Part shown: positions 1-64,000 of the stretch, in pieces | Position numbering within the stretch: position 1 is the first letter of the stretch | How the letters are laid out: each line of letters opens with the position of its first letter | From: Gemmatimonadaceae bacterium | GTDB lineage: Bacteria; Gemmatimonadota; Gemmatimonadetes; Gemmatimonadales; Gemmatimonadaceae | Assembly (NCBI GenBank): GCA_019752115.1 | Contig: JAIEMN010000020.1 | Coordinates: 1 to 64,000, forward strand | Length of the DNA stretch: 64,000 nt | Direction: 5' to 3' | Position numbers and translations under genes: made by a program | Notes under the pieces: generated by a model | What the model was told of the DNA's origin: nothing | The model's input: only the letters and a program-made list of their open reading frames with translations | Database searches by the model: none

Positions 1-2
1 GC

Positions 3-74
3 CGACGGCGGCACTCCACGCTCGGCTACGTCAGCCCCGCCGAGTACGAAGCGCAACAGCCGATGGCCGCGTAG
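3..74 (+). CDS. IS3-family transposase, C-terminal end (truncated by window edge)
   Basis: Only the last 23 codons are inside the window. In this frame they read ...RRRHSTLGYVSPAEYE..., the characteristic C-terminal tail of the IS3-family OrfB integrase (DDE recombinase), followed by a TAG stop at 72-74. The last catalytic Glu of the DDE triad lies upstream, outside the window. A terminal inverted repeat follows 16 bases later, as expected for the right end of an IS3 element. The element's left end and its integrity cannot be judged here. Confidence 0.85.
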   Translation, partial: RRRHSTLGYVSPAEYEAQQPMAA

Positions 75-90
75 TATCGATCCGACACGC

Positions 91-114
91 GTCCACTTTT
101 TCGGGGCAACTCCA
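91..114 (+). mobile_element. Right terminal inverted repeat of the IS3-family element
   Basis: The stretch starts GTCCACTTTTTCGGGG and ends in CA, the usual IS3-family terminus. It lies just after the transposase stop codon. Its reverse complement should be found at the left end of the element, outside this window. The target duplication cannot be identified without the other end. Confidence 0.7.
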
Positions 115-115
115 A

Positions 116-153
116 ACCACGTATACGAACCACGTATACGTGGTACGTATACG
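116..153. repeat. CGTATACG palindrome cluster next to the IS end
   Basis: The 8-bp palindrome CGTATACG occurs three times with an exact 13-bp period, at 120-127, 133-140 and 146-153. The middle copy is the core of the perfect palindrome CCACGTATACGTGG (130-143). The segments 116-127 and 133-144 also form a perfect 12-bp inverted repeat with a 5-base spacer. The cluster fills the gap between the IS end and the stop codon of the stress protein gene. It could be an insertion hotspot, a protein-binding array, or a hairpin ending the minus-strand transcript. The function is unknown. Confidence 0.75.
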
Positions 154-163
154 CCGTTCGCAG

Positions 164-1081
164 TTACGGAGTAGGCACCGCCAACACCCCGCACCGCGCC
201 GTCCGCAGCACGCGCGTCGCAACGCTCCCCACCACCAGGCGCTCCAGGAAGCTGTGGCGCTGCGTCCCCACGGCGACCAGCTCGGCGTTCGACTGCTGCG
301 CGAAGGCGAGCAGCGCCGGCGCCGGATCGCCGCGCACGGCGACCGTCTCCACGGTGATCCCGGCGGGCACCTCGAGCTGATGCACGAGCTGATCGAAGAG
401 CGGGGGTAACGTGCGGCCGTACTCCGCGTCCCACGCCTGCCAATCCGCCGACGGGTGCTCGAAGCGCGGACGCACATGCACGAGACTCAGCTTGCCCCCC
501 GGTGAGAGCAGACGCAGCGCGAGATGCGCGGCCATGACACTCGCCGAACTGAAGTCGAGCCCCACCACCGCATGCGACGGCGTGCTGAAGTGCGGCGGCA
601 CGGCGAGCACCGGGACGTGCGACTCCCGGAGCGTGGCCAGCGTGGTCTCGGTGCCAAAGAGGCGATCGAGCGGATTGTGCCGACCAATGCCCATCACGAG
701 CATCGCGGCCCCGCGCTGTTCGGCCTCGTACGCAAGGGTGCGCGGGGGCGATCCCATCGCGATATGGATCGGCCACGACAGATCGCCGGCGGCGGCAATG
801 GAGAGCGAGCGCTGGAGATCGTCGTACAGCGCCTTGCGGCGGGACTCGTCGATCTCGGCCGGTACCGGCAGCACATCTATGCCCGCCGCGATCCCCGGCA
901 TCGGCTCACAGACGCCGATGATCTCCGGCGCCCCCCCCAACGCGTGTGCCGCCAGGCGCCCCGCCGTGAGGAGGGCCTCGCTGGATGCGACCGCGCCGTC
1001 GCATGCAATGAGAATCGGACCGCCGCCGATCGCTGGGGCGGCACTCGTGGCCGGCAAAGACATGTTGGCGATGGCGGACAT
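164..1081 (-). CDS. Tandem universal stress protein (two UspA domains)
   Basis: The 305-residue protein contains two consecutive Usp domains, roughly residues 20-155 and 165-303. Each ends in the family's nucleotide-loop region: GIGRHNPLDRLFG in the first and GTQRHSFLERLVVGSV followed by VLAVP in the second, matching the G-x2-G-x9-G type of ATP-binding Usp proteins. Tandem Usp proteins are cytoplasmic stress or energy-state proteins that bind ATP. The exact role is not predictable. A GGAGGG lies about 9 bases upstream of the ATG and supports this start. The gene is last before the IS remnant and is monocistronic or led by its own upstream region, which carries paired repeats at 1234-1263. Confidence 0.9.
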   Translation of the reverse strand: MSAIANMSLPATSAAPAIGGGPILIACDGAVASSEALLTAGRLAAHALGGAPEIIGVCEPMPGIAAGIDVLPVPAEIDESRRKALYDDLQRSLSIAAAGDLSWPIHIAMGSPPRTLAYEAEQRGAAMLVMGIGRHNPLDRLFGTETTLATLRESHVPVLAVPPHFSTPSHAVVGLDFSSASVMAAHLALRLLSPGGKLSLVHVRPRFEHPSADWQAWDAEYGRTLPPLFDQLVHQLEVPAGITVETVAVRGDPAPALLAFAQQSNAELVAVGTQRHSFLERLVVGSVATRVLRTARCGVLAVPTP

Positions 1082-1233
1082 CCTGCGAAACCCTCCGGTC
1101 GTGATGCCGGGTCAATCAGGCGAGCGGGACAGGGCCTGCACGACGGACCCGAAGTGGGGCATCACGCCACACGAATTAGAGGGTCGCACTTTGGGGATGA
1201 CCCCTCTATCGGGGAGACGCGACCGAACCGTCA

Positions 1234-1263
1234 GGGAATCCCGCACGTCCATGTGGGAATCCC
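1234..1263. promoter_or_regulatory. Paired GGGAATCCC sites upstream of the stress-protein gene
   Basis: The near-palindrome GGGAATCCC occurs at 1234-1242 and again at 1255-1263, exactly 21 bp apart, which is two helical turns. A second imperfect inverted repeat, AGAGGGTC (1178-1185) with GACCCCTCT (1199-1207), lies closer to the gene. The spacing suggests an operator for a dimeric regulator, but no regulator is named by the sequence. The region 1082-1333 carries no gene. Confidence 0.4.
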
Positions 1264-1333
1264 TTCAATTCACATGCACAACTCCGAATTCCACCGTCCG
1301 GAGATCGCGGTCCAATACTGGTAGGACCATCTA

Positions 1334-2737
1334 TTACAAGGCCCAGCGGAGCCCACGCGCGACCCGATCCAGGATCCGGTGACCCAGCGTTCTTTCAGAC
1401 CATTTTTGCGACGTTATCGCGACACTATCAGATAAGTCATCCAGAAAAGTGCGCTCCATGGCGGCGCCGCAGGCACTATCCAGCAGCAACACGTTGCACT
1501 CCGCGTTGAGCCACAGCGACCGGAAGTCGAGATTCGACGACCCGATCAGCGACGCATAGCCGTCCACCACCAGCGTCTTGGCGTGCAGCGTGGCCCGCTG
1601 GTACTCGAAGATCTGTACGCCAGCCCGGAGCAGCATCGCATAGGCCCCATGCGCCGCATGGCGCACCAGGGGCACGTCCGTCCGTTCGCTGGGGAGCAGC
1701 AACCGCACATCCACCCCGCGCTGCGCCGCCAGCACCAGCAGCCGGAGCGCCTGGGTCGGGGGTGCGAAATACGGCGTCGTGATCCAGAGCCGTTCGCGGG
1801 CGGCCCCAACCAGCGCCGCGAGCACCGACAGCGTTTCGCGTTCCCCCCGGCCGGGGCGCGAGTCGATCACGAACGCCATCGTCTCACCGTCAGCGGGCGC
1901 GAGCGTCGCATCGGGCACGCGACGGACCCGTCGCCCGCGCCGGCGCTTGGCCAGCGTGCGCTTCACGATCGTCTGCAGCGCGCGGGCGCCGAATGGTCGA
2001 GCCCCCGGCGGGCGCACGATCCCTTCGCTCCAGCTCACATACGCGAGACCGGGGAGCGCCGGGCCCCGCGCGCGATCCCAGCCTTCGGCGAAGACCGCCG
2101 CCAGTTCGCGCGCCACCGACCCATGCACTTCCACGAACGTGTCGCGCCACGCGTCGTGATGCTGGCGAATGCTCGAGCCGTACTCCTCGCCGATGTTCAT
2201 CCCGCCGGTGAACGCGATGGTGCGATCGATCACCAGCAGCTTGCGATGATCGCGACGCAGCGCTTCGAAGGGATGGTGCCAGACCCGGTGAAAGTGGCGC
2301 ACCTGCACGCCGCTCTTTTCGAGCAGGCTCCAGAAGCGATCGGCGGTCGCGATTGAGCCCACCGCATCGGCGAGCACACAGACGCGCACGCCACGCTGCG
2401 CTGCCGACGCGAGCGCCACCTGCACCGCCGCACCGAGGCGATCGTCGCGCAGGATGTACGTCTCCAGCAGAATCTCCTCGCGCGCGGCCGCCATCGCCTC
2501 ATGCATGCGCGCAAACGCCTCGGCGCCATCGGAGAGCAGGCGCACCGGCGGCGCCACATGCAGCGGCGCGTCGTCGATCTGCTGAATCAGCGTGCGGAAC
2601 GCCGGATCGTGCACGCCATGATCGAGGACCCGCGCCGCCGCCCACGCCCGCACCGGGCGCTGCAACCGCCAGCGGGACAGGCGCGCATCACGCCTGTCGT
2701 GGCGAGCGGGCAAGGAATCCGGCGGCGGGACGGCCAT
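1334..2737 (-). CDS. Cardiolipin synthase-like phospholipase D family protein
   Basis: The 467-residue protein has two PLD domains with intact HKD motifs: HRKLLVID near the middle and HAKTLVVD in the C-terminal third. Both are followed by the expected conserved Gly/Asn stretches (GGMNIGEEYG and GSSNLDFRSL). This two-HKD layout and length fit bacterial cardiolipin synthases, which condense two phosphatidylglycerols or transfer a phosphatidyl group at the inner membrane. The N-terminus is Arg-rich and lacks the two obvious membrane helices of classical Cls, so it resembles the ClsB/YbhO-type enzymes more than ClsA. It could also be another PLD-family transphosphatidylase. It stands alone, separated by about 60 bases from the transporter gene. 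Confidence 0.85.
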   Translation of the reverse strand: MAVPPPDSLPARHDRRDARLSRWRLQRPVRAWAAARVLDHGVHDPAFRTLIQQIDDAPLHVAPPVRLLSDGAEAFARMHEAMAAAREEILLETYILRDDRLGAAVQVALASAAQRGVRVCVLADAVGSIATADRFWSLLEKSGVQVRHFHRVWHHPFEALRRDHRKLLVIDRTIAFTGGMNIGEEYGSSIRQHHDAWRDTFVEVHGSVARELAAVFAEGWDRARGPALPGLAYVSWSEGIVRPPGARPFGARALQTIVKRTLAKRRRGRRVRRVPDATLAPADGETMAFVIDSRPGRGERETLSVLAALVGAARERLWITTPYFAPPTQALRLLVLAAQRGVDVRLLLPSERTDVPLVRHAAHGAYAMLLRAGVQIFEYQRATLHAKTLVVDGYASLIGSSNLDFRSLWLNAECNVLLLDSACGAAMERTFLDDLSDSVAITSQKWSERTLGHRILDRVARGLRWAL

Positions 2738-2798
2738 GCGCGGAAGCTAACCCACGACAACGCGGTGCGATCCCTTCCACCCCACTGCGTTTACCGCG

Positions 2799-4046
2799 TC
2801 ATCCCGCCGCGAAGAATCGAATCAAGAACTGACAGAACAGCGCCCCCAGCACCGTCATCGAAAAGCCCCACAACAGCAGCTGACGGAACAGGCGCTTGGT
2901 ATCCGTCCCCGCCGGCACCGCCGCGATGCACAGCGAGCCGATCGTCGAGAGCGGCGACACATCCACCACCGCCGCGCCGACGTTGATGCTGAGCGCGATC
3001 TCGAGCGGATTCCCGCCACCAAGCTTGGCCACGAGCCCGGGTACCGCCGGCAGGAAGGCCGGATACACCACCCCCGACGTCGAGCTGTACGTCGACAGCA
3101 GGCCGGTGACGCCGGCGATCGCCCCATTCACCGTGCCGGGCGTGGCGAGCTTGGCAAGCAGCGTGCTGAAGAGATCCATGCCACCCGTCTTCTCGAGCAC
3201 ACCCACCAGGACGGACACGCCGCACACCATGACGAGCACGGCCCAGGGCACCTGCTTGATCATGCCGTTGTCGTCGCCGAAGCCGGCGAGCACCAGCACC
3301 GACGCGGCACCAAAGGCGAGCAGGCCGGGATTGAGCTTGTAGAACACCACGCCGAGCATCCACAGCACCCCGACGGCCACCGTGAGGCCGTGCGTACGGG
3401 TGAAGTGCACCGGTCGCGGTTCATGCGCGTGGCGATGCGCCGTGAGCAAACGCGGGCCACCGAAGAGCGCCCAGGCGATCATCGCGGCGAGCGCATGCGC
3501 GGCGAAGTTGGCCCCCCACACCGCCCACGGGTGCCCACCGAGCCCCGCCTTCTCCATCAGCCCCGCCACCAGCACGCCGATCGCGCTGATCGGCGAGAGA
3601 TTCCCCGCATTCGCGCCATTGCCGATCATGAGCGCGGTGAGCAGCGGCGGGACCTCCGCTTCGTGCGCGAGCCCCATCGCGATCGGCGCCAGCAGCGCCA
3701 CGGTGGCGATCGCGCCGGGGCCCATCGTGGAGATCGCACACGCCAGCACAAAGAGCAGCAGCGGCAGCAGCCCCGATCGCCCGTGCAGCGCGCGCACGCC
3801 GGCGTGCGTGATGGCGTCCATCGTGCCATTCCCCTGCGCCACGCCGAAGAGCAGCGTCACGCCCACGAGCGTGAGGAAGAGCGAGCTCGGAAACGCCGTC
3901 ATCACCTGCTCCACCTTCCACCCGGCGCCGAACACCGCGATGGGCCACGCCAGCGCCACCGCCAGCACGCCCACGTTGAGGCGCGAGGTAAGGCTCGCGC
4001 CGATCACGATGAGCAGGGCGATCAGCGACAGTTCAGCCGGCCTCAT
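2799..4046 (-). CDS. MatC-type dicarboxylate (malonate) carrier
   Basis: The 415-residue polytopic membrane protein starts MRPAELSLIALLIVIGASL and resembles the MatC N-terminal family and SLC13-like carriers. Conserved polar hairpin-like segments such as AISTMGPGAIATVALLAP and MIGNGANAGNLSPISA (in the first half) and a matching GLLSTYSSTSGVVYPAFLP (second half) fit the internal pseudo-symmetry of such carriers. The start is placed at this Met because it begins the first membrane helix and lies 10 bases after the stop of the CoA-ligase gene; a longer reading frame only adds a Cys/Arg-rich shadow. Pairing with the adjacent MatB-like ligase suggests malonate or a related dicarboxylate as substrate; this is inference. 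Confidence 0.8.
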   Translation of the reverse strand: MRPAELSLIALLIVIGASLTSRLNVGVLAVALAWPIAVFGAGWKVEQVMTAFPSSLFLTLVGVTLLFGVAQGNGTMDAITHAGVRALHGRSGLLPLLLFVLACAISTMGPGAIATVALLAPIAMGLAHEAEVPPLLTALMIGNGANAGNLSPISAIGVLVAGLMEKAGLGGHPWAVWGANFAAHALAAMIAWALFGGPRLLTAHRHAHEPRPVHFTRTHGLTVAVGVLWMLGVVFYKLNPGLLAFGAASVLVLAGFGDDNGMIKQVPWAVLVMVCGVSVLVGVLEKTGGMDLFSTLLAKLATPGTVNGAIAGVTGLLSTYSSTSGVVYPAFLPAVPGLVAKLGGGNPLEIALSINVGAAVVDVSPLSTIGSLCIAAVPAGTDTKRLFRQLLLWGFSMTVLGALFCQFLIRFFAAG

Positions 4047-4056
4047 GCGCGGGGCC

Positions 4057-5547
4057 TCAGGTGGGAGTGTAGGGCGGCAGCAGGTGCCGTTGCACCTTGC
4101 CCAGCGCGGTCCGCGGCAGCGCGTCCACACGTACAAAGCCGCGCGGCACCTTGAAGCTCGCCAGCTGCGCCCGCACCTGGCCCTCGAGCGCTCCCAGATC
4201 GACGTCGTCGCCGCACACGACGTACGCCACCGGCACTTCGCCGCGACGCGCGTCCTTCACGCCAACCACCGCCGCCTCGCGAATCCCGGGCAGCTCGGCG
4301 AGCAGTTCTTCGATCTCGCGCGGATAGATGTTGAAGCCCCCCGAAATGATCAGGTCACTGCGACGCCCTTCGAGCGTGATATACCCGTCGGCCGCACGCA
4401 CCCCCACATCGCCGGTGCGGAACCATCCATCCTGCCACGCGGCGGCCGTGGCCTCGGGGCGACGCCAGTAGCCGGCGCACACATTCGGCCCCTGCACCAG
4501 CAGTTCACCGCTCGTGCCATCGGGCACGTCGTCACCGGCATCGTTCACGATGCGCACGCGCGTGAGCGGCAACGGCAGCCCCACCGTGCCCGCGCGCCGC
4601 TCCCCATGATACGGGTTGCTCACGTTCATGAGGGTTTCGGTCATGCCGTAGCGCTCGAGAATCACGTGCCCGAAGCGGTCGCGGAACTGCTCCAGCACCG
4701 GCGCCGGCAGCGGGGCACTCCCCGACACGAAGAGCCGCACCCCCTCGCCGATCGCCCGCTGCTGCTCAGCGGGCAGCTCCAGCAGCCGTACGTACATCGT
4801 GGGCACGCCAAAGAACACGGTGGGCTTGTAGTCGGCGAACCACTGCGGCGCCTTCTCGTGCTCGAAGCGCTCCACCAGATACAGGTGACAGCCACTGAGC
4901 AGCCACGCGTGCACGCCATTGCCCAGCCCATGGACGTGAAAGAGCGGCAGGGTGGCGAGATAGCGATCGGCCGCGGTGAACTCCCACTGCTGCACCAGCG
5001 CGAGGCCGTTCGCCGCAAAGTTGCCATGCGTGAGCACCGCGCCCTTCGACGCGCCGGTCGTGCCCGAGGTATACACCAGCGCCATCGGGGTATCGGCGCC
5101 GGTGACCACCGCATCGCGGCGATCCGCGGCGGTGCCCGCGCGCCCCTCGGCCGCAGCGTGGAGCGCCTCGACATCCCACCACGCCGTCCCGTCCGGCAGC
5201 AGCGGCGCCTGCGCGGCCGTGGTAATCACCGCCACCGGATCGGCATCCCGCACGATGTGCGCGATCTCGCGCTCCCGATACAGCACGTTGATCGGCACCA
5301 CGATCGCCCCGGTCTTCACGCCCGCGAGCCAGAGATCGAGGATCTCCGGGCGATTCGTGAGATAGAACGCCACACGATCGCCGCGACCGATGCCGCGCGC
5401 GCGCAGCTCCGCCGCGAGCCGATTGCTCCGTGTCTCGAGGTCGCCGAAGGTGGCGTGCGTCAGGCGGCCATCGGCCGCCTCGAACGACAGCGCCGACGCG
5501 TCCGCGCGCCCCCGCAGGGCGCGATCAAAGAGTCCCAGCAGTGACAT
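4057..5547 (-). CDS. Acyl-CoA synthetase, probable malonyl-CoA synthetase (MatB-like)
   Basis: The 496-residue adenylate-forming enzyme has the AMP-binding P-loop YTSGTTGASKG, the RYGMTET motif, the hinge region (GRRSDLIISGGFNIYP) and the catalytic C-terminal Lys in RTALGKVQRHLL. Its length and the segment GMTETLMNVSNPYHGERR closely parallel malonyl-CoA synthetases (MatB/ACSF3 group), which make malonyl-CoA from malonate, ATP and CoA in the cytoplasm. The downstream MatC-type carrier supports this. The start MSLLGLFDRAL is preferred over a Met 13 codons earlier because it matches the family N-terminus. Another short or medium acyl-CoA ligase specificity is possible. Confidence 0.85.
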   Translation of the reverse strand: MSLLGLFDRALRGRADASALSFEAADGRLTHATFGDLETRSNRLAAELRARGIGRGDRVAFYLTNRPEILDLWLAGVKTGAIVVPINVLYREREIAHIVRDADPVAVITTAAQAPLLPDGTAWWDVEALHAAAEGRAGTAADRRDAVVTGADTPMALVYTSGTTGASKGAVLTHGNFAANGLALVQQWEFTAADRYLATLPLFHVHGLGNGVHAWLLSGCHLYLVERFEHEKAPQWFADYKPTVFFGVPTMYVRLLELPAEQQRAIGEGVRLFVSGSAPLPAPVLEQFRDRFGHVILERYGMTETLMNVSNPYHGERRAGTVGLPLPLTRVRIVNDAGDDVPDGTSGELLVQGPNVCAGYWRRPEATAAAWQDGWFRTGDVGVRAADGYITLEGRRSDLIISGGFNIYPREIEELLAELPGIREAAVVGVKDARRGEVPVAYVVCGDDVDLGALEGQVRAQLASFKVPRGFVRVDALPRTALGKVQRHLLPPYTPT

Positions 5548-5604
5548 GGCGCGGAAGGTACCCCCGCGCCCTGAGCGGTCAAGCAAGCACCGCGCGCGCG
5601 CGCG

Positions 5605-5886
5605 TCAGACGATCAGACGTCGGAGCGCGCGCGCCGTCTCGAGGACGGTGTCGGCAAAGCCTTCCCGCTGGAGCTCTTCCAACGTGTAGCCGGCATCACG
5701 CAGCAGTGTCTGCAGCAGCGCCACCAATCGGGATTCCGGATCGAGATCCGGGCGGCGGCGCACGTCGTCGAGCCGTACCTCGGCCGTCGCGCCGGCGGTA
5801 GTGGCCCAGGCCAGCGTGGCCAGCGCATACGCATGTTCGACGCCACCGGCGAACGCGCCGAAGGACTCACGGAGAGCGATGGGCAT
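5605..5886 (-). CDS. Small protein resembling a degenerate HD domain
   Basis: The 93-residue soluble protein, MPIALRESFG..., has no signal peptide or membrane segment. Its second half (LVALLQTLLRDAGYTLEELQREGF...VLETARALRRL) follows the pattern of HD-domain hydrolases of the RelA/SpoT type, where one expects LLHDVxEDTxxTLEDLxxxGFxxxVxxAVxxLT. The metal-binding His-Asp pair is absent (LLQTLLRDAG). If related, it would be a non-catalytic version. This resemblance was read by eye and is tentative. It lies upstream of the CoA ligase, 57 bases away, and downstream of another small unknown gene, so a shared transcript is possible. Confidence 0.6.
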   Translation of the reverse strand: MPIALRESFGAFAGGVEHAYALATLAWATTAGATAEVRLDDVRRRPDLDPESRLVALLQTLLRDAGYTLEELQREGFADTVLETARALRRLIV

Positions 5887-5978
5887 GCACAGCGTCCGGT
5901 AAGGGAGAGCACAACCGTGGACCCAACATCGGTGCACGATCGGTGCCGCCCGCGGCTCAGCGCGGCACCCTGAGCGGA

Positions 5979-6416
5979 TCAGCCGACGCGCAATTCCTGC
6001 GTCAGCGCTCGGACGCCGGGGAGTGACAGGCCGTCCTCCTCGAAGACCAGCACGCCGACCAGCGCCCGCGCCACGTCGTCGGGCAGGCGATCGGCGCGAA
6101 AGGCCTGAATCACCGGGCCCGTCCGCATCGCATCGCCCAGCCGCGGCTGGGCCCATCCGCCCTCGAGCGTGGGCTCGGCGTCATACCCATCCATCAGCAC
6201 CGCCGGCAGGCGCGTCGCCGCCGCCCCGCGATACACCAGCGCCGGCGCGCCGGGCCCGAGACTCCGCTCGAAGAGCACTTGCCACGCCATCGGTCGCGCC
6301 CCGCCCTCTCGCGTGCCGGTCGCCACCACGACGCGCGGCTCACGCGCGAGCACGTGCATCCGCTGCACGGCGTCCTGCAGATCTTCGAGGATTCGCGTTG
6401 CGCGGTCGTCGGTCAT
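5979..6416 (-). CDS. Hypothetical protein, 145 aa
   Basis: I do not recognise the family. The protein is soluble, acidic and without signal peptide or membrane helices. It begins with a helix-forming stretch (MTDDRATRILEDLQDAVQRMHVL) and continues with a mixed alpha/beta sequence rich in Gly, Ala and Pro. It lies 12 bases downstream of the M48 protease gene on the same strand and is probably cotranscribed with it. No functional motif is visible. Confidence 0.65.
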   Translation of the reverse strand: MTDDRATRILEDLQDAVQRMHVLAREPRVVVATGTREGGARPMAWQVLFERSLGPGAPALVYRGAAATRLPAVLMDGYDAEPTLEGGWAQPRLGDAMRTGPVIQAFRADRLPDDVARALVGVLVFEEDGLSLPGVRALTQELRVG

Positions 6417-6428
6417 GCCGAGAAGCTA

Positions 6429-7877
6429 CTACGGGTTCACGCGCTTCAACACCATGCCGCGCGGCAACGCCGTGGTGGCCTCGATGCCGTTGATCAGCAG
6501 CACCTCGTCGGCCGAAATGGCGCTCGGATACCGCTGCACGTACTGCGCCCCCGTCATCGCCTGATCGAGCGTCACGAGGCTCACCCGCATGGGCTGCACC
6601 GCGAGCGCCGTCGCATCGGTGAGCGGCTTGAAGGAGCGCATGGCCGCGTCCAGCAGCGGACCGTGCTGCGCCGCTACTTGGGGCACCACGAGACCGAGCA
6701 TGAGATACGTGGTGCCGTTGTACGAGAGCGCCGTGGCCAGCCCGTTGAGGGGGCCCTGCGGCGTTTGGGCATCGAACGCCGCCTGCACCGCCGGCAGGCC
6801 GTTGATGGACACCTGGCCGCTCTGGCGCACCGTGATCCCCTGCTGACTCACGAACGACTGTATCGCCTGCGCCGGTGTCCCCTGCCCCGGCACCAGTTGC
6901 AGCTGCGCGCCATTGTCGGCACTCACCGCGATCACGGCATCGGGCTGATTCGCCGTCTTCCATCCGGTGGGGAAGGTGATCTCGAAGCGCAGATCCGGGT
7001 GCAGAAAGCGCGTCCCGCGGAAGAAGCCGTTCCGCGGATTCTCCCCGTACATCATGCCGTTCAGCAGACGCAGAAAGGGCTCGCGGTTTACCTTCGTGTT
7101 CGCGAGCTGCGCCGGCGTGGTGTGCGCGAGTCGCTGCTCGGCGCGTTGCACGCGATTCCCGGGATCGGGGTGCGTACTCTGCCACTCGGGGACGCGCCCG
7201 CCACCCGACGAGAGGCGGCCGAGCATCGTGAACACCTTGGGTGATTCGCGCACATCGAACCCTTGGGCGAGCGAGTACTGAAACCCGAGCGCGTCGGCCT
7301 GCAGCTCGTCGTCCCGACCGAACTTGAGGAACAGGAGCGACGCGCCGGTCCCCAACAGATCCCCGTACTTCGCCACGGTGGGGGAGACGATGCTCGCGCC
7401 CACGAGCCCGATCTGTGCCAGTTGCTGCTGGCTCATCGCCGCCACGGTGTGCTTGGCGGTGACGTGGCCGATCTCATGGCCCACCACCTCGGCGAGCTCC
7501 GCTTCGCTGTTGATGTGCGTCAGCAGGCCGCGCGTGACGAAGATGAAGCCGCCGGGATAGGCAAAGGCATTCACCGCCGCGTCGTCGAGGACGTGGAACT
7601 CCCACGGCAGACTCGGCCGCTCGGACTTGGCCGCCATCGCCTGCCCGATCCGCCGCACGGTGGCCAGGGCCTCGGGGCTCGGCACTTCGCCGACCCGCTT
7701 GAGGTCGTTCTGGGAAGCCTCGCGCCCCATCTGCACCTCCTGCGACTCCGACACGAGCGACAGCTCGCGCCGTCCGGTCACCGGATTGGTGGCACAGGCG
7801 GTCAGCAGCAGCGCCAGCGCCGTGCGGCGGACGGTGGCCGAACCACGCGGCATCGCGGGTAACGGGGGGACTCCCAT
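6429..7877 (-). CDS. M48-family zinc metalloprotease lipoprotein (BepA-like)
   Basis: The 482-residue protein starts MGVPPLPAMPRG. A GGAG six bases upstream decides this start over other in-frame Mets. It has a lipoprotein signal with lipobox LLTAC (Cys28). The M48 zinc site HEIGH is at 134-138 and the third ligand Glu192 lies in DDELQADALGF. The sequence downstream (STHPDPGNRVQRAE) is typical of periplasmic M48 proteases such as BepA/YfgC, which degrade or assist outer-membrane proteins. The C-terminal 190 residues form an extra domain (FEITFPTGWKTANQ...) in place of the BepA TPR domain. It is predicted to be attached to the membrane and periplasmic. The two small genes downstream may share its transcript. 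Confidence 0.9.
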   Translation of the reverse strand: MGVPPLPAMPRGSATVRRTALALLLTACATNPVTGRRELSLVSESQEVQMGREASQNDLKRVGEVPSPEALATVRRIGQAMAAKSERPSLPWEFHVLDDAAVNAFAYPGGFIFVTRGLLTHINSEAELAEVVGHEIGHVTAKHTVAAMSQQQLAQIGLVGASIVSPTVAKYGDLLGTGASLLFLKFGRDDELQADALGFQYSLAQGFDVRESPKVFTMLGRLSSGGGRVPEWQSTHPDPGNRVQRAEQRLAHTTPAQLANTKVNREPFLRLLNGMMYGENPRNGFFRGTRFLHPDLRFEITFPTGWKTANQPDAVIAVSADNGAQLQLVPGQGTPAQAIQSFVSQQGITVRQSGQVSINGLPAVQAAFDAQTPQGPLNGLATALSYNGTTYLMLGLVVPQVAAQHGPLLDAAMRSFKPLTDATALAVQPMRVSLVTLDQAMTGAQYVQRYPSAISADEVLLINGIEATTALPRGMVLKRVNP

Positions 7878-8127
7878 GGGTTCTCCGGTATGAGGCTCAC
7901 AGACCACGTGGGCAAGCCACATGCCCATCGACAGCCTGACGTGTGGGCGAGCAAGCGATTTGCCGGTGTTGAAATGACATGCGGTTCACACATCCCGACA
8001 ATGCACCCAATGGCTGAGTTCGGTGCACTTTATTTTGCTTGACCCTCTAGACTATAGAAGGCACATTCTCATGTGGACCTGAGGTCTGCTTTTGTAGCTC
8101 TTGTCACGCTCCAGTCAAATCGCCCCC

Positions 8128-9114
8128 ATGTCTCAATTCTCCCGGCACGCGTCACGGCCCGTCCTCGCGACGTCGCTGCTGACGGTCACTGCGGCGCTCT
8201 CGCTGCTCAGCGCCTGTGCCCGCGGCACGGCCTCGACGGCTGCCGCTCCGGCTCCGGTCGACGCCGCCGCGGCGCGTCAGCTTGGCAGTGAAGCGCGGGG
8301 CACGATTCGACGCGGCGCCGTTGGCGTACCGCCGTTCGCCACCACCGGGCGCGACACCACGCTCGTGCCGCTCGCGTATGCGCTCGCCGATCTCGTGGCG
8401 ACCGACCTCTCGCGCAGTGCCCGCGTGAACATCGTGGAGCGCGCGCGCCTCGGCGAAGTGCTGCGCGAACTCGATCTCAGCGCGAGTGGCCGCGTCGACT
8501 CGGCGTCGGCGCCGCGCGTCGGGCGACTCGTGAGTGCCGAACGGCTGATCTTCGGCTCGGTCGATGCCATGGGCGATGGACGCAACATCCGTCTCGGCGC
8601 GCGCATCGGAGAAGTCAGCACCGGCGCGGTCACGACGGCGGTTGATGCGCAGGCGCCGCTGGTGGAGATCTTTGCCGCGGAAAAGGCGCTCGTGCTGCGC
8701 CTCTTCGAGCAGATGGGCGTGACGCTCACCCCCAAGGAGCAGGCCGCGCTGCAGCAGCAGCCGACGCGCAACCTGAGCGCGCTGCTCGCCTACGGGCGCG
8801 GCGTGCAGAAGACCTACGACGGTGATTATCGCGGCGCCGCGCAGGCGTTCCGTGATGCGTATCGACTCGATCCGAGCTTCTCCGGCGCGCGCACCCGCGA
8901 GCTCGATGCGCGCTCGGTCGGCGCGACGGGTACCGCGGCGCCCGTCGGCGTACCGGGTGTGCGCGCACTCGATGCGGCCATCTCCACGACCGTCGATCGT
9001 CTCAATCGCCCGCTCGATCTCGTCACCAACGTGAGTCGCGCCGTCTCCACGTCGGCGGACCCGGCCTTCCCGGGGACGCAGGCCACCATCGTCATCACGA
9101 TCTCGCGCCCGTGA
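8128..9114 (+). CDS. CsgG/FlgO-like lipoprotein
   Basis: The 328-residue protein has a signal peptide ending in LLSAC (Cys30), so it is a predicted lipoprotein. Residues about 65-200 (VGVPPFATTGRD...LAYALADLVATDLSRSARVNIVERARLGEVLRELDL) match the core of the CsgG/FlgO group, a fold that binds peptides in the periplasm and forms the curli secretion channel in CsgG itself. A short TPR-like segment (AYGRGVQKTYDGDYRGAAQAFRDAYRLDP) follows. It lacks an obvious transmembrane hairpin region of true CsgG, so pore formation is not implied. The ATG is preferred over an in-frame TTG at 8101. The stop overlaps the next start as TGATG, so the two are translationally coupled. Confidence 0.8.
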   Translation: MSQFSRHASRPVLATSLLTVTAALSLLSACARGTASTAAAPAPVDAAAARQLGSEARGTIRRGAVGVPPFATTGRDTTLVPLAYALADLVATDLSRSARVNIVERARLGEVLRELDLSASGRVDSASAPRVGRLVSAERLIFGSVDAMGDGRNIRLGARIGEVSTGAVTTAVDAQAPLVEIFAAEKALVLRLFEQMGVTLTPKEQAALQQQPTRNLSALLAYGRGVQKTYDGDYRGAAQAFRDAYRLDPSFSGARTRELDARSVGATGTAAPVGVPGVRALDAAISTTVDRLNRPLDLVTNVSRAVSTSADPAFPGTQATIVITISRP

Positions 9115-10331
9115 TGCGTCGTTCGCTGCAACTGGCCGGCCTGCTGGCTGGTATCGCGTCGCCAGCCACGGTGCTGACGGCGCAGGATCGGCTCATTGCC
9201 TCGAGCGTGGCCGCCATTGGCGCCACGCTCGATGTCGCGTCGTTCGGCAAGGGCGGCTTCACGCAGCCCGGCGTCTTCGGCGCCGACTCGGTGCGCACGC
9301 GGCAGGTGACGCAGGTCGGCATTCCCGTATCGCTGTCCATGGCGTTCACCCCGCAGTGGACGCTCGATGTGCAGACGCTGTATTCGAATCTCACGCTCGA
9401 CTATCGCTCGCTGGCCGGCACCAACGCACGCAGCGCCACCCTCTCGGGGATGAGCGATGTGCGCACGCGTGTCACGGGGCGTCTGCTCAACGACGCGCTC
9501 GTGCTCACCATCGGCGCGAATCTGCCGACCGGGGCCACCAAGCTCGACGGCACCGACTTCCTCGTGCTGCAGACGGCGAGTGCGCCGGCGCTGGGGCTGG
9601 GCAGTCCGCCCGTCGGTACGGGGCCGAGCGGCACGCTGGGCATCGTGGGCGCTCGTCAACTCGGCGGTGGCGCGCTGGCGCTCGGCGTGTCGTACGAGTT
9701 CCGTGGCACGTATCAGCCGGTGGCCGCGCTGGTGGCGGGTGCGCCGAGCGCCGACTTCCGCCCGGGCAACGTGGCGCGCATGTCGGTGGGCTATGATCGC
9801 TTGCTCGGCAAGCATCGCTTCGTGGCTAGTGCCGCCGCCGATCTCTTCCAGGAAGACGTGCTCACCGACAAGAGCGTGAGTACGCCGGCCGTGTCCTCGG
9901 TCCGCCTCGGTCCGGTCATCACCACCGATCTGCAGCTCCACCTCGCCGTGGCGCGCGCACGCGAGTTCGTGCTCTGGACCTCGAACCGGTTCCGCGAGCG
10001 CTTCGAGCGCGATGGCCGCGCCGTCGATGGCTCCAACGGCAATTATCTCGATCTGGGCATCCGCACGCGCTTCCCGATGTCGCGCACGCTGGATCTGCTC
10101 GTGACCACCGACGCGCGGCACCACAGTGGCCTCGCGATCAATCAGGGGCTCGCCACGGCGCGCAGTACGAGCGCCGGCGCCACCCTCGGCCTGGTGGTGC
10201 AGGCCGGCCGTTACTCCATTCAGCCGTACGTTCGTGGTCGAAGCGGGTTCGCGCAGCCTCGCGCGCTCAACGCCTCGTCCATTCCCTTCAGCGGCGCCTC
10301 AGCGGGACTCGTCCTGCTGACGCGATTCTGA
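9114..10331 (+). CDS. Predicted outer-membrane beta-barrel protein
   Basis: The 405-residue protein has an N-terminal signal peptide (MRRSLQLAGLLAG...VLTAQD). The rest alternates polar and hydrophobic residues in strand-length blocks and ends with a terminal aromatic (VLLTRF), the usual C-terminal signature of outer-membrane barrels. I cannot assign a family. The ATG shares its first base with the stop of the lipoprotein gene upstream, and the next gene starts 3 bases after its stop. The operon thus produces a barrel flanked by two lipoproteins, which suggests a joint outer-membrane assembly. A GTG three bases upstream is a less likely start. Confidence 0.8.
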   Translation: MRRSLQLAGLLAGIASPATVLTAQDRLIASSVAAIGATLDVASFGKGGFTQPGVFGADSVRTRQVTQVGIPVSLSMAFTPQWTLDVQTLYSNLTLDYRSLAGTNARSATLSGMSDVRTRVTGRLLNDALVLTIGANLPTGATKLDGTDFLVLQTASAPALGLGSPPVGTGPSGTLGIVGARQLGGGALALGVSYEFRGTYQPVAALVAGAPSADFRPGNVARMSVGYDRLLGKHRFVASAAADLFQEDVLTDKSVSTPAVSSVRLGPVITTDLQLHLAVARAREFVLWTSNRFRERFERDGRAVDGSNGNYLDLGIRTRFPMSRTLDLLVTTDARHHSGLAINQGLATARSTSAGATLGLVVQAGRYSIQPYVRGRSGFAQPRALNASSIPFSGASAGLVLLTRF

Positions 10332-10334
10332 GCC

Positions 10335-12695
10335 ATGCAACCTTCGCTGTTCTCCCTCGGCGCACTGCGTCGCACTTCACTGCCCCTCGCCGCGCTGGCG
10401 CTGTTCGCCGCGTGCGCGACCGACGGGCCCAGTGCCGTCACCGATGCACGTCCGGCGGCACTCGCCGTGCGCGCACTCGTGCCCCGCACCGACGCCTCCG
10501 CGGGTCCCGCGGCCGTGCGCATCACGGTGGGGTACGTGCGTCAGAACGGCACGGTGGTGCCGCTCGGCGGTGCGCAGCAGTTCACCCTCGATCAGAGCAC
10601 GCAGGCGGTGCCGGTCGCGGTGGATGTCGCCACGTGCCTCGCGGACGGCGCGCGAGCCGGCACTGGTGGCGCCGCCCCCGCGGCCGACGAGTGCAACGTG
10701 CAGCTCACGCTCGAGTTTCTGCTCAACGGCCTGCGGGTGGACCAGCAGGTGCTGTCGAACGTCAGCGTGAAGCCGGGGCAGACGTCCACCGTGAGCCAGC
10801 CGGTCGCACTCGCGCAGGTGAGCGACGTGCGCGTGGTGCTGCCACCCGCGAACACGCAGCAGGGGGCGCTCCGCCTCGAGGCGGGCGCGTCGGCGGCGCT
10901 GAGCGTGCAGGTCATCGATGCCAACGGGCAGACGCTGACCGGTCGCACGGTCACGTGGTCGAGCGCGAATCCCGCGATCGCCACGGTGAACAGCGCCGGT
11001 GTCGTCACGGGTGTGGCGGTGGGTGGTACACAGATCACCGCGAGCGTCGCCGGGCGTGATGTCGGCACGGCTACGGTGGTGACGGTGCCGTCGCAGCTCG
11101 TCACCGTGGCCTCGACGGGTGCGTCGGGTCAGGGGCGCGTGCTGTCGTCGCCGTCGGGGATCGATTGCCTCATCACCGGCACGCAGACGACGGGCGTCTG
11201 CGCGGTGCGCTTCCCGGCCGATGCGAATGTGCAGCTCGCCGCGAGTGCGGGGTCGGGTTCCGACTTCGCGACGTTCACGGGTGATTGCAGCGCCATCCAG
11301 GGGGCTACGTGCACGGTGGTCCCCACGGCGGCCCGGCGCGTGTCGGTGGGCTTCCGGGCGCGGCAGACGCTCACGGTGAGCGGTGCCAGCTCAGGGAGCG
11401 GCACCGTGGTCGCGAGCGATGGCACGATCAGCTGCACCATCTTCGGCGCGAGTGCGTCGGGGCCGTGTGCGGCGGCGTTCGCCGAGGGCGCCACGGTGCA
11501 GCTCACCGCCGCCGCCACCGGCGGTAGCGCGTTCCAGGGATGGCAGGGCGACTGCGCCAGCGCGAGCGGCGCGACGTGCACGCTCACGATGGACCGCGCG
11601 CGCGCCACGTCGCCGCGCTTTGTGGGCAGCGCCGCGCTGATCGTGCGCGGAGCCGGCAGCGGCTTCGGCACCGTGAGCTCGCAGCCGGCGGGTATCGCCT
11701 GCTCGGTGCTGGCGGGCAACACCGAAGGGGCGTGCACGACGTCGGTGCTCATCGGCAACAGCATCACGCTCACGCCGGTGCCCGCCTCGGGCAGTGAGTT
11801 CATCGGCTGGAGTGGCGCCTGCTCGGGTTCGGCGGCGTGCACCGTGACGCTCGCGCAGCTCAGCGAAGTCACGGCCACGTTCCGTCAGCTCGGCGTGCCG
11901 CTCACGATCACGCTGTCGGGGCCGAGCGGCGGATCGGTGACCACGAGCAATGGCCAGGCGTGCGCCAGCACGGGATCGCCGGTCACCTGCACGATTCTCG
12001 CGGCACCCGGCTCCACGCTGCGCGTGACGGGCAACCCGGGGCAATACCTCCGCTTCACGGGCTTCACGACGCTGTGCGCCGGACTGACGAGCTGCGACCT
12101 CGTCATGAATCAGCCGCGTAGCATCAGCGCGGCGTTCACGACGCGGCCGGCCACCATGTGGCTCGTGCTCTCGGGCAGCGGCGCCGGCACGGTGAATGGC
12201 ACCGATGGCTTCACCTGCACGCTGGCGGATGGTCAGGGGAACCGGTCGTGCTCCACGACGGTGACCGCCGGTACGCCGGTCCAGTTCAGCCCCTCGCCCG
12301 CCTCGGGCAGTGCGTTCGGCGGGTGGAGTGGTCCGTGCTCCGGCACGTCGTCCTGCTCGCTCCTGGCCGATGACGTCACGCTGAGCGGCGTCTTCCGCAC
12401 GATTCCCACGGTGGTGCGCGTGCAGCGCGCCGAGGGCGCGGGTGGATCGGGTCAGGTGATCTTCGGCTCGGAGAACAATCGCTGCACGATCACGAGCACG
12501 GGGACGAGCGGCCGCTGCTCGGTCGAAGTGGTGCCCAACTCGACGATGACCTTCACCATCGATCCGTCGGTCGGCTTCCCCTTCGCGGGCTGGGGCGGCG
12601 CGTGCGCCAGCTTCGGGACGAACCCGGTGTGCACGATCACCGTAAAGACCAGCGTGGATGTGACGGCGCGCTTCCAGAGCCCGCCGTCGCTCTGA
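10335..12695 (+). CDS. Repeat lipoprotein: Big_2 domain plus six Cys-paired InlB-like repeats
   Basis: The 786-residue protein has lipobox LFAAC (Cys27). A bacterial Ig-like Big_2 domain spans about 165-250 (SSANPAIATVNSAGVVTGVAVG). From about 255 to the end come six tandem units of roughly 85-90 residues. Each runs G-x-G-x-V ... C ... C ... G-x-x-F-x-G-W-x-G-x-C ... C-x-(V/L) and resembles divergent InlB B-repeat domains. Each unit carries four Cys at equivalent places, suggesting two disulfides per unit. It is probably an outer-membrane-anchored stalk or adhesin exposed at the surface. It starts 3 bases after the barrel gene and is the last gene before a strong terminator. Confidence 0.85.
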   Translation: MQPSLFSLGALRRTSLPLAALALFAACATDGPSAVTDARPAALAVRALVPRTDASAGPAAVRITVGYVRQNGTVVPLGGAQQFTLDQSTQAVPVAVDVATCLADGARAGTGGAAPAADECNVQLTLEFLLNGLRVDQQVLSNVSVKPGQTSTVSQPVALAQVSDVRVVLPPANTQQGALRLEAGASAALSVQVIDANGQTLTGRTVTWSSANPAIATVNSAGVVTGVAVGGTQITASVAGRDVGTATVVTVPSQLVTVASTGASGQGRVLSSPSGIDCLITGTQTTGVCAVRFPADANVQLAASAGSGSDFATFTGDCSAIQGATCTVVPTAARRVSVGFRARQTLTVSGASSGSGTVVASDGTISCTIFGASASGPCAAAFAEGATVQLTAAATGGSAFQGWQGDCASASGATCTLTMDRARATSPRFVGSAALIVRGAGSGFGTVSSQPAGIACSVLAGNTEGACTTSVLIGNSITLTPVPASGSEFIGWSGACSGSAACTVTLAQLSEVTATFRQLGVPLTITLSGPSGGSVTTSNGQACASTGSPVTCTILAAPGSTLRVTGNPGQYLRFTGFTTLCAGLTSCDLVMNQPRSISAAFTTRPATMWLVLSGSGAGTVNGTDGFTCTLADGQGNRSCSTTVTAGTPVQFSPSPASGSAFGGWSGPCSGTSSCSLLADDVTLSGVFRTIPTVVRVQRAEGAGGSGQVIFGSENNRCTITSTGTSGRCSVEVVPNSTMTFTIDPSVGFPFAGWGGACASFGTNPVCTITVKTSVDVTARFQSPPSL

Positions 12696-12730
12696 TCCGG
12701 CCTCTCGCCACGATCGGCGGTACCAGGTAA

Positions 12731-12827
12731 CAGCTGCAAAGGGTCACGACGACAAACAAGAAAGGGCACGAAGAACGAGAATGTTCTTCGTGCCCTTTTT
12801 GTTGTGCTTCGTGACCCTTTGCGGCTG
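12731..12827. terminator. Bidirectional terminator nested in a larger inverted repeat
   Basis: A perfect 16-bp stem (12761-12776 with 12783-12798, loop GAGAAT) is flanked by A-rich and T-rich runs and can end transcription from both the plus-strand operon and the convergent minus-strand gene. Outside it, CAGCTGCAAAGGGTCACGA (12731-12749) is repeated in inverse at 12809-12827 with one mismatch. The outer arm repeats the motif AAAGGGxCACGA of the inner stem, so the structure looks duplicated. Confidence 0.9.
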
Positions 12828-12851
12828 TGCTACGAGCCGACCAACGAACCG

Positions 12852-13574
12852 TTAACGCGGCTTTTCGAGCGACGCGAGGATCGACTTGGCGCGGCTGTTA
12901 TCCGGGTTCGCCTGGATCGATTCCTTCATGAGCGCCACCGCCGTCGTGGTGTTCTTGCGATCCTGCTCTTCCAGCGCGCGGCTCAGCAGCATCATCGACT
13001 TGAGCTGGTTCGGGCCCTTCGCCCCAACCATCGCGCCTTCGCTCGGCGCGCTCGCCGTACGCGCCGGGAGCTTGAGACCGGCGTTGACTGCCTTGCCGAG
13101 ATCAGCCAGCAGCGAGAGCATCGCATCGGCCTTTCCGGTGACCGACGTCGCATATTCCAATTCCGACGTCTCGGTGTTGATCGCACGCACGTCCATGCGC
13201 ATGCTGCCCTTCGGGTCGATCACGAACGATCCCATGAGCATGTGCAGCGCGCCGAGCGTCTTGCCCAGCTTGGCGGCGGTGCCCTGTTCAACGCGATTGC
13301 TCGCGCCGAGATTCTGTTCTTCCAGCAGCGCCTGCAGGCGATCACGTTCGACCACGCGAATGCCGGTGTTGCTCGAGAGTTCGGTGATGAGCATTTCAGC
13401 GAGCCCCTTGCTGAGGGGTGCGTACTCGGCATTGTTGCCGACTGCGCCATTCGTGAAATACATCACCGCAACGGTGGGCTTCTGGGCCTGAGCGGTGGGC
13501 GCCATCATCGGCAGGGCCACTGAGGCCATCAGCACTGCAGCACGGGCCACCCGTGCGAACGATACGGTTGACAT
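12852..13574 (-). CDS. Secreted CsgG/FlgO-like protein
   Basis: The 240-residue protein carries a Sec signal peptide ending AQAQ (about residues 1-31). Its core (VAVMYFTNGAVGNNAEYAPLSKGLAEMLITELSSNTGIRVVERDRLQALLEEQNL) is a clear CsgG/FlgO-type domain. A C-terminal helical stretch contains LMKESIQANPDNSRAKSILASLEK, a single TPR-like repeat. No lipobox is seen, so it is predicted periplasmic. It is convergent with the three-gene envelope operon, whose first gene has the same core domain, and divergent from the Ser/Thr kinase gene with only 64 bases between the starts. Confidence 0.85.
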   Translation of the reverse strand: MSTVSFARVARAAVLMASVALPMMAPTAQAQKPTVAVMYFTNGAVGNNAEYAPLSKGLAEMLITELSSNTGIRVVERDRLQALLEEQNLGASNRVEQGTAAKLGKTLGALHMLMGSFVIDPKGSMRMDVRAINTETSELEYATSVTGKADAMLSLLADLGKAVNAGLKLPARTASAPSEGAMVGAKGPNQLKSMMLLSRALEEQDRKNTTTAVALMKESIQANPDNSRAKSILASLEKPR

Positions 13575-13638
13575 GCGATATTCTCCGCGAAGTGGGACGC
13601 AGAAACATTAACGCTTTTCCGGCGGTCTGGCGGCAACT

Positions 13639-15396
13639 ATGGCAAAGATCTGTCCCGTCTGCGGCACCGAGTTTACGGATGAGAGCGCTTTCTGCCCGGC
13701 GGACGGGTCGACCCTTCGTTCCAAGGAAAACGAAGCGGGCGACCTCGTCGGCCAGGTGATCGCCGACCGCTATCTCGTCCAGAAGAAGCTGGGCGAGGGC
13801 GGCATGGGCGCCGTGTATCTCGCCAAGCATGTCCGCCTGCCGAAGCAGGCGGCCATCAAGGTGCTGCGCCCCGAAATGCTGGCGGACTCAGCCAGTGTGG
13901 CGCGCTTCAATCAGGAAGCCGCGAACGCGAGCCAGATCGAACACGAAGGCGTGGCGCGCGTCTTCGACTACGGCGAGACGGCTGACGGCACGGTGTACCT
14001 GGCCATGGAGTTCGTGAAAGGCCGTTCACTTCGCGATGTCCTGGATCAGGATGGGGCGCTGTCGCTCGAAAAGACCGCGGCCATCGTGCGCCAGGTCGCG
14101 GGTGGTCTCGACGCCGCCCATCGCCTGGGGATCGTGCATCGCGATCTCAAGCCCGACAACATTCTCGTCGCCGAAGAGGACGGCACCGGCGAGGTGCGCT
14201 GCAAGGTCGTGGACTTTGGCATCGCCAAGGCCGTGGGCGCCGGCGCCAATGGTCAGGCGCTCACCCGCACCGGTATGGTGGTGGGCACGCCCGAGTTCAT
14301 GAGCCCGGAGCAGCTGCTCGCCGGGGAGCTCGATCATCGCAGCGATGTGTACGCGCTCGCGCTCGTGGCGTATCAGTGTCTCACGCTCGACCTGCCCTTT
14401 GATCTCAAGGCGCCCGACCGCGGGATGACGGCGCGGCTGGTATCGCAGCCGCGCGGGCTCGCCGTGGTGCGCCCGGATCTGCCGTGGCCCAAGGAGCTGC
14501 AGGCAGTGTTCGATCAGGGGCTCGATCGCGATCCCGATCAGCGTACGCCCAGCGCCGGCGCGTTTGCCGATGCCTTCGATGACGCCGTGGCGGTGGCCCT
14601 CGGCGGCAAGCAGAGCGCGAAGCCCGCCAAGAGCGCCACCGCGACCGCCAAGGCCGCGGCCGCGGCGGCCGCGAGTGCCCCGACGATCGCCGCGCCGGCG
14701 CCGTCCACGGCCAAGGCGGTGGAGAAGTCGGGGGGCAATGGCGCCCTGATCGGCATCGCGGCGGCCGTGATCATTCTGGGCGGCGGCGGCGCCTGGTGGT
14801 TCATGGGACGCGGCGCCGCAGCGGCGCCGACGGCCGATAGCACGGCCGTGGCCAGTGCCGCCCCGGCCACGGGCGGCGAAGCGCCCGCTGCCGGGCCAGC
14901 CCCCGCGACGCCGACGACGCCGGGGGGCGGTGCTGGCGCCGCCGGTACCGGTGCCACGGCGAAACCCGGTGCGGCGACGACCGCACCGGCCACCACCACG
15001 CCAGCGGCCGGTACGAAGCCGGGCACGGCACCCGCGGCGGGCCCCGCACCAGGCGGAAGTGCACCGGCGGCGCCGGAGCTGCCGGCCGAGGCGGGGAGCA
15101 ACGCCGCGGCACTCCGCAGCCTCGACAATCTCGAAAAGACGGTGCGTCGCGCGATGGAGGCCGACAACGGCAATGATCTCGCCTCGGCCGCCATCCCTGA
15201 GCTCCGCCGTCTGCTCCCGCAGCTGACGACGTCGACCGACAGCGCCAACGCGTATCTGCGCATCGCCGAGGCGTACGGGGTGCTGGATGACGCGAAGAGC
15301 GCCTGCCTCTCGCTGCAGCTCGCCCGCCGCACGGCTCGTACCTCGGCGCAGGCCGGCGCGATCACCCGCATGACCGAGCTGCTGTCGTGTAAGTAG
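13639..15396 (+). CDS. Membrane Ser/Thr protein kinase with N-terminal zinc ribbon
   Basis: The 585-residue protein starts with a short zinc-ribbon-like segment (Cys5, Cys8, Cys19; the fourth Cys is missing, CPAD). The Hanks-type kinase domain spans about 45-315 with glycine loop LGEGGMGAVYLAKH, Lys74, HRD 167-169, DFG 192-194 and GTPEFMSPEQ, so it looks active. An Ala/Lys-rich linker leads to one membrane helix near 372-392, then an Ala/Pro/Thr-rich low-complexity stretch and a C-terminal helical domain (about 490-585) outside the membrane. It probably senses an envelope signal and phosphorylates cytoplasmic targets. It is divergent from the FlgO-like gene. Confidence 0.93.
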   Translation: MAKICPVCGTEFTDESAFCPADGSTLRSKENEAGDLVGQVIADRYLVQKKLGEGGMGAVYLAKHVRLPKQAAIKVLRPEMLADSASVARFNQEAANASQIEHEGVARVFDYGETADGTVYLAMEFVKGRSLRDVLDQDGALSLEKTAAIVRQVAGGLDAAHRLGIVHRDLKPDNILVAEEDGTGEVRCKVVDFGIAKAVGAGANGQALTRTGMVVGTPEFMSPEQLLAGELDHRSDVYALALVAYQCLTLDLPFDLKAPDRGMTARLVSQPRGLAVVRPDLPWPKELQAVFDQGLDRDPDQRTPSAGAFADAFDDAVAVALGGKQSAKPAKSATATAKAAAAAAASAPTIAAPAPSTAKAVEKSGGNGALIGIAAAVIILGGGGAWWFMGRGAAAAPTADSTAVASAAPATGGEAPAAGPAPATPTTPGGGAGAAGTGATAKPGAATTAPATTTPAAGTKPGTAPAAGPAPGGSAPAAPELPAEAGSNAAALRSLDNLEKTVRRAMEADNGNDLASAAIPELRRLLPQLTTSTDSANAYLRIAEAYGVLDDAKSACLSLQLARRTARTSAQAGAITRMTELLSCK

Positions 15397-15419
15397 GGCC
15401 GCACACACCGCGCACGACG

Positions 15420-15460
15420 ACGGGGACGCACGCCGATTCGGCGGGCGTCCCCGTTCAGTT
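15420..15460 (+). terminator. Intrinsic terminator after the kinase gene
   Basis: ACGGGGACGC (15420-15429) pairs with GCGTCCCCGT (15445-15454). The loop itself can fold (CCG...CGG). The stem is followed by TCAGTTTT. It lies 24 bases after the kinase stop codon and separates the kinase from the SusC/SusD unit. Confidence 0.85.
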
Positions 15461-15582
15461 TTCCCCCGGGATCAGGCATCTTGCATGCGTAGTTCTGCTG
15501 GGTCCCGCTCGTTGCCCGTGCGCACTCCGGGCAGCCCCCCCTCGCCGCGCCCTCGCGGCCCCCCTCATCCCTCAGCATACCC

Positions 15583-18500
15583 GTGTCTTCACTTCCTCAC
15601 GTACGCGCGCGGGTTCGTGAGAACCGGCCCTCGCGGACGGCCAGCCGTTGGCTGACCTCCGTGGCCGCGCTTCTCGCGTTCCCGCTGGCGACGTTTACGG
15701 CCCAGCCGCTCGTCGCCCAGTCCACCGGCACCATCAGCGGCAAGGTCGTGGATGCCGACAATGGCCAGCCGGTGGCGGCCGCTCAGGTTACGATCGCCGG
15801 TACCCCGCTCGGCAAGAGCACCGGCGATGACGGGCGGTACTCCCTCGCCAATCTCCCGAGCGGCACGCAGACGATCGTCGTGCGTCGCATCGGCTATCAG
15901 CTGCAGCAGCGCACCGTCACCCTGCCGGCGAACGGCTCGCTCACCGTCGACTTCACGCTCGTGAAGAGCAGCGTGTCCCTCGCCGGTGTCGTGGTCACGG
16001 CCACGGGTGAAGAGCGCAAGAAGGAAGTCGGCAACGCCGTCACCACGGTGAGCAGCGCGGATTTCGAGCGCGCCGGTGCCGGCAACACGGCGCAGATCCT
16101 GGCCGGTCGGTCCACGGGTGTCACGGTGCTGCAGAACGGTGGCACGCCGGGTGCCGGCGCGACGATCCGACTGCGCGGCGTGAACTCGATCACGCAGGGC
16201 AACCGTCCGATCATCTACGTCGACGGCATCCGCATCTTCAACGGCAACTCGCCGACCGGTGTGTCGTCGCGTCAGAGCGTGTCGCCGCTGAGCGACATCC
16301 CAGCGGCCGACATCGATCGCATCGAAGTGGTGAAGGGCCCCGCCGCAACGACGCTGTACGGAACGGAAGCGTCGGGTGGTGTGATCCAGATCTTCACCAA
16401 GCGCGGCCGTGATGGCGCGGCGCAGTGGAATCTCGATGTGAACTCCGGCTTCAACCGCATGGGCGATTTCGGCCCCAAGTCGGATCCGACCGGCATGTTC
16501 CTCAAGCAGTGCCGCGGCCCGAACGTGGTGGACGCGAACGGCGTGGCATTCGAAGACCCGACCTGCCCCAAGAGCGGGTCGTGGCTGCAGGACGGCTACA
16601 TCGGCCGCTACAATCTCGGCGTGCGCGGCTCGAGCGGCGGCGTGACCTACAGCCTCTCCGGCAACCTCGAGAATGAAGAAGGCGTGCTGCGCGTCGGCAG
16701 CAACAAGACCGGTGGCCTGCGCGCCAACCTCGGCTTCACGCCGAGCAAGACGCTCACCCTCTCGGCCAACACGAGCTGGCAGCGCCGCAGCACCGCGATG
16801 GTGAGCGACGGTAACAGCGCCGACGGCTTCCTCCTCAACGTGTCGCGCGGCCCGGGCTCGAACTTCAAGGGGAGCGGCTGCTCCAACACCACGGTCGTGT
16901 GCGTCATCAACGACACGATGTTCTCGAAGGCCAACACCATCCAGGGTGATCACTTCATCTTCGGTGGGACGGCCAGCTGGACGCCGCTGTCGCAGCTGAC
17001 GAACCGCCTGTCGGTGGGTATCGACTACAACAACAACGATCAGCGCACGATCAATCCGTTCGGCTATCCGCGCACCCCGACGGGCCAGTACTTCCAGACG
17101 CTCTGGAACCGCCAGCTCATCACGGTGGACCTGGCGAGCACCTGGAAGCAGGCGATCGGCACGAACTTCAGCTCGAGCACGTCGATCGGCGGTCAGCTCT
17201 TCGACAGCCGCCTGAACAGCACCGATCTGCAGGGCGACAACTTCGCGGGCCCAGGGCTCCCGACGCTGCTCTCGGCTTCGCTGCGTCAGATCACCGACGT
17301 GAACCAGCAGCGCGTGATCAACGCCGGTTTCTTCGCCCAGCAGATGATGGGCTGGCGCGACCGGCTCTTCGTCACCGCCGGCGCGCGCGTCGACGGCAAC
17401 AGCGCCTTCGGCAAGAGCTTCGGCCTGCAGACGTACCCGAAGGTGAGCGTGTCGTACGTGCTCTCCGACGAGGCGTTCTGGCCGCTCAAGTTCGTCGAAA
17501 CGCTCAAGCTGCGTGGTGCCATCGGCGAATCCGGCAAGGCGCCGGGCGCGTTCGACGCCACGCGGACCTGGAACCCGATCGCCGCCGAAGGCGGCCTGTC
17601 GGCCTTCACGCCGGGCCAGCTCGGCAACCCGAACCTCGGTCCCGAGCGCACGCGCGAAAGCGAAATCGGCTTCGACGCCGGGCTCTTCAACGGCCGCCTC
17701 GGCATCGTGCTCACCGCGTTCACCGCGCGCACGAACGACGCGATCATCAACGTGCAGTATCCGCCGTCGCAGGGGTTCTCGACGAACCAGCCGGAGAACG
17801 TGGGCGTGATTGCCAACGCCGGTACGGAAATCCAGCTGACGACGAACTTCCAGCCGGCCAAGTGGGCGCGCGTGGATGCCCGCCTGCAGTACTCGAATCT
17901 GTCGGGCAAGGCGGTCGACCTCGGCGGCCGCGTCATCACCATTCAGGCGCTGTCGCGCAGCAACGTGCAGGAAGGACTGCCGCTGCCGGCCTACGTGGGC
18001 CGCAAGGTGATGAACCCGGATGCCTTTGAAGCGCCGGTGGTGCAGGAAAACCAGTTCATCGGGTCGACGTTCCCGACGAAGCTGATCAACCCCGCGCTCA
18101 CCGTCACGCTCTTCGACAACCTCACCGTCGAAGCGGTGGGTGAGTGGCAGCTCGGTGGCCACCTGCTCAATGCCATCGGCTTCACCAACGCCGGTCTCAA
18201 CATCTGGCAGCCGTGCTACACGGCGCAGAAGGCGCTCCGCGCCGCCGCGGCCGGCGATCAGTCGCTGCTCGCCACGGTCAAGGCGGAAGATCGCGCGAAG
18301 TGCGCAATCAACGCCGCCGAGCGTGACCTCGCGCTCTGGGTCGAGAACTCGGACTTCTTCAAGCTCCGCAATCTCTCGGTCAGCTACGACGTGCCGCGCA
18401 AGTACGTGCCGCATGGCCGTCCGATGACCGTGCAGGTCGCCGGTCGTAACCTGTTCCGCAGCACGAAGTATCAGGGCTCGGATCCGGAAGTGGCCGACCA

Positions 18501-18585
18501 GGCCACCAGCACCTTCTCGCGTCGCGATTACTACAACTTCCCGCCCTATCGCACGTTCCTCCTCAGCGTGAGGACGAGCTTCTGA
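15583..18585 (+). CDS. SusC/RagA-family TonB-linked outer-membrane protein
   Basis: The 1000-residue protein has a long signal peptide (to about residue 47), then a carboxypeptidase-regulatory-like domain (GTISGKVVDADNGQPVAAAQVTI..., about 50-135). The TonB plug follows (about 145-260; LRGVNSITQGNRPIIYVDGIRI and EVVKGPAATTLYGTEASGGVIQIFTKRG are classic SusC plug motifs), then a large barrel ending in an aromatic (VRTSF). SusC proteins import glycans, peptides or other oligomers across the outer membrane with SusD as lid. The substrate cannot be inferred: there are no glycoside hydrolases or sulfatases nearby. The GTG start is used because no other start precedes the signal peptide. Confidence 0.93.
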   Translation: MSSLPHVRARVRENRPSRTASRWLTSVAALLAFPLATFTAQPLVAQSTGTISGKVVDADNGQPVAAAQVTIAGTPLGKSTGDDGRYSLANLPSGTQTIVVRRIGYQLQQRTVTLPANGSLTVDFTLVKSSVSLAGVVVTATGEERKKEVGNAVTTVSSADFERAGAGNTAQILAGRSTGVTVLQNGGTPGAGATIRLRGVNSITQGNRPIIYVDGIRIFNGNSPTGVSSRQSVSPLSDIPAADIDRIEVVKGPAATTLYGTEASGGVIQIFTKRGRDGAAQWNLDVNSGFNRMGDFGPKSDPTGMFLKQCRGPNVVDANGVAFEDPTCPKSGSWLQDGYIGRYNLGVRGSSGGVTYSLSGNLENEEGVLRVGSNKTGGLRANLGFTPSKTLTLSANTSWQRRSTAMVSDGNSADGFLLNVSRGPGSNFKGSGCSNTTVVCVINDTMFSKANTIQGDHFIFGGTASWTPLSQLTNRLSVGIDYNNNDQRTINPFGYPRTPTGQYFQTLWNRQLITVDLASTWKQAIGTNFSSSTSIGGQLFDSRLNSTDLQGDNFAGPGLPTLLSASLRQITDVNQQRVINAGFFAQQMMGWRDRLFVTAGARVDGNSAFGKSFGLQTYPKVSVSYVLSDEAFWPLKFVETLKLRGAIGESGKAPGAFDATRTWNPIAAEGGLSAFTPGQLGNPNLGPERTRESEIGFDAGLFNGRLGIVLTAFTARTNDAIINVQYPPSQGFSTNQPENVGVIANAGTEIQLTTNFQPAKWARVDARLQYSNLSGKAVDLGGRVITIQALSRSNVQEGLPLPAYVGRKVMNPDAFEAPVVQENQFIGSTFPTKLINPALTVTLFDNLTVEAVGEWQLGGHLLNAIGFTNAGLNIWQPCYTAQKALRAAAAGDQSLLATVKAEDRAKCAINAAERDLALWVENSDFFKLRNLSVSYDVPRKYVPHGRPMTVQVAGRNLFRSTKYQGSDPEVADQATSTFSRRDYYNFPPYRTFLLSVRTSF

Positions 18586-19793
18586 TGTCCATGCCTTTGA
18601 CCACCTCGAAGCGCGCCGCGGCCCTCGTGGGTCTCGCCGCCACCGCGCTCCTCGCCGGGTGTGACTTCACCGTCACCAATCCCGGCCCCCTGCAGGACAA
18701 TCAGCTCAACTCGGCCGCCGCCGTCCCCGCGCTCGTGAATGGCATGGGTGGCGATCTGTCGAACGCGATCGGCAACTATCTCACGCGTGGCTCGCTCGCG
18801 GGCCTCGAACTGGTGCACTCGGGCAACTTCCAGGCCGAACGCCAGTTCTTCATCGGCGTCGTGCGCGCCGAAGACGTGAACGCCGACTGGGCGCGTATGC
18901 ACACCGCGCGCTGGGTCGCCGAGAACGGCCTGGTCCGCATGAAGACCGTGCTCGGGACGGCGTTCGAAACGAACACCAACACGCCGCGCGCGTACCTCTA
19001 CGCGGGCTTCGCGAACCGCTTCCTCGGCGAAAACGTCTGCGAAACGACGATCGACGGCGGCCCGAAGCTTCCGAACACGGAGCACTTCGTCCGTGCCGAG
19101 AGCCTCTTCACCCGCGCGCTCGCCATCGCCACGGCGCAGAACAACACGGCGCTGGTGAACGCGGCGCTGGCCGGCCGCGCGCAGGTGCTCGCCGACCAGG
19201 GCAAGTGGACGCAGGCCGTGGCCGATGCGGCGCTCGTGCCGGCCACGTTCCGGCACAACGCGATCTTCTCCACCAACACCTCGCGCGAAAACCTCGATCT
19301 GGCCACCCAGACGATCAATCGTCGCGAAGTGACGGTGTGGAACACCGTGTGGGTCGCCGACCGTGACGCGCGCGTGCCGTACGACACGGTGCGTACCGGC
19401 ACGGCGCTCACGCGTGGGCAGGACGGCACCACGATCTTCTTCCGGCAGCGCAAGTACAACACGCTCGGCGATCCGGTCGCGCTCGCGCGCGGCACCGAGA
19501 TGCTGCTGATCCGTGCCGAAGCGGCGCTCCGGGCGAACGATGTCGCGGGGGCGATGACGTTGATCAACCAGGAGCGCGCGGTCTCGTCGCTCCCGGCGCT
19601 CACCGCCACGACGGTCGATGCCGCGTATCAGATCCTGATGCGTGAGCGTGGCGCCGTCCTCTGGCTCGAAGGGCGTCGCCTGTTCGACCTCCGCCGCTGG
19701 CTGGCGGAAGGGAAGAACAACGCGCTCCAGGGACGCAGCACCTGCATCCCGATCAGCCAGGAAGAGGTCGGTTCGAACCCGAACCTGCGGTAA
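18585..19793 (+). CDS. SusD/RagB-family outer-membrane lipoprotein
   Basis: The 402-residue lipoprotein has lipobox LLAGC (Cys26) followed by DFTVTNPGPLQD, the usual SusD N-terminus. The C-terminal region has the SusD hallmark (INQERAVSSLPAL and ILMRERGAVLWLEGRRLFDLRRW). It is shorter than many SusD proteins (about 500-600), mainly through reduced ligand-binding loops. The start overlaps the SusC stop (TGATG), so both are made in a coupled manner. It would cap the SusC transporter and bind its ligand at the surface. Confidence 0.92.
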   Translation: MSMPLTTSKRAAALVGLAATALLAGCDFTVTNPGPLQDNQLNSAAAVPALVNGMGGDLSNAIGNYLTRGSLAGLELVHSGNFQAERQFFIGVVRAEDVNADWARMHTARWVAENGLVRMKTVLGTAFETNTNTPRAYLYAGFANRFLGENVCETTIDGGPKLPNTEHFVRAESLFTRALAIATAQNNTALVNAALAGRAQVLADQGKWTQAVADAALVPATFRHNAIFSTNTSRENLDLATQTINRREVTVWNTVWVADRDARVPYDTVRTGTALTRGQDGTTIFFRQRKYNTLGDPVALARGTEMLLIRAEAALRANDVAGAMTLINQERAVSSLPALTATTVDAAYQILMRERGAVLWLEGRRLFDLRRWLAEGKNNALQGRSTCIPISQEEVGSNPNLR

Positions 19794-19817
19794 GCCTTCC
19801 CGGTACGCGGAACAGAC

Positions 19818-19853
19818 AACGGGCCCGGTCGCAGCGATGCGGCCGGGCCCGTT
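19818..19853. terminator. GC-rich hairpin between the susD-like gene and queD
   Basis: AACGGGCCCGG (19818-19828) and CCGGGCCCGTT (19843-19853) form an 11-bp stem between two convergent genes. There is no long T run on the plus strand, so it may act as a weak or bidirectional terminator. Confidence 0.6.
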
Positions 19854-19882
19854 GGGCGTTCATGGGGTGACAACACGCGGTC

Positions 19883-20239
19883 TTACCCGCGGTACTCACA
19901 CCCCGAGGTGCACGTCTCGCGCACGATCACCGCGCTGAGCCCCGGAAGCAGCGGCTGCAGCCGCTCCCAGATCCACACCGCCAGCCGCTCGCTGGTGGGG
20001 TTCTCGAGCCCGGGAATGTCGTTCAGATAGTGGTGGTCGAGCTGATCATAGATCGGCTGGAACACGCGCTTGATGTCGGCGAAATCCACCACCCACCCCA
20101 GGGTGGGATCGAGTGGCCCCTTCACGCGGATCTCAATGCCGAACGAGTGCCCGTGCAGCCGCGCGCACTTGTGCCCCTCCGGCACGTTCGGAAGCCGGTG
20201 GGCCGCTTCGACGGTGAACTGCTTGTAGATCTCGACCAT
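19883..20239 (-). CDS. queD: 6-carboxytetrahydropterin synthase QueD
   Basis: The 118-residue protein matches the QueD/PTPS-III family. It has zinc ligands His14, His29 and His31 and catalytic Cys25 ([12 protein letters not shown]), the segment [10 protein letters not shown] with LDHHYLND, and the C-terminal Glu region ([13 protein letters not shown]). It converts dihydroneopterin triphosphate to 6-carboxy-5,6,7,8-tetrahydropterin, the second step toward preQ0 and queuosine. The length is normal for bacterial QueD. QueF, the last step to preQ1, is encoded at 55643-56032. It is divergent from the TPR protein gene. Confidence 0.93.
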
Positions 20240-20314
20240 GGTGGAAAATTAGCGCGTGGCCTACGGGATGGCTCGGATGTGATCAGCTCCCCTCACGCGA
20301 TACGTTTCAGCGCT

Positions 20315-22099
20315 ATGCGCGCCATTCACCTGCCTCGACTGCTGGCCCCCCTTGCCGCCCTGTGTCTCGCGGCGACGGCGGCCCACGCGCAGGAGTTCAC
20401 CCGCCAGGAAGTGTTCGTGGCCCAGTTCCGGAGCGACACCGCCGGTGGGCTTCAGGCGCAGGCGCGCGAGCTGGTCGAGCTGACCCGGGATCGCCTCGAG
20501 AAGCCCCTCGAAAAAAGTGGGGCCCATGGGCTAGAAGGGTACAAGATCGCGAATTACTTCCAGCGCTCCGATCTCAAGAAGACCACGCTCCTGAACGACG
20601 CCGAGCTGCGCATCCTGGCGACCGAGCTGCGGGCCGACGAAACGGTGCACGGGCAGCTGACCCGGAAAGACGGGCAGTTCGTGCTCTTCCCACGCATCGG
20701 ACGGCTGCGGAGCTGGGGGATGCAGCAGCCGCTCCCCACGCTGCGCAGCCCCGCGCTGCCGACGCTGGCCGATCAGCTCGTGCAGGAGGTCCTCAAGGCG
20801 CGCGCGCAGATGACGCCGCTGCGGCGGTGTGAGAACGCCCTGCTGCGCGGCGATCACGCCACGGCGGTGCGCGAGGCGGAGGCCGCCATTCGGGCCTACC
20901 CCGCGGCGACCATCTCGCGGGCCTGTCTGCTGTCGGCGCTGCTCAACGGCGGTGGGGCGGCGGGCACCTTGCTGGCGGTCGCCGATACCACGCTCGGGAT
21001 CGACAGCACGAACACCGTCGCCGCCGTCACGCGGGCACAGGCCCTCGAAGCGCTGAAGCGCACGGCCCCTGCCGTGCAGGCGTGGCAGCGCGTCTACGCA
21101 CTGCACCCCGACAGCGCCCAGCTGGCCAGCAGCGCGACCGAAGCGTTGCTGCGCCTGCAGGAACCGGCGCTGGCGCTGCGACAGATTCGCGCCATGCAGG
21201 CGCGCTTCGGGCCGCGTGCGGAGTTCCGACGCCTCGCGTTCCGGGCCCATACGGCGCTCAATCAGTGGCCGGCTGCGGCCGCCCTGGGCGACACCCTCGA
21301 GCGCGACGATCCCACCTTCCGCGCCGACTCCAACTACGTCACCCGTTACATCGAGTCGCTCCGGCAGACGAACGATACGCTCACCGCGATCGAGGTCAGC
21401 GCGCGTGCCGTTCGCCGGCATCCGGGCGATGCGCGCATCTATCTGCAGTATCTCGCGGTCATCACCGCCGAGCAGCCGGTGGTGCTCCCGCGGGCGCTCG
21501 CACGTTTTCCCAACGTCCCCGACTTCCGCTTGCTCGCCGCCAACACCGCGCGCAAATCCGGCGATCGCAAGACGGCCATCGAGAACACCAAGGCCGCGGT
21601 CGTGAGCGACTCGGCCACCTTGCAGCCGTATCTCGCGCTGGCCGAGGACTATCTGCAGGAACAGCTGGCCGACAGCGCCGTGCGGGTCCTGCAGCGCGCC
21701 CCGCGCGGCGGCAGCGACCGCGAGCGGCTCCGCAGCTACGCGCTCGCGCGTGGCGTCGGGCTGCTGCGCGGCGGTGGGGGCGACGCGATCACCGCATCGC
21801 AGCGCACGGCGCTGGCGATGCTCACGCTCGCCGATTCGCTCCGCTCCGCCGAGGACTCCCGCGGCGTGATCGCGGCGGCGGCCCTGCAGCAGGCGCGTGC
21901 CTATCTCATCGCCGCCGGCCGCACCAAGGCGTGCACCGATCTCGATCCGATGAACGCCATGCTGGCCTTGGCTTCCACGGCCGTCACGACCGGCATCGGC
22001 GACGGCGCGAGCGCCATCGAGATTCAGGGCGCACTCACCGCAATGCTCGGTGCCGGGGATCAGGCGCGCAAACTCTACTGCAAGCCGCCGCCGCCATAA
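20315..22099 (+). CDS. Secreted TPR-repeat protein, 594 aa
   Basis: The protein starts MRAIHLPRLLAPL with a Sec signal peptide cleaved after AHA (about residue 25). Residues 26-165 form an N-terminal domain (FVAQFRSDTAGGLQAQARELVELTRDRLEK...LRILATELRADETVHGQL) that resembles the CsgG/FlgO or TolB-N type of beta/alpha fold, though weakly. The rest is a TPR array (for example LLRGDHATAVREAEAAIRAYP and LQEPALALRQIRAMQARFG) to the C-terminus. It is likely a periplasmic scaffold. It is the first of four plus-strand genes with short gaps. The function is unknown. Confidence 0.75.
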   Translation: MRAIHLPRLLAPLAALCLAATAAHAQEFTRQEVFVAQFRSDTAGGLQAQARELVELTRDRLEKPLEKSGAHGLEGYKIANYFQRSDLKKTTLLNDAELRILATELRADETVHGQLTRKDGQFVLFPRIGRLRSWGMQQPLPTLRSPALPTLADQLVQEVLKARAQMTPLRRCENALLRGDHATAVREAEAAIRAYPAATISRACLLSALLNGGGAAGTLLAVADTTLGIDSTNTVAAVTRAQALEALKRTAPAVQAWQRVYALHPDSAQLASSATEALLRLQEPALALRQIRAMQARFGPRAEFRRLAFRAHTALNQWPAAAALGDTLERDDPTFRADSNYVTRYIESLRQTNDTLTAIEVSARAVRRHPGDARIYLQYLAVITAEQPVVLPRALARFPNVPDFRLLAANTARKSGDRKTAIENTKAAVVSDSATLQPYLALAEDYLQEQLADSAVRVLQRAPRGGSDRERLRSYALARGVGLLRGGGGDAITASQRTALAMLTLADSLRSAEDSRGVIAAAALQQARAYLIAAGRTKACTDLDPMNAMLALASTAVTTGIGDGASAIEIQGALTAMLGAGDQARKLYCKPPPP

Positions 22100-22168
22100 C
22101 CCGCGCCGTCGCGCCAGCGTGATGTGGCCGCCCCAAGCGGCGGCCGCTGCCGCGCATTAGCGTTGAGC

Positions 22169-23053
22169 ATGGGATCCCACATCACCACGCCGCGCCTCGC
22201 GCTGCTGAGCGGCATCACCGCCGCCACCCTTCTCGCCGCATGCGCCAAGGCGCCGGCCTCCGCGCCGCCGCCACCCGCGCCCGCCCCCGAAGCGCCGGTG
22301 GCCCCCGCTACGGCCGCCGACGGCCTCTCGCCCGTCTTCCACGAGGCGTTCGCCAAAGCCGACGCCCGCGCCCGCGCCATCACGTACTGGATGCAGTGTG
22401 TCGCGACGGTCGCGCGCCTGCGTGCCGGCGGCACCTTCGGCGCCGCCGCGAGTGCGCCCAAGGCGCTCTATTGCGAGCGCACCAGCGACGGCCTGCCGGT
22501 GGGCGGGGTCTACGACATCGACAGCAGCTATCGCACCGTACGTCGGCTCAGCGTGGTGCGCCTCGATGGCGCACGCGCCAAGTACACCGACGCGCTGGAT
22601 ACCGCACGACTCGCGCGCGGGGCCAAACTGGCGCGCGAGGTGTCGAAGCTGGTGACGCCAGTGTGGACCCGGAAGGCGCATCCCTTCTCGGTGGTGCCGA
22701 TCGTGGTGAACGACACCGTCGAGGCGTGGGTGATGCCCCGCCCGAGCAAGGCGCGCAGCTTCGTCACCGGTGGTGATGTGGGCTATGCCGCCGGCGCCGA
22801 TGGCGCACCGGTCGTCCTCGAGGATCGCACCGCCACGTGGACGCAGCTCACGCTGCCGGCCACCGGCGCCCTCACGATCTACAGCAGCGTGAAGGATGTC
22901 GCCGCCGTAGCCGATCTCGTCACGGCGCGGTATCAGCACGACCTGGCGCGTGAGGTCACCGTCAGCACGCCCGCGGCAACGAGTACGCTCGTCGCGGGGC
23001 TCGATTCCACCACCGGCGCCCGGGTGGTGTGGAAGCACACCCCAAGGAAGTGA
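22169..23053 (+). CDS. Hypothetical lipoprotein, 294 aa
   Basis: The lipobox is LLAAC (Cys25), followed by an Ala/Pro-rich linker to about residue 50. The folded part has no family I can name. It contains two Cys (QCVATVAR and LYCERTSDG) that may form a disulfide and several beta-strand-like segments. It lies 69 bases after the TPR gene and its stop is 4 bases before the next start, so it is probably in the same operon. Confidence 0.7.
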   Translation: MGSHITTPRLALLSGITAATLLAACAKAPASAPPPPAPAPEAPVAPATAADGLSPVFHEAFAKADARARAITYWMQCVATVARLRAGGTFGAAASAPKALYCERTSDGLPVGGVYDIDSSYRTVRRLSVVRLDGARAKYTDALDTARLARGAKLAREVSKLVTPVWTRKAHPFSVVPIVVNDTVEAWVMPRPSKARSFVTGGDVGYAAGADGAPVVLEDRTATWTQLTLPATGALTIYSSVKDVAAVADLVTARYQHDLAREVTVSTPAATSTLVAGLDSTTGARVVWKHTPRK

Positions 23054-23057
23054 ACGC

Positions 23058-25085
23058 ATGACTCAAGCACGCTTCCCCCGCGCCGCCACCGTGTGCCACA
23101 CGGGCGCATGCACGTTCGCCCTCGCGCTTTCGCTGGCAGCCTGCACCACGGCCACGTCTTCCGCGCCGTCCACACCAACGCCGGCCCCCAATCCCCGCGA
23201 TGGCATCCCGGTGCTGATGCCCTCGCCACGCACCGTGGTGTACGGCGGCTACGATCCGCAGGCCGCCCCGGCGCTCCGCGTGCGATCGGGCGACATCGTG
23301 GAGATCGGCACCGTCAGCACCTGCGGCACGCGTCTCCTGCAACCGGGACTCGACAGCGGCACGATCGAGCCGGCCATCCGCGCCATTCAGGCGGCGGCGC
23401 GCGATTCGGTGATCAAGCGCGGACCGGGCGGCCATGTGCTCACCGGTCCGGTGTACGTCGAGGGCGCCGAGCCGGGAGACGTGCTCGAAGTGCGCATCCA
23501 GCGCATCGATCTCGCCATCCCGTATGCCTGCAACTCCTTCGGGCCGCGCAGCGGCTTCATTCCCGAGGAGTTTCCGGGGCAGTCGAAGTCGCGCATCGTG
23601 CCGCTCGACACCAAGCGCATGATCGGCCACTTCTCCGATTCGCTCGGCATCGAGATTCCGCTGCGGCCGTTCTTCGGCAGCATCGGCGTGGCGCCACCAC
23701 CGGCCAAGGGGCGCATCAACAGTGCGCCGCCGGGCACCCATGCCGGTAATCTCGACAACAAGGAAATGGTCGCCGGCACTACGCTCTACATCCCGGTGAA
23801 TGTGCCGGGCGCGCTGCTGCTTGCGGGTGACGGCCACGCGGCGCAAGGCGACGGCGAAGTGGACATCACCGCACTCGAGACCGCGTTGCGCGGCCGATTT
23901 CAGCTCGTGGTGCGCAAGGATCTCAAGCAGACCTGGCCGCGCGGGGAAACGCCCACGCACTGGATCGCGATGGGGGCCGACAGCAATCTCACCATCGCCA
24001 CCAAGATCGCGGTCAAGGAAGCCATCACGCTGCTGGGTGATGTCTACCATCTCTCGCGCGAAGACGCGTACATGCTCGTGAGCACCGGCTGCGATGTCCG
24101 CATCACGCAGCTGGTGGACGGCACGATGGGCGCACATGTGATGATTCCGAAGGCGCTCTTCACGAAGCCCGTCGCGCCCCGTGGCGCGACCGCGCCGAGC
24201 CGCGAAGGGTATGTGCGCACCGCCGATGGCGCGCGGCTGTTCTATCGCGTCGAAGGGAGCGGACGCGATACGGTCATCGCCATTCACGGCGGCCCGGGGA
24301 TGGATCAGGAAAGCTTCCGCGGCGACTTCGGGCCACTGACTGCGAAGCATGTCGTGATCTTCTACGATCAGCGCGGCGGCGGACGCTCCACGTTGCCGAC
24401 GGATTCCACGCAGCTCACCGCCACGGTGGCGATCGCCGACCTCGACGCCGTGCGCGCCCACTTTGGTCTCGCGAAAGCCACGCTCGTGGCGCATTCGTAC
24501 GGCCCACTGCTCGCGGCCAGCTACGCGCTCGCCCATCCGGATCGCGTGGCGCGCCTGGTGCTCATGGGGCCGGTGCCGCCTTATCGCGCCGACTTCTGGG
24601 ATCGGTTTGGCAAGAACGTCGCCGTCCACATGGACGCGGCCATGCAAGCGCAGACGAGCGCCGCGAATCGGCGCCTCATGACCGCCACCAATGGCGACAG
24701 CATCCGCGCCGCCTGCCGCGATCTCTGGAAGGTGAATCTCGTCCCGCGGGTAGCCGAGCCCTCGTACGTGAGCACGCGCATCAAGGCCGATATCTGCAGC
24801 TCCGATCCGCAGGGCATTCAGTTCGGCCTCCGCACCGCCAACCGCGTCATCATGAACTCCTACGGCAACTGGGACCTGCGCCCCGCCCTGCGGTCGCTGA
24901 CGGTGCCGGTGCTCATCCTGCACGGCCAGGCCGAAGCGATCCCGATGGACATGGTGGAAGCGTGGGCCACATCGCTCCCCAATGCGCGACTCGTGAAGGT
25001 GGCCGGCGCGGCGCACATGCTCTACGCCGAGCAACCCGATCGCGTGTGGCCGGAAGTGGAGCGCTTTCTGGCGGCGGGGCGCTAG
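23058..25085 (+). CDS. Acetamidase/formamidase fused to an alpha/beta hydrolase (lipoprotein)
   Basis: The 675-residue protein has lipobox SLAAC (Cys29). Residues about 45-375 are an acetamidase/formamidase (FmdA/AmdA) domain: VRSGDIVEIGTVSTCG, HVLTGPVYVEGAEPGDVLEV, GTHAGNLDNKEM and LLAGDGHAAQGDGEV are hallmark blocks. Residues about 385-675 are a proline-iminopeptidase-like alpha/beta hydrolase with HGGPGMDQESF (oxyanion) and nucleophile Ser in VAHSYGP. The acid and His lie in the last 60 residues (AAHMLYA). An AAGGAAG precedes the ATG. FmdA is normally a separate cytoplasmic enzyme, so an exported, lipidated fusion is unusual. It may hydrolyse amides and peptides in the periplasm. Confidence 0.88.
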   Translation: MTQARFPRAATVCHTGACTFALALSLAACTTATSSAPSTPTPAPNPRDGIPVLMPSPRTVVYGGYDPQAAPALRVRSGDIVEIGTVSTCGTRLLQPGLDSGTIEPAIRAIQAAARDSVIKRGPGGHVLTGPVYVEGAEPGDVLEVRIQRIDLAIPYACNSFGPRSGFIPEEFPGQSKSRIVPLDTKRMIGHFSDSLGIEIPLRPFFGSIGVAPPPAKGRINSAPPGTHAGNLDNKEMVAGTTLYIPVNVPGALLLAGDGHAAQGDGEVDITALETALRGRFQLVVRKDLKQTWPRGETPTHWIAMGADSNLTIATKIAVKEAITLLGDVYHLSREDAYMLVSTGCDVRITQLVDGTMGAHVMIPKALFTKPVAPRGATAPSREGYVRTADGARLFYRVEGSGRDTVIAIHGGPGMDQESFRGDFGPLTAKHVVIFYDQRGGGRSTLPTDSTQLTATVAIADLDAVRAHFGLAKATLVAHSYGPLLAASYALAHPDRVARLVLMGPVPPYRADFWDRFGKNVAVHMDAAMQAQTSAANRRLMTATNGDSIRAACRDLWKVNLVPRVAEPSYVSTRIKADICSSDPQGIQFGLRTANRVIMNSYGNWDLRPALRSLTVPVLILHGQAEAIPMDMVEAWATSLPNARLVKVAGAAHMLYAEQPDRVWPEVERFLAAGR

Positions 25086-25096
25086 AAGACTCCGCC

Positions 25097-25933
25097 ATGC
25101 CACACAACCTGCGCCACGCCACGGTAACCCATCGCGGCTGTCCGCTGCACTACGTGGTGCGTGGCGACACGCACACGAACACCGTGCTGCTGCTGCAGTG
25201 TGTGGGCGCCCAGGGCGAGGCGTGGCGACCGCAGGCCGAGTTTCTCGCGCAGACGTATCGCACGATCACCGTGGATAATCGCGGCATGGCGCAGAGCGTC
25301 CCGGCATCAGCGCCGATCACGGTGGCGCAGATGGCCGAAGACGCGCGCGTGATCCTCGACGCCGAGGGGATCACGCGCGCTCATGTCGTGGGGCACTCGC
25401 TCGGCGGACCGGTCGCCATGCAGCTCGCGCTCGACGCGCCCGACCGCGTGGCGAGCCTGGCGCTGCTCTGCACCTTTGCGAATGGGCGCGCAGCGGCGCC
25501 GCTCACGTGGCGCATGCTGTCGCTAGGCGCTCGCACCCGCATCGGCTCGCGCGCGAGTCGCCGTCGCGCCTTCCTCGGGCTCATCGCGCCCCCGGGTCGG
25601 ATCGACGAGTTCGCGGCGCGCGCCGACCGGCTCGCCGAGCTGTTCGGTCATGATCTCGCGGATCAGCCGGCCATCGCCAATGCGCAGCTGGCCGCGATGC
25701 GGGCCTGTGATCTCACCGTCCGCCTGCGCGAGTTGAGCGGTCGGCCGGTACTCGTCGCCAGTGCCGCGTGGGATCCCATCGCGCCACCGGCACTGGGGCG
25801 CGCGCTCGCGGCGGCGATCCCCGGCGCGACCTATCGCGAGGTGGTTGACGCGTCGCACGGCTGGCCGCTCACGCACGTCGACGAGGTGAACGCCCTGCTG
25901 AGCGCCCACGTCGAACGCGGCGCGCGCGGTTAA
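25097..25933 (+). CDS. Alpha/beta hydrolase
   Basis: The 278-residue cytoplasmic protein belongs to the alpha/beta hydrolase superfamily. The nucleophile elbow is GHSLGG, with DNRGMAQSVP upstream, and the likely acid Asp and His are in SAAWDPIAPP and DASHGWPL. The closest groups by eye are 3-oxoadipate enol-lactonase-like and general esterases; the substrate cannot be inferred. It follows the fusion gene by 11 bases. Its stop codon overlaps the stop of the convergent kinase gene within TTAA (25930-25933). Confidence 0.88.
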   Translation: MPHNLRHATVTHRGCPLHYVVRGDTHTNTVLLLQCVGAQGEAWRPQAEFLAQTYRTITVDNRGMAQSVPASAPITVAQMAEDARVILDAEGITRAHVVGHSLGGPVAMQLALDAPDRVASLALLCTFANGRAAAPLTWRMLSLGARTRIGSRASRRRAFLGLIAPPGRIDEFAARADRLAELFGHDLADQPAIANAQLAAMRACDLTVRLRELSGRPVLVASAAWDPIAPPALGRALAAAIPGATYREVVDASHGWPLTHVDEVNALLSAHVERGARG

Positions 25934-26541
25934 TCCCGCTGCTGGTACGGAATCTCGGGAAAGGGCGGCAGTCCCGCGGCGGCGATCACCGCCAGCAACC
26001 CTTCGCGCGTATGGAACTCCATGCCGTCGCGATCCACGAGCACCGCGCCCGGATAGTGACGCGCCAACCGCCGGAACTCGGCGTCGATGAGACGGAAACG
26101 CTCTACCATCCGCTCCACTTCCTCGAAGGGGCGGCGCCGCCAGCGGATGTGCTTTTCGATCGTCTGCGTGCTCGACGTCAGCACGATCGTGCAATCCGGG
26201 CTCCACGCCTCCCCCAGGCGCACCACGTCGCGCAGCGCCTCGTGGACCTCGGCCGGATACTCGGCGATATGGGCCTCGAGCGTGATCTGCGCCCCCTCGA
26301 TCAGTACCACGGCCTCGGGGCTGTCGTGTGACGCCGCATGCCGGTAGTTCGCGTCGTACAACCGCGCGAAGTACTCGGTGACGCCCACGGGATTCCGCCC
26401 GGCTTCGATGTCGGCGAGCACCTGCGGATCCCACACACCCTGCTCCCCTTCGCCGTACGAGCCGTTGCGATACAGATCGCCCAGCTGACGCACGAGCGTA
26501 CTCTTGCCGATCCCGGGACCGCCCACGATGGCCACTCGCAT
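25930..26541 (-). CDS. P-loop kinase, deoxynucleoside-kinase-like
   Basis: The 203-residue protein starts MRVAIVGGPGIGKST, a Walker A motif. A lid-type segment, IRWRRRPFEEVERMVERFRLI, resembles the Arg-rich lid of deoxynucleoside kinases, and LIEGAQ may be the Walker B equivalent. The overall size fits small nucleoside or nucleotide kinases. A NadR-like nucleoside kinase is an alternative. It starts 7 bases after proC, with which it is probably cotranscribed. Confidence 0.7.
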   Translation of the reverse strand: MRVAIVGGPGIGKSTLVRQLGDLYRNGSYGEGEQGVWDPQVLADIEAGRNPVGVTEYFARLYDANYRHAASHDSPEAVVLIEGAQITLEAHIAEYPAEVHEALRDVVRLGEAWSPDCTIVLTSSTQTIEKHIRWRRRPFEEVERMVERFRLIDAEFRRLARHYPGAVLVDRDGMEFHTREGLLAVIAAAGLPPFPEIPYQQRD

Positions 26542-26548
26542 GGGCGGC

Positions 26549-27388
26549 CTACTTCCCCAGTCCGGCGGCGACCTTCGTGGTCGTTTCGATCGTCCGGGCG
26601 AGCACCGAGCGCGCGCGACCGTCTTCGAGCACCATCAGGCCGGCAATCGTGCAGCCGCCGGGCGTGGTGACGTCGTCCTTGAGTGCCGCCGGATGCTTGC
26701 CGGTGGTGAGCACCATCTCGGCGGCCCCGAGCGTCATGCGCGTCACGAGCTCCAGCGCCGCGGCGCGAGGCAGCCCGACACTCACGGCGCCATCGGTGAG
26801 CGCTTCGAGCACCACGTAGAGAAAAGCCGGACCGCTCGCCGAGACCGCGGTCACGGCGTCGAGATGCCGCTCCTCGAGCGTGAGGCAGGTGCCCACGCTG
26901 GCAAAGATGGCGCGGGCGGTCGTGAGATCGGCGTCGCTGGCGTGCGTGCCGCGCGACAGCACGGTGCACCCTTTGCGGATCTGTGACGCGGTGTTCGGCA
27001 TCGCGCGAATGACCGGGGTGCCGGCCGGCAGGCGCGCTTCCATGCTGCCGATCGTCACACCGGCCGCAATGGAGAGCACCAGCGGCCACGGCGCTGCCGC
27101 CCGCACCCGCGCGAGCGTGTCGAGCACCTCCGGCACATCCTTGGGCTTCACGCAGATCAGCACCACATCGGCCTGCGCCAGCGCGGCGGCCGCGTCCGTA
27201 GCCGTCGCGCCGGGAATGCGGGCGGCCAGGCGCTCCGCCGCTTCCCAATGCACATCCACGATGGACAGCGTGGCCTGCGGAAACACGCCGGCGTCGGCAA
27301 GGCCCCCGGCGATGGCGGACCCCATCGTCCCCGCCCCGATCAGGGCCAGACGACGACCGGCAAGCACGCTGGTGTGACCCTCGGACAT
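26549..27388 (-). CDS. proC: Pyrroline-5-carboxylate reductase
   Basis: The 279-residue protein has the N-terminal NAD(P)-binding Rossmann motif (LALIGAGTMGSAIAGGL). It also has the ProC segments CVKPKDV, VIRAMPNTASQIRKG, DAVTAVSASGPAFLY and the C-terminal signature VTTPGGCTIAGLMVLEDG. It reduces 1-pyrroline-5-carboxylate to L-proline in the cytoplasm, the last step of proline synthesis. The usual length is about 270. The Met at 27388 is preferred over one 11 codons upstream, but neither has a clear ribosome-binding site. The P-loop kinase gene follows. Confidence 0.95.
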   Translation of the reverse strand: MSEGHTSVLAGRRLALIGAGTMGSAIAGGLADAGVFPQATLSIVDVHWEAAERLAARIPGATATDAAAALAQADVVLICVKPKDVPEVLDTLARVRAAAPWPLVLSIAAGVTIGSMEARLPAGTPVIRAMPNTASQIRKGCTVLSRGTHASDADLTTARAIFASVGTCLTLEERHLDAVTAVSASGPAFLYVVLEALTDGAVSVGLPRAAALELVTRMTLGAAEMVLTTGKHPAALKDDVTTPGGCTIAGLMVLEDGRARSVLARTIETTTKVAAGLGK

Positions 27389-27481
27389 GGCAGCGGGAGT
27401 TCGAAGAAGGTGGTGCGACACACGCGTCGGCAGACGCCTTTCGGGATGTTAAGCGATTGCCACGGCGAATGCAGGCGCCGC

Positions 27482-29566
27482 TCAGGGCGTGACACGATAG
27501 CGGGCAAACCATCCCAGCGTCGTCGTTACCTTGGCCGCTTCGTGACTCGGGCGGCGCCGGATGCCATGCGGTTCCTCGGGCACCCGCACGAGCGCCGATT
27601 CGACGCCGAGCATCTTGAGCGCCTTGTAGTACTGGATCGATTCGCTCATCGGCGTCCGATCGTCTTCTTCGCCGGTCATGATGAGCGTCGGCGTTTTCAC
27701 CTGCTTCACGACCGAGAGGAGTGATCGCTGATCGTAGTTCGCCATGTGATCCCACGGCAATCCCGGGAACCAGGTGCGCGAGGTGTTCGGCGCGATATCA
27801 CTCGTCAGGTTGAACGATTCCCAGTTGATCACCGGATAGAGCGCGGCGGCGGCGCGGTAGCGCGTGCTATGCCCGATGAGCCAGGCCGTCAGCACGCCGC
27901 CGCCGCTCCCGCCGGTCACGAACAGATTGGTCGTATCCACGATGCCACGCGCGATCACCGCGTTCACACCCGACTCGAGATCGAAGCGATCATCGCCGGG
28001 ATAGGTGTGGTGGATCTTCATCGCAAACGCTTCACCGTAGCTCGTGCTGCCGCGCGGGTTCACATACAGCACGAGGTAGCCCTGGGCCGCCATCATCTGC
28101 TTCTCTTCGTCGAAGCGGCTGCCGTAGTTGAGGAACGGCCCGCCGTGAATTTCGAGGATGAGCGGATACTTCCGGGCGGGATCAAAGTTGGGTGGCTTCA
28201 CGAGCCACCCTTGAATGCGCAGCTGGTCCTTCGACGACGGATACCAGAACTCTTCCACGGCACCGAGCGTGCGCGTGGCGAGCAGATCGGCATTGAGCGC
28301 GGTCACCGTGCGCGGCGCCTGTCCCGGCGCCGCCACGCCCACGTCACTCGGGCGGGTGGGCGTGCTCAGTGTGTACGCCACCACCCCGGTCTTGGAGACG
28401 CTGAAGCTGCTGTTCGCCCCGTACGCCGAATGCCCTTCGCCCAGATCGCGGGCGACCTCCTTCACCGTGCCGTTCAGCGCAATCTGCAGCACGCGCGTGT
28501 TCCCTTCGACGTCGCAGCGCACGTAGAGCGACTGCCCATCCGCCGCCCACACCGGCGAATCCACGTTGCGATCGATCGTGGCCGTGAGCGACCGGCGCCC
28601 GCTGCCGTCGCGCCGCATCACGTACAGCTGCGTATTGGTGAAGCTCGCCCCGGTGTCGTCGAAGCCGGTCCACGCGATCATCGCACCATCGGGCGACACC
28701 ACCGGCGACGCATCCGGGCCATAGCGCCGGGTGAGACGCCGCATCGCGCCGGTGGCGACCGTCACCGCGTACAGCTCGGTCTCGCGCGAGTGCAGCTCGG
28801 GGTTCGTGTCGCGCCGCGCCGGCAGAATGAGCTCACGCCCATCCGGTGTCCACGCGAGCGACCCGGGCGCGTAGTTGGTGCCGCCGTGGTCATAGTCGCC
28901 CTGCGTCACCTGGCGCGGCGCACCGCCCTGCACCGACACCACGAAGGCATGCATGAACGCGCGCGGCAGTTCACCCACGCCGTCGTACCGGAAGGTGAGG
29001 CGATCCGTCACCTTGGGGGGTGCGGCCCACGTCGCGCCGGGTGGCGGCGTGAGCGGCGTGCCGATCACCAGCGGCGCCGACGGCACCAGCGCGAGATACG
29101 CGATCTGGGCGCCATCAGCGCTCCACGACGCACCACTCGGCGGCGTCGCGCCATCGGTGAGGCGCACCTCGGTCCCCGTGGCGATGGTGATCGCATGCAG
29201 CTGCGGGCGCCCCGACCGATTGGAGACGTACAGGAGACGCGTGCCATCCGGTGACCAGCGTGGCGCCGTTTCCACGTACGCGCCCGTCGTCAACGCCCGC
29301 GACGACGACCCGTCGGTCTTCACGAGCCAGATGTTGCTCTTGCGGCTGTCGGTCTGCACGTCGCTCCAGCGCCGCACGAACGCGATCCACTGCCCATCCG
29401 GACTGATCTGCGGATCACCGGCGTACACCATCGCGAACACATCCATCGGCGCGAGCGGCGTGCGCTGCGCCGAGAGCGTGGCCACGGCGCCCAGCGCGGC
29501 GACCAGCGCCGCAACCGGAAGAACGAGGGCGCGGCGCACTGCGCGCGCGGAACGGAGAGCGGGCAT
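27482..29566 (-). CDS. S9-family prolyl oligopeptidase-like peptidase, exported
   Basis: The 694-residue protein has a Sec signal peptide (MPALRSARAVRRALVLPVAALVAALGAVATLSAQ). The N-terminal half is a WD40-like propeller (TolB-type repeats such as PRWSPDGTRLLYVSNRSG). The C-terminal catalytic domain has the nucleophile Ser554 in GGSGGG, Asp in GEEDDRTP and His in EEPHGI. It fits acylaminoacyl- or dipeptidyl-peptidase-like S9 enzymes that degrade peptides in the periplasm. The start is set by the signal peptide. SET-domain and DMT genes lie upstream on the same strand with gaps of 31 and 9 bases. Confidence 0.93.
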   Translation of the reverse strand: MPALRSARAVRRALVLPVAALVAALGAVATLSAQRTPLAPMDVFAMVYAGDPQISPDGQWIAFVRRWSDVQTDSRKSNIWLVKTDGSSSRALTTGAYVETAPRWSPDGTRLLYVSNRSGRPQLHAITIATGTEVRLTDGATPPSGASWSADGAQIAYLALVPSAPLVIGTPLTPPPGATWAAPPKVTDRLTFRYDGVGELPRAFMHAFVVSVQGGAPRQVTQGDYDHGGTNYAPGSLAWTPDGRELILPARRDTNPELHSRETELYAVTVATGAMRRLTRRYGPDASPVVSPDGAMIAWTGFDDTGASFTNTQLYVMRRDGSGRRSLTATIDRNVDSPVWAADGQSLYVRCDVEGNTRVLQIALNGTVKEVARDLGEGHSAYGANSSFSVSKTGVVAYTLSTPTRPSDVGVAAPGQAPRTVTALNADLLATRTLGAVEEFWYPSSKDQLRIQGWLVKPPNFDPARKYPLILEIHGGPFLNYGSRFDEEKQMMAAQGYLVLYVNPRGSTSYGEAFAMKIHHTYPGDDRFDLESGVNAVIARGIVDTTNLFVTGGSGGGVLTAWLIGHSTRYRAAAALYPVINWESFNLTSDIAPNTSRTWFPGLPWDHMANYDQRSLLSVVKQVKTPTLIMTGEEDDRTPMSESIQYYKALKMLGVESALVRVPEEPHGIRRRPSHEAAKVTTTLGWFARYRVTP

Positions 29567-29597
29567 GAGCGGCTCGGGCAGGAGCGGAGAGAGGGAA

Positions 29598-30023
29598 CTA
29601 CGGCGTGTCCGTGTCGTCGACCAGCTCGCCGTAGTCCACGAGAAGTTCCTCGCCCATCGCGATATCGCGCAAGGCTTCGAAGTAGGCGCCGTCATCGACC
29701 GACACCACATTCGGTGTGTCGCTGTGGTTCAGGAACAGGGAGCAGTCGAGCCGCCGGAAACCGTCGCGCGGCACCCAGTAGGTCGTCTCGTCGTACAGGC
29801 AGTAGTTCTCGACCAGCGCGCGCACATGCGGTGGTTCGGCGTCGATCAGCGCGCGCGGGACCGCCACGAACTCGTCGTCGGCACCTGGCGGGGAGAACAT
29901 GTCGCGACACCCTTTGGGAATATCCCGAATGGCGAACACGCCGACGCCGGCGATGGGGGACGGGCGGAGCATCACGTAACTCTGTCCGCGCAGCGCACGA
30001 AGAAAGTCCGCCGGATTGGTCAT
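29598..30023 (-). CDS. SET-domain protein, predicted lysine methyltransferase
   Basis: The 141-residue protein is almost only a SET domain: GVGVFAIRDIPKG at the N-terminal side, FLNHSDTPNVV (the N-H-S substrate and cofactor motif) and GEELLVDYGE (pseudoknot motif). These are the residues that bind S-adenosylmethionine and form the active site. Pre-SET and post-SET zinc clusters are absent, as in small bacterial SET proteins. The target is unknown; a bacterial protein lysine is the natural guess. It lies between an S9 peptidase and a DMT transporter gene, probably in one transcript. Confidence 0.85.
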   Translation of the reverse strand: MTNPADFLRALRGQSYVMLRPSPIAGVGVFAIRDIPKGCRDMFSPPGADDEFVAVPRALIDAEPPHVRALVENYCLYDETTYWVPRDGFRRLDCSLFLNHSDTPNVVSVDDGAYFEALRDIAMGEELLVDYGELVDDTDTP

Positions 30024-30032
30024 GCGAGGAAT

Positions 30033-30926
30033 CTACCGTCGCGTAGCCAGCTGAATGCCCGTGATCACCAACACCAGCGCACCCGCGAGCGTGAGGGTGA
30101 CCGGCTCGCCGAGCAGCACCACCCCCAGCGCAATCGCCGTGATGGGATTGAGGGCCAGAAACACCGCCACCCGACTGGGCGTCGAGCGCCGCAGCGCGAG
30201 TCCCCACAGACCAAAACCCACCGCGCCACCGAGGGTGCCGAGAAACAGCACCGCGGCCCAGCCACTTGGTGTGATCGTGCGCGTGTGCGCCCCAAGTCCC
30301 TGCCAGAGCGCGAGCGGCGCCAGCGCGATCGTGCCAGCGAGCATCGACTGCCCGGTGATCACCGCCGAGGAGTATTTGAGGAGCAGCGGGCGCGACCACA
30401 CGTTGTAGATCGCGCCGCAGAGGACCGTGGTGCCCACTTCGGCGTAGCCAATCCAGCGCGGTCCATCACCAGCCACCGCTGCCGTCGTGTGCCACGGCAG
30501 CGCGAGCGCGATGCCACCCAGCGCCAGCAGCTGGCCAATGACAATGCGTGCCGTCAGTCGCTCGGTGCCACGCGCGGCGCTGAGCGCGAGCGTCACGAGC
30601 GGATTGGTCGCCACGATGAGCGCCACCGTGGCCGCGGGGAGATGCGTCAGCGACGCGCTGAAGCTCCACGGAAAGACTCCGAAGAAGAGCGCGCCCAGCA
30701 GGGCGAGCTGGGCGCGATCGGCCCCGGGCATCGCGGGAAAGGCGCGACGCCCCAGCATGCCCAGCACGCACGTCGTCGCGATGACGTACCGCAGGAACGC
30801 GAGAATGACCGGCGTGGTCTGCGGGACAACGAAGCGCGTCACGACCACCGACGCACCGAAGCAAATGCAGGCGACGGTGGCGGCGAGGGTGGCGGAGCGC
30901 GAGGCGCTGCGGTCGGAATCGGTCAT
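30033..30926 (-). CDS. EamA/DMT-superfamily transporter
   Basis: The 297-residue membrane protein has about ten hydrophobic helices in two EamA halves. The second half carries the typical end GVVLLGEPVTLTLAGALVLVITGIQL. Family members export amino acids or other small metabolites across the inner membrane. The substrate is not predictable. It is the first gene of a likely DMT-SET-S9 run, with 9 bases to the SET gene. The hairpin at 30995-31021 ends the large operon just before its start. Confidence 0.9.
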   Translation of the reverse strand: MTDSDRSASRSATLAATVACICFGASVVVTRFVVPQTTPVILAFLRYVIATTCVLGMLGRRAFPAMPGADRAQLALLGALFFGVFPWSFSASLTHLPAATVALIVATNPLVTLALSAARGTERLTARIVIGQLLALGGIALALPWHTTAAVAGDGPRWIGYAEVGTTVLCGAIYNVWSRPLLLKYSSAVITGQSMLAGTIALAPLALWQGLGAHTRTITPSGWAAVLFLGTLGGAVGFGLWGLALRRSTPSRVAVFLALNPITAIALGVVLLGEPVTLTLAGALVLVITGIQLATRR

Positions 30927-30994
30927 GCCCGGAGGAAGCTACCCGCGGAACGGCCTGGGGCGATGTCGTTGGCCATGATTCGCCACACCACGCG

Positions 30995-31021
30995 GGAGCC
31001 GCCATCCCTCAGGGCGGCTCC
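30995..31021 (-). terminator. Hairpin at the end of the giant operon
   Basis: GGAGCCGCC (30995-31003) and GGCGGCTCC (31013-31021) form a 9-bp stem that spans the stop codon of the RCC1 lipoprotein gene. No T run follows, so it may slow rather than fully end transcription. Confidence 0.45.
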
Positions 31022-34000
31022 TTCACATACGTCGGCGTCAGGGCGTTGTTCTCCAATCCGTTGCCGATTTCCCCCGTCAGTCCGTACCCCCAGCACATGA
31101 CACGACTGGTCGCGGCCACCAGACCGCAGGTGGTGTGCACTTGCGTCCAGATTTGCGAGAAGCCGGGATCGAAGGCCAGGCGCACCGGTGTGGTCCGATC
31201 GTTCGTCGTCCCATCGCCCAGCTGCCCGTAGCTGTTCGAACCCCAGCAGTACGTGTCGCCTCCCACGATGGCGCAGGCGTGATTCTCGCCCATCGCCACC
31301 CAGCTGATGGAACCACTCGTGGGGAACGTCACGCGCGTGGGGCGTGACACCGTGCCCGAGATCCCCGTACCCGTTGCCCCGTAACCATTCGGCCCCCAGC
31401 AGTAGAGCGCCGAGTTGGCGGCGTTGCGCAGGCACGACGCATCGAACCCGGTCACGAGGCCCGTCGTGGGTACCGCGTCGGGGAAGGCGATCGCGGTCGG
31501 GGTGCGCACCGCGGCCGTGGAGGTCCCACCATTGCCCACCGACCAGGCGATGCCCCAGCAGTAGAGCCCGGACGCCAACGCGCACGTGTGGTTGTAGCCC
31601 GGCGCGACATCCGTCACGCCGCTCAGACTCACCGCCACGGGCGAGTTGACCCAAGGGGTCACCGTTGACGTGGCCTGTCCGTAGCTGTTCAACCCCCAAC
31701 AGTACAGCGTGTTGTCGGCAATCGCGCACGCGGCCCCGTTGCCGGCCGCAATCTTCTGATAGCTGCCAGCATTCAACAGCACACGCGTCGGGACCAGCGC
31801 GTCGTTAAAGGTGCCGTCGCCGACCTGACCAAATCCGTTGGAACCCCAGCACCAGAACCCGGTCTGCGTCCCCGAGGCAATCGCGCAGTGCGTCGCCTGC
31901 CCGGGACCCATCGTGAACGTTGTGCCCGCGGGGACCTGAACCGGAGAACGGTAGGCCGCACGGGTGCGCGTCCCATTGCCAAGCTGCCCGCTGGAGTTCG
32001 CCCCCCAGCAGACGAGCGTATTGCCGGAGAGGCGTTTGGCACACAGCGTGTACAGCGCCGACACCTGCATCGCGTCCACCGCCGACGGCCCCGACGACGT
32101 CACGGTGACGTTCACCGTGAGGCGCACCGCCCCCGGCGGGCCCTTTGCCGTGGGGGCATCGATGTCGATGAGATACGTGTACGTTCCCGCGGCCGCGTCC
32201 GGCGTGGCGAGCACGGCCACGGAGTCATTGCCGCACTTGGCCACCGACAGCGCCGGTGCGCCGGCCGGCACGCTGACGATCGTGCAGCGGGCGGCATTGA
32301 GTTCACTGCGCGGGTACGTCGTGGGACTGCCGATCGGCACCTGCGCCCCCAGCGCCACCGCGCCGCGTACCGCGGCTCCACCGAAGGTGGCCGACAGGTT
32401 GAGCGTCGAGGGCTCGAGCAGCAGATCCGCCGGAAATGCCGTCTGCTGGACCCGCAGACGCACGGAGTCCGCCGCATTCGCGGCGATCACCCAGACCGAT
32501 GCCCGATCGGTCCCGTTGAAGTTCGCCGGACTCACATTCACTACCAGCGAGTCAGCGCACCGCTCCACGGTGACCCACGGCGTATTGGATTCGCCGAGAC
32601 GCACCCGACACGTCAAGGCGCCCAGCGCGGCATCGCTCAATCCGTTCACGTCACGGATGTCGATGGCGCGGCGAACCGAAGGGCCGTCGCTCCAATTGCG
32701 TACTGAAATCGAATCCTGCGACAGCCCGAGTACCGCGATTGGCGTGCCGCCGCCACCACCCTGCGTGACCGTCTGCTGGACACTCAGGCGTACGGAATCC
32801 CTGGCGTTCGCCGCGAGCACCCACACGGACGCGGTGGTGGTACCGGCGTAATTGGTGCCGGGATCCACGCGCACCACCAGCGAGTCGGCGCACCGGACCA
32901 CTGTCAGCCACCCGCTCTCATCGGTGTAGCGTGGCGCCCGACAGGTGATGGCCCCGAGTGCCGCATCACCGAGCCCATTCACCTCCAGAATGTCCACCGC
33001 GCGCTGGACCGCTGCGCCGTTGGTGGTCGTGCGCACGTCGAGTGTATCCGGCGACAACCCGATAGTGGGGAACGGTCCCGCGTCGAGCAGAATGGGCACG
33101 TCGGCCGGCAGCACCCCCGCCTGCGTGGACGTCACGCGCAGGGTGGCCGAGTACATCCCGGTCGGCAGGGCGCCACGGTTGACGCGGTAGGCGAGCGCGT
33201 ACCCCGTCTCCGTGCGCGTCAGCACGACCGTGGAGATCCAACCGGTGGGCTGGCCCGGGGCGTATGTCACCGCAACCGACAGCCCCGACAGCGTGCCGCC
33301 CCCGCCGTTGCTGATACTCAGGGTATCGGCGTACAGCCCCGAGTCGCGCACGCTCGGCACGTGATTCCACCGGCGAGTGCCGGCCGGCAGCACACGAATG
33401 ACCGGGATGTCTGCAACCGTCGCGTTCAGGCGCAGGATCAGGCGTTTCGGCGAATTGCTGGCCAGGGAGCCGGAGACGTCCACGTAGGAACGTTGCGTGT
33501 ACGCGCGCCCCTGCCCGGTAAGGTCCGGGGCGGTAGCCGTGATGCGCACCACGCCACCACAGCTCTCGAGCGTGGCCCACCCGGCCGTCCCGCCGATATC
33601 GGTGATCGCGCTGCACGAGATGGTCCCCAGCGTCGACGGCGCCGCGCCGCCCGCATCCACGACCTCGGTCTGCGCGCTCACCTTCGCGCCCAGCACGGGC
33701 ATCGTCACCACGATTGATTCCGGCTGGAACGCGAGACGCGGCTGTGCCACCGGCAACGACACCGTGACCTGTGCACCACCGGAGATCGTACCGGTGGAGG
33801 CGGCAATGGTCGCGGTGCCGTCGCCCACCGCCGTCACGAGGCCGGTGGGCGACACGATCGCGACCGAGGGATTGGAGCTGGTCCACGCAAATGCCGCGAC
33901 GTTCACCACGCCGCCCAACAGGTCACGCGCCACCGCCGTCAGCGGCGCGCTCTGACCGATGGCGGTGAACGCCAGCGTGGCGGGCGTGACGGTGACCGTC

Positions 34001-34689
34001 GCGACGGGCCGCACGAGGGCCGTGGCCGTGAAGGTCACGCTGCCGAAGTTGGGCGCGCTCGCCAGCAAGGTCTGCGCACCGGCGCTGTTGCCCAGCGTCC
34101 AGCTGGTGGTCGCTTCCCCGTTCACGTCGGTGGGGGCGCTCGCCGGTGTGGCACTGCCCGAAGGGGTCGTGAACGTGATGGTGACATTGGCCAGTGGTGC
34201 ACCATCCGCGCGCACCGCGCGCACGCGCAGGAGCGTGGACAGCGTGGCCCCGAACAGGCCGGTCTGCGCATCACCGGCAACGCGCTCGAGCCGTTGGGTG
34301 CCCGCCGGCGTCACCGTTACCGGCACGCCGACCTGCAGCGCGCCGACCGCCGCGCGCAGCACCCCCTGGCCAGGCGTCACACCGGTCACCTCACCCGTGC
34401 TGCTCACGGTGAACACCGCCGGCGCACTCGATTGATAGCTCAGTGTGAGATCCGACGGCACGGCGATTGACTGCCCCGCGCCGTCTAGCAGCTGCGCGGT
34501 TACGCGTCGCGTCGTGCCGGCGGTCAGCGACACACTCGGCGCATCGAGACGCAGCGCCTTCGGTGTCCCCGAGCCCGTACGGGCGCCCCCGTCAATGAGC
34601 AGATCCTTGCAGGACGCCGTCAGCATCAGCGCCGCGGCGCTGCACACGAGACGGCGCCACGCGGTGGCGGAGCGAAGGAGACGGCGCAT
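31009..34689 (-). CDS. Large lipoprotein: Ig-like domains, BACON-like repeats and seven RCC1 blades
   Basis: The 1226-residue protein has lipobox LTASC (Cys27). Three Ig-like units (Big_2/Big_1 type) span about 45-310. Four repeats of about 100 residues follow; two are very alike (LSPDTLDVRTTTNGAAVQR and LSQDSISVRNWSDGPSVRR) and resemble BACON-type domains. Residues about 880-1226 hold seven RCC1 repeats, each with CWGxNxxGQxGxGT and a conserved extra Cys, which would make one complete seven-bladed propeller. In bacteria such propellers serve in binding or surface display. It is last in the five-gene operon and its start shares one base with the stop of the barrel gene. Confidence 0.88.
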   Translation of the reverse strand: MRRLLRSATAWRRLVCSAAALMLTASCKDLLIDGGARTGSGTPKALRLDAPSVSLTAGTTRRVTAQLLDGAGQSIAVPSDLTLSYQSSAPAVFTVSSTGEVTGVTPGQGVLRAAVGALQVGVPVTVTPAGTQRLERVAGDAQTGLFGATLSTLLRVRAVRADGAPLANVTITFTTPSGSATPASAPTDVNGEATTSWTLGNSAGAQTLLASAPNFGSVTFTATALVRPVATVTVTPATLAFTAIGQSAPLTAVARDLLGGVVNVAAFAWTSSNPSVAIVSPTGLVTAVGDGTATIAASTGTISGGAQVTVSLPVAQPRLAFQPESIVVTMPVLGAKVSAQTEVVDAGGAAPSTLGTISCSAITDIGGTAGWATLESCGGVVRITATAPDLTGQGRAYTQRSYVDVSGSLASNSPKRLILRLNATVADIPVIRVLPAGTRRWNHVPSVRDSGLYADTLSISNGGGGTLSGLSVAVTYAPGQPTGWISTVVLTRTETGYALAYRVNRGALPTGMYSATLRVTSTQAGVLPADVPILLDAGPFPTIGLSPDTLDVRTTTNGAAVQRAVDILEVNGLGDAALGAITCRAPRYTDESGWLTVVRCADSLVVRVDPGTNYAGTTTASVWVLAANARDSVRLSVQQTVTQGGGGGTPIAVLGLSQDSISVRNWSDGPSVRRAIDIRDVNGLSDAALGALTCRVRLGESNTPWVTVERCADSLVVNVSPANFNGTDRASVWVIAANAADSVRLRVQQTAFPADLLLEPSTLNLSATFGGAAVRGAVALGAQVPIGSPTTYPRSELNAARCTIVSVPAGAPALSVAKCGNDSVAVLATPDAAAGTYTYLIDIDAPTAKGPPGAVRLTVNVTVTSSGPSAVDAMQVSALYTLCAKRLSGNTLVCWGANSSGQLGNGTRTRAAYRSPVQVPAGTTFTMGPGQATHCAIASGTQTGFWCWGSNGFGQVGDGTFNDALVPTRVLLNAGSYQKIAAGNGAACAIADNTLYCWGLNSYGQATSTVTPWVNSPVAVSLSGVTDVAPGYNHTCALASGLYCWGIAWSVGNGGTSTAAVRTPTAIAFPDAVPTTGLVTGFDASCLRNAANSALYCWGPNGYGATGTGISGTVSRPTRVTFPTSGSISWVAMGENHACAIVGGDTYCWGSNSYGQLGDGTTNDRTTPVRLAFDPGFSQIWTQVHTTCGLVAATSRVMCWGYGLTGEIGNGLENNALTPTYVKEPP

Positions 34690-36395
34690 CAGAAGCTTCG
34701 ACTCACGGACGTGGTAAGGAACGACTCACGGAACGCGCGGCGCACGCCCAGCGCACCGTATCGTTGCAGGCGCGCATTGAGGTTGAGGCGCGTGGCCCAG
34801 AAGATCGGCAGCATCACCTGCGCGGTGGCGCCACTCACCTCGCGCGCCGCGACGAAGGTGCGATTGTAGCCGGCGGAGAAGGTTCCCTTCCCCTTGCCAA
34901 GACGGGCACTCGCGCGGAAACCACCAGTTACGTTGTTCTGCGCGGCGGTGCCTCCGCCATCGCTCGACACGCCATTCACGCTCGGCGACAGCGAGAACAT
35001 CCCGACCGGCACGACCACACCGGCGGACCACGTGCGCACGGTGATGGCCGGAATCGCCCGCACGGGATTGGCGTCTTCGTTCTGCTGCCAACTCCCGCCG
35101 CTGGTGAACACGAGCTCCTTGCCCGCCACGGTGATTGGCACGCTTGCCTGTGCGGTCAGCACGCTCGCCGCATTGTTCACGAGCAGCGTGTCGTTGGCGG
35201 CATCGTTCTGCGCGAGATTGTGCACGCCCGTCAAAGCGAGACTCGCCCGGCGCGCGCGCACCATGACCCCCGCCGTGTAGACGTCGCGCATCGTGGTGAA
35301 CCGCTTCTGCCCCAGCAGGTTGTCCGCCTGCTGCTGCACGCGCCCCTGCAGTTGCAGATGGTCGCCGAGCAGGCGCACATCGCCGCCGGCAAACCACGCG
35401 CGGCGATCATTGATGAGATAGGCCACCCCCAGACTGCCATAGCCGGCGCCAACCTGCTCCATACCGGCGCGCACGCCAAACTGAGGCGCGCGATACTGCG
35501 CCTCGGCGTTCCAGGCGAGATCCGCATTGGACGACAGCCGCACCTCGGCGATGGAGCTGCCAAGCAGGCCGCCGCCAGAGACACTATCGCGCTGGATGAG
35601 CGGACTGGTGCGATCACGCGTGAGCAGCGCACCGGCCACTTCACCCTTGAGCTGCAGCGCCTGACCCAGCAGGGCCAGCGTGCCACCAAGCGAGGCCACG
35701 AGGTTGGACTGCGGGCGCGTGAACGCCTGCGGGCGCAGATCCGCCGGGAGCGTATCCAGACCGAGGGTGTCGATCCCGGGGCGATCATCGGGGCGCAGGG
35801 CGTCGAGGGCTCGCACAACCGTGAGATCGAGTGAGCGCTGCCCCACACTGCCCAGCCCGATCGTGCCCGCCACCACGGAGCGCTGATAAACCGGGCCCCC
35901 CACGGCGGTCTGGATGGCATTCTGACTCACGCCGCCCTGTACGGAGGCGCGCAGCACGCCGCGCGTGAGGTCAATGCCGGCGCCGCGCAGCCGCAACCCC
36001 TGCAGCGTGTACGCGCCGTAGTCCTTGGAGAAGTCGCCCAGATGCACGGTCCCCCACGCGAAGTGCGGCTCGAGTCCGAGTTGAGGCAGGCGCTGCCGGA
36101 ACTCCGCCCCTTCGTTGGAGACCAGCAGGTCCACGCCGACGCTCGTGGCCCCAAAGAGCCGCAGACTCGGCGCCGCCTGCATGCGCCACGTGCTCCCCGG
36201 GCGGCGTGGCGTGATGCCGCTGGCGCCATACAGCTCGTTCGACATGAGCAGACTGCCGCTCAGACGACCCGGCGCCCCGGCAGCGGGCGACGGTGCCGGT
36301 TTCGCCGTGCCCTGCGCGTGCAGTGCGCCCGACCATGCGGGCGTCGTCAGCACGCTGCGAAGAGCCATACGCAGCACGCGCTGGCGTGTGCTCAT
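34689..36395 (-). CDS. Predicted outer-membrane beta-barrel protein, 568 aa
   Basis: The protein has a signal peptide (cleavage about after ALHA, residue 27). A long series of strand-turn-strand segments with alternating polarity ends with the aromatic terminus SVSRSF typical of outer-membrane barrels. The family is not recognised. Fourth gene of the operon: it overlaps the TPR gene by 4 bases and the RCC1 lipoprotein gene by one. The most economical idea is that it anchors or passes the giant protein and the lipoprotein at the outer membrane, but this is inferred from position only. Confidence 0.8.
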   Translation of the reverse strand: MSTRQRVLRMALRSVLTTPAWSGALHAQGTAKPAPSPAAGAPGRLSGSLLMSNELYGASGITPRRPGSTWRMQAAPSLRLFGATSVGVDLLVSNEGAEFRQRLPQLGLEPHFAWGTVHLGDFSKDYGAYTLQGLRLRGAGIDLTRGVLRASVQGGVSQNAIQTAVGGPVYQRSVVAGTIGLGSVGQRSLDLTVVRALDALRPDDRPGIDTLGLDTLPADLRPQAFTRPQSNLVASLGGTLALLGQALQLKGEVAGALLTRDRTSPLIQRDSVSGGGLLGSSIAEVRLSSNADLAWNAEAQYRAPQFGVRAGMEQVGAGYGSLGVAYLINDRRAWFAGGDVRLLGDHLQLQGRVQQQADNLLGQKRFTTMRDVYTAGVMVRARRASLALTGVHNLAQNDAANDTLLVNNAASVLTAQASVPITVAGKELVFTSGGSWQQNEDANPVRAIPAITVRTWSAGVVVPVGMFSLSPSVNGVSSDGGGTAAQNNVTGGFRASARLGKGKGTFSAGYNRTFVAAREVSGATAQVMLPIFWATRLNLNARLQRYGALGVRRAFRESFLTTSVSRSF

Positions 36396-37114
36396 GCGCC
36401 ACCTCCGGTGAAGCGCCGAACGACGGCCACCGCCGAATCGGCCAGCCCCATCTGCTGCAGCACTCGCACCTCACGCCCCAGCAGCACCGTGTCCGCGGGA
36501 TGCAGGAGCCGGAGCCGCATGACGGTCTTGTGCAACTCGCCCATGGTGCTGGCCCGCTGATGCCGGTGCCACAGAGCCTCGAAGGCTTCGACGTCGGTCG
36601 GGTAGCCATCCAGCAGGCGCTGCCAGGCGTCGGTAGCGTCGGGCTCGCGACGCAAGGCGTCGAGCGCCCGGGCACGCCCGCGCAAGAGCGGCACGTTGCG
36701 GCGCTGCGCACGCAGCAGCCCATCAAAGAGTCCAAGCGCGCGCAGCGGCTCGCCATCGGCGAGCAGCCGCTGCGCTTCGTACTCGCGGAGCAGGGCGGCA
36801 CCGGGATACTCCCGCTGCAATGCGCCGAGCGTCGTCCGTCCGTCGCGTGCCTGCAGAATGGCCGTGTCGAGCAGCGCACGCGCCACGTCGAGCAACCGGC
36901 GCTGTGCGCTGCGTCCTTCCTTGTCGAGGCTGTCGCGCCGGGCGATGATGCCGCCCTCCACGCGCTCGAGGTCACGCAGTGCCGCGCGCGCACGGCCGGC
37001 GACAGTGGCGTCCACCGACTGCGCGCCGAGCGGCGCCCTGTGGGGTACGCTGAATCCCGCTGCGAGACACGCGGCGACCAGTGCACTCACGGAGCGTTGG
37101 CGAGCGCGCCTCAT
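36392..37114 (-). CDS. Secreted TPR-like protein, 240 aa
   Basis: The protein has a signal peptide (MRRARQRSVSALVAACLAAGFSVP..., ending near GAQS). Helical TPR-type pairs follow (EYEAQRLLADGEPLRALGLFDGLLRAQRRNVPLLRGRARALDAL and similar). It is Ala/Arg/Leu-rich with no catalytic motif. It is probably a periplasmic adaptor. Third gene of the operon, overlapping both neighbours by 4 bases. Confidence 0.8.
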   Translation of the reverse strand: MRRARQRSVSALVAACLAAGFSVPHRAPLGAQSVDATVAGRARAALRDLERVEGGIIARRDSLDKEGRSAQRRLLDVARALLDTAILQARDGRTTLGALQREYPGAALLREYEAQRLLADGEPLRALGLFDGLLRAQRRNVPLLRGRARALDALRREPDATDAWQRLLDGYPTDVEAFEALWHRHQRASTMGELHKTVMRLRLLHPADTVLLGREVRVLQQMGLADSAVAVVRRFTGGGA

Positions 37115-39135
37115 CGCGCCCCCGCCACGGGCGTCACGAGCCCTTGCGGCACCGACTGGTTACCGCTCGTATCGATGGCGCGCACCGTGTAGTACGCCGA
37201 CGCGGGTGCCGCGGCGTCAGTGAACGTGTGGACGCCCGGTGCCACCCGGCCGATCTCTTCGAGCCGCCCGTAGAGCGAGGAGGCGCGGAACACGAGATAG
37301 CCGGCCAGATCGCGGCTCATGACCCGCTCCCAGCGCAGCTGAACGGTGCTGCCCGAGCGCACCGCCGCCACCGCACGCGGCGCGGACGGGCGCTCCTCGT
37401 CGCGCTTCGTGAGCGAGTCCGTGGCGGGCGCCGAGCGATTGCCCGCGCTGTCCACCGCGAACACCGCGTAGCGCAGCGGCACACCATCGGCCGCCGCCGT
37501 ATCCACGAGCATCAGCGGCCCGCGCGCGCCGGTCTGTCCGATCGTGCGCATGGCCTTGCCACCCGGCTCGGTCACGTCAACGACATACGCGCCCACATCG
37601 AGCGACGGGCTGGCGGTCCACGTCACGGTCACGCTGCCGCCAAAGCGCCCCTGCGCGCGCACGAGGCGCGGGGGCGCGGGCGGCTCGTCATCAGGCACGG
37701 TGAGCATGACGAACGCCGGCGGCGACGTGTTGGCGCTGCTGTCGACCGACACGATCTCGATGCGATACGTCTTGCCCGGGAGCAGACCGGCGCCCGCGGC
37801 CGCGCTGTCGACGAACGACGTCGCGGGCACCGGCGTCCCCGTCAGACGCACGGACGTGCCGCCGGGCGCTGCGCGATACACGTGATAGCCGGCGACATCG
37901 TGCGCCGGTGGCGCCTCCCAGCGATACGTGGCCCGACGTCCGGCGCCGAGGGTGGCCGTCAGATTGCGCGGCGCCTCAGGTGGTGTGCGCTCCTCGGCGC
38001 GCGTGGTCACGGGCGTGGCCCATGGACCGGCGTTCCCGGAGCGGTCCACGGCGCGCACGCGCCACGCGTAGATGCTGCCACCGCGCACGGTGGCATCGAC
38101 AAACTCGGGGACGGCCGCCGGGACCCGCGTCGTGGTGAGCCGCGTCCACGTCGAGTCGCTGCCGCCTTTGCGGCGCTCGACCTGATAGCCATCCACATCG
38201 GCATCGGGCGACATCGCCCACACGATGCGCACGCGCCCATCCTGCACGTCGGCGGCAACATCGAGCGGCGCGAGTGGCGGCAGACGGTCACGCATGGTGG
38301 CCTGCACGACGGGACCCGCTTCACCCGCGAGACCACCGATGAACACGGGCACCACGCGATAGCGGTACGACGCGCCATCGGTGACATCCGAGTCGAGCCA
38401 CCCCGGTGTGCGCGCATCATCGCGCACGACGGGGTCGGCAATGAGTGGTCGCCACGTCGTGTCGCCGCCCACGACCGCGCGTTCGATCAGAAAACCGACC
38501 ACCACATCGGTGGCGTCGCCCGCATAACGCGGATAGCGCCAACGCAGTTGCATCCCTTCGAGCGCAGGGACCGCCTCGAGCGCCGTGACGGGCAACGCCG
38601 CACTTGGCGCACGACGCAGCGTCGCCGAGAAGCTGGCGCGCACGACGCCGTCGGCGCGACGCACGAGCTCCGCGCGATAGCTGGTTCCCACGTCGCGCCC
38701 GGGCGCGCCATCGACCGCGAGGCGCCCGGTTACCGCCGCAATGTGCCGCGACAACAGCAGTCCGGTATACGACACCGCGCGATCCGAGAGCAATCGACGC
38801 ACCAGAGTCACGGCATCGTCAGCCCGCGTCAGTCGACGGGCCAGCGGCAGATCCGGCCCCAGGCGTTCGGTGACCCGATCGGCCGACCGCTCGGGCTCCA
38901 GCCCATCGGCCACGACGCGACCATCGGCGCGCGTCACCCGCCACCCGTGGCCGCGCGGCGCGATGGAGTCGATGACGATGTAGACCGAGTCGGCGCGCGC
39001 GACGAGGAAGAGCGGGCTTCGCGCCGCCGACGGAGCCGCCGGCGGCAGCCCCGGCTGCGCGGATGCCGGTGCAGACGCGAGGAGGCCCATCGCGACCCCG
39101 ACGGTTGCCCGCGAGAGAAGACGAGTGTGTGTCAT
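37111..39135 (-). CDS. Secreted protein with five FN3 domains, 674 aa
   Basis: The protein has a signal peptide (to about residue 27, ASAQ). An N-terminal domain of about 165 residues is not recognised. Five fibronectin type III domains follow at about 193-289, 290-385, 386-482, 485-580 and 583-674, each with a P-x-A-P start and W or Y core residues (RIVWAMSPDADVDGYQVER, LRWERVMSRDLAGYLVFRA). FN3 arrays act as spacers or binding modules on bacterial surfaces. Second gene of the operon, overlapping by 4 bases on both sides. Confidence 0.88.
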   Translation of the reverse strand: MTHTRLLSRATVGVAMGLLASAPASAQPGLPPAAPSAARSPLFLVARADSVYIVIDSIAPRGHGWRVTRADGRVVADGLEPERSADRVTERLGPDLPLARRLTRADDAVTLVRRLLSDRAVSYTGLLLSRHIAAVTGRLAVDGAPGRDVGTSYRAELVRRADGVVRASFSATLRRAPSAALPVTALEAVPALEGMQLRWRYPRYAGDATDVVVGFLIERAVVGGDTTWRPLIADPVVRDDARTPGWLDSDVTDGASYRYRVVPVFIGGLAGEAGPVVQATMRDRLPPLAPLDVAADVQDGRVRIVWAMSPDADVDGYQVERRKGGSDSTWTRLTTTRVPAAVPEFVDATVRGGSIYAWRVRAVDRSGNAGPWATPVTTRAEERTPPEAPRNLTATLGAGRRATYRWEAPPAHDVAGYHVYRAAPGGTSVRLTGTPVPATSFVDSAAAGAGLLPGKTYRIEIVSVDSSANTSPPAFVMLTVPDDEPPAPPRLVRAQGRFGGSVTVTWTASPSLDVGAYVVDVTEPGGKAMRTIGQTGARGPLMLVDTAAADGVPLRYAVFAVDSAGNRSAPATDSLTKRDEERPSAPRAVAAVRSGSTVQLRWERVMSRDLAGYLVFRASSLYGRLEEIGRVAPGVHTFTDAAAPASAYYTVRAIDTSGNQSVPQGLVTPVAGAR

Positions 39136-42100
39136 TGCGGCACCACGGCACGAACCACGAGGCTCGTCACGCCCGTGCCGTTCTTTGAACGCACGCGCAG
39201 GACCAGCGAAGAGGTGGGGAGCGAGGGGACGGCGATCGTATAGGTCCCCGTGCCCGCCACCGCGCCCGTGACCGCCGTCCAGGGCAACAGGGTGACGCTC
39301 GGGTTCCTCAGGTCCACGAGAGGCGGCTCATCATCGAGGCGCACCTCGAGCCCCGCGAAGCCAGACTCAGGATCAGCCGGCGCGGAGACAGTGAGCTTGA
39401 ACTGGTAGCCGGTCCGGCCGAGCGTCGGTGTGCCCACCAGCGTGATCAGTGGCGTGGGCGGTGGCGTGAGATCCACCGTCAGCAATCCGCTCGCGCTGAG
39501 GTCACCGCGGTTGCCACCGTTGATGGCACGCATCTCCACCATCAGCTGCCCCGCCGCGGGGAAGACGAGCCGTGGCACGCGATAGGTCGTGTTCACTTCG
39601 GCGTTGGCCGGCACGTCCACGTCAGACGTGGTCGCCGGGAAGCCGGTGAGCACGTTGCCGGCAGCATCCTTGAGGCGCAGCTGGTAGCCGCGGATCCCCG
39701 ACTCGGTATCGCGGGAGACCTGCGTGAAGCGCACCGCCGCGCTGCCCGCGCTCCCTTCGAGGCAGAAGCCCGGCGCGGGTGCGGGCGTGGGATCGGCGAG
39801 TCGCGCCGGCACCGCCGTCACCACCGGCGTGCTGAATGCTCCCGCGCCGTTGCGCGCGGCGATCGACACATACACCGGCCGCTCGTAGGGCACACCGGTC
39901 ACGGTGAACTGCGTCCCTGCCGTATCGGTGAGCGCCACCCAGGCATCTCCCTCCACCGCCGTGGGGGCAACATCCGACACGAGCGCATACCAGCGACTGA
40001 TGCCGCTCTCCGGATCACTGATCGCGGGCTTCGCGACCACAAACGCGCCGGTGGTGGTGGCGTCCGGTGCCGTAATGGGCGTGAGCGCCAGCGTCTTCGC
40101 AGCAACAAGCGGCGTGGCCGAACACACTGCCTGCACGACGATCGGCGTGGTCAGCCCCGCGAGCGAAACGGAACGCACACTGCCCAGCTGCAGCGTTGTG
40201 CCGGCGGGTGCGGCCGGTGCCGTCGCATCTTCGCGCAGCACCAGCGCGCCGGCAAAGCCCGTCAGCCCCGCGCCGTTCACGGCCAGGATCTCCACCTGCG
40301 CCACCTTCCCCGCCGACGGCGGGGGGGGAGTGAGCAGCATCGTGGTGCGACCGCCCAGCGTCGTCCACGGCACCAGCTCCACCGGCTGCAGGGTGCGCAG
40401 CGGCGTGTAACCGGTTGGCGAGACGCTCACCGTGCTGGTCGTGCCCGGCGCATCGCGCTCCACTACGCGATAGCGATATTCCTGAATGCCGCTTTCGGCG
40501 TCGGTTGCCTGCCACGCGAGTGCCACCGCCTGGCCGCGCGTTGCCCACACCACGTTGCTGCCGTCGGTCGCAACCGTCGCCAGATTGGACGGCGCGGTGA
40601 TCACCGGCACTCCCGGCGGCGTGGCGTCCGGCGCGAGCGCTGTACCGCTCGTCGCCACCGGCGCGGCCGCCGTGCCGCGTCCAAAGGTGAAGGTGAGGGG
40701 CGGCGTGCCGCGCGTCGTGCGCGTGCCACCAGCGGCACGTGCGCCCAGCTGCGCGGTGAACGGCTGTGTGCCGCCCGCGAGATCCGTGCTGAACCGCCAG
40801 GTCGTATACGTGCCCAGGCTGCCCAGCGAACGGCGCAGCGCATCGCCGTCCACGATGGTGTACTCCGACACACCGGCCGGGTGCGTGGCCGTCCAGGTGA
40901 TCTGTCCGCGGCTCAGGTAGCCGCGATCCTCGACGGTGGCCTGCGCGGTGCCGATCTGCGGCGCCAGTAGCAACGGGGCGATCGCATCCCGACGAGCCCG
41001 CACACGGATGGCCAGCGAGTCCGTGGGATTGAGTTCGCGCAACATCGCGTCGTAGATGTCGAACACCGCGCCATACAGTTCGAGTTGCGCGTCCGACACC
41101 ACCGCCGTGCGATCGGAGATCTCGGCGTGCGCCGCCCGGACACGCTGGACGGCGGCCGTGGCGGTGGCGGCCGTGGCCGCCACCTCGCGTACCATCGTGG
41201 TATCGAGCGCGGCGAGCCCGAGATCCGCGGCCCGGTTGTACAGCTGCATTGCCAGCGTGTCGGCCTGCTGCCGCATGGCGGCAACCTGCTGATCGAGCCC
41301 GAGCGTCTTGATCGACGCCTTGGTGTTCTGCCAGGTGGTGGCAAACGCCGGATCCTGGCCGAGCGCAGCGATCACCGTGGCGCGCGCGTTCGCGACCTCT
41401 TCGAACTTGAGCGTCTTGGCCCCGCTGGTGAGATCCGTCCGCGCGGTGACACTGTTGCTCACGCGGTCCACGAGATCACGGAAGCTCGCCCGACTGTCGC
41501 GCACGAACGTCAACCCATCGCGCCTCCAGCGCCACCGCCGCATCTGATAGTCCACCGTGGACGCCTGCTGGCGTTCGGTCGCCTCGACGGCATCGCCCCA
41601 GAGGCGTAGATAGCCCATCAGCGAACTGCTCTCGGTGGCCGAGAGTGCGGCGCGCACACTGTCGAGCGAGGCCTGCGCCTGCCCAAGCGCTCGCGCCACC
41701 TCAGCCTGTCGCGCGGTGACCTTGGCCCGCACGTCGGTCATCGTCGCGCGATTCTGTGCGGCCACCGCGTCGTCCACATCGAACGTGGGCACGCCGTTCA
41801 GCGTGCCGGCGCTGCGCTGCGCACCGGCGATGGGCGTGGTCGACGCGCCGGCGATCGACGGATCGCCCACGGCGAAATTGCGCACCGGATTCGGGAGATC
41901 GGGCATCACCACCGCGCGCACCGAATCGATACTCGCGCGCAGCGCGGCAATGCGCGCCAGCATCTCGTCGCGCCGGGCCGCGAGGTTGGCGAGCTTGCGC
42001 TCGGCGTCGATCCGGATCGCCGCGATGGCGGCCGTATCCGACGGCGCTGATTTCTGCGTGAGCAGGTTCCAGTACGTCCCGAGATACGGCGTACGCACCG

Positions 42101-45100
42101 CCGGGCGATCGAGTCCGGCATCGTAGACGGCTTCGCTGCCCACATTGAACGCGACCCCGAGGAACGCGAGCCAGTTGCTGCCGCTGGCCCACCCCTTCGC
42201 ATTGTCGAACACGCGTGCGAGCGTCGCGTCGCTCGCCACCACCGGCGTCACGGTGATGTTGTTCACCTGGTTCTGCACCGCACGGATGATCGAGTCCGCT
42301 TCGGCCTTGAGCTCATCGGCCACGGCACTCGCCCGGGCAATGGCCGCGTTCATCTCAGGGTTGTCGCCAAGCCCGCCGCCAAAGCCCTTGCCCGAGATAC
42401 TCACCCAGAACTGGATCTGCACCGACTCGCCGAGCACATAGGCCCGGCCGCCGCCCGCGGCGTACACCGCCACCTCGGGCAGAATGATCAGCGCCCCCTT
42501 GAGATACGCCGAGATGCCAATGAGCCCCGGGATCTCCGCCACCCCCTTGATCTCCACATATGCGCCGAGATCATTGGTGCCGGGCCGGAACCACATGGTG
42601 CCCTTGAGCTGGGCTTCCAGCTTCACGACCCAGAAGGTGCGACCCAGCGTGACCGTGAGGTCTGTCGCGAAGCCGCTCGGCACGATGATGACGTTGGCGT
42701 CGGCCGTGAGCACCTTGATCATATCGAGCTTGACGCCGCCCTTGATGGCGAAGGCGTTGCCGCCCACGGCGAACTGCAGACGCCCCGTGCCCACCGCGGT
42801 CGAGTCGAAGGCGATGCGCACCTCCACATCACCCAGCAGATAGGCCGCCGGGGACCACCCCACCTGCACGGCGATGTCCCCCTGCAGCTCGTTCGCCTGC
42901 CCGAGGAACACCATGTTGCCGTCCAGCCGGAACGCCTTGTCGGTGACCGTGACGAGCACCTGGCCGGCCACCATGTACTTGCCGCCGGCACCGAAAGCCG
43001 CCATGCGCGCGTACAGCATGATGGCGAAGTCGCTGGCCGGCGGGGGACCCATGCGCGCCGCTGGCCCACCCGTGATCCCGGCGACCTGACGCACCAGGGT
43101 GAGATCGTCGGGCTCCGGATTGATGAAGAAGCCGCCGCCCACACCGGTCAGGGCCACCGCCCCCGGAATGATCGTGATGTCCACCGATGCCGCCACGAAC
43201 ATGCCGACGCGCATCGTCCCGCCGCGGTTGCCGACCACGCCCATGAGGCTCACGCCCGTTTCGCCCATGAGCTTGGCCGAGCCGGCTACCTGCAGCGCGA
43301 ACCCGTCGGTGTACTCATCGAACCGCATCGACGCCTGCATCTCGAACACATCCGAGACCTTCGCGTACAGCGAGTCCACCAGGATGTGGTTCGTCTTGTC
43401 ATCGGCCAGCTGATAGACCAGTACCCGCTTCACGCCACCGCTGAACGTGTTGGCAATCGTGACGCTCGCGCCAAAGCTCAGGTACGACGCCACGCGCACG
43501 TTGAGCATCGGCGGCGTGGTCAACGCACGGCCGGTGGGGCGGGTGTTGGTGCCCGGCACGGCGATGGTCGTTTCCGTCGAGCTGAAGCCAAGGTTTCGCA
43601 CGTCGAGGCGGAAGACCTCGGTGATCTTGATGAAGCCGCCATCGAAACCGGCCGCGCCAAAATCGAACTCGCCACGCTCGGTGAAGCGCACATCGCGGAA
43701 CGTGAGCCCCCCGCTCGAGTTCTGGATGTTGAGCCCGAGGCCGCCGGAGAAGCTCGCCGACAACCCGCGGGCGCCCACCACCGCGGTGATGGTCGTCATG
43801 GTGAGCTTCACCGGGCCGTACTCGACACTGATGGGCTGCACGATCTGCAGGCCACTCCAGGTCACGCCGGTCGGCGCGATGCGGAGCCCCGACTGCACCG
43901 TGCCGCCGCTCACGGACCCGAGTCGGATCAGATTCTCCTGCTTGTTCTGGATGTAAATGTCGGAGACGAGATCCACCGACGTGCGTTCGCGCGGCCGCTC
44001 GAAGTCGATCGTGGCCGCGAGGTGACGCACGTGAAAGGTCGCAATGCCGAGGTCCACCTTTCGCTGCGCGGTGGCGAGCCCCTCGTTCTCACGCACCAGC
44101 ACGAGCGTGCCCGCACCCGAGACGCGCCCGTCGGGCGCAACGCTGAAGCTCACGCGCTGCAGCGCATTCTCATCGAAGGGCGCCGGCAACGACACCGAGG
44201 CTGCCGCGCGCAATGTCCCCTGATCGATGCGCAGCGTATCGAGGAAGAAGCGGTCCTGGACGATGGCGATGGGGCGGTTGATCAGGCTCGCGCCGGCGAG
44301 CGAGAGCGTGCCGTCGCTGCCGATGCGCAATCCATAGAACCGACTGGTGTTTTCGAACGCCGTGACCTGACCGGCCATCTCGAGCTGCAGCGTGGCGCCA
44401 TCGAAGCGACCCGCGAGCGCGGGATACACGCGCGTACTCCCCGACAGGCTATCGCGCAGCGCGAACTGCAGGCCGAAGAGCTGGAATTGAATGGCATTGC
44501 CATTCGTCACCGAGACCGGCGACACCCGCAGCCCGTCGGAGCCGATATGGATCGTGTCCACGGCCACGGTGAGCCCCGGCGCGAGCGTCGTGAGCTCGAT
44601 CGACGCGCCGAACTCCACGGCAAACCGTTGCGCATCGGCATGCACGCGGATCGCCGTGCCGGCGCTCGGCGTGGACGGCCGCAGCGTGGCGACGCCCAAT
44701 GGAATGCCACCGCCGCCGAACGCCGACAGATCCGCGCCGGCCGCGAACCCGGTCGTGTTGACACTGCCACGCAGGAAGAGCGGCGTGGGTGCGCCCTGCG
44801 CGTTCTTCAGCACGGCGCTCGTGATGGTGCCGGCGATCGCCACGCTCGGCGCCTGACCCGCGGTGAGATCAAGCCGCGCGCCGGTGATCGCCAGCACGAG
44901 CGAGTCACCCGCGAAACGCGCCTGCGCTACCGTCGGGAGTCCGGCGCGATAACTGTCGGTGAGCGTGCCCGCTTCGATGGTGCCGCTCAGCCCCGTGCGA
45001 TCAACGACGATGTTCTCGAACGTGATGGGCGCCGACGAGATCGAAGCCGGCAGGCGCACGCGCGCACCCGCCGTGAGTTGCCATCCCTGGCTGCCGAGCG

Positions 45101-48100
45101 CAAAGCCAACGCGGGTGATGTCGATCGGCAGCCCCTGCAGCGGTACCAGCGACTGGCCAGCCGGCGCGTTGACCTGCAGCGCGCCGCCAACCACCTGCAT
45201 GGTTCGCGGCTCCACGACGAGGTCGAAGGCCGTCTGGAGTCGGGGCGCCGTACCGCCATAGGCCAGCGATGGCAGCACCAGATCCACCGTGCGCCCGCTC
45301 GGCGTCCGCAGATGCGTCCGTCCGTCAGCCGTCGTCGCGAGCTCCACGAAGCGTCGCGACGCATCGCCGAGCACCAGATACGCCACATCCGCCGACGGCA
45401 GATTGAGGCGATCGGGGATCGGCAGGATCGCGAACAGGTCACCCGGGCGGAAGCCGGTGGAATCCACCGTGGCGATCAGCTCGCCCGCGCCCCGGCGGAA
45501 GCGCGCGGCACCGGTCGTGACGCGCACCGGGCCGTCGGTCGCCAAGCGGAATCCGTTCTCGAAACCGACCCCCAGATCGACGAAGCTCGAATCGCCGAAG
45601 GCGAGGCTCGCGGTGGCCGTGCCGCTGATCGCCACACCGGCCGAATCGATGACGAGCCCGGAGGGCAGCGTCAGGCGGAACCCCGGCCCCGTGCCACGCG
45701 GCGTATTCGCGGGGAATGCGCCCCATGCGAGCCCCGCCGCGCCAAGCTCCGCCCCGAGCGCCAGGTTGGAGGTGACCGTGGCCTTGCCGCGGACCAGCCG
45801 CTTCTCGACGAACGCGTACGCGAGATTGTCGAACGTCACCGCGGCACCACCGCCGCCGCCGAGGCGCAGCGCACCGCCACCCGTGAAGGTGAGCGCCGTG
45901 CGGTCGAGCTGCGCACGCTGCACGGTGAAGTTCACGATCGGATTGCGTGGATCCGGTTGCCAGGCGAACGGTGAGGTGATCTCCGCGCTGGCGTCGATGA
46001 TCTCACCCGTGACGAGGTTCACCGCCAACCGGCCGTCCGCGCGAACCGAATCGCTCGCCGTGCCCGTTGCGGCCGCTACGCGCATGGTGCCATCAAGCAC
46101 CACACTCGGCGCGACATTCGGCCCTGCCGTGAAGTCCACGCGCGAGTCGAGCATGCGGAAGGCCAGCGGGCCGAGCAGGCCCGTGCACGTGGGCGCGAAG
46201 CCGGTGATGCGGCCGCGCACCGCACCGCTCGGCAGCAGCTCCAGGGTATCCTTGGGCGGCGTCGCGCCGGGCAGTCCGGCAATGGCAACGGTGCGCGCCG
46301 CGGCGGCACAGCCGAAGACGTCGGGGAGCCGCACATCGGCGCCCACAAAGATGTGTGCTTCACTCTGCGTGCCCACCGCGAACGAGCCCCAGGCCGAGCG
46401 GATCGCGCCGAACGGCGTGGAGAGCCCGTCGGTGAACTGCACCGGCTCGATCGAGCCGCGCAGCGCATTCTCGCGCCACCCGAGATCGAGCACGCGTACC
46501 TTGAAGGCGGCGAGATCATACGGCGGCGCGGCGGCCGGCGCGGCGAGGCTCAGTTCCGCATCCAGCCGAATGTCGACAGTCGGCACCGTGCCGAACTGCC
46601 AGTGCACGGCGCCCACGCGCAACGCCAGCGGACGCACCCCAAAACCCGCCGCCTGGATGGGGCCAGCGGCGCGCTGACCGAAGGCGCCATCGGTCATCAT
46701 CTGCGAGGAGATCTCGGCGATCTCGAACGACGGAATATCGATGCCCGTCTCGCGCACATGCACATCGCGCAGCGTGGGGATGGCGAAGCCATTGAGCGCC
46801 GCGATCTCGACCCCCATATCGAAGAGCAGGTCGAAGCGCACCCGCTTGGTCGTGGCGTCATACGTCAGCAAGGGCAGACGCGGATTGCCCAGCAGGAACG
46901 CCGCGCCGGGCGCGCCGAGCCGCAACGGGCCCGCCGTGTTGGCGCGCACATCCACGAACTGCGCATTGTTCGGCGTCAGGCGCAGCGTGGCGCCCAGCGT
47001 CCACGGCTGCTGCCCGTCGAGCGCGAGCGTGAGCCCGCCCACGGCATCGATCTGGAAGGTGAGCCCGGTGCTGACCGTGCCACCGAACGTACCGGCCAAC
47101 CGATCGACCTGCAGCTGGACCTGCGGTGAGCCCAGGGGCAGCGTGCGCGCCACCGGCAGCGTCACCTCGCCGGCGAACTGTCCGTTGCCGTCGATGGTGA
47201 GCGACACGCGCCCGGTGGGCGACGCTTCGCCCAGCAGGGTGAGTGCCGCCGCCAGTGAGAGCCGGTACGCCGCGGTGGGCGACGGCCGGTCGTAGCGCAG
47301 CTCCTCGATGGCGAACGGCATCCCGCCCTGCGCGAGGTCGAAGCCTGCGACGCCCTTCACCGACGCGACAATCGCGCCCGTTTGCAACGCCAGAGTCGTC
47401 TTGTCCACCAGGACGTCGAAGCTCACGCGCACCTGCGGCGGAGTGCCCCCACCCGTGCCCGCGAGCGCAGGCACGACCAGCGCAATCGGCCCGGTGGTGG
47501 TCGCGAGTCGCCAGTTGGTGCCGGCATCCACGACATTCACGAGCAGCGCATCCGTCGTTTCATCACGCAACTGCAGATACGCGACGGCTTCGCTGGGAAG
47601 CGCCAATCGCTTCGGAATCTTCGAGGCCACCAGCTCGGCCACGGCCGGTCGCCATCCGGTCGTGCTCCAGATGGCGACCGGCGTGCCGCTCACCTGCAGT
47701 GTCGCGGTGCCCTGGGATACCGTCTGCCAGTCACGCAACGCGAAATCGTTCGAGTAGACGAGTTTCGCCGTCGTGTTCGTGGAGCCGAACAGCTGACCGA
47801 GGATCGGGCTTTCGCCGCGCAGCGCGAGGCCGCGACTGTCGAGGAAGGGCTTGCCGCTCACATCCACGCGGAGGCCATTCACGATCGCCGCAGCGCCGGT
47901 CGGAGGTCGCACCCGGTAGTCTCCGATCGACAGCGCCGTGCTCACCACATTGGCCGCGAGCTTGATCACCTCCAGCGTCTTGCCGAAGTCGGTAGTGTCC
48001 TTCGCAATGCCGGCCGTACTCAGCGTATCGCTGGCACCCGTCTCGAGCCCAAAACCCTGGGCGAACGTCACCACGCCGGCGTCGAAACGGCGCGTGCCGA

Positions 48101-51100
48101 CATTCAGGCGCACGCCGCTCCACTGGGTCATGGAGCTATCGGTACTCTTGAGATACAGCAGCGGATAGCTGCCATCCACGAGCAGCCCAAGCGTGTCGAG
48201 CACCACATTGCGGAGTCGGAACCCGAGCCCCTTGATCGGCTGAACGACAAATGGCCCCTTGATGGTCCACTTGCCGCGGATGACCCGTCCGGTGTTCCAG
48301 TCGATCTCCACGTCAGGGTTGTCCGCGTCGGAGTTCCCCGGTGCCGGGAGACTGGCGTTGGTGAGGCTGCTCACCGCGCTCGTCGCCGTGTTCGCACCGC
48401 TCGCCGTGGAGTCGGTCTTCGCGGCGAGTTTCGCGAGGCTGTCCGCCGTGGCATTCACCTTCGAGAGACTATCGGCCCATGACGTGTTGAACCGGATCAG
48501 CGACTGGAGCGCCGCCGCATCGGCGGAGTCGTGCGCGGCACTCGACGATTCCAGTTGGGCCTCCAATACCGTGCGACGCGCATCGAGTCGGGCAGCGGCG
48601 GCAGAGTCGGCGCTGGTCCCCTTCGCGTTGAGCGAGTCCGCTTGCTCACTCAGCGACGACACGATGGTGGAGATCGAATCGCGCGACGCGTTGATCGCGG
48701 CCGCCTTGAGGGTGGCCGAGTCGGTGGCCAGGAAGATCTTCTGCGCCGAGTCTTTGGCCGCGTCCTGCTGCGCCAACCGCACCTTCCTCGCACTGTCGGC
48801 CGCGGTCATCACCGGGGTCGCCGAGACCGATTTGCCGTACCCGTCGTGATCCGCGAGTGTGGAATCAAAGCTGATGCGCGCGCCGCCGATCCATCGCACC
48901 GATTGACCCGTGCTGCCGCCGGCGGGAGGACCAAAGAGGAAGCGACCCGTGTACGGCGTCAGCTTGCCGAGTCCCAGCGTGACGTCACACGCCTTGTCGA
49001 GCGAGGCCGAGCCCATCAACTGTCCGCGTGCATCAATCGGGATGCTCTTCACCAGGTTGCAGACACCGAGACCATCGAGCACGCCGTTGATGTGCTCGCC
49101 CTGGATGGTGAGCGCCGCCTGCTTCAACCAGGCCGCCGCATCATCGACCGTCTGCATGAGGCCCGGGGCCAGCGCCGCCAGCGATCCGCCGCCGCTGCTC
49201 GAGGTGGTCGCCCCTGGCGGCGGCCACGTCGGACCACTGAGCACGCCCCGCGCGCTCGGCAACGTCGTCGCCTTCGCCGTCGCGCCAAGCGCAATGGCAA
49301 TGGGCCCACCGAGCCGGTATACGGCAAAATTGAACCCGGGCGCAACCGGAACGACGCAGCCGTCATTCCATTTCGCCTCGGCCGCGATCCAGGACACCTG
49401 CCCATCGCGAATGCGAAAGCGGCCGGTCGGTGACAGGCGGAATCGCTGACTGAGACAGGGCACGATGCCGGTCACACCAGGCTCGAAGAAGGCATCGCCC
49501 TCGAGCTCCCACGCATAGGGCGTGGCATCGGTGGCCTTCCAGCTCGTCCAGGCGCGCGCAATCTCCGCATGCGCGCCGCGCCGCCAGATCACGCGGAACT
49601 GATCGAGCACGCCCGGGGCATCAGGACTCAACAGGTCCGGCAGCGTCGGAAAGACGATGCTGTCGTTCGTCGCGTACGCGTTCACGAACGCGGGCATCGG
49701 GAACGCTGGATTGGCGACGAGCTCCGGGCTGGCCTGAAAGCCCAGCCGCCACCGAAGCTGGCCGTCGGTTGCCACGCGCACCGAGTCGAGGCGCAGGAAC
49801 TCGTAGCGCAGACGAAGCCACGGCGCGACCTCCTGCACCGCCGTGGCGCGATCGCAGCGGGAAACCTGCGCCACCCGCTCCACCGAATCGGGCGCGAGAC
49901 GCAGCACCGTCTCCACATGGCACGCCGCCCCGTTGCCCCCGAAGAGACGCACGTGCCCCGAGACCGCGACGCCATACCCCACGGTATCGGCCAGGATATC
50001 GGCGGTGACGGCGCCACTCATCGTCTCCACCAGAAAGTCCGTCGGCGCCCCACTGGCCAGCGACACCGCGCCAGCCCCGCGGCAGTTCACCGCGGCGCGC
50101 AGCACCCCGTTGTCGGCGCGCGCCCACACGTCGTCACAGCCACCGGTCGCCGAACCAAGCAAACGCACCGAGGCGCCCACGTCGAGCGCACCCGACGGCA
50201 AATCGAGCCGGGCGCGCCGCAACGCAAGCTGCAGCTGCGCGCGACCCACGCGCGCAAACCCATCGCTCGCCGTGCTACTCCCCTCACGCCGTCCGTACCA
50301 CCCGAGCGCGGTGAGCTGATACGCACCGTCGAGAGGTACGGCGCCCTGCCCCGGCGCTCCCACCTGCACGGTGGCGGTCACCCCGGTCGCCGCCGAGACG
50401 AGCAGCTCCCGGATGGACGCCAGCGCCGACACGCTCGCGGGCAGGAGCCCGCGCGGCGCCGACACGCGCAGTTGACCGCCCACCAGCCACGCGTCACCGC
50501 CACGCAATCCCACGCGCAGGCCACTCGCCTGCACCGGCAGCGCCGGCTGGGTGGGCAGCCCAAGCAGCACGAGCGAGAGCGGGCCATCGACCAGATACGC
50601 CCCCGACGCGAGGTCGGCGCGGACGCGCGCCGCGCGCAATCCGCGCAGCACCGCGACGCCCGGCTGCACGATGGCCTCATCGCCGAGCGTGCCCGTCGGG
50701 CCCAGGGGGCCCAACAGATCGCTCGCCATGGTGAAGACGTGGATCTCGCTCGCGACCTTGTCGCGGAACAGCAGCTGCCCATCCGCGGCGGTCGCGATCA
50801 CCTGCCAGGCGTAGGTCTTGTTCGGCTCGAGCGGCAACCCCTCGAGCGGATAGAGCAGGAACGGCGTGCCGGTCACCACCTGATCCACAACCGGGATGTT
50901 CGCCGAGAGCGCCACCGCCGGGACCTGCGTGCCGATCACTTCGACGACTTTGAGACGATAGCCTACCCCGACCTCAGGGGGCGCATTCACGGGGGTCCAC
51001 GAAAAGAACGGCTGCTGGGTGCGCACGATGTCGTCGCGCACCGGCGTGATGAGCTGTGGCGGATCCGGGAGCAGGATCGTGAAGTCCGCACAGGACTCGC

Positions 51101-51530
51101 TCACCACGGTGCGGGTCGCGCCACGCAGCACCGTTGCGCAGGCGCGGTACCGGCCTTCGGGGATCTGACCGGTCCGGCTCACCTGATCGGTGAAGGCGGC
51201 GTTCTTCGAGGTCGTCGTCCAATCGAGCGCCGCATCGCGCGCGTTGAAGAGCAGCGTGACCGGTCCGCCCGGCACCGCCGTGACCGGACTCTCCACCGAT
51301 CCCACGGCGCCCCGTTCGGCGCTGGTTACCGACACCCGGACCACGAAGTCGGTGGCCGCTTGGCCACTGTACGTCACGTTGAGCACCGCCGTCGATGGCA
51401 CGCGCTCCCAGTCCGACAGATACGGGCTGGGATACGCCTGGATCGTAAGCGTGGACGACCAGGACGGGTCCTGTGCGTGCAGCGCGGGACCGGCGACCAG
51501 TGCGGCGGCGAGAAGGAGCGAGCGTTTCAG
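39132..51530 (-). CDS. Giant exported protein, about 4132 aa, apparent CTG start
   Basis: First gene of the five-gene operon. Starting at the GTG at 51401 leaves no signal peptide. Reading 43 codons further upstream gives an N-terminus of the form (M)KRSLLLAAALVAGPALHA-Q, a textbook Sec signal, from CTG with GAGG six bases before it. Residues 44-270 are FN3-like. About 910-1065 is an Ala/Ser/Asp-rich coiled coil. The centre (about 1070-3095) is a long beta-rich region; blocks near 1300-1390 and 2030-2117 are homologous (IPxRLxLPSxxVAYLxLxD). A second helical region spans 3160-3515. The C-terminus has four FN3-like units, each with D-x-E-S-G-(I/F), near 3681, 3843, 3944 and 4057. There is no sortase motif or known secretion tail. 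It is probably a surface or periplasm-spanning fibre. Confidence 0.85.
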   Translation of the reverse strand: MKRSLLLAAALVAGPALHAQDPSWSSTLTIQAYPSPYLSDWERVPSTAVLNVTYSGQAATDFVVRVSVTSAERGAVGSVESPVTAVPGGPVTLLFNARDAALDWTTTSKNAAFTDQVSRTGQIPEGRYRACATVLRGATRTVVSESCADFTILLPDPPQLITPVRDDIVRTQQPFFSWTPVNAPPEVGVGYRLKVVEVIGTQVPAVALSANIPVVDQVVTGTPFLLYPLEGLPLEPNKTYAWQVIATAADGQLLFRDKVASEIHVFTMASDLLGPLGPTGTLGDEAIVQPGVAVLRGLRAARVRADLASGAYLVDGPLSLVLLGLPTQPALPVQASGLRVGLRGGDAWLVGGQLRVSAPRGLLPASVSALASIRELLVSAATGVTATVQVGAPGQGAVPLDGAYQLTALGWYGRREGSSTASDGFARVGRAQLQLALRRARLDLPSGALDVGASVRLLGSATGGCDDVWARADNGVLRAAVNCRGAGAVSLASGAPTDFLVETMSGAVTADILADTVGYGVAVSGHVRLFGGNGAACHVETVLRLAPDSVERVAQVSRCDRATAVQEVAPWLRLRYEFLRLDSVRVATDGQLRWRLGFQASPELVANPAFPMPAFVNAYATNDSIVFPTLPDLLSPDAPGVLDQFRVIWRRGAHAEIARAWTSWKATDATPYAWELEGDAFFEPGVTGIVPCLSQRFRLSPTGRFRIRDGQVSWIAAEAKWNDGCVVPVAPGFNFAVYRLGGPIAIALGATAKATTLPSARGVLSGPTWPPPGATTSSSGGGSLAALAPGLMQTVDDAAAWLKQAALTIQGEHINGVLDGLGVCNLVKSIPIDARGQLMGSASLDKACDVTLGLGKLTPYTGRFLFGPPAGGSTGQSVRWIGGARISFDSTLADHDGYGKSVSATPVMTAADSARKVRLAQQDAAKDSAQKIFLATDSATLKAAAINASRDSISTIVSSLSEQADSLNAKGTSADSAAAARLDARRTVLEAQLESSSAAHDSADAAALQSLIRFNTSWADSLSKVNATADSLAKLAAKTDSTASGANTATSAVSSLTNASLPAPGNSDADNPDVEIDWNTGRVIRGKWTIKGPFVVQPIKGLGFRLRNVVLDTLGLLVDGSYPLLYLKSTDSSMTQWSGVRLNVGTRRFDAGVVTFAQGFGLETGASDTLSTAGIAKDTTDFGKTLEVIKLAANVVSTALSIGDYRVRPPTGAAAIVNGLRVDVSGKPFLDSRGLALRGESPILGQLFGSTNTTAKLVYSNDFALRDWQTVSQGTATLQVSGTPVAIWSTTGWRPAVAELVASKIPKRLALPSEAVAYLQLRDETTDALLVNVVDAGTNWRLATTTGPIALVVPALAGTGGGTPPQVRVSFDVLVDKTTLALQTGAIVASVKGVAGFDLAQGGMPFAIEELRYDRPSPTAAYRLSLAAALTLLGEASPTGRVSLTIDGNGQFAGEVTLPVARTLPLGSPQVQLQVDRLAGTFGGTVSTGLTFQIDAVGGLTLALDGQQPWTLGATLRLTPNNAQFVDVRANTAGPLRLGAPGAAFLLGNPRLPLLTYDATTKRVRFDLLFDMGVEIAALNGFAIPTLRDVHVRETGIDIPSFEIAEISSQMMTDGAFGQRAAGPIQAAGFGVRPLALRVGAVHWQFGTVPTVDIRLDAELSLAAPAAAPPYDLAAFKVRVLDLGWRENALRGSIEPVQFTDGLSTPFGAIRSAWGSFAVGTQSEAHIFVGADVRLPDVFGCAAAARTVAIAGLPGATPPKDTLELLPSGAVRGRITGFAPTCTGLLGPLAFRMLDSRVDFTAGPNVAPSVVLDGTMRVAAATGTASDSVRADGRLAVNLVTGEIIDASAEITSPFAWQPDPRNPIVNFTVQRAQLDRTALTFTGGGALRLGGGGGAAVTFDNLAYAFVEKRLVRGKATVTSNLALGAELGAAGLAWGAFPANTPRGTGPGFRLTLPSGLVIDSAGVAISGTATASLAFGDSSFVDLGVGFENGFRLATDGPVRVTTGAARFRRGAGELIATVDSTGFRPGDLFAILPIPDRLNLPSADVAYLVLGDASRRFVELATTADGRTHLRTPSGRTVDLVLPSLAYGGTAPRLQTAFDLVVEPRTMQVVGGALQVNAPAGQSLVPLQGLPIDITRVGFALGSQGWQLTAGARVRLPASISSAPITFENIVVDRTGLSGTIEAGTLTDSYRAGLPTVAQARFAGDSLVLAITGARLDLTAGQAPSVAIAGTITSAVLKNAQGAPTPLFLRGSVNTTGFAAGADLSAFGGGGIPLGVATLRPSTPSAGTAIRVHADAQRFAVEFGASIELTTLAPGLTVAVDTIHIGSDGLRVSPVSVTNGNAIQFQLFGLQFALRDSLSGSTRVYPALAGRFDGATLQLEMAGQVTAFENTSRFYGLRIGSDGTLSLAGASLINRPIAIVQDRFFLDTLRIDQGTLRAAASVSLPAPFDENALQRVSFSVAPDGRVSGAGTLVLVRENEGLATAQRKVDLGIATFHVRHLAATIDFERPRERTSVDLVSDIYIQNKQENLIRLGSVSGGTVQSGLRIAPTGVTWSGLQIVQPISVEYGPVKLTMTTITAVVGARGLSASFSGGLGLNIQNSSGGLTFRDVRFTERGEFDFGAAGFDGGFIKITEVFRLDVRNLGFSSTETTIAVPGTNTRPTGRALTTPPMLNVRVASYLSFGASVTIANTFSGGVKRVLVYQLADDKTNHILVDSLYAKVSDVFEMQASMRFDEYTDGFALQVAGSAKLMGETGVSLMGVVGNRGGTMRVGMFVAASVDITIIPGAVALTGVGGGFFINPEPDDLTLVRQVAGITGGPAARMGPPPASDFAIMLYARMAAFGAGGKYMVAGQVLVTVTDKAFRLDGNMVFLGQANELQGDIAVQVGWSPAAYLLGDVEVRIAFDSTAVGTGRLQFAVGGNAFAIKGGVKLDMIKVLTADANVIIVPSGFATDLTVTLGRTFWVVKLEAQLKGTMWFRPGTNDLGAYVEIKGVAEIPGLIGISAYLKGALIILPEVAVYAAGGGRAYVLGESVQIQFWVSISGKGFGGGLGDNPEMNAAIARASAVADELKAEADSIIRAVQNQVNNITVTPVVASDATLARVFDNAKGWASGSNWLAFLGVAFNVGSEAVYDAGLDRPAVRTPYLGTYWNLLTQKSAPSDTAAIAAIRIDAERKLANLAARRDEMLARIAALRASIDSVRAVVMPDLPNPVRNFAVGDPSIAGASTTPIAGAQRSAGTLNGVPTFDVDDAVAAQNRATMTDVRAKVTARQAEVARALGQAQASLDSVRAALSATESSSLMGYLRLWGDAVEATERQQASTVDYQMRRWRWRRDGLTFVRDSRASFRDLVDRVSNSVTARTDLTSGAKTLKFEEVANARATVIAALGQDPAFATTWQNTKASIKTLGLDQQVAAMRQQADTLAMQLYNRAADLGLAALDTTMVREVAATAATATAAVQRVRAAHAEISDRTAVVSDAQLELYGAVFDIYDAMLRELNPTDSLAIRVRARRDAIAPLLLAPQIGTAQATVEDRGYLSRGQITWTATHPAGVSEYTIVDGDALRRSLGSLGTYTTWRFSTDLAGGTQPFTAQLGARAAGGTRTTRGTPPLTFTFGRGTAAAPVATSGTALAPDATPPGVPVITAPSNLATVATDGSNVVWATRGQAVALAWQATDAESGIQEYRYRVVERDAPGTTSTVSVSPTGYTPLRTLQPVELVPWTTLGGRTTMLLTPPPPSAGKVAQVEILAVNGAGLTGFAGALVLREDATAPAAPAGTTLQLGSVRSVSLAGLTTPIVVQAVCSATPLVAAKTLALTPITAPDATTTGAFVVAKPAISDPESGISRWYALVSDVAPTAVEGDAWVALTDTAGTQFTVTGVPYERPVYVSIAARNGAGAFSTPVVTAVPARLADPTPAPAPGFCLEGSAGSAAVRFTQVSRDTESGIRGYQLRLKDAAGNVLTGFPATTSDVDVPANAEVNTTYRVPRLVFPAAGQLMVEMRAINGGNRGDLSASGLLTVDLTPPPTPLITLVGTPTLGRTGYQFKLTVSAPADPESGFAGLEVRLDDEPPLVDLRNPSVTLLPWTAVTGAVAGTGTYTIAVPSLPTSSLVLRVRSKNGTGVTSLVVRAVVPQ

Positions 51531-51536
51531 AGGATG

Positions 51537-51540
51537 CCTC
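51537..51540 (-). promoter_or_regulatory. Ribosome-binding site deciding the CTG start of the giant gene
   Basis: On the minus strand GAGG stands six bases before the CTG at 51530-51528. No ATG, GTG or TTG occurs in this frame between here and the signal-peptide codons, so this site and the encoded signal peptide together favour CTG initiation. Confidence 0.55.
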
Positions 51541-51544
51541 GGGC

Positions 51545-51592
51545 GTATCCTGCAATCGACCCATTGCGGGAGCAGGCATCCTAGAATCGACC
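51545..51592. repeat. Direct 17-bp repeats upstream of the giant operon
   Basis: Two copies of a 17-bp element (plus strand G(T/C)ATCCTxxAATCGACC) lie at 51545-51561 and 51576-51592. They match at 14 of 17 positions and are 31 bp apart, close to three helical turns. They sit directly in front of the start of the operon and could be an operator or part of the leader. The gap 51531-51718 holds no gene. Confidence 0.5.
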
Positions 51593-51718
51593 GATCAAGC
51601 CCAGATCAATCGCGCACCGACGCTGGGCGATTGTCGTCAAACGCTTTAATAGCAATCACTTGCACCATCGCCTCGGGCGAGAACGCCCCGCGTGGTCGCC
51701 AGACTGGTGTCAGATTGG

Positions 51719-54474
51719 TCACACTCGGCGGTCCAGCACCTCACGAATCTTGGGCAGCAGCACCTCCGCCGTCAGCGGCTTCTGCAGGAAGTCGATCCCT
51801 GAATCCACCACACCGTGGTGGACGACCACGTTCTCCGTATACCCCGACATGAACACCACGCGCAGGTCAGGGCGAATGCGCCGCAGCCGCTCCGCCAGCT
51901 GGCGCCCGTTCATCTTGGGCATCACGATGTCGGTCAGCATGAGCGGAATCGTGCCACCATGCTGCTCGCAAATCAGCAGCGCCTCGCCGCCGTTGGCCGC
52001 CTCGATCACGTGATATCCCGCACGTTTCAGTATGGCCGAGAGCACCAGGCGGACCTTGGCGTCGTCTTCGACCAGCAGGATCGTCTCCGTGCCGCGGAGG
52101 GTAGCCGTGTCCGGACGGGGAGGCGGTACGGGGTCCTCCACCTCGCCCGCTTGAGGAATGTACACTTTGAAGATCGACCCTTGCCCGGGCTCACTGTACA
52201 CCCAAAGCACACCACCACTCTGCCGGACAATGCCGTAGACGGTTGAAAGGCCAAGGCCGGTGCCTTTTCCCTGCTCTTTGGTGGTGAAGAACGGTTCAAA
52301 GAGATGCGATTGCACCTCCTGGGACATGCCAGAACCGGTGTCGCTAACGGAGAGCATCGCGTGCGGTCCGGCTATCGCTTCCGGATGGGTACGCACATAC
52401 TCGTCGTCGAGCGTGACATTGGAAGTCTCGATGGTCAGACGTCCGCCAGTGGGCATCGCGTCTCGTGCATTCACCACCAGATTCAGCAGGACCTGTTCGA
52501 TCTGGCTCGGATCGACGCGGGTAAGGTACAGCCGCTGCGAGAGTAGGAACGCCAGCTCGATGTCCTCGCCGAGCAGGCGACGTAACAGCGGCTCCATCCC
52601 GGAGATCACGGTGTTCAGATTGAGCACCCGAGGCTCCAGCGCCTGCTTCCGGGAGAACGCGAGGAGCTGTCGGGTCAGGTCACTGGCGCGCCGACCGGCT
52701 CCCAGAATCTCTTCCGTCTCGACCTTCAGCGGATCGCTGCGCAGTTTCTCCGCGAGCAGTTCGCCGTTGCCGAGAATGACCGTGAGCAGATTGTTGAAGT
52801 CGTGCGCGATGCCGCCGGCCAGTCGGCCCACCGCCTCCATCTTTTGCGACTGCCGAAACTTCTCCTCCGTGCGACGCGACACCTCGATCGCCTGCTCCAG
52901 CTCCTGTTGCGCCTGACGGGCGCGCGCCTCGCTGGCTCTTAGGGCCTCCTGCGCCCGCTGCTGTTCGGTCACATCAATCGAGATGCCAGCCAAGAGCGGC
53001 CGCCCCGTGGATTCCCGGATCGCGAACCGGATGGTGTTCCACCAGCGGAGCGTCCCGCTGGCTTCGTCTCCCGTCCGGCGCAACGTGACGACCGGCGCGT
53101 CTGAGGCCAGTGCCCGCGCGTCATCCTGCTCGACGCTGTCCGCCATCTCCGGTGGGAAGAGGTCGAGCGCCGTGCGATTCCACCAAGCGTCGCGGGTCCA
53201 GCCAAGCGCCTGCTCCGCGAAGGGGTTCAGATAAATCATGCGCCCCTCGGCATCCTTCACAAAGGCGATCGCCGGGAGCGCCTGCATGAACGCGTCGAAG
53301 CGCGCCAGCGCATCGGCCAGCGCTCGCTCGTTCCGGCGTCGCGCGGTGATGTCGATGAAGGCGCCCACCGACCCGCGAACCCGTCCGGTGCCATCACGCA
53401 GCGGCTCACTGCCACCGAGCAGATGTCGGACCTCGCCGTCATCGAAGAGCAGATCGAGTTCGGCATCGCGAACAGAGCGGCCGAGGCGAGCGGACTGCTG
53501 GAGCGGGAGATCGTCTTCGGCGATGGGCCGGCCATCCCGCATTGCGTGAAGTGGCGCGGGCGCTCGTCGACCGGCGCCGTGATGGAGACGTTGGCTCCCG
53601 CAGCCGTGCGGAGCAGACGTTGACCGTACGCGTTCGAATCGATGTGGTTAGCCTGCACGTCGCGCGCAATCCAGACCGCGGCTGGCACCGCGTCAAGGAC
53701 GGCGCGCAATTCCTCGGCCGTGTCATCGCCCCGCTGCTCGGCAATCGTGAGCGCGCGCACGGTCTCCAGTTGTTCCGTCAAGTCGATCGACGTGACGCCG
53801 ATCGTGTCGTCAGAGTGGCGAAACACCCGTATCGAGTTGACGCGCCCGTTCGTACGGACCTCGTATTCCCACGCCTCTCCGGTGCGCAGTACGGCGGAGT
53901 ACCGCTGGACACGGTCCGCCACGCGCGCATGGAACACCGACGATCCCAGCACCTCTTCCATTGAGCGACCTGAGAGCGGGCCGACGCCCATCTGTCGCTG
54001 CATCGCGTCGTTCGCTTCAGGAAAGGCGAAGGAAACGATCGCCCCGTCGGCCCCGCGAATCGGTGTGAGGAAGCACACCGCCTCGCGCAGTCCATTGAAC
54101 ATCGTGCGGAACCGGCGCGCCTGACGGTCGAGTTCCTCGGAGAGGTGGGCCGGGTCTCGAATGGGGCGCAGGAGCGTGCACGCCTGCTGCGACTCCCCCT
54201 TCGCCACCACCGTCGAGAGATACTCGATGACACCCTCGGCGCCGTCGGGCCGCGTGATCGTGGCCCGACCGTGGATGACCGCACCGACGCGTCGCTCCCC
54301 GAGTACATCGTGGTCCTCGCGCGGACGCCACACCTCGGATTCGTGCACGCCCTGGAGAGCGGACTCGGGACGACCGAGTAGTTCGCATGCCGCGGGGTTG
54401 GCGTGCTCGATATAGCCGTCAGCTCGGCTGATGAGGAGGCCATCGCTGAGGAGTGGAAGTAGTGTCGCAAGCAT
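51719..54474 (-). pseudogene. Hybrid sensor histidine kinase, broken by a frameshift near 53540
   Basis: Two overlapping frames encode one protein. The N-terminal frame (from 54474) holds PAS domains and runs well past the break as a meaningless Ser/Arg-rich tail. The C-terminal frame resumes at ATG 53542 in the middle of a PAS domain (MRDGRPIAEDDLPL...), continuous with ...ITAPVDERPRHFTQ of the first frame. A one-base loss would explain it. Then follow another PAS, the H-box (GGIAHDFNNLL), N-box (NLVVNARDAM), G boxes (DTGSGM, GKGTGLGLS) and a C-terminal receiver domain (LVEDDAKVR, phosphoacceptor in LTDIVMP, LQKPL). If intact it is a cytoplasmic PAS-HK-REC sensor. It may be a real pseudogene, a sequencing error or two proteins. 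Confidence 0.8.
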
Positions 54475-54763
54475 TGCCAGTTGTCATGAGAGTGAAGCCC
54501 ACCCGGCATATGCTACCGCCGGCCCTCGCCGCACTCTAGAACATCCACGGAGCCGAAGTCCCGGATGAAGTGGGCCACATCGGCGCGAAGTCGTGCGCAT
54601 GGTCGCGCGTACGACGTGGGAGGGGGAGACCGACATCTACCGCGCGCTGCGTGCCCGGACGATGGCCTAGTGCACGCCACGCGTCGAACGATTGGCGCGG
54701 TCTGCGGACCCCCTGTGCCCGGCAATGCGGCGGCCGGTGGCGCGCTCACATCCTCCCGAACGC
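54475..54763. other. Gene-poor stretch with a possible coding remnant
   Basis: No convincing complete gene lies here. On the plus strand a short open stretch ends at a TAG at 54668-54670 and encodes REVVRMVARTTWEGETDIYRALRA before the stop. It looks like the tail of a real protein but has a stop close upstream and no start. It may be a decayed gene end; I could not identify the family. Confidence 0.35.
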
Positions 54764-54796
54764 AAAACGGCGCCCCGACCGAGTCAGGGCGCCGCT
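54764..54796 (-). terminator. Intrinsic terminator of tRNA-Phe
   Basis: On the minus strand GGCGCCC (from 54794) pairs with GGGCGCC (to 54768) and is followed by GTTTTGC. It lies 15 bases after the tRNA 3' end. Confidence 0.85.
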
Positions 54797-54810
54797 TCGT
54801 GTGTGTCCAG

Positions 54811-54883
<73 letters not shown>

Positions 54884-54968
54884 ATACCCCAGCCAGCGCG
54901 TCCGCCGACCAGAGCCTTGCAATATAGCCAGCCCCCGTCCGAAAGGAACCGGGGGCCGGCCATCGCGC

Positions 54969-55622
54969 CTAGTTGCTTCGCTTCACGTGCACCACGTGCG
55001 CATTCACCGCGTGGTTCAGGCGCAGGCCGAACACCCCGTCCGGCCGCACCCGCGCGCGCGGCAGGCTGGCCGCCGGCGTGCCGTTCACCAGGAACCGCAC
55101 CGAATCCGGCCCGGCCTCGATCCGGAGGTCGTTCCGCATCGCGTCAGCGCCCGCCTGCGGCTTGATCGCGGCCAGCGGCGCCCAGTCCACCAGCGTCGTG
55201 GTCTGCTCGCCCACTCGCTGCTTGATGAGGAACTTCCCGTCGTTCCGGAGCAGGAAGTAGGTGTAGCGCTGCCCCGCCCCGGCCAGGTCGGCGCCACCGA
55301 CAAACAGGCCATATCCCTCCTGATCGCGGCCCTTGGTGGGGAACAGGAAGATGCCCGTTTCCACGGCAAACGTGCCCTTCGCCGTGCTGTCGGGGTGATA
55401 CAGAATTGCAGCCGGCCCCATCGTCACGTGGAAGCCCGGCGTCATCTGCGTGAACGCCACCGTGTCGGCGCCACCGCCGTGCATGTCATGCATACCACCC
55501 GCGGCATCCGTACGCACCTGCCACCCGATCGGTCGCTTGCCTTCGTTGCCGCCGGTCAGGTGTTGCGGCTGCTGCGCAGCAAGCGGCGCGGCAGCCAACG
55601 CCAACAGAAGCAGGACGCGCAT
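54969..55622 (-). CDS. Secreted LamG/ConA-like protein, 217 aa
   Basis: The start MRVLLLLALAAAPLAAQQ gives a Sec signal peptide, and GAGG stands upstream. The rest is all beta (FAVETGIFLFPTKGRDQEGYGLFVGGADL and RIEAGPDSVRFLVNGTPAASL), the pattern of LamG- or 3-keto-disaccharide-hydrolase-like (DUF1080) jelly-roll domains. His/Met-rich MHDMHGGG lies near residue 50. A binding function for carbohydrate-like ligands is possible but not shown. It starts 20 bases after queF on the same strand. Confidence 0.75.
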   Translation of the reverse strand: MRVLLLLALAAAPLAAQQPQHLTGGNEGKRPIGWQVRTDAAGGMHDMHGGGADTVAFTQMTPGFHVTMGPAAILYHPDSTAKGTFAVETGIFLFPTKGRDQEGYGLFVGGADLAGAGQRYTYFLLRNDGKFLIKQRVGEQTTTLVDWAPLAAIKPQAGADAMRNDLRIEAGPDSVRFLVNGTPAASLPRARVRPDGVFGLRLNHAVNAHVVHVKRSN

Positions 55623-55642
55623 CGTCCGATCCTCAGCCAGAG

Positions 55643-56032
55643 TTAGGCGGTGTAGCTCGCCGTGATGATGCTCTTGAGCCCACCACGCACCGCAAAATCG
55701 CCGACGACCGTCAGCGCGCGCGGCTGACACGCCGCCACGAGATCATCGAGAATGCGGTTCACGGCGCGCTCGTAAAAAATCCCGTCGTTCCGGAAGCTCC
55801 AGAAGTAGAGCTTGAGGCTCTTGAGCTCGAGACACTTCTCGGCCGGCGTGTACGTGACCTTGATCGTCGCGAAGTCCGGCGCGCCGCCTTCGAGCAGCTT
55901 CAGTTCCACGGCGTCGGTTTCGACGCCGCCAAGCGGACAGAGTGACGTGAACTCGTCCGTCTCCATGTAGATCTCGTAAGCCCGATCCGCATAGGGATTC
56001 GGGAACGTCTCGAGCAGTTCTGGCTTGGGCAT
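55643..56032 (-). CDS. queF: NADPH-dependent 7-cyano-7-deazaguanine (preQ0) reductase QueF
   Basis: The 129-residue single-domain QueF has the nucleophile Cys32 in EFTSLCP, general acid Asp53 in PDFATI, and the NADPH/family block CLELKSLKLYFWSFRNDGIFYE. It reduces preQ0 to preQ1, the last free-base step before queuosine is inserted into tRNA. Between Cys32 and Asp53 there are 20 residues rather than the 6 in the B. subtilis enzyme, so about 14 extra residues lie in the active-site loop (LGGVETDAVELKLLEGGA). A perfect hairpin at 56046-56070 lies upstream, after the rhomboid gene. Confidence 0.93.
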   Translation of the reverse strand: MPKPELLETFPNPYADRAYEIYMETDEFTSLCPLGGVETDAVELKLLEGGAPDFATIKVTYTPAEKCLELKSLKLYFWSFRNDGIFYERAVNRILDDLVAACQPRALTVVGDFAVRGGLKSIITASYTA

Positions 56033-56045
56033 GGCCGAAATGTAA

Positions 56046-56070
56046 ACGGGCCGCCCATCAGGCGGCCCGT
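56046..56070 (-). terminator. Hairpin between the rhomboid gene and queF
   Basis: ACGGGCCGCC (56046-56055) and GGCGGCCCGT (56061-56070) form a perfect 10-bp stem with loop CATCA. On the minus strand it is followed by a short TTT, so it probably ends the rhomboid transcript. Confidence 0.75.
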
Positions 56071-56083
56071 GGTGCGCGCGCGG

Positions 56084-57010
56084 TCAGCTCAGTGACCGCA
56101 GCTTCCTGCTCCACTCGTCCAGCAGCAGCTTCTCCGCCGGGGTGAGGCTCGCGAGCCCCTCGGCGTTGATCTTGTCGAGCACCGCATCGAGCGCCGTGCT
56201 GGGCTGCGTCGGCGACACGGGTGCCGGCTGCGCCGGTGCCGGACGGGGGGCCGGCGGGCGCACCCGCGCCACCGCCGCCTTGCTCTGCGCCACGATATCG
56301 TCGATCTCGCGCTCGGGCCGCGGACGGCTCGTCTTGGGCACGGCGCGCGGCGGCTCATCGCCGTAATCCGGCGCCGGCGCAATGCGGCGACGGAAGCGAT
56401 CGAGACTCCCCGCGCCCGGCACGCGCAGATACACCCAGCCGGCTACCATACCGCCGATGTGCGCCGCGTACGCGGTGCCACCCAGCGAGCCGGCATCGAC
56501 CACCGCCATCGTGATGTTGATCAGCGCCATGAACACCACGAGCCACCGCACCTTCATCGGCACCACACCGAAGAAGAGCACTTCATCGTCGGGCCAGCGG
56601 CTCGCGTATGCCACCGCCACACCGAGAATGGCCGCACTCGCGCCAATCAGCGTGCCGCCGCCGCGCTGGAACATGTAGTGGAAGGCCCAGCCACCCACGC
56701 CACACCAGAGGTAGTACCAGGTGAACGTGCTCGCCCCCCACGCGCGCTCGACGCGCGGCCCGAAGAGCCAGAGCGTCCACATGTTCAGCGGCAGATGCAT
56801 CAGGCTGCCGTGCGCGAACATGTACGTCACCACCGTCCACAGCGAACGCGACGCAAGATCGCCCGACGCGTAGCCGAGCCAGTTCGTCATGTTCGCCGCG
56901 CCGACGAGCGTCTCCTGCACGAAGTACACACCCACGCACAGGCCGATCAGCCAGTACACAGCCGACGGACTGCGCGGTGGGTCAAAATCGTCGTAGGTCA
57001 CGTAGGACAT
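56084..57010 (-). CDS. Rhomboid-family intramembrane serine protease
   Basis: The 308-residue protein has six membrane helices in residues about 15-200. The catalytic Ser125 is in GASAAILG and His184 in AYAAHIGG; His72 and Asn76 (MHLPLNMWTL) complete the oxyanion site. The C-terminal ~110 residues are a soluble Pro/Arg-rich tail ending in a short helical motif (LTPAEKLLLDEWSRKL). It cleaves membrane-anchored substrates; the substrates are unknown. It lies 42 bases downstream of ddl on the same strand. Confidence 0.95.
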   Translation of the reverse strand: MSYVTYDDFDPPRSPSAVYWLIGLCVGVYFVQETLVGAANMTNWLGYASGDLASRSLWTVVTYMFAHGSLMHLPLNMWTLWLFGPRVERAWGASTFTWYYLWCGVGGWAFHYMFQRGGGTLIGASAAILGVAVAYASRWPDDEVLFFGVVPMKVRWLVVFMALINITMAVVDAGSLGGTAYAAHIGGMVAGWVYLRVPGAGSLDRFRRRIAPAPDYGDEPPRAVPKTSRPRPEREIDDIVAQSKAAVARVRPPAPRPAPAQPAPVSPTQPSTALDAVLDKINAEGLASLTPAEKLLLDEWSRKLRSLS

Positions 57011-57052
57011 GCGAGCGAGGCAGGCAGACGTACGAAGAAGGAAGGCAACGCG

Positions 57053-58099
57053 TCAGCGCTTTCGCGCCGCGAGCGCCAAGTGCACGATGCGCTCGCACAG
57101 GTCGGGAAACAAGACGCCGGCCGCCGCCGCCGCCTGTGGGATAAGACTGGTAGGCGTCATCCCCGGCAACGTGTTGGCCTCCAGACACCACGGCTCCCCC
57201 TGAGGATCCAGCCGGAAGTCGATGCGCGCATAACCGCCCAGCTTGAGGGCGTCGAACGCCCGCCGGGCCTGGTCGTTCAGCTTTGCTTGCACTCGCGAAT
57301 CGAGCGTTGCCACGAACTCCTTGGCCATCCCCGGCGTGTACTTGCACTCGTAATCGTAGAGCTCCTTCACCGGCTGGATCTCGATCGTCGGCAGCACGGC
57401 GTCGCCCAGAATGCCGACGGTCAATTCCTGCCCCGGCACGAACCGCTCGAGCATCACTTCGTCGTCGTAGCGGAACGCCTCGCGCACCGCCGGCGCCAGC
57501 TCGGCGGGGGCGCGCACGATCGACAGCCCCACCGTGCTCCCCTGCTTGGACGGCTTCACGATGAGCGGCCAGCCGAGCTGGGCCCCCACGGCCTCGGCAT
57601 CGGGATCGACGCCGGGCGTGGCCATGATCCAGTCGGCGGTCTGCACGCCGGCCGCGCGCAGCACCACCTTGGTGAGATGCTTGTCCATCGCCAGCGCGCT
57701 CGCGAGATGCCCGCTGCCGGTGTAGGTCACGCCGGCCAGATCGAGGAGCGCCTGAATCGTGCCGTCTTCCCCCTGGCCGCCGTGCAGCGCCAGAAAGACA
57801 CAGTCGGCCTCGGTGATCTCGGGCAGGGTGCCAAGCACCGGGCTCAGCGACTCGGCGGCAAGGCCGGCCAGCTGGTCGAGTGACGGCGGGGCGCTGCCCA
57901 CGCCGCCGGCCAGCAGGCTCCGTTCTGTCTCGCGCGTGAGCACGCCATCGGCGGGGTCGAGACAGGTGACGTCGTGCCCCTTCTCACGCAGGGCGACCGC
58001 GATGCGGAGGCCACTGGAGAGGGAGACATCGCGCTCGGCGGACACGCCGCCAAGCAGGACGGTGATGCGCAGCGGGGCGGTCGGGGCGGATTCACTCAT
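57053..58099 (-). CDS. ddl: D-alanine--D-alanine ligase
   Basis: The 348-residue ATP-grasp enzyme has LLGGVSAERDVSLSSG at the N-terminus, the Ddl signature HGGQGEDGTIQALLDLAGVTYTGS and the central loop KPSKQGSTVGL. It also has the C-terminal catalytic block (YARIDFRLDPQGEPWCLEANTLPGMTPTSLIPQAA). It joins two D-Ala for peptidoglycan precursors in the cytoplasm. The Met at 58099 is chosen over one four codons earlier. In the D-Ala loop it shows the usual residues of D-Ala-D-Ala ligases (KYTPG) rather than VanA-type changes. Confidence 0.95.
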   Translation of the reverse strand: MSESAPTAPLRITVLLGGVSAERDVSLSSGLRIAVALREKGHDVTCLDPADGVLTRETERSLLAGGVGSAPPSLDQLAGLAAESLSPVLGTLPEITEADCVFLALHGGQGEDGTIQALLDLAGVTYTGSGHLASALAMDKHLTKVVLRAAGVQTADWIMATPGVDPDAEAVGAQLGWPLIVKPSKQGSTVGLSIVRAPAELAPAVREAFRYDDEVMLERFVPGQELTVGILGDAVLPTIEIQPVKELYDYECKYTPGMAKEFVATLDSRVQAKLNDQARRAFDALKLGGYARIDFRLDPQGEPWCLEANTLPGMTPTSLIPQAAAAAGVLFPDLCERIVHLALAARKR

Positions 58100-58126
58100 G
58101 ATGCCCCGCAATCTAGGCGTCAGCCG

Positions 58127-58441
58127 CTACGGCGTCTGTGCCAGGGCGTACGCCATCACGCGGTCGAGGATGGCCGGATCGGGGACGCGCTCCCACTCCT
58201 GCAGGATGATCACCCGATCCCACGGGTCGAGGGTGACATGCCGCCCGGTCCGCGGCGCCTCGGGGTCAATCGCGATCCACGCCTGCCAGAGCGTGAGGCC
58301 GTCGGTGTTGAGGACCACGCCGTGGGCGTCTTCCCACGTGGACGGACGCGGGTCGGCCAGCAGGGCGGCCAGGCGCCCGCGGCTGAAGTCCCGCAGAGGT
58401 GCACCGAGCGCGTCGGTGAACCGGTCGAGTACGTCGATCAT
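58127..58441 (-). CDS. Hypothetical protein, 104 aa
   Basis: The family is not recognised. A small soluble protein starting MIDVLDRFTDALGAPL, without signal peptide or membrane helices. It is rich in Trp (four, e.g. STWEDAHG, LWQAWIAID, DPWDRVIILQEWE). It lies 27 bases upstream of ddl on the same strand and may be cotranscribed. The Met at 58441 is preferred over a Pro/Gly-rich extension. Confidence 0.65.
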   Translation of the reverse strand: MIDVLDRFTDALGAPLRDFSRGRLAALLADPRPSTWEDAHGVVLNTDGLTLWQAWIAIDPEAPRTGRHVTLDPWDRVIILQEWERVPDPAILDRVMAYALAQTP

Positions 58442-58586
58442 GAAGGCTGGTACAGGTGACGGGTCGCCTCCAAGGCCGCATCGCGCCGTCGGCACCCGTA
58501 GTGGGGAGACGGGCGAGGGGAGGGGAGGTCACGAGGGCTCCGAAATCGGAGATGAGAGGTGAGCAACCCCCGAGAGCTCAGGCAGA

Positions 58587-58668
58587 AGAACGTCAGGGGG
58601 AAGAGCTCAGGACCGCATGCAGTCCTGAGCTCTCCCCCCTGACGTTCTCCCCCCTGATCTCTCAGGGG
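58587..58668. repeat. REP-like palindromic element
   Basis: Segments 58587-58613 and 58622-58648 are a 27-bp inverted repeat with one mismatch and an 8-base loop that itself contains GCATGC. Just after it, CCCCTGA-TCTC-TCAGGGG (ending 58668) is another small hairpin, and AGAGCTCAGG occurs again at 58574-58583. It lies between the CBS stop codon and the next gene on the minus strand. It can act as terminator or 3' stabiliser and has the look of a repeated extragenic palindrome. Confidence 0.8.
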
Positions 58669-58683
58669 TGACCATCCCGCCCA

Positions 58684-60117
58684 CTAGCGATGCATGAGGT
58701 ACTCGAGGACATCAAAGCGCGTGACGATTCCCTGGATCACTCCATCCTTCCGCATCAGCACCGCCCGATTCGACTTCGACAGCATCTTCGCCACGCCTTC
58801 CACGGGCGCGTCGGCGTCGACGACGGGGAACGGCTGATCCATCACATCACTCACCGTCTTGTCGAGCACCTTGGGATCGGCCAGGGACTGCGAGGTGAGC
58901 TGCGACTCGGCCACGCTCCCCACGCACATCGCGCCGTCCATCACCGGTGCCTGCGACACGTTGTGCAGCGCGAGCAGACGAATCGTCTGCCGCACCGTGG
59001 CACCGGGGGAGACGCTCACGATGGCGGGCGCGCTCGCGTCCTTGTTGCCCAGCACACTCGCGATGTTCGTCTGCGGCGTGTCGAGCAGCTGATTCTCGCG
59101 CATCCACTCGTCGTTGAACACCTTGCTGAGATAGCGCTCGCCCGTGTCGCAGAGGAAGGTGACGACGCAGGCGTTGGGATCATCGAGCCGGCGCGCGACC
59201 GTAAGCGCGGCGTGCGCGATCATGCCGGCGCTGCCTCCCACGAAGATCCCTTCTTCGCGCGTGAGGCGCCGCGCCATGCTGAAGGCATCCTTGTCGCTCA
59301 CCGAGATGAATTCGTCGATGACGTCCATGTCGAGCGTCTTCGGCACACAGTCCTGCCCCACGCCTTCGACCTTGTACGGCGCCCCACTCGGATGCCCTTC
59401 GCCCTTGCTGCGCCACAGTTCGGCAAGCACGGAGCCCATGGGGTCGGCCGCGATGATCTTGATGTTCGGATTCATCGACTTGAGGTAGCGCGCCACGCCC
59501 GTAATGGTGCCCCCGGTGCCGGCACCGGCCACGAAGTGCGTGATGCGCCCGCCGGTCTGCTCCCAGAGTTCCGGGCCGGTCGTGGCGACATGCGCCGCCG
59601 GATTCGCCGGATTCTCGAACTGCCCCGCCAGCACCGCACCCGGCGTCTCCCGCACGATGCGCTTGGCCATCTGCACATAGTTCTGCGGATGATCGGGGGG
59701 CACGGCGGTGGGCGTGATGATCACTTCGGCACCGAACGCCTTGAGGAGCCGGACCTTCTCCTGGCTCATCTTGTCGGGCATGGTGAAGATGCACTTGTAG
59801 CCCTTGAGCGCCGCGGCGATCGCGAGCCCCACCCCCGTATTGCCGCTCGTGGCCTCGACGATCGTCCCCCCCGGCTTGAGCGTGCCGGCGGCTTCGTGGG
59901 CCTCGATCATCGGCAGTCCGATGCGATCCTTGACGCTGCCACCGGGGTTAAAGAAGTCCGCCTTCCCGAAGAGCGGGGTGCGGATCCCCTTCGCCACCCG
60001 CGACAGGCGGATCAGCGGCGTCCAGCCGATGGTATCGAGGACGTTGTCGTAGGGGCGACGATGCCGGAGGTGACCGTCAGCGGTCACCATGGCGTCGGTG
60101 GGGAGGGTGGTGGCCAT
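58684..60117 (-). CDS. PLP-dependent cystathionine beta-synthase with CBS domains
   Basis: The 477-residue protein has the beta-family PLP fold: Lys63 in GGSVKDR, TSGNTGVGLA, the glycine loop GAGTGGTITGV and GGSAGM. The C-terminal ~140 residues form two CBS domains. Known proteins with this layout join serine and homocysteine to cystathionine (transsulfuration) or make cysteine. Bacterial forms lack the heme domain, as here. The pattern TSGNTG and EGVGQDCVP favours CBS over O-acetylserine sulfhydrylase, but the activity must be tested. The ATG is used; a TTG five codons earlier is less likely. Confidence 0.92.
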   Translation of the reverse strand: MATTLPTDAMVTADGHLRHRRPYDNVLDTIGWTPLIRLSRVAKGIRTPLFGKADFFNPGGSVKDRIGLPMIEAHEAAGTLKPGGTIVEATSGNTGVGLAIAAALKGYKCIFTMPDKMSQEKVRLLKAFGAEVIITPTAVPPDHPQNYVQMAKRIVRETPGAVLAGQFENPANPAAHVATTGPELWEQTGGRITHFVAGAGTGGTITGVARYLKSMNPNIKIIAADPMGSVLAELWRSKGEGHPSGAPYKVEGVGQDCVPKTLDMDVIDEFISVSDKDAFSMARRLTREEGIFVGGSAGMIAHAALTVARRLDDPNACVVTFLCDTGERYLSKVFNDEWMRENQLLDTPQTNIASVLGNKDASAPAIVSVSPGATVRQTIRLLALHNVSQAPVMDGAMCVGSVAESQLTSQSLADPKVLDKTVSDVMDQPFPVVDADAPVEGVAKMLSKSNRAVLMRKDGVIQGIVTRFDVLEYLMHR

Positions 60118-60240
60118 GGCGGGGAGTCCCAAGGGAATAGAATGCCGATGGATCGCTTCGTGGAATGTACACCGAGGTCGTGGGGGAGGCGCGCTCGTGC
60201 GTGTTCCCTTGCAGCAGTGCCGTCACCATCGTTCACCGCT

Positions 60241-64000: not shown

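Follow-up and report, generated by a model that had tools for sequence, protein, structure and literature searches.

In the excerpted account of PMC11983097, FIB rep of F-like plasmids has a CTG start codon behind a good ribosome-binding site and was commonly annotated from a GTG located 14 codons downstream. The same excerpts report that the CTG start was proven by mutation and N-terminal analysis, and argue that this codon was selected for just enough expression. Figures quoted in the available sections of PMC11497404 put the output of CUG at 0.86% of that of AUG, and its share at 0.024% of bacterial starts. A third case is the dnaA leader, where, according to the available part of PMC8443254, an in-frame CUG with a Shine-Dalgarno sequence (SD) upstream of the standard start gives a toeprint and is unused in vivo.

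The window (the whole 64,000-nucleotide stretch of Gemmatimonadaceae DNA analysed here) carries a giant gene whose most plausible start resembles these cases. Within the portions of the literature available to us, FIB rep comes nearest to it as a proven case, sharing a CTG, a good ribosome-binding site, and a downstream GTG that invites misannotation. However, FIB rep is a plasmid replication protein with experimental proof, whereas the giant gene would encode an exported protein known from sequence alone. The CUG complexes on E. coli ribosomes, as presented in the accessible text of PMC11497404, pose the same codon-anticodon problem in the P site, yet on model mRNAs and not on a natural giant gene. 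The dnaA leader, in the excerpt of PMC8443254, also has an in-frame CUG with an SD, but a standard AUG exists there and none does in the window. Titles and abstracts on Gemmatimonadota yielded no study on start codons or giant proteins. CTG starts are already known; what is unusual here is a clade-wide weak start with a good SD on a giant, operon-heading gene for a putative envelope protein.

The original prediction held that GTG 51401, the first standard start of the giant frame, leaves the protein without a signal peptide, and that the frame stays open upstream and begins at CTG 51530. Frame reading confirmed the position of the first standard start and the upstream opening, which extends as far as the TGA at 51608-51606. 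Between this stop and GTG 51401 there is no in-frame ATG, GTG, or TTG, and the only in-frame NTG codons are CTG (51575, 51530, 51500, 51482, and 51419), of which CTG 51419 sits within the conserved motif PSPYLSDWER. The GAGG claimed ahead of CTG 51530 was found at 51540-51537, with a spacer (CATCCT) of exactly six bases. From this CTG, the frame runs for 4132 codons with zero internal stops, in agreement with the length first proposed. The product opens with LKRSLLLAAALVAGPALHA, followed by QDPSW and the remainder of 4113 residues without a stop. We scored signal peptides by a positive n-region, a hydrophobic core, and small residues at -3/-1, with a simple rule that accepts L at -3; the predicted peptide has an n-region with KR, the core LLLAAALVAGPAL, and the end LHA, the textbook features of a Sec signal that had been claimed for it. 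Coordinates are collected in Table 1.

Table 1. Features of the giant gene, its leader, and its operon
Feature	Coordinates	Strand	Basis
Upstream in-frame TGA, closing the giant frame	51606..51608	(-)	frame reading
Probable CTG start codon of the giant gene	51528..51530	(-)	frame, relatives, codon usage
Shine-Dalgarno GAGG, with CTG six bases on	51537..51540	(-)	sequence and clade comparison
Predicted Sec signal peptide LKRSLLLAAALVAGPALHA, predicted cleavage before QD	51474..51530	(-)	rule-based; aligned with homologues
GTG, first standard start, rejected as the start	51399..51401	(-)	frame and homologue alignment
Giant gene for a putative envelope protein, 4132 aa from CTG	39132..51530	(-)	open frame; orthologue frames of about 4030-4070 codons
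Conserved motif PSPYLSDWER (residues 34-43), entirely ahead of GTG 51401	51402..51431	(-)	homologue alignment
Second gene of the operon (674 aa, fn3 domain), overlapping the giant gene at ATGA	37111..39135	(-)	frames; orthologues downstream
Third operon gene, 240 aa, 4-base overlap	36392..37114	(-)	frames
Fourth operon gene, 568 aa, 4-base overlap	34689..36395	(-)	frames
Last gene of the run, 1226 aa, lipoprotein-like, Big_2 and RCC1 repeats	31009..34689	(-)	frames, domains
Leader block TAAAGCGTTTGACGACAATCGCCCAGC, resembling the RBC087 orthologue leader	51622..51648	(-)	alignment read by eye
Inverted-repeat 5' arm AGGATGCCT, 9 bp	51574..51582	(-)	window-specific
Inverted-repeat 3' arm AGGCATCCT, overlapping AGG of the SD and ending at the base next to CTG	51531..51539	(-)	window-specific

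Homologues were detected in 11 of 288 genomes of the order (the window's own genome counted), in 26 of 394 genomes of a class sample at E<=0.001, the weakest being partial domain matches, and in 27 of 395 genomes of a phylum sample that comprises largely the same genomes as the class sample. Searching with the N-terminal alignment recovered 24 named loci on genome contigs, mostly labelled Gemmatimonadota, Bacteroidetes, and Chlorobiota. A scan of named genomes with the whole protein returned zero relatives, and the phylum search added no clade member. In one homologue (L078, from G219) the frame stays open for 6807 codons, well beyond the length of the others. The closest clade consists of the window protein and those of five named Gemmatimonadaceae or Gemmatimonadetes MAGs (SJ530, LakeFargette, GEM1, SSF37, and RBC087). 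A quick tree of 11 rows placed the window protein, with support of 100, as sister to five proteins of another genus of the family, g46, to which it is ~36% identical over the full length; orthologue frames stay open for about 4030-4070 codons.

The same SD-NTG arrangement recurs across this clade, while the codon itself differs. It reads GAGG-N6-CTG in the window, GAGG-N5-CTG in SJ530, LakeFargette, and GEM1, GAGG-N4-TTG in SSF37, and AGG-N5-GTG in RBC087, so that GAGG lies 4-6 bases ahead of NTG in 5/6 members, and the SD-spaced codon is CTG in four (the window included), TTG in one, GTG in one, and ATG in none. The anti-SD CACCTCCTTA is present in two genomes of g46, and none of the six loci has an out-of-frame start with an SD ahead of the CTG.

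At the locus of isolate SJ530 (L004/L047/L073), a TGA lies 33 bases before the CTG. Between this stop and the signal region, the CTG is the sole codon of the NTG or ATN type. The first standard codon after the CTG is a GTG 54 codons on, a situation that matches the window in kind, and the codon score is +14.4 bits over the 54 codons from CTG compared to -3.1 over the 10 before. The CTG of GEM1 is not forced, because an ATG 27 bases downstream likewise yields a signal peptide. The alternatives in LakeFargette are GTG or TTG codons at least 117 bases upstream, without signal-like context, and an ATG 48 bases downstream, which falls within the hydrophobic core. Paralogues and other Gemmatimonadota members had starts that were ambiguous or GTG, TTG, or ATG. 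Asking whether homologues carry ATG or CTG at this codon, as had been suggested, gave CTG, TTG, or GTG in the closest clade and mostly an ATG heading the signal peptide in distant relatives from other phyla. Separately, the SJ530 frame (L073) has a single in-frame TAA at about residue 176 in an otherwise open 4000-codon frame, which could be a base error or recent gene decay.

Given that the closest clade reads CTG, TTG, or GTG at this codon, it is unlikely that an ATG has been masked by a sequencing error. More broadly, an assembly or base error in the MAG, either replacing a true ATG or losing or adding a base so that an in-frame ATG is hidden, would fit a locus taken from a single MAG with ATG 51579 and 51567 nearby in the +1 frame. 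We nevertheless judge it improbable: the SD-spaced codon is CTG (three), TTG, or GTG in independent assemblies, SJ530 is without any standard start there, an extension from 51567 would put D and E residues into the signal n-region, and the 4132-codon frame is otherwise intact.

The same two ATG codons could also begin translation out of frame, with a prfB-like +1 programmed frameshift then leading into the signal-peptide frame. The frame of these ATG codons runs open across the CTG region, and prfB of the same genome has a classical frameshift site, but there is no stop codon at the junction, ATG 51579 and 51567 are without an SD, and the five relatives lack an ATG-started counterpart, which leaves this reading with very little credence. 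Hardly more credible is initiation at another non-standard codon, namely ATA 51548, CTG 51575, or ATT 51587; these share the giant frame, but none has an SD at normal spacing or a counterpart in SJ530, and starts there would lengthen the n-region by low-scoring codons. The codon-usage score was -1.31 bits per codon over the 25 codons before 51530, +0.15 bits per codon over the 43 codons from 51530 to 51404, and +0.46 per codon over the 43 codons from 51398, changing sign to gene-like at 51530.

GTG 51401 is what automatic gene callers would presumably pick as the first standard start, yet it is the least believable start of all, since the protein would lose both its signal peptide and PSPYLSDWER, the equivalent GTG of SJ530 lies 54 codons in, and relatives from other phyla mostly begin at an ATG before the signal peptide. 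In an alignment of 12 N-termini, homologues were alignable upstream of GTG 51401, and PSPYLSDWER, the last codon of which adjoins this GTG, was among the best conserved stretches, with P34, S35, P36, D40, and W41 nearly invariant. The complete product is unobtainable from any standard start codon of the window frame. Translation of the giant gene very probably starts at CTG 51530, as the original prediction had it; homologue alignment, the change of sign in codon usage, the SJ530 locus, and the GAGG-NTG arrangement of the clade all point to this codon. The frame, SD, signal, and conservation are features of sequence and homology, from which we infer the actual initiation event. CTG is not normally among the starts that gene callers take into account, and a secreted protein can thereby be annotated without its signal peptide. 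Misannotation from GTG 51401 would make a giant envelope protein look cytoplasmic.

To place these local features against a background, we surveyed 450,719 bases of the same genome (the window and 20 further stretches, about 9% of the genome). Ahead of the first standard start of long frames there were 972 in-frame CTG codons. SD-like tetramers accompanied 92 of them and signal-peptide-like stretches began at 14, the two features coinciding at 3. Two of these three belong to one gene that is already signal-like from its standard GTG, and the third is the giant gene. If SD and signal were independent, ~1.3 double matches would be expected per 972 CTG, which means that the local features cannot decide the matter by themselves; for the giant frame's own handful of CTG codons, the chance of a double match is about 0.5%. 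It is the homologue evidence that settles the start question.

GAGG occurred 4-6 bases ahead of 189 of 15,273 CTG triplets in this genome sample, and ahead of 7 of 184 standard starts. These 184 starts (131 ATG, 49 GTG, and 4 TTG) were chosen by codon score without use of the SD, with 3 more frames skipped. Any SD-like tetramer was present at only 31 of the 184, so that an SD is not generally required for starts. The pattern in the clade fits a strong SD that compensates for a weak codon; the six sequences are related, and hence no exact probability is attached. An anomaly scan of 245 coding-like frames ranked L098, the giant gene, and prfB as the top three codon-usage extensions ahead of a first standard start. 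L098 has a weak body score and a domain match that begins well inside the frame. The prfB gene (L097, 5689-6789, NCBIfam-confirmed) carries CTTTGAC, which we take to be the classical programmed frameshift site, and provided an unplanned positive control of the scan. No other extension above 3.5 bits was found among 84 coding-like frames of SJ530. Within ~9% of one genome and a smaller part of SJ530, wide use of CTG is not a habit of these genomes.

Searches of Pfam, NCBIfam, and PDB sequences with the giant protein returned nothing above cut-off. The Pfam family Ig_Rha78A_N (PF25788) matched residues 169-268 with 23.1 bits, below its gathering cut-off of 27.4, and was matched by 11/12 members at E up to 1. 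A structure model of residues 20-620 (pLDDT 78.5, pTM 0.61) showed two fn3/Ig-like domains followed by long beta sheets. Residues 2000-2900 were modelled as all beta (pLDDT 73, pTM 0.42), with a weak likeness to porins, LptD, and apoB. The best match to an outer-membrane beta-barrel or LptD/apoB-like sheet, for residues 2573-2900, had Z 11.5 and an rmsd of 13.8 over 249 residues in this model of pTM 0.42. A fold name for residues 2000-2900 was rejected, the structure matches being too poor. The giant protein is likely located in the envelope.

The giant gene heads a run of overlapping genes, with junctions at 39132/39135, 37111/37114, and 36392/36395, followed by a shared base at 34689. The 1226-aa protein at its end joins bacterial Ig-like domains to RCC1 repeats. 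An orthologue of the fn3 gene lies downstream in 7 of 10 other loci (L070-L073, L075, L076, and L079), the rest being cut or unmatched. This fn3 gene also follows the g46 giant genes with an overlapping or abutting start where the contig reaches, and in all four junctions inspected (L070, L072, L073, and L075) its start adjoins or is overlapped by the giant-gene stop. Three loci yielded a match to the 240-aa gene and a single locus a match to the 568-aa gene; these locus stretches end soon after. No relative of the giant gene was found in 29 other genomes of the window's genus, nor of the 568-aa gene in 18 genomes of that genus, while a rhomboid gene at a distance of 5 kb has counterparts with 68-83% identity in 15 of these 18. 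The contig therefore belongs to the genus, and the operon (31009-51530) looks like an accessory island from these comparisons. The upstream neighbour, 188 bases off, is a PAS/histidine-kinase/receiver gene.

As a mechanism, we propose that initiator fMet-tRNA would be placed at CTG 51530 by the GAGG Shine-Dalgarno, and that the first 19 residues would act as a Sec signal for export of a large, mostly beta protein to the cell envelope. The combination of a weak start and a good ribosome-binding site would probably keep output low, perhaps very low if the published CUG output applies. Since the genes behind the giant gene are joined to it by ATGA-type overlaps, translational coupling would probably hold their output down as well. 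Low output, coupling, and selection for weakness are what we infer from this arrangement. The suggestion in the original prediction that a rare start tunes synthesis down is plausible by analogy with published CUG efficiencies and the FIB rep precedent. Only tentatively would we go further, to a non-ATG (mainly CTG) start that selection has kept across the clade and that, together with a strong SD and a leader specific to this gene, would form a fixed translational throttle on the operon of the giant envelope protein; on this view, the weak codon has lasted through deep divergence. If selection does keep the weak start, this locus would be a natural test case for the retention of CUG initiation in bacteria, and for the metering of proteins of >4000 residues along with their coupled genes.

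Upstream of the start, the window has a block (TAAA.CGTT...CAATCGCC.AGC) that resembles that of RBC087 and may be a promoter region. In 4/5 relatives (L070-L073), GATGATAC-N5-TGA occurs upstream with TAGGTTCGCC further down; LakeFargette is divergent. These conserved stretches look like a gene-specific promoter or leader. The pattern GATGATACNNNNNTGA occurs at the giant gene in 4/5 g46 members and in two other places in seven genomes, and was rejected as a regulon motif on that count. The 9-bp inverted repeat could form a hairpin that would mask the SD, at weak significance (z -1.84, with 12/200 shuffles as good), and was not found in the relatives. RNAalifold gave no conserved leader fold (z 0.6 and -0.05 against column shuffles), and Rfam searches of the window and SJ530 leaders gave chance-level matches only. 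Finally, CCCCCACC is absent from the window leader, has a near match in L072, and lies just before the SD or the start in three orthologues and both paralogues (L071, L073, L074, L076, and L077).
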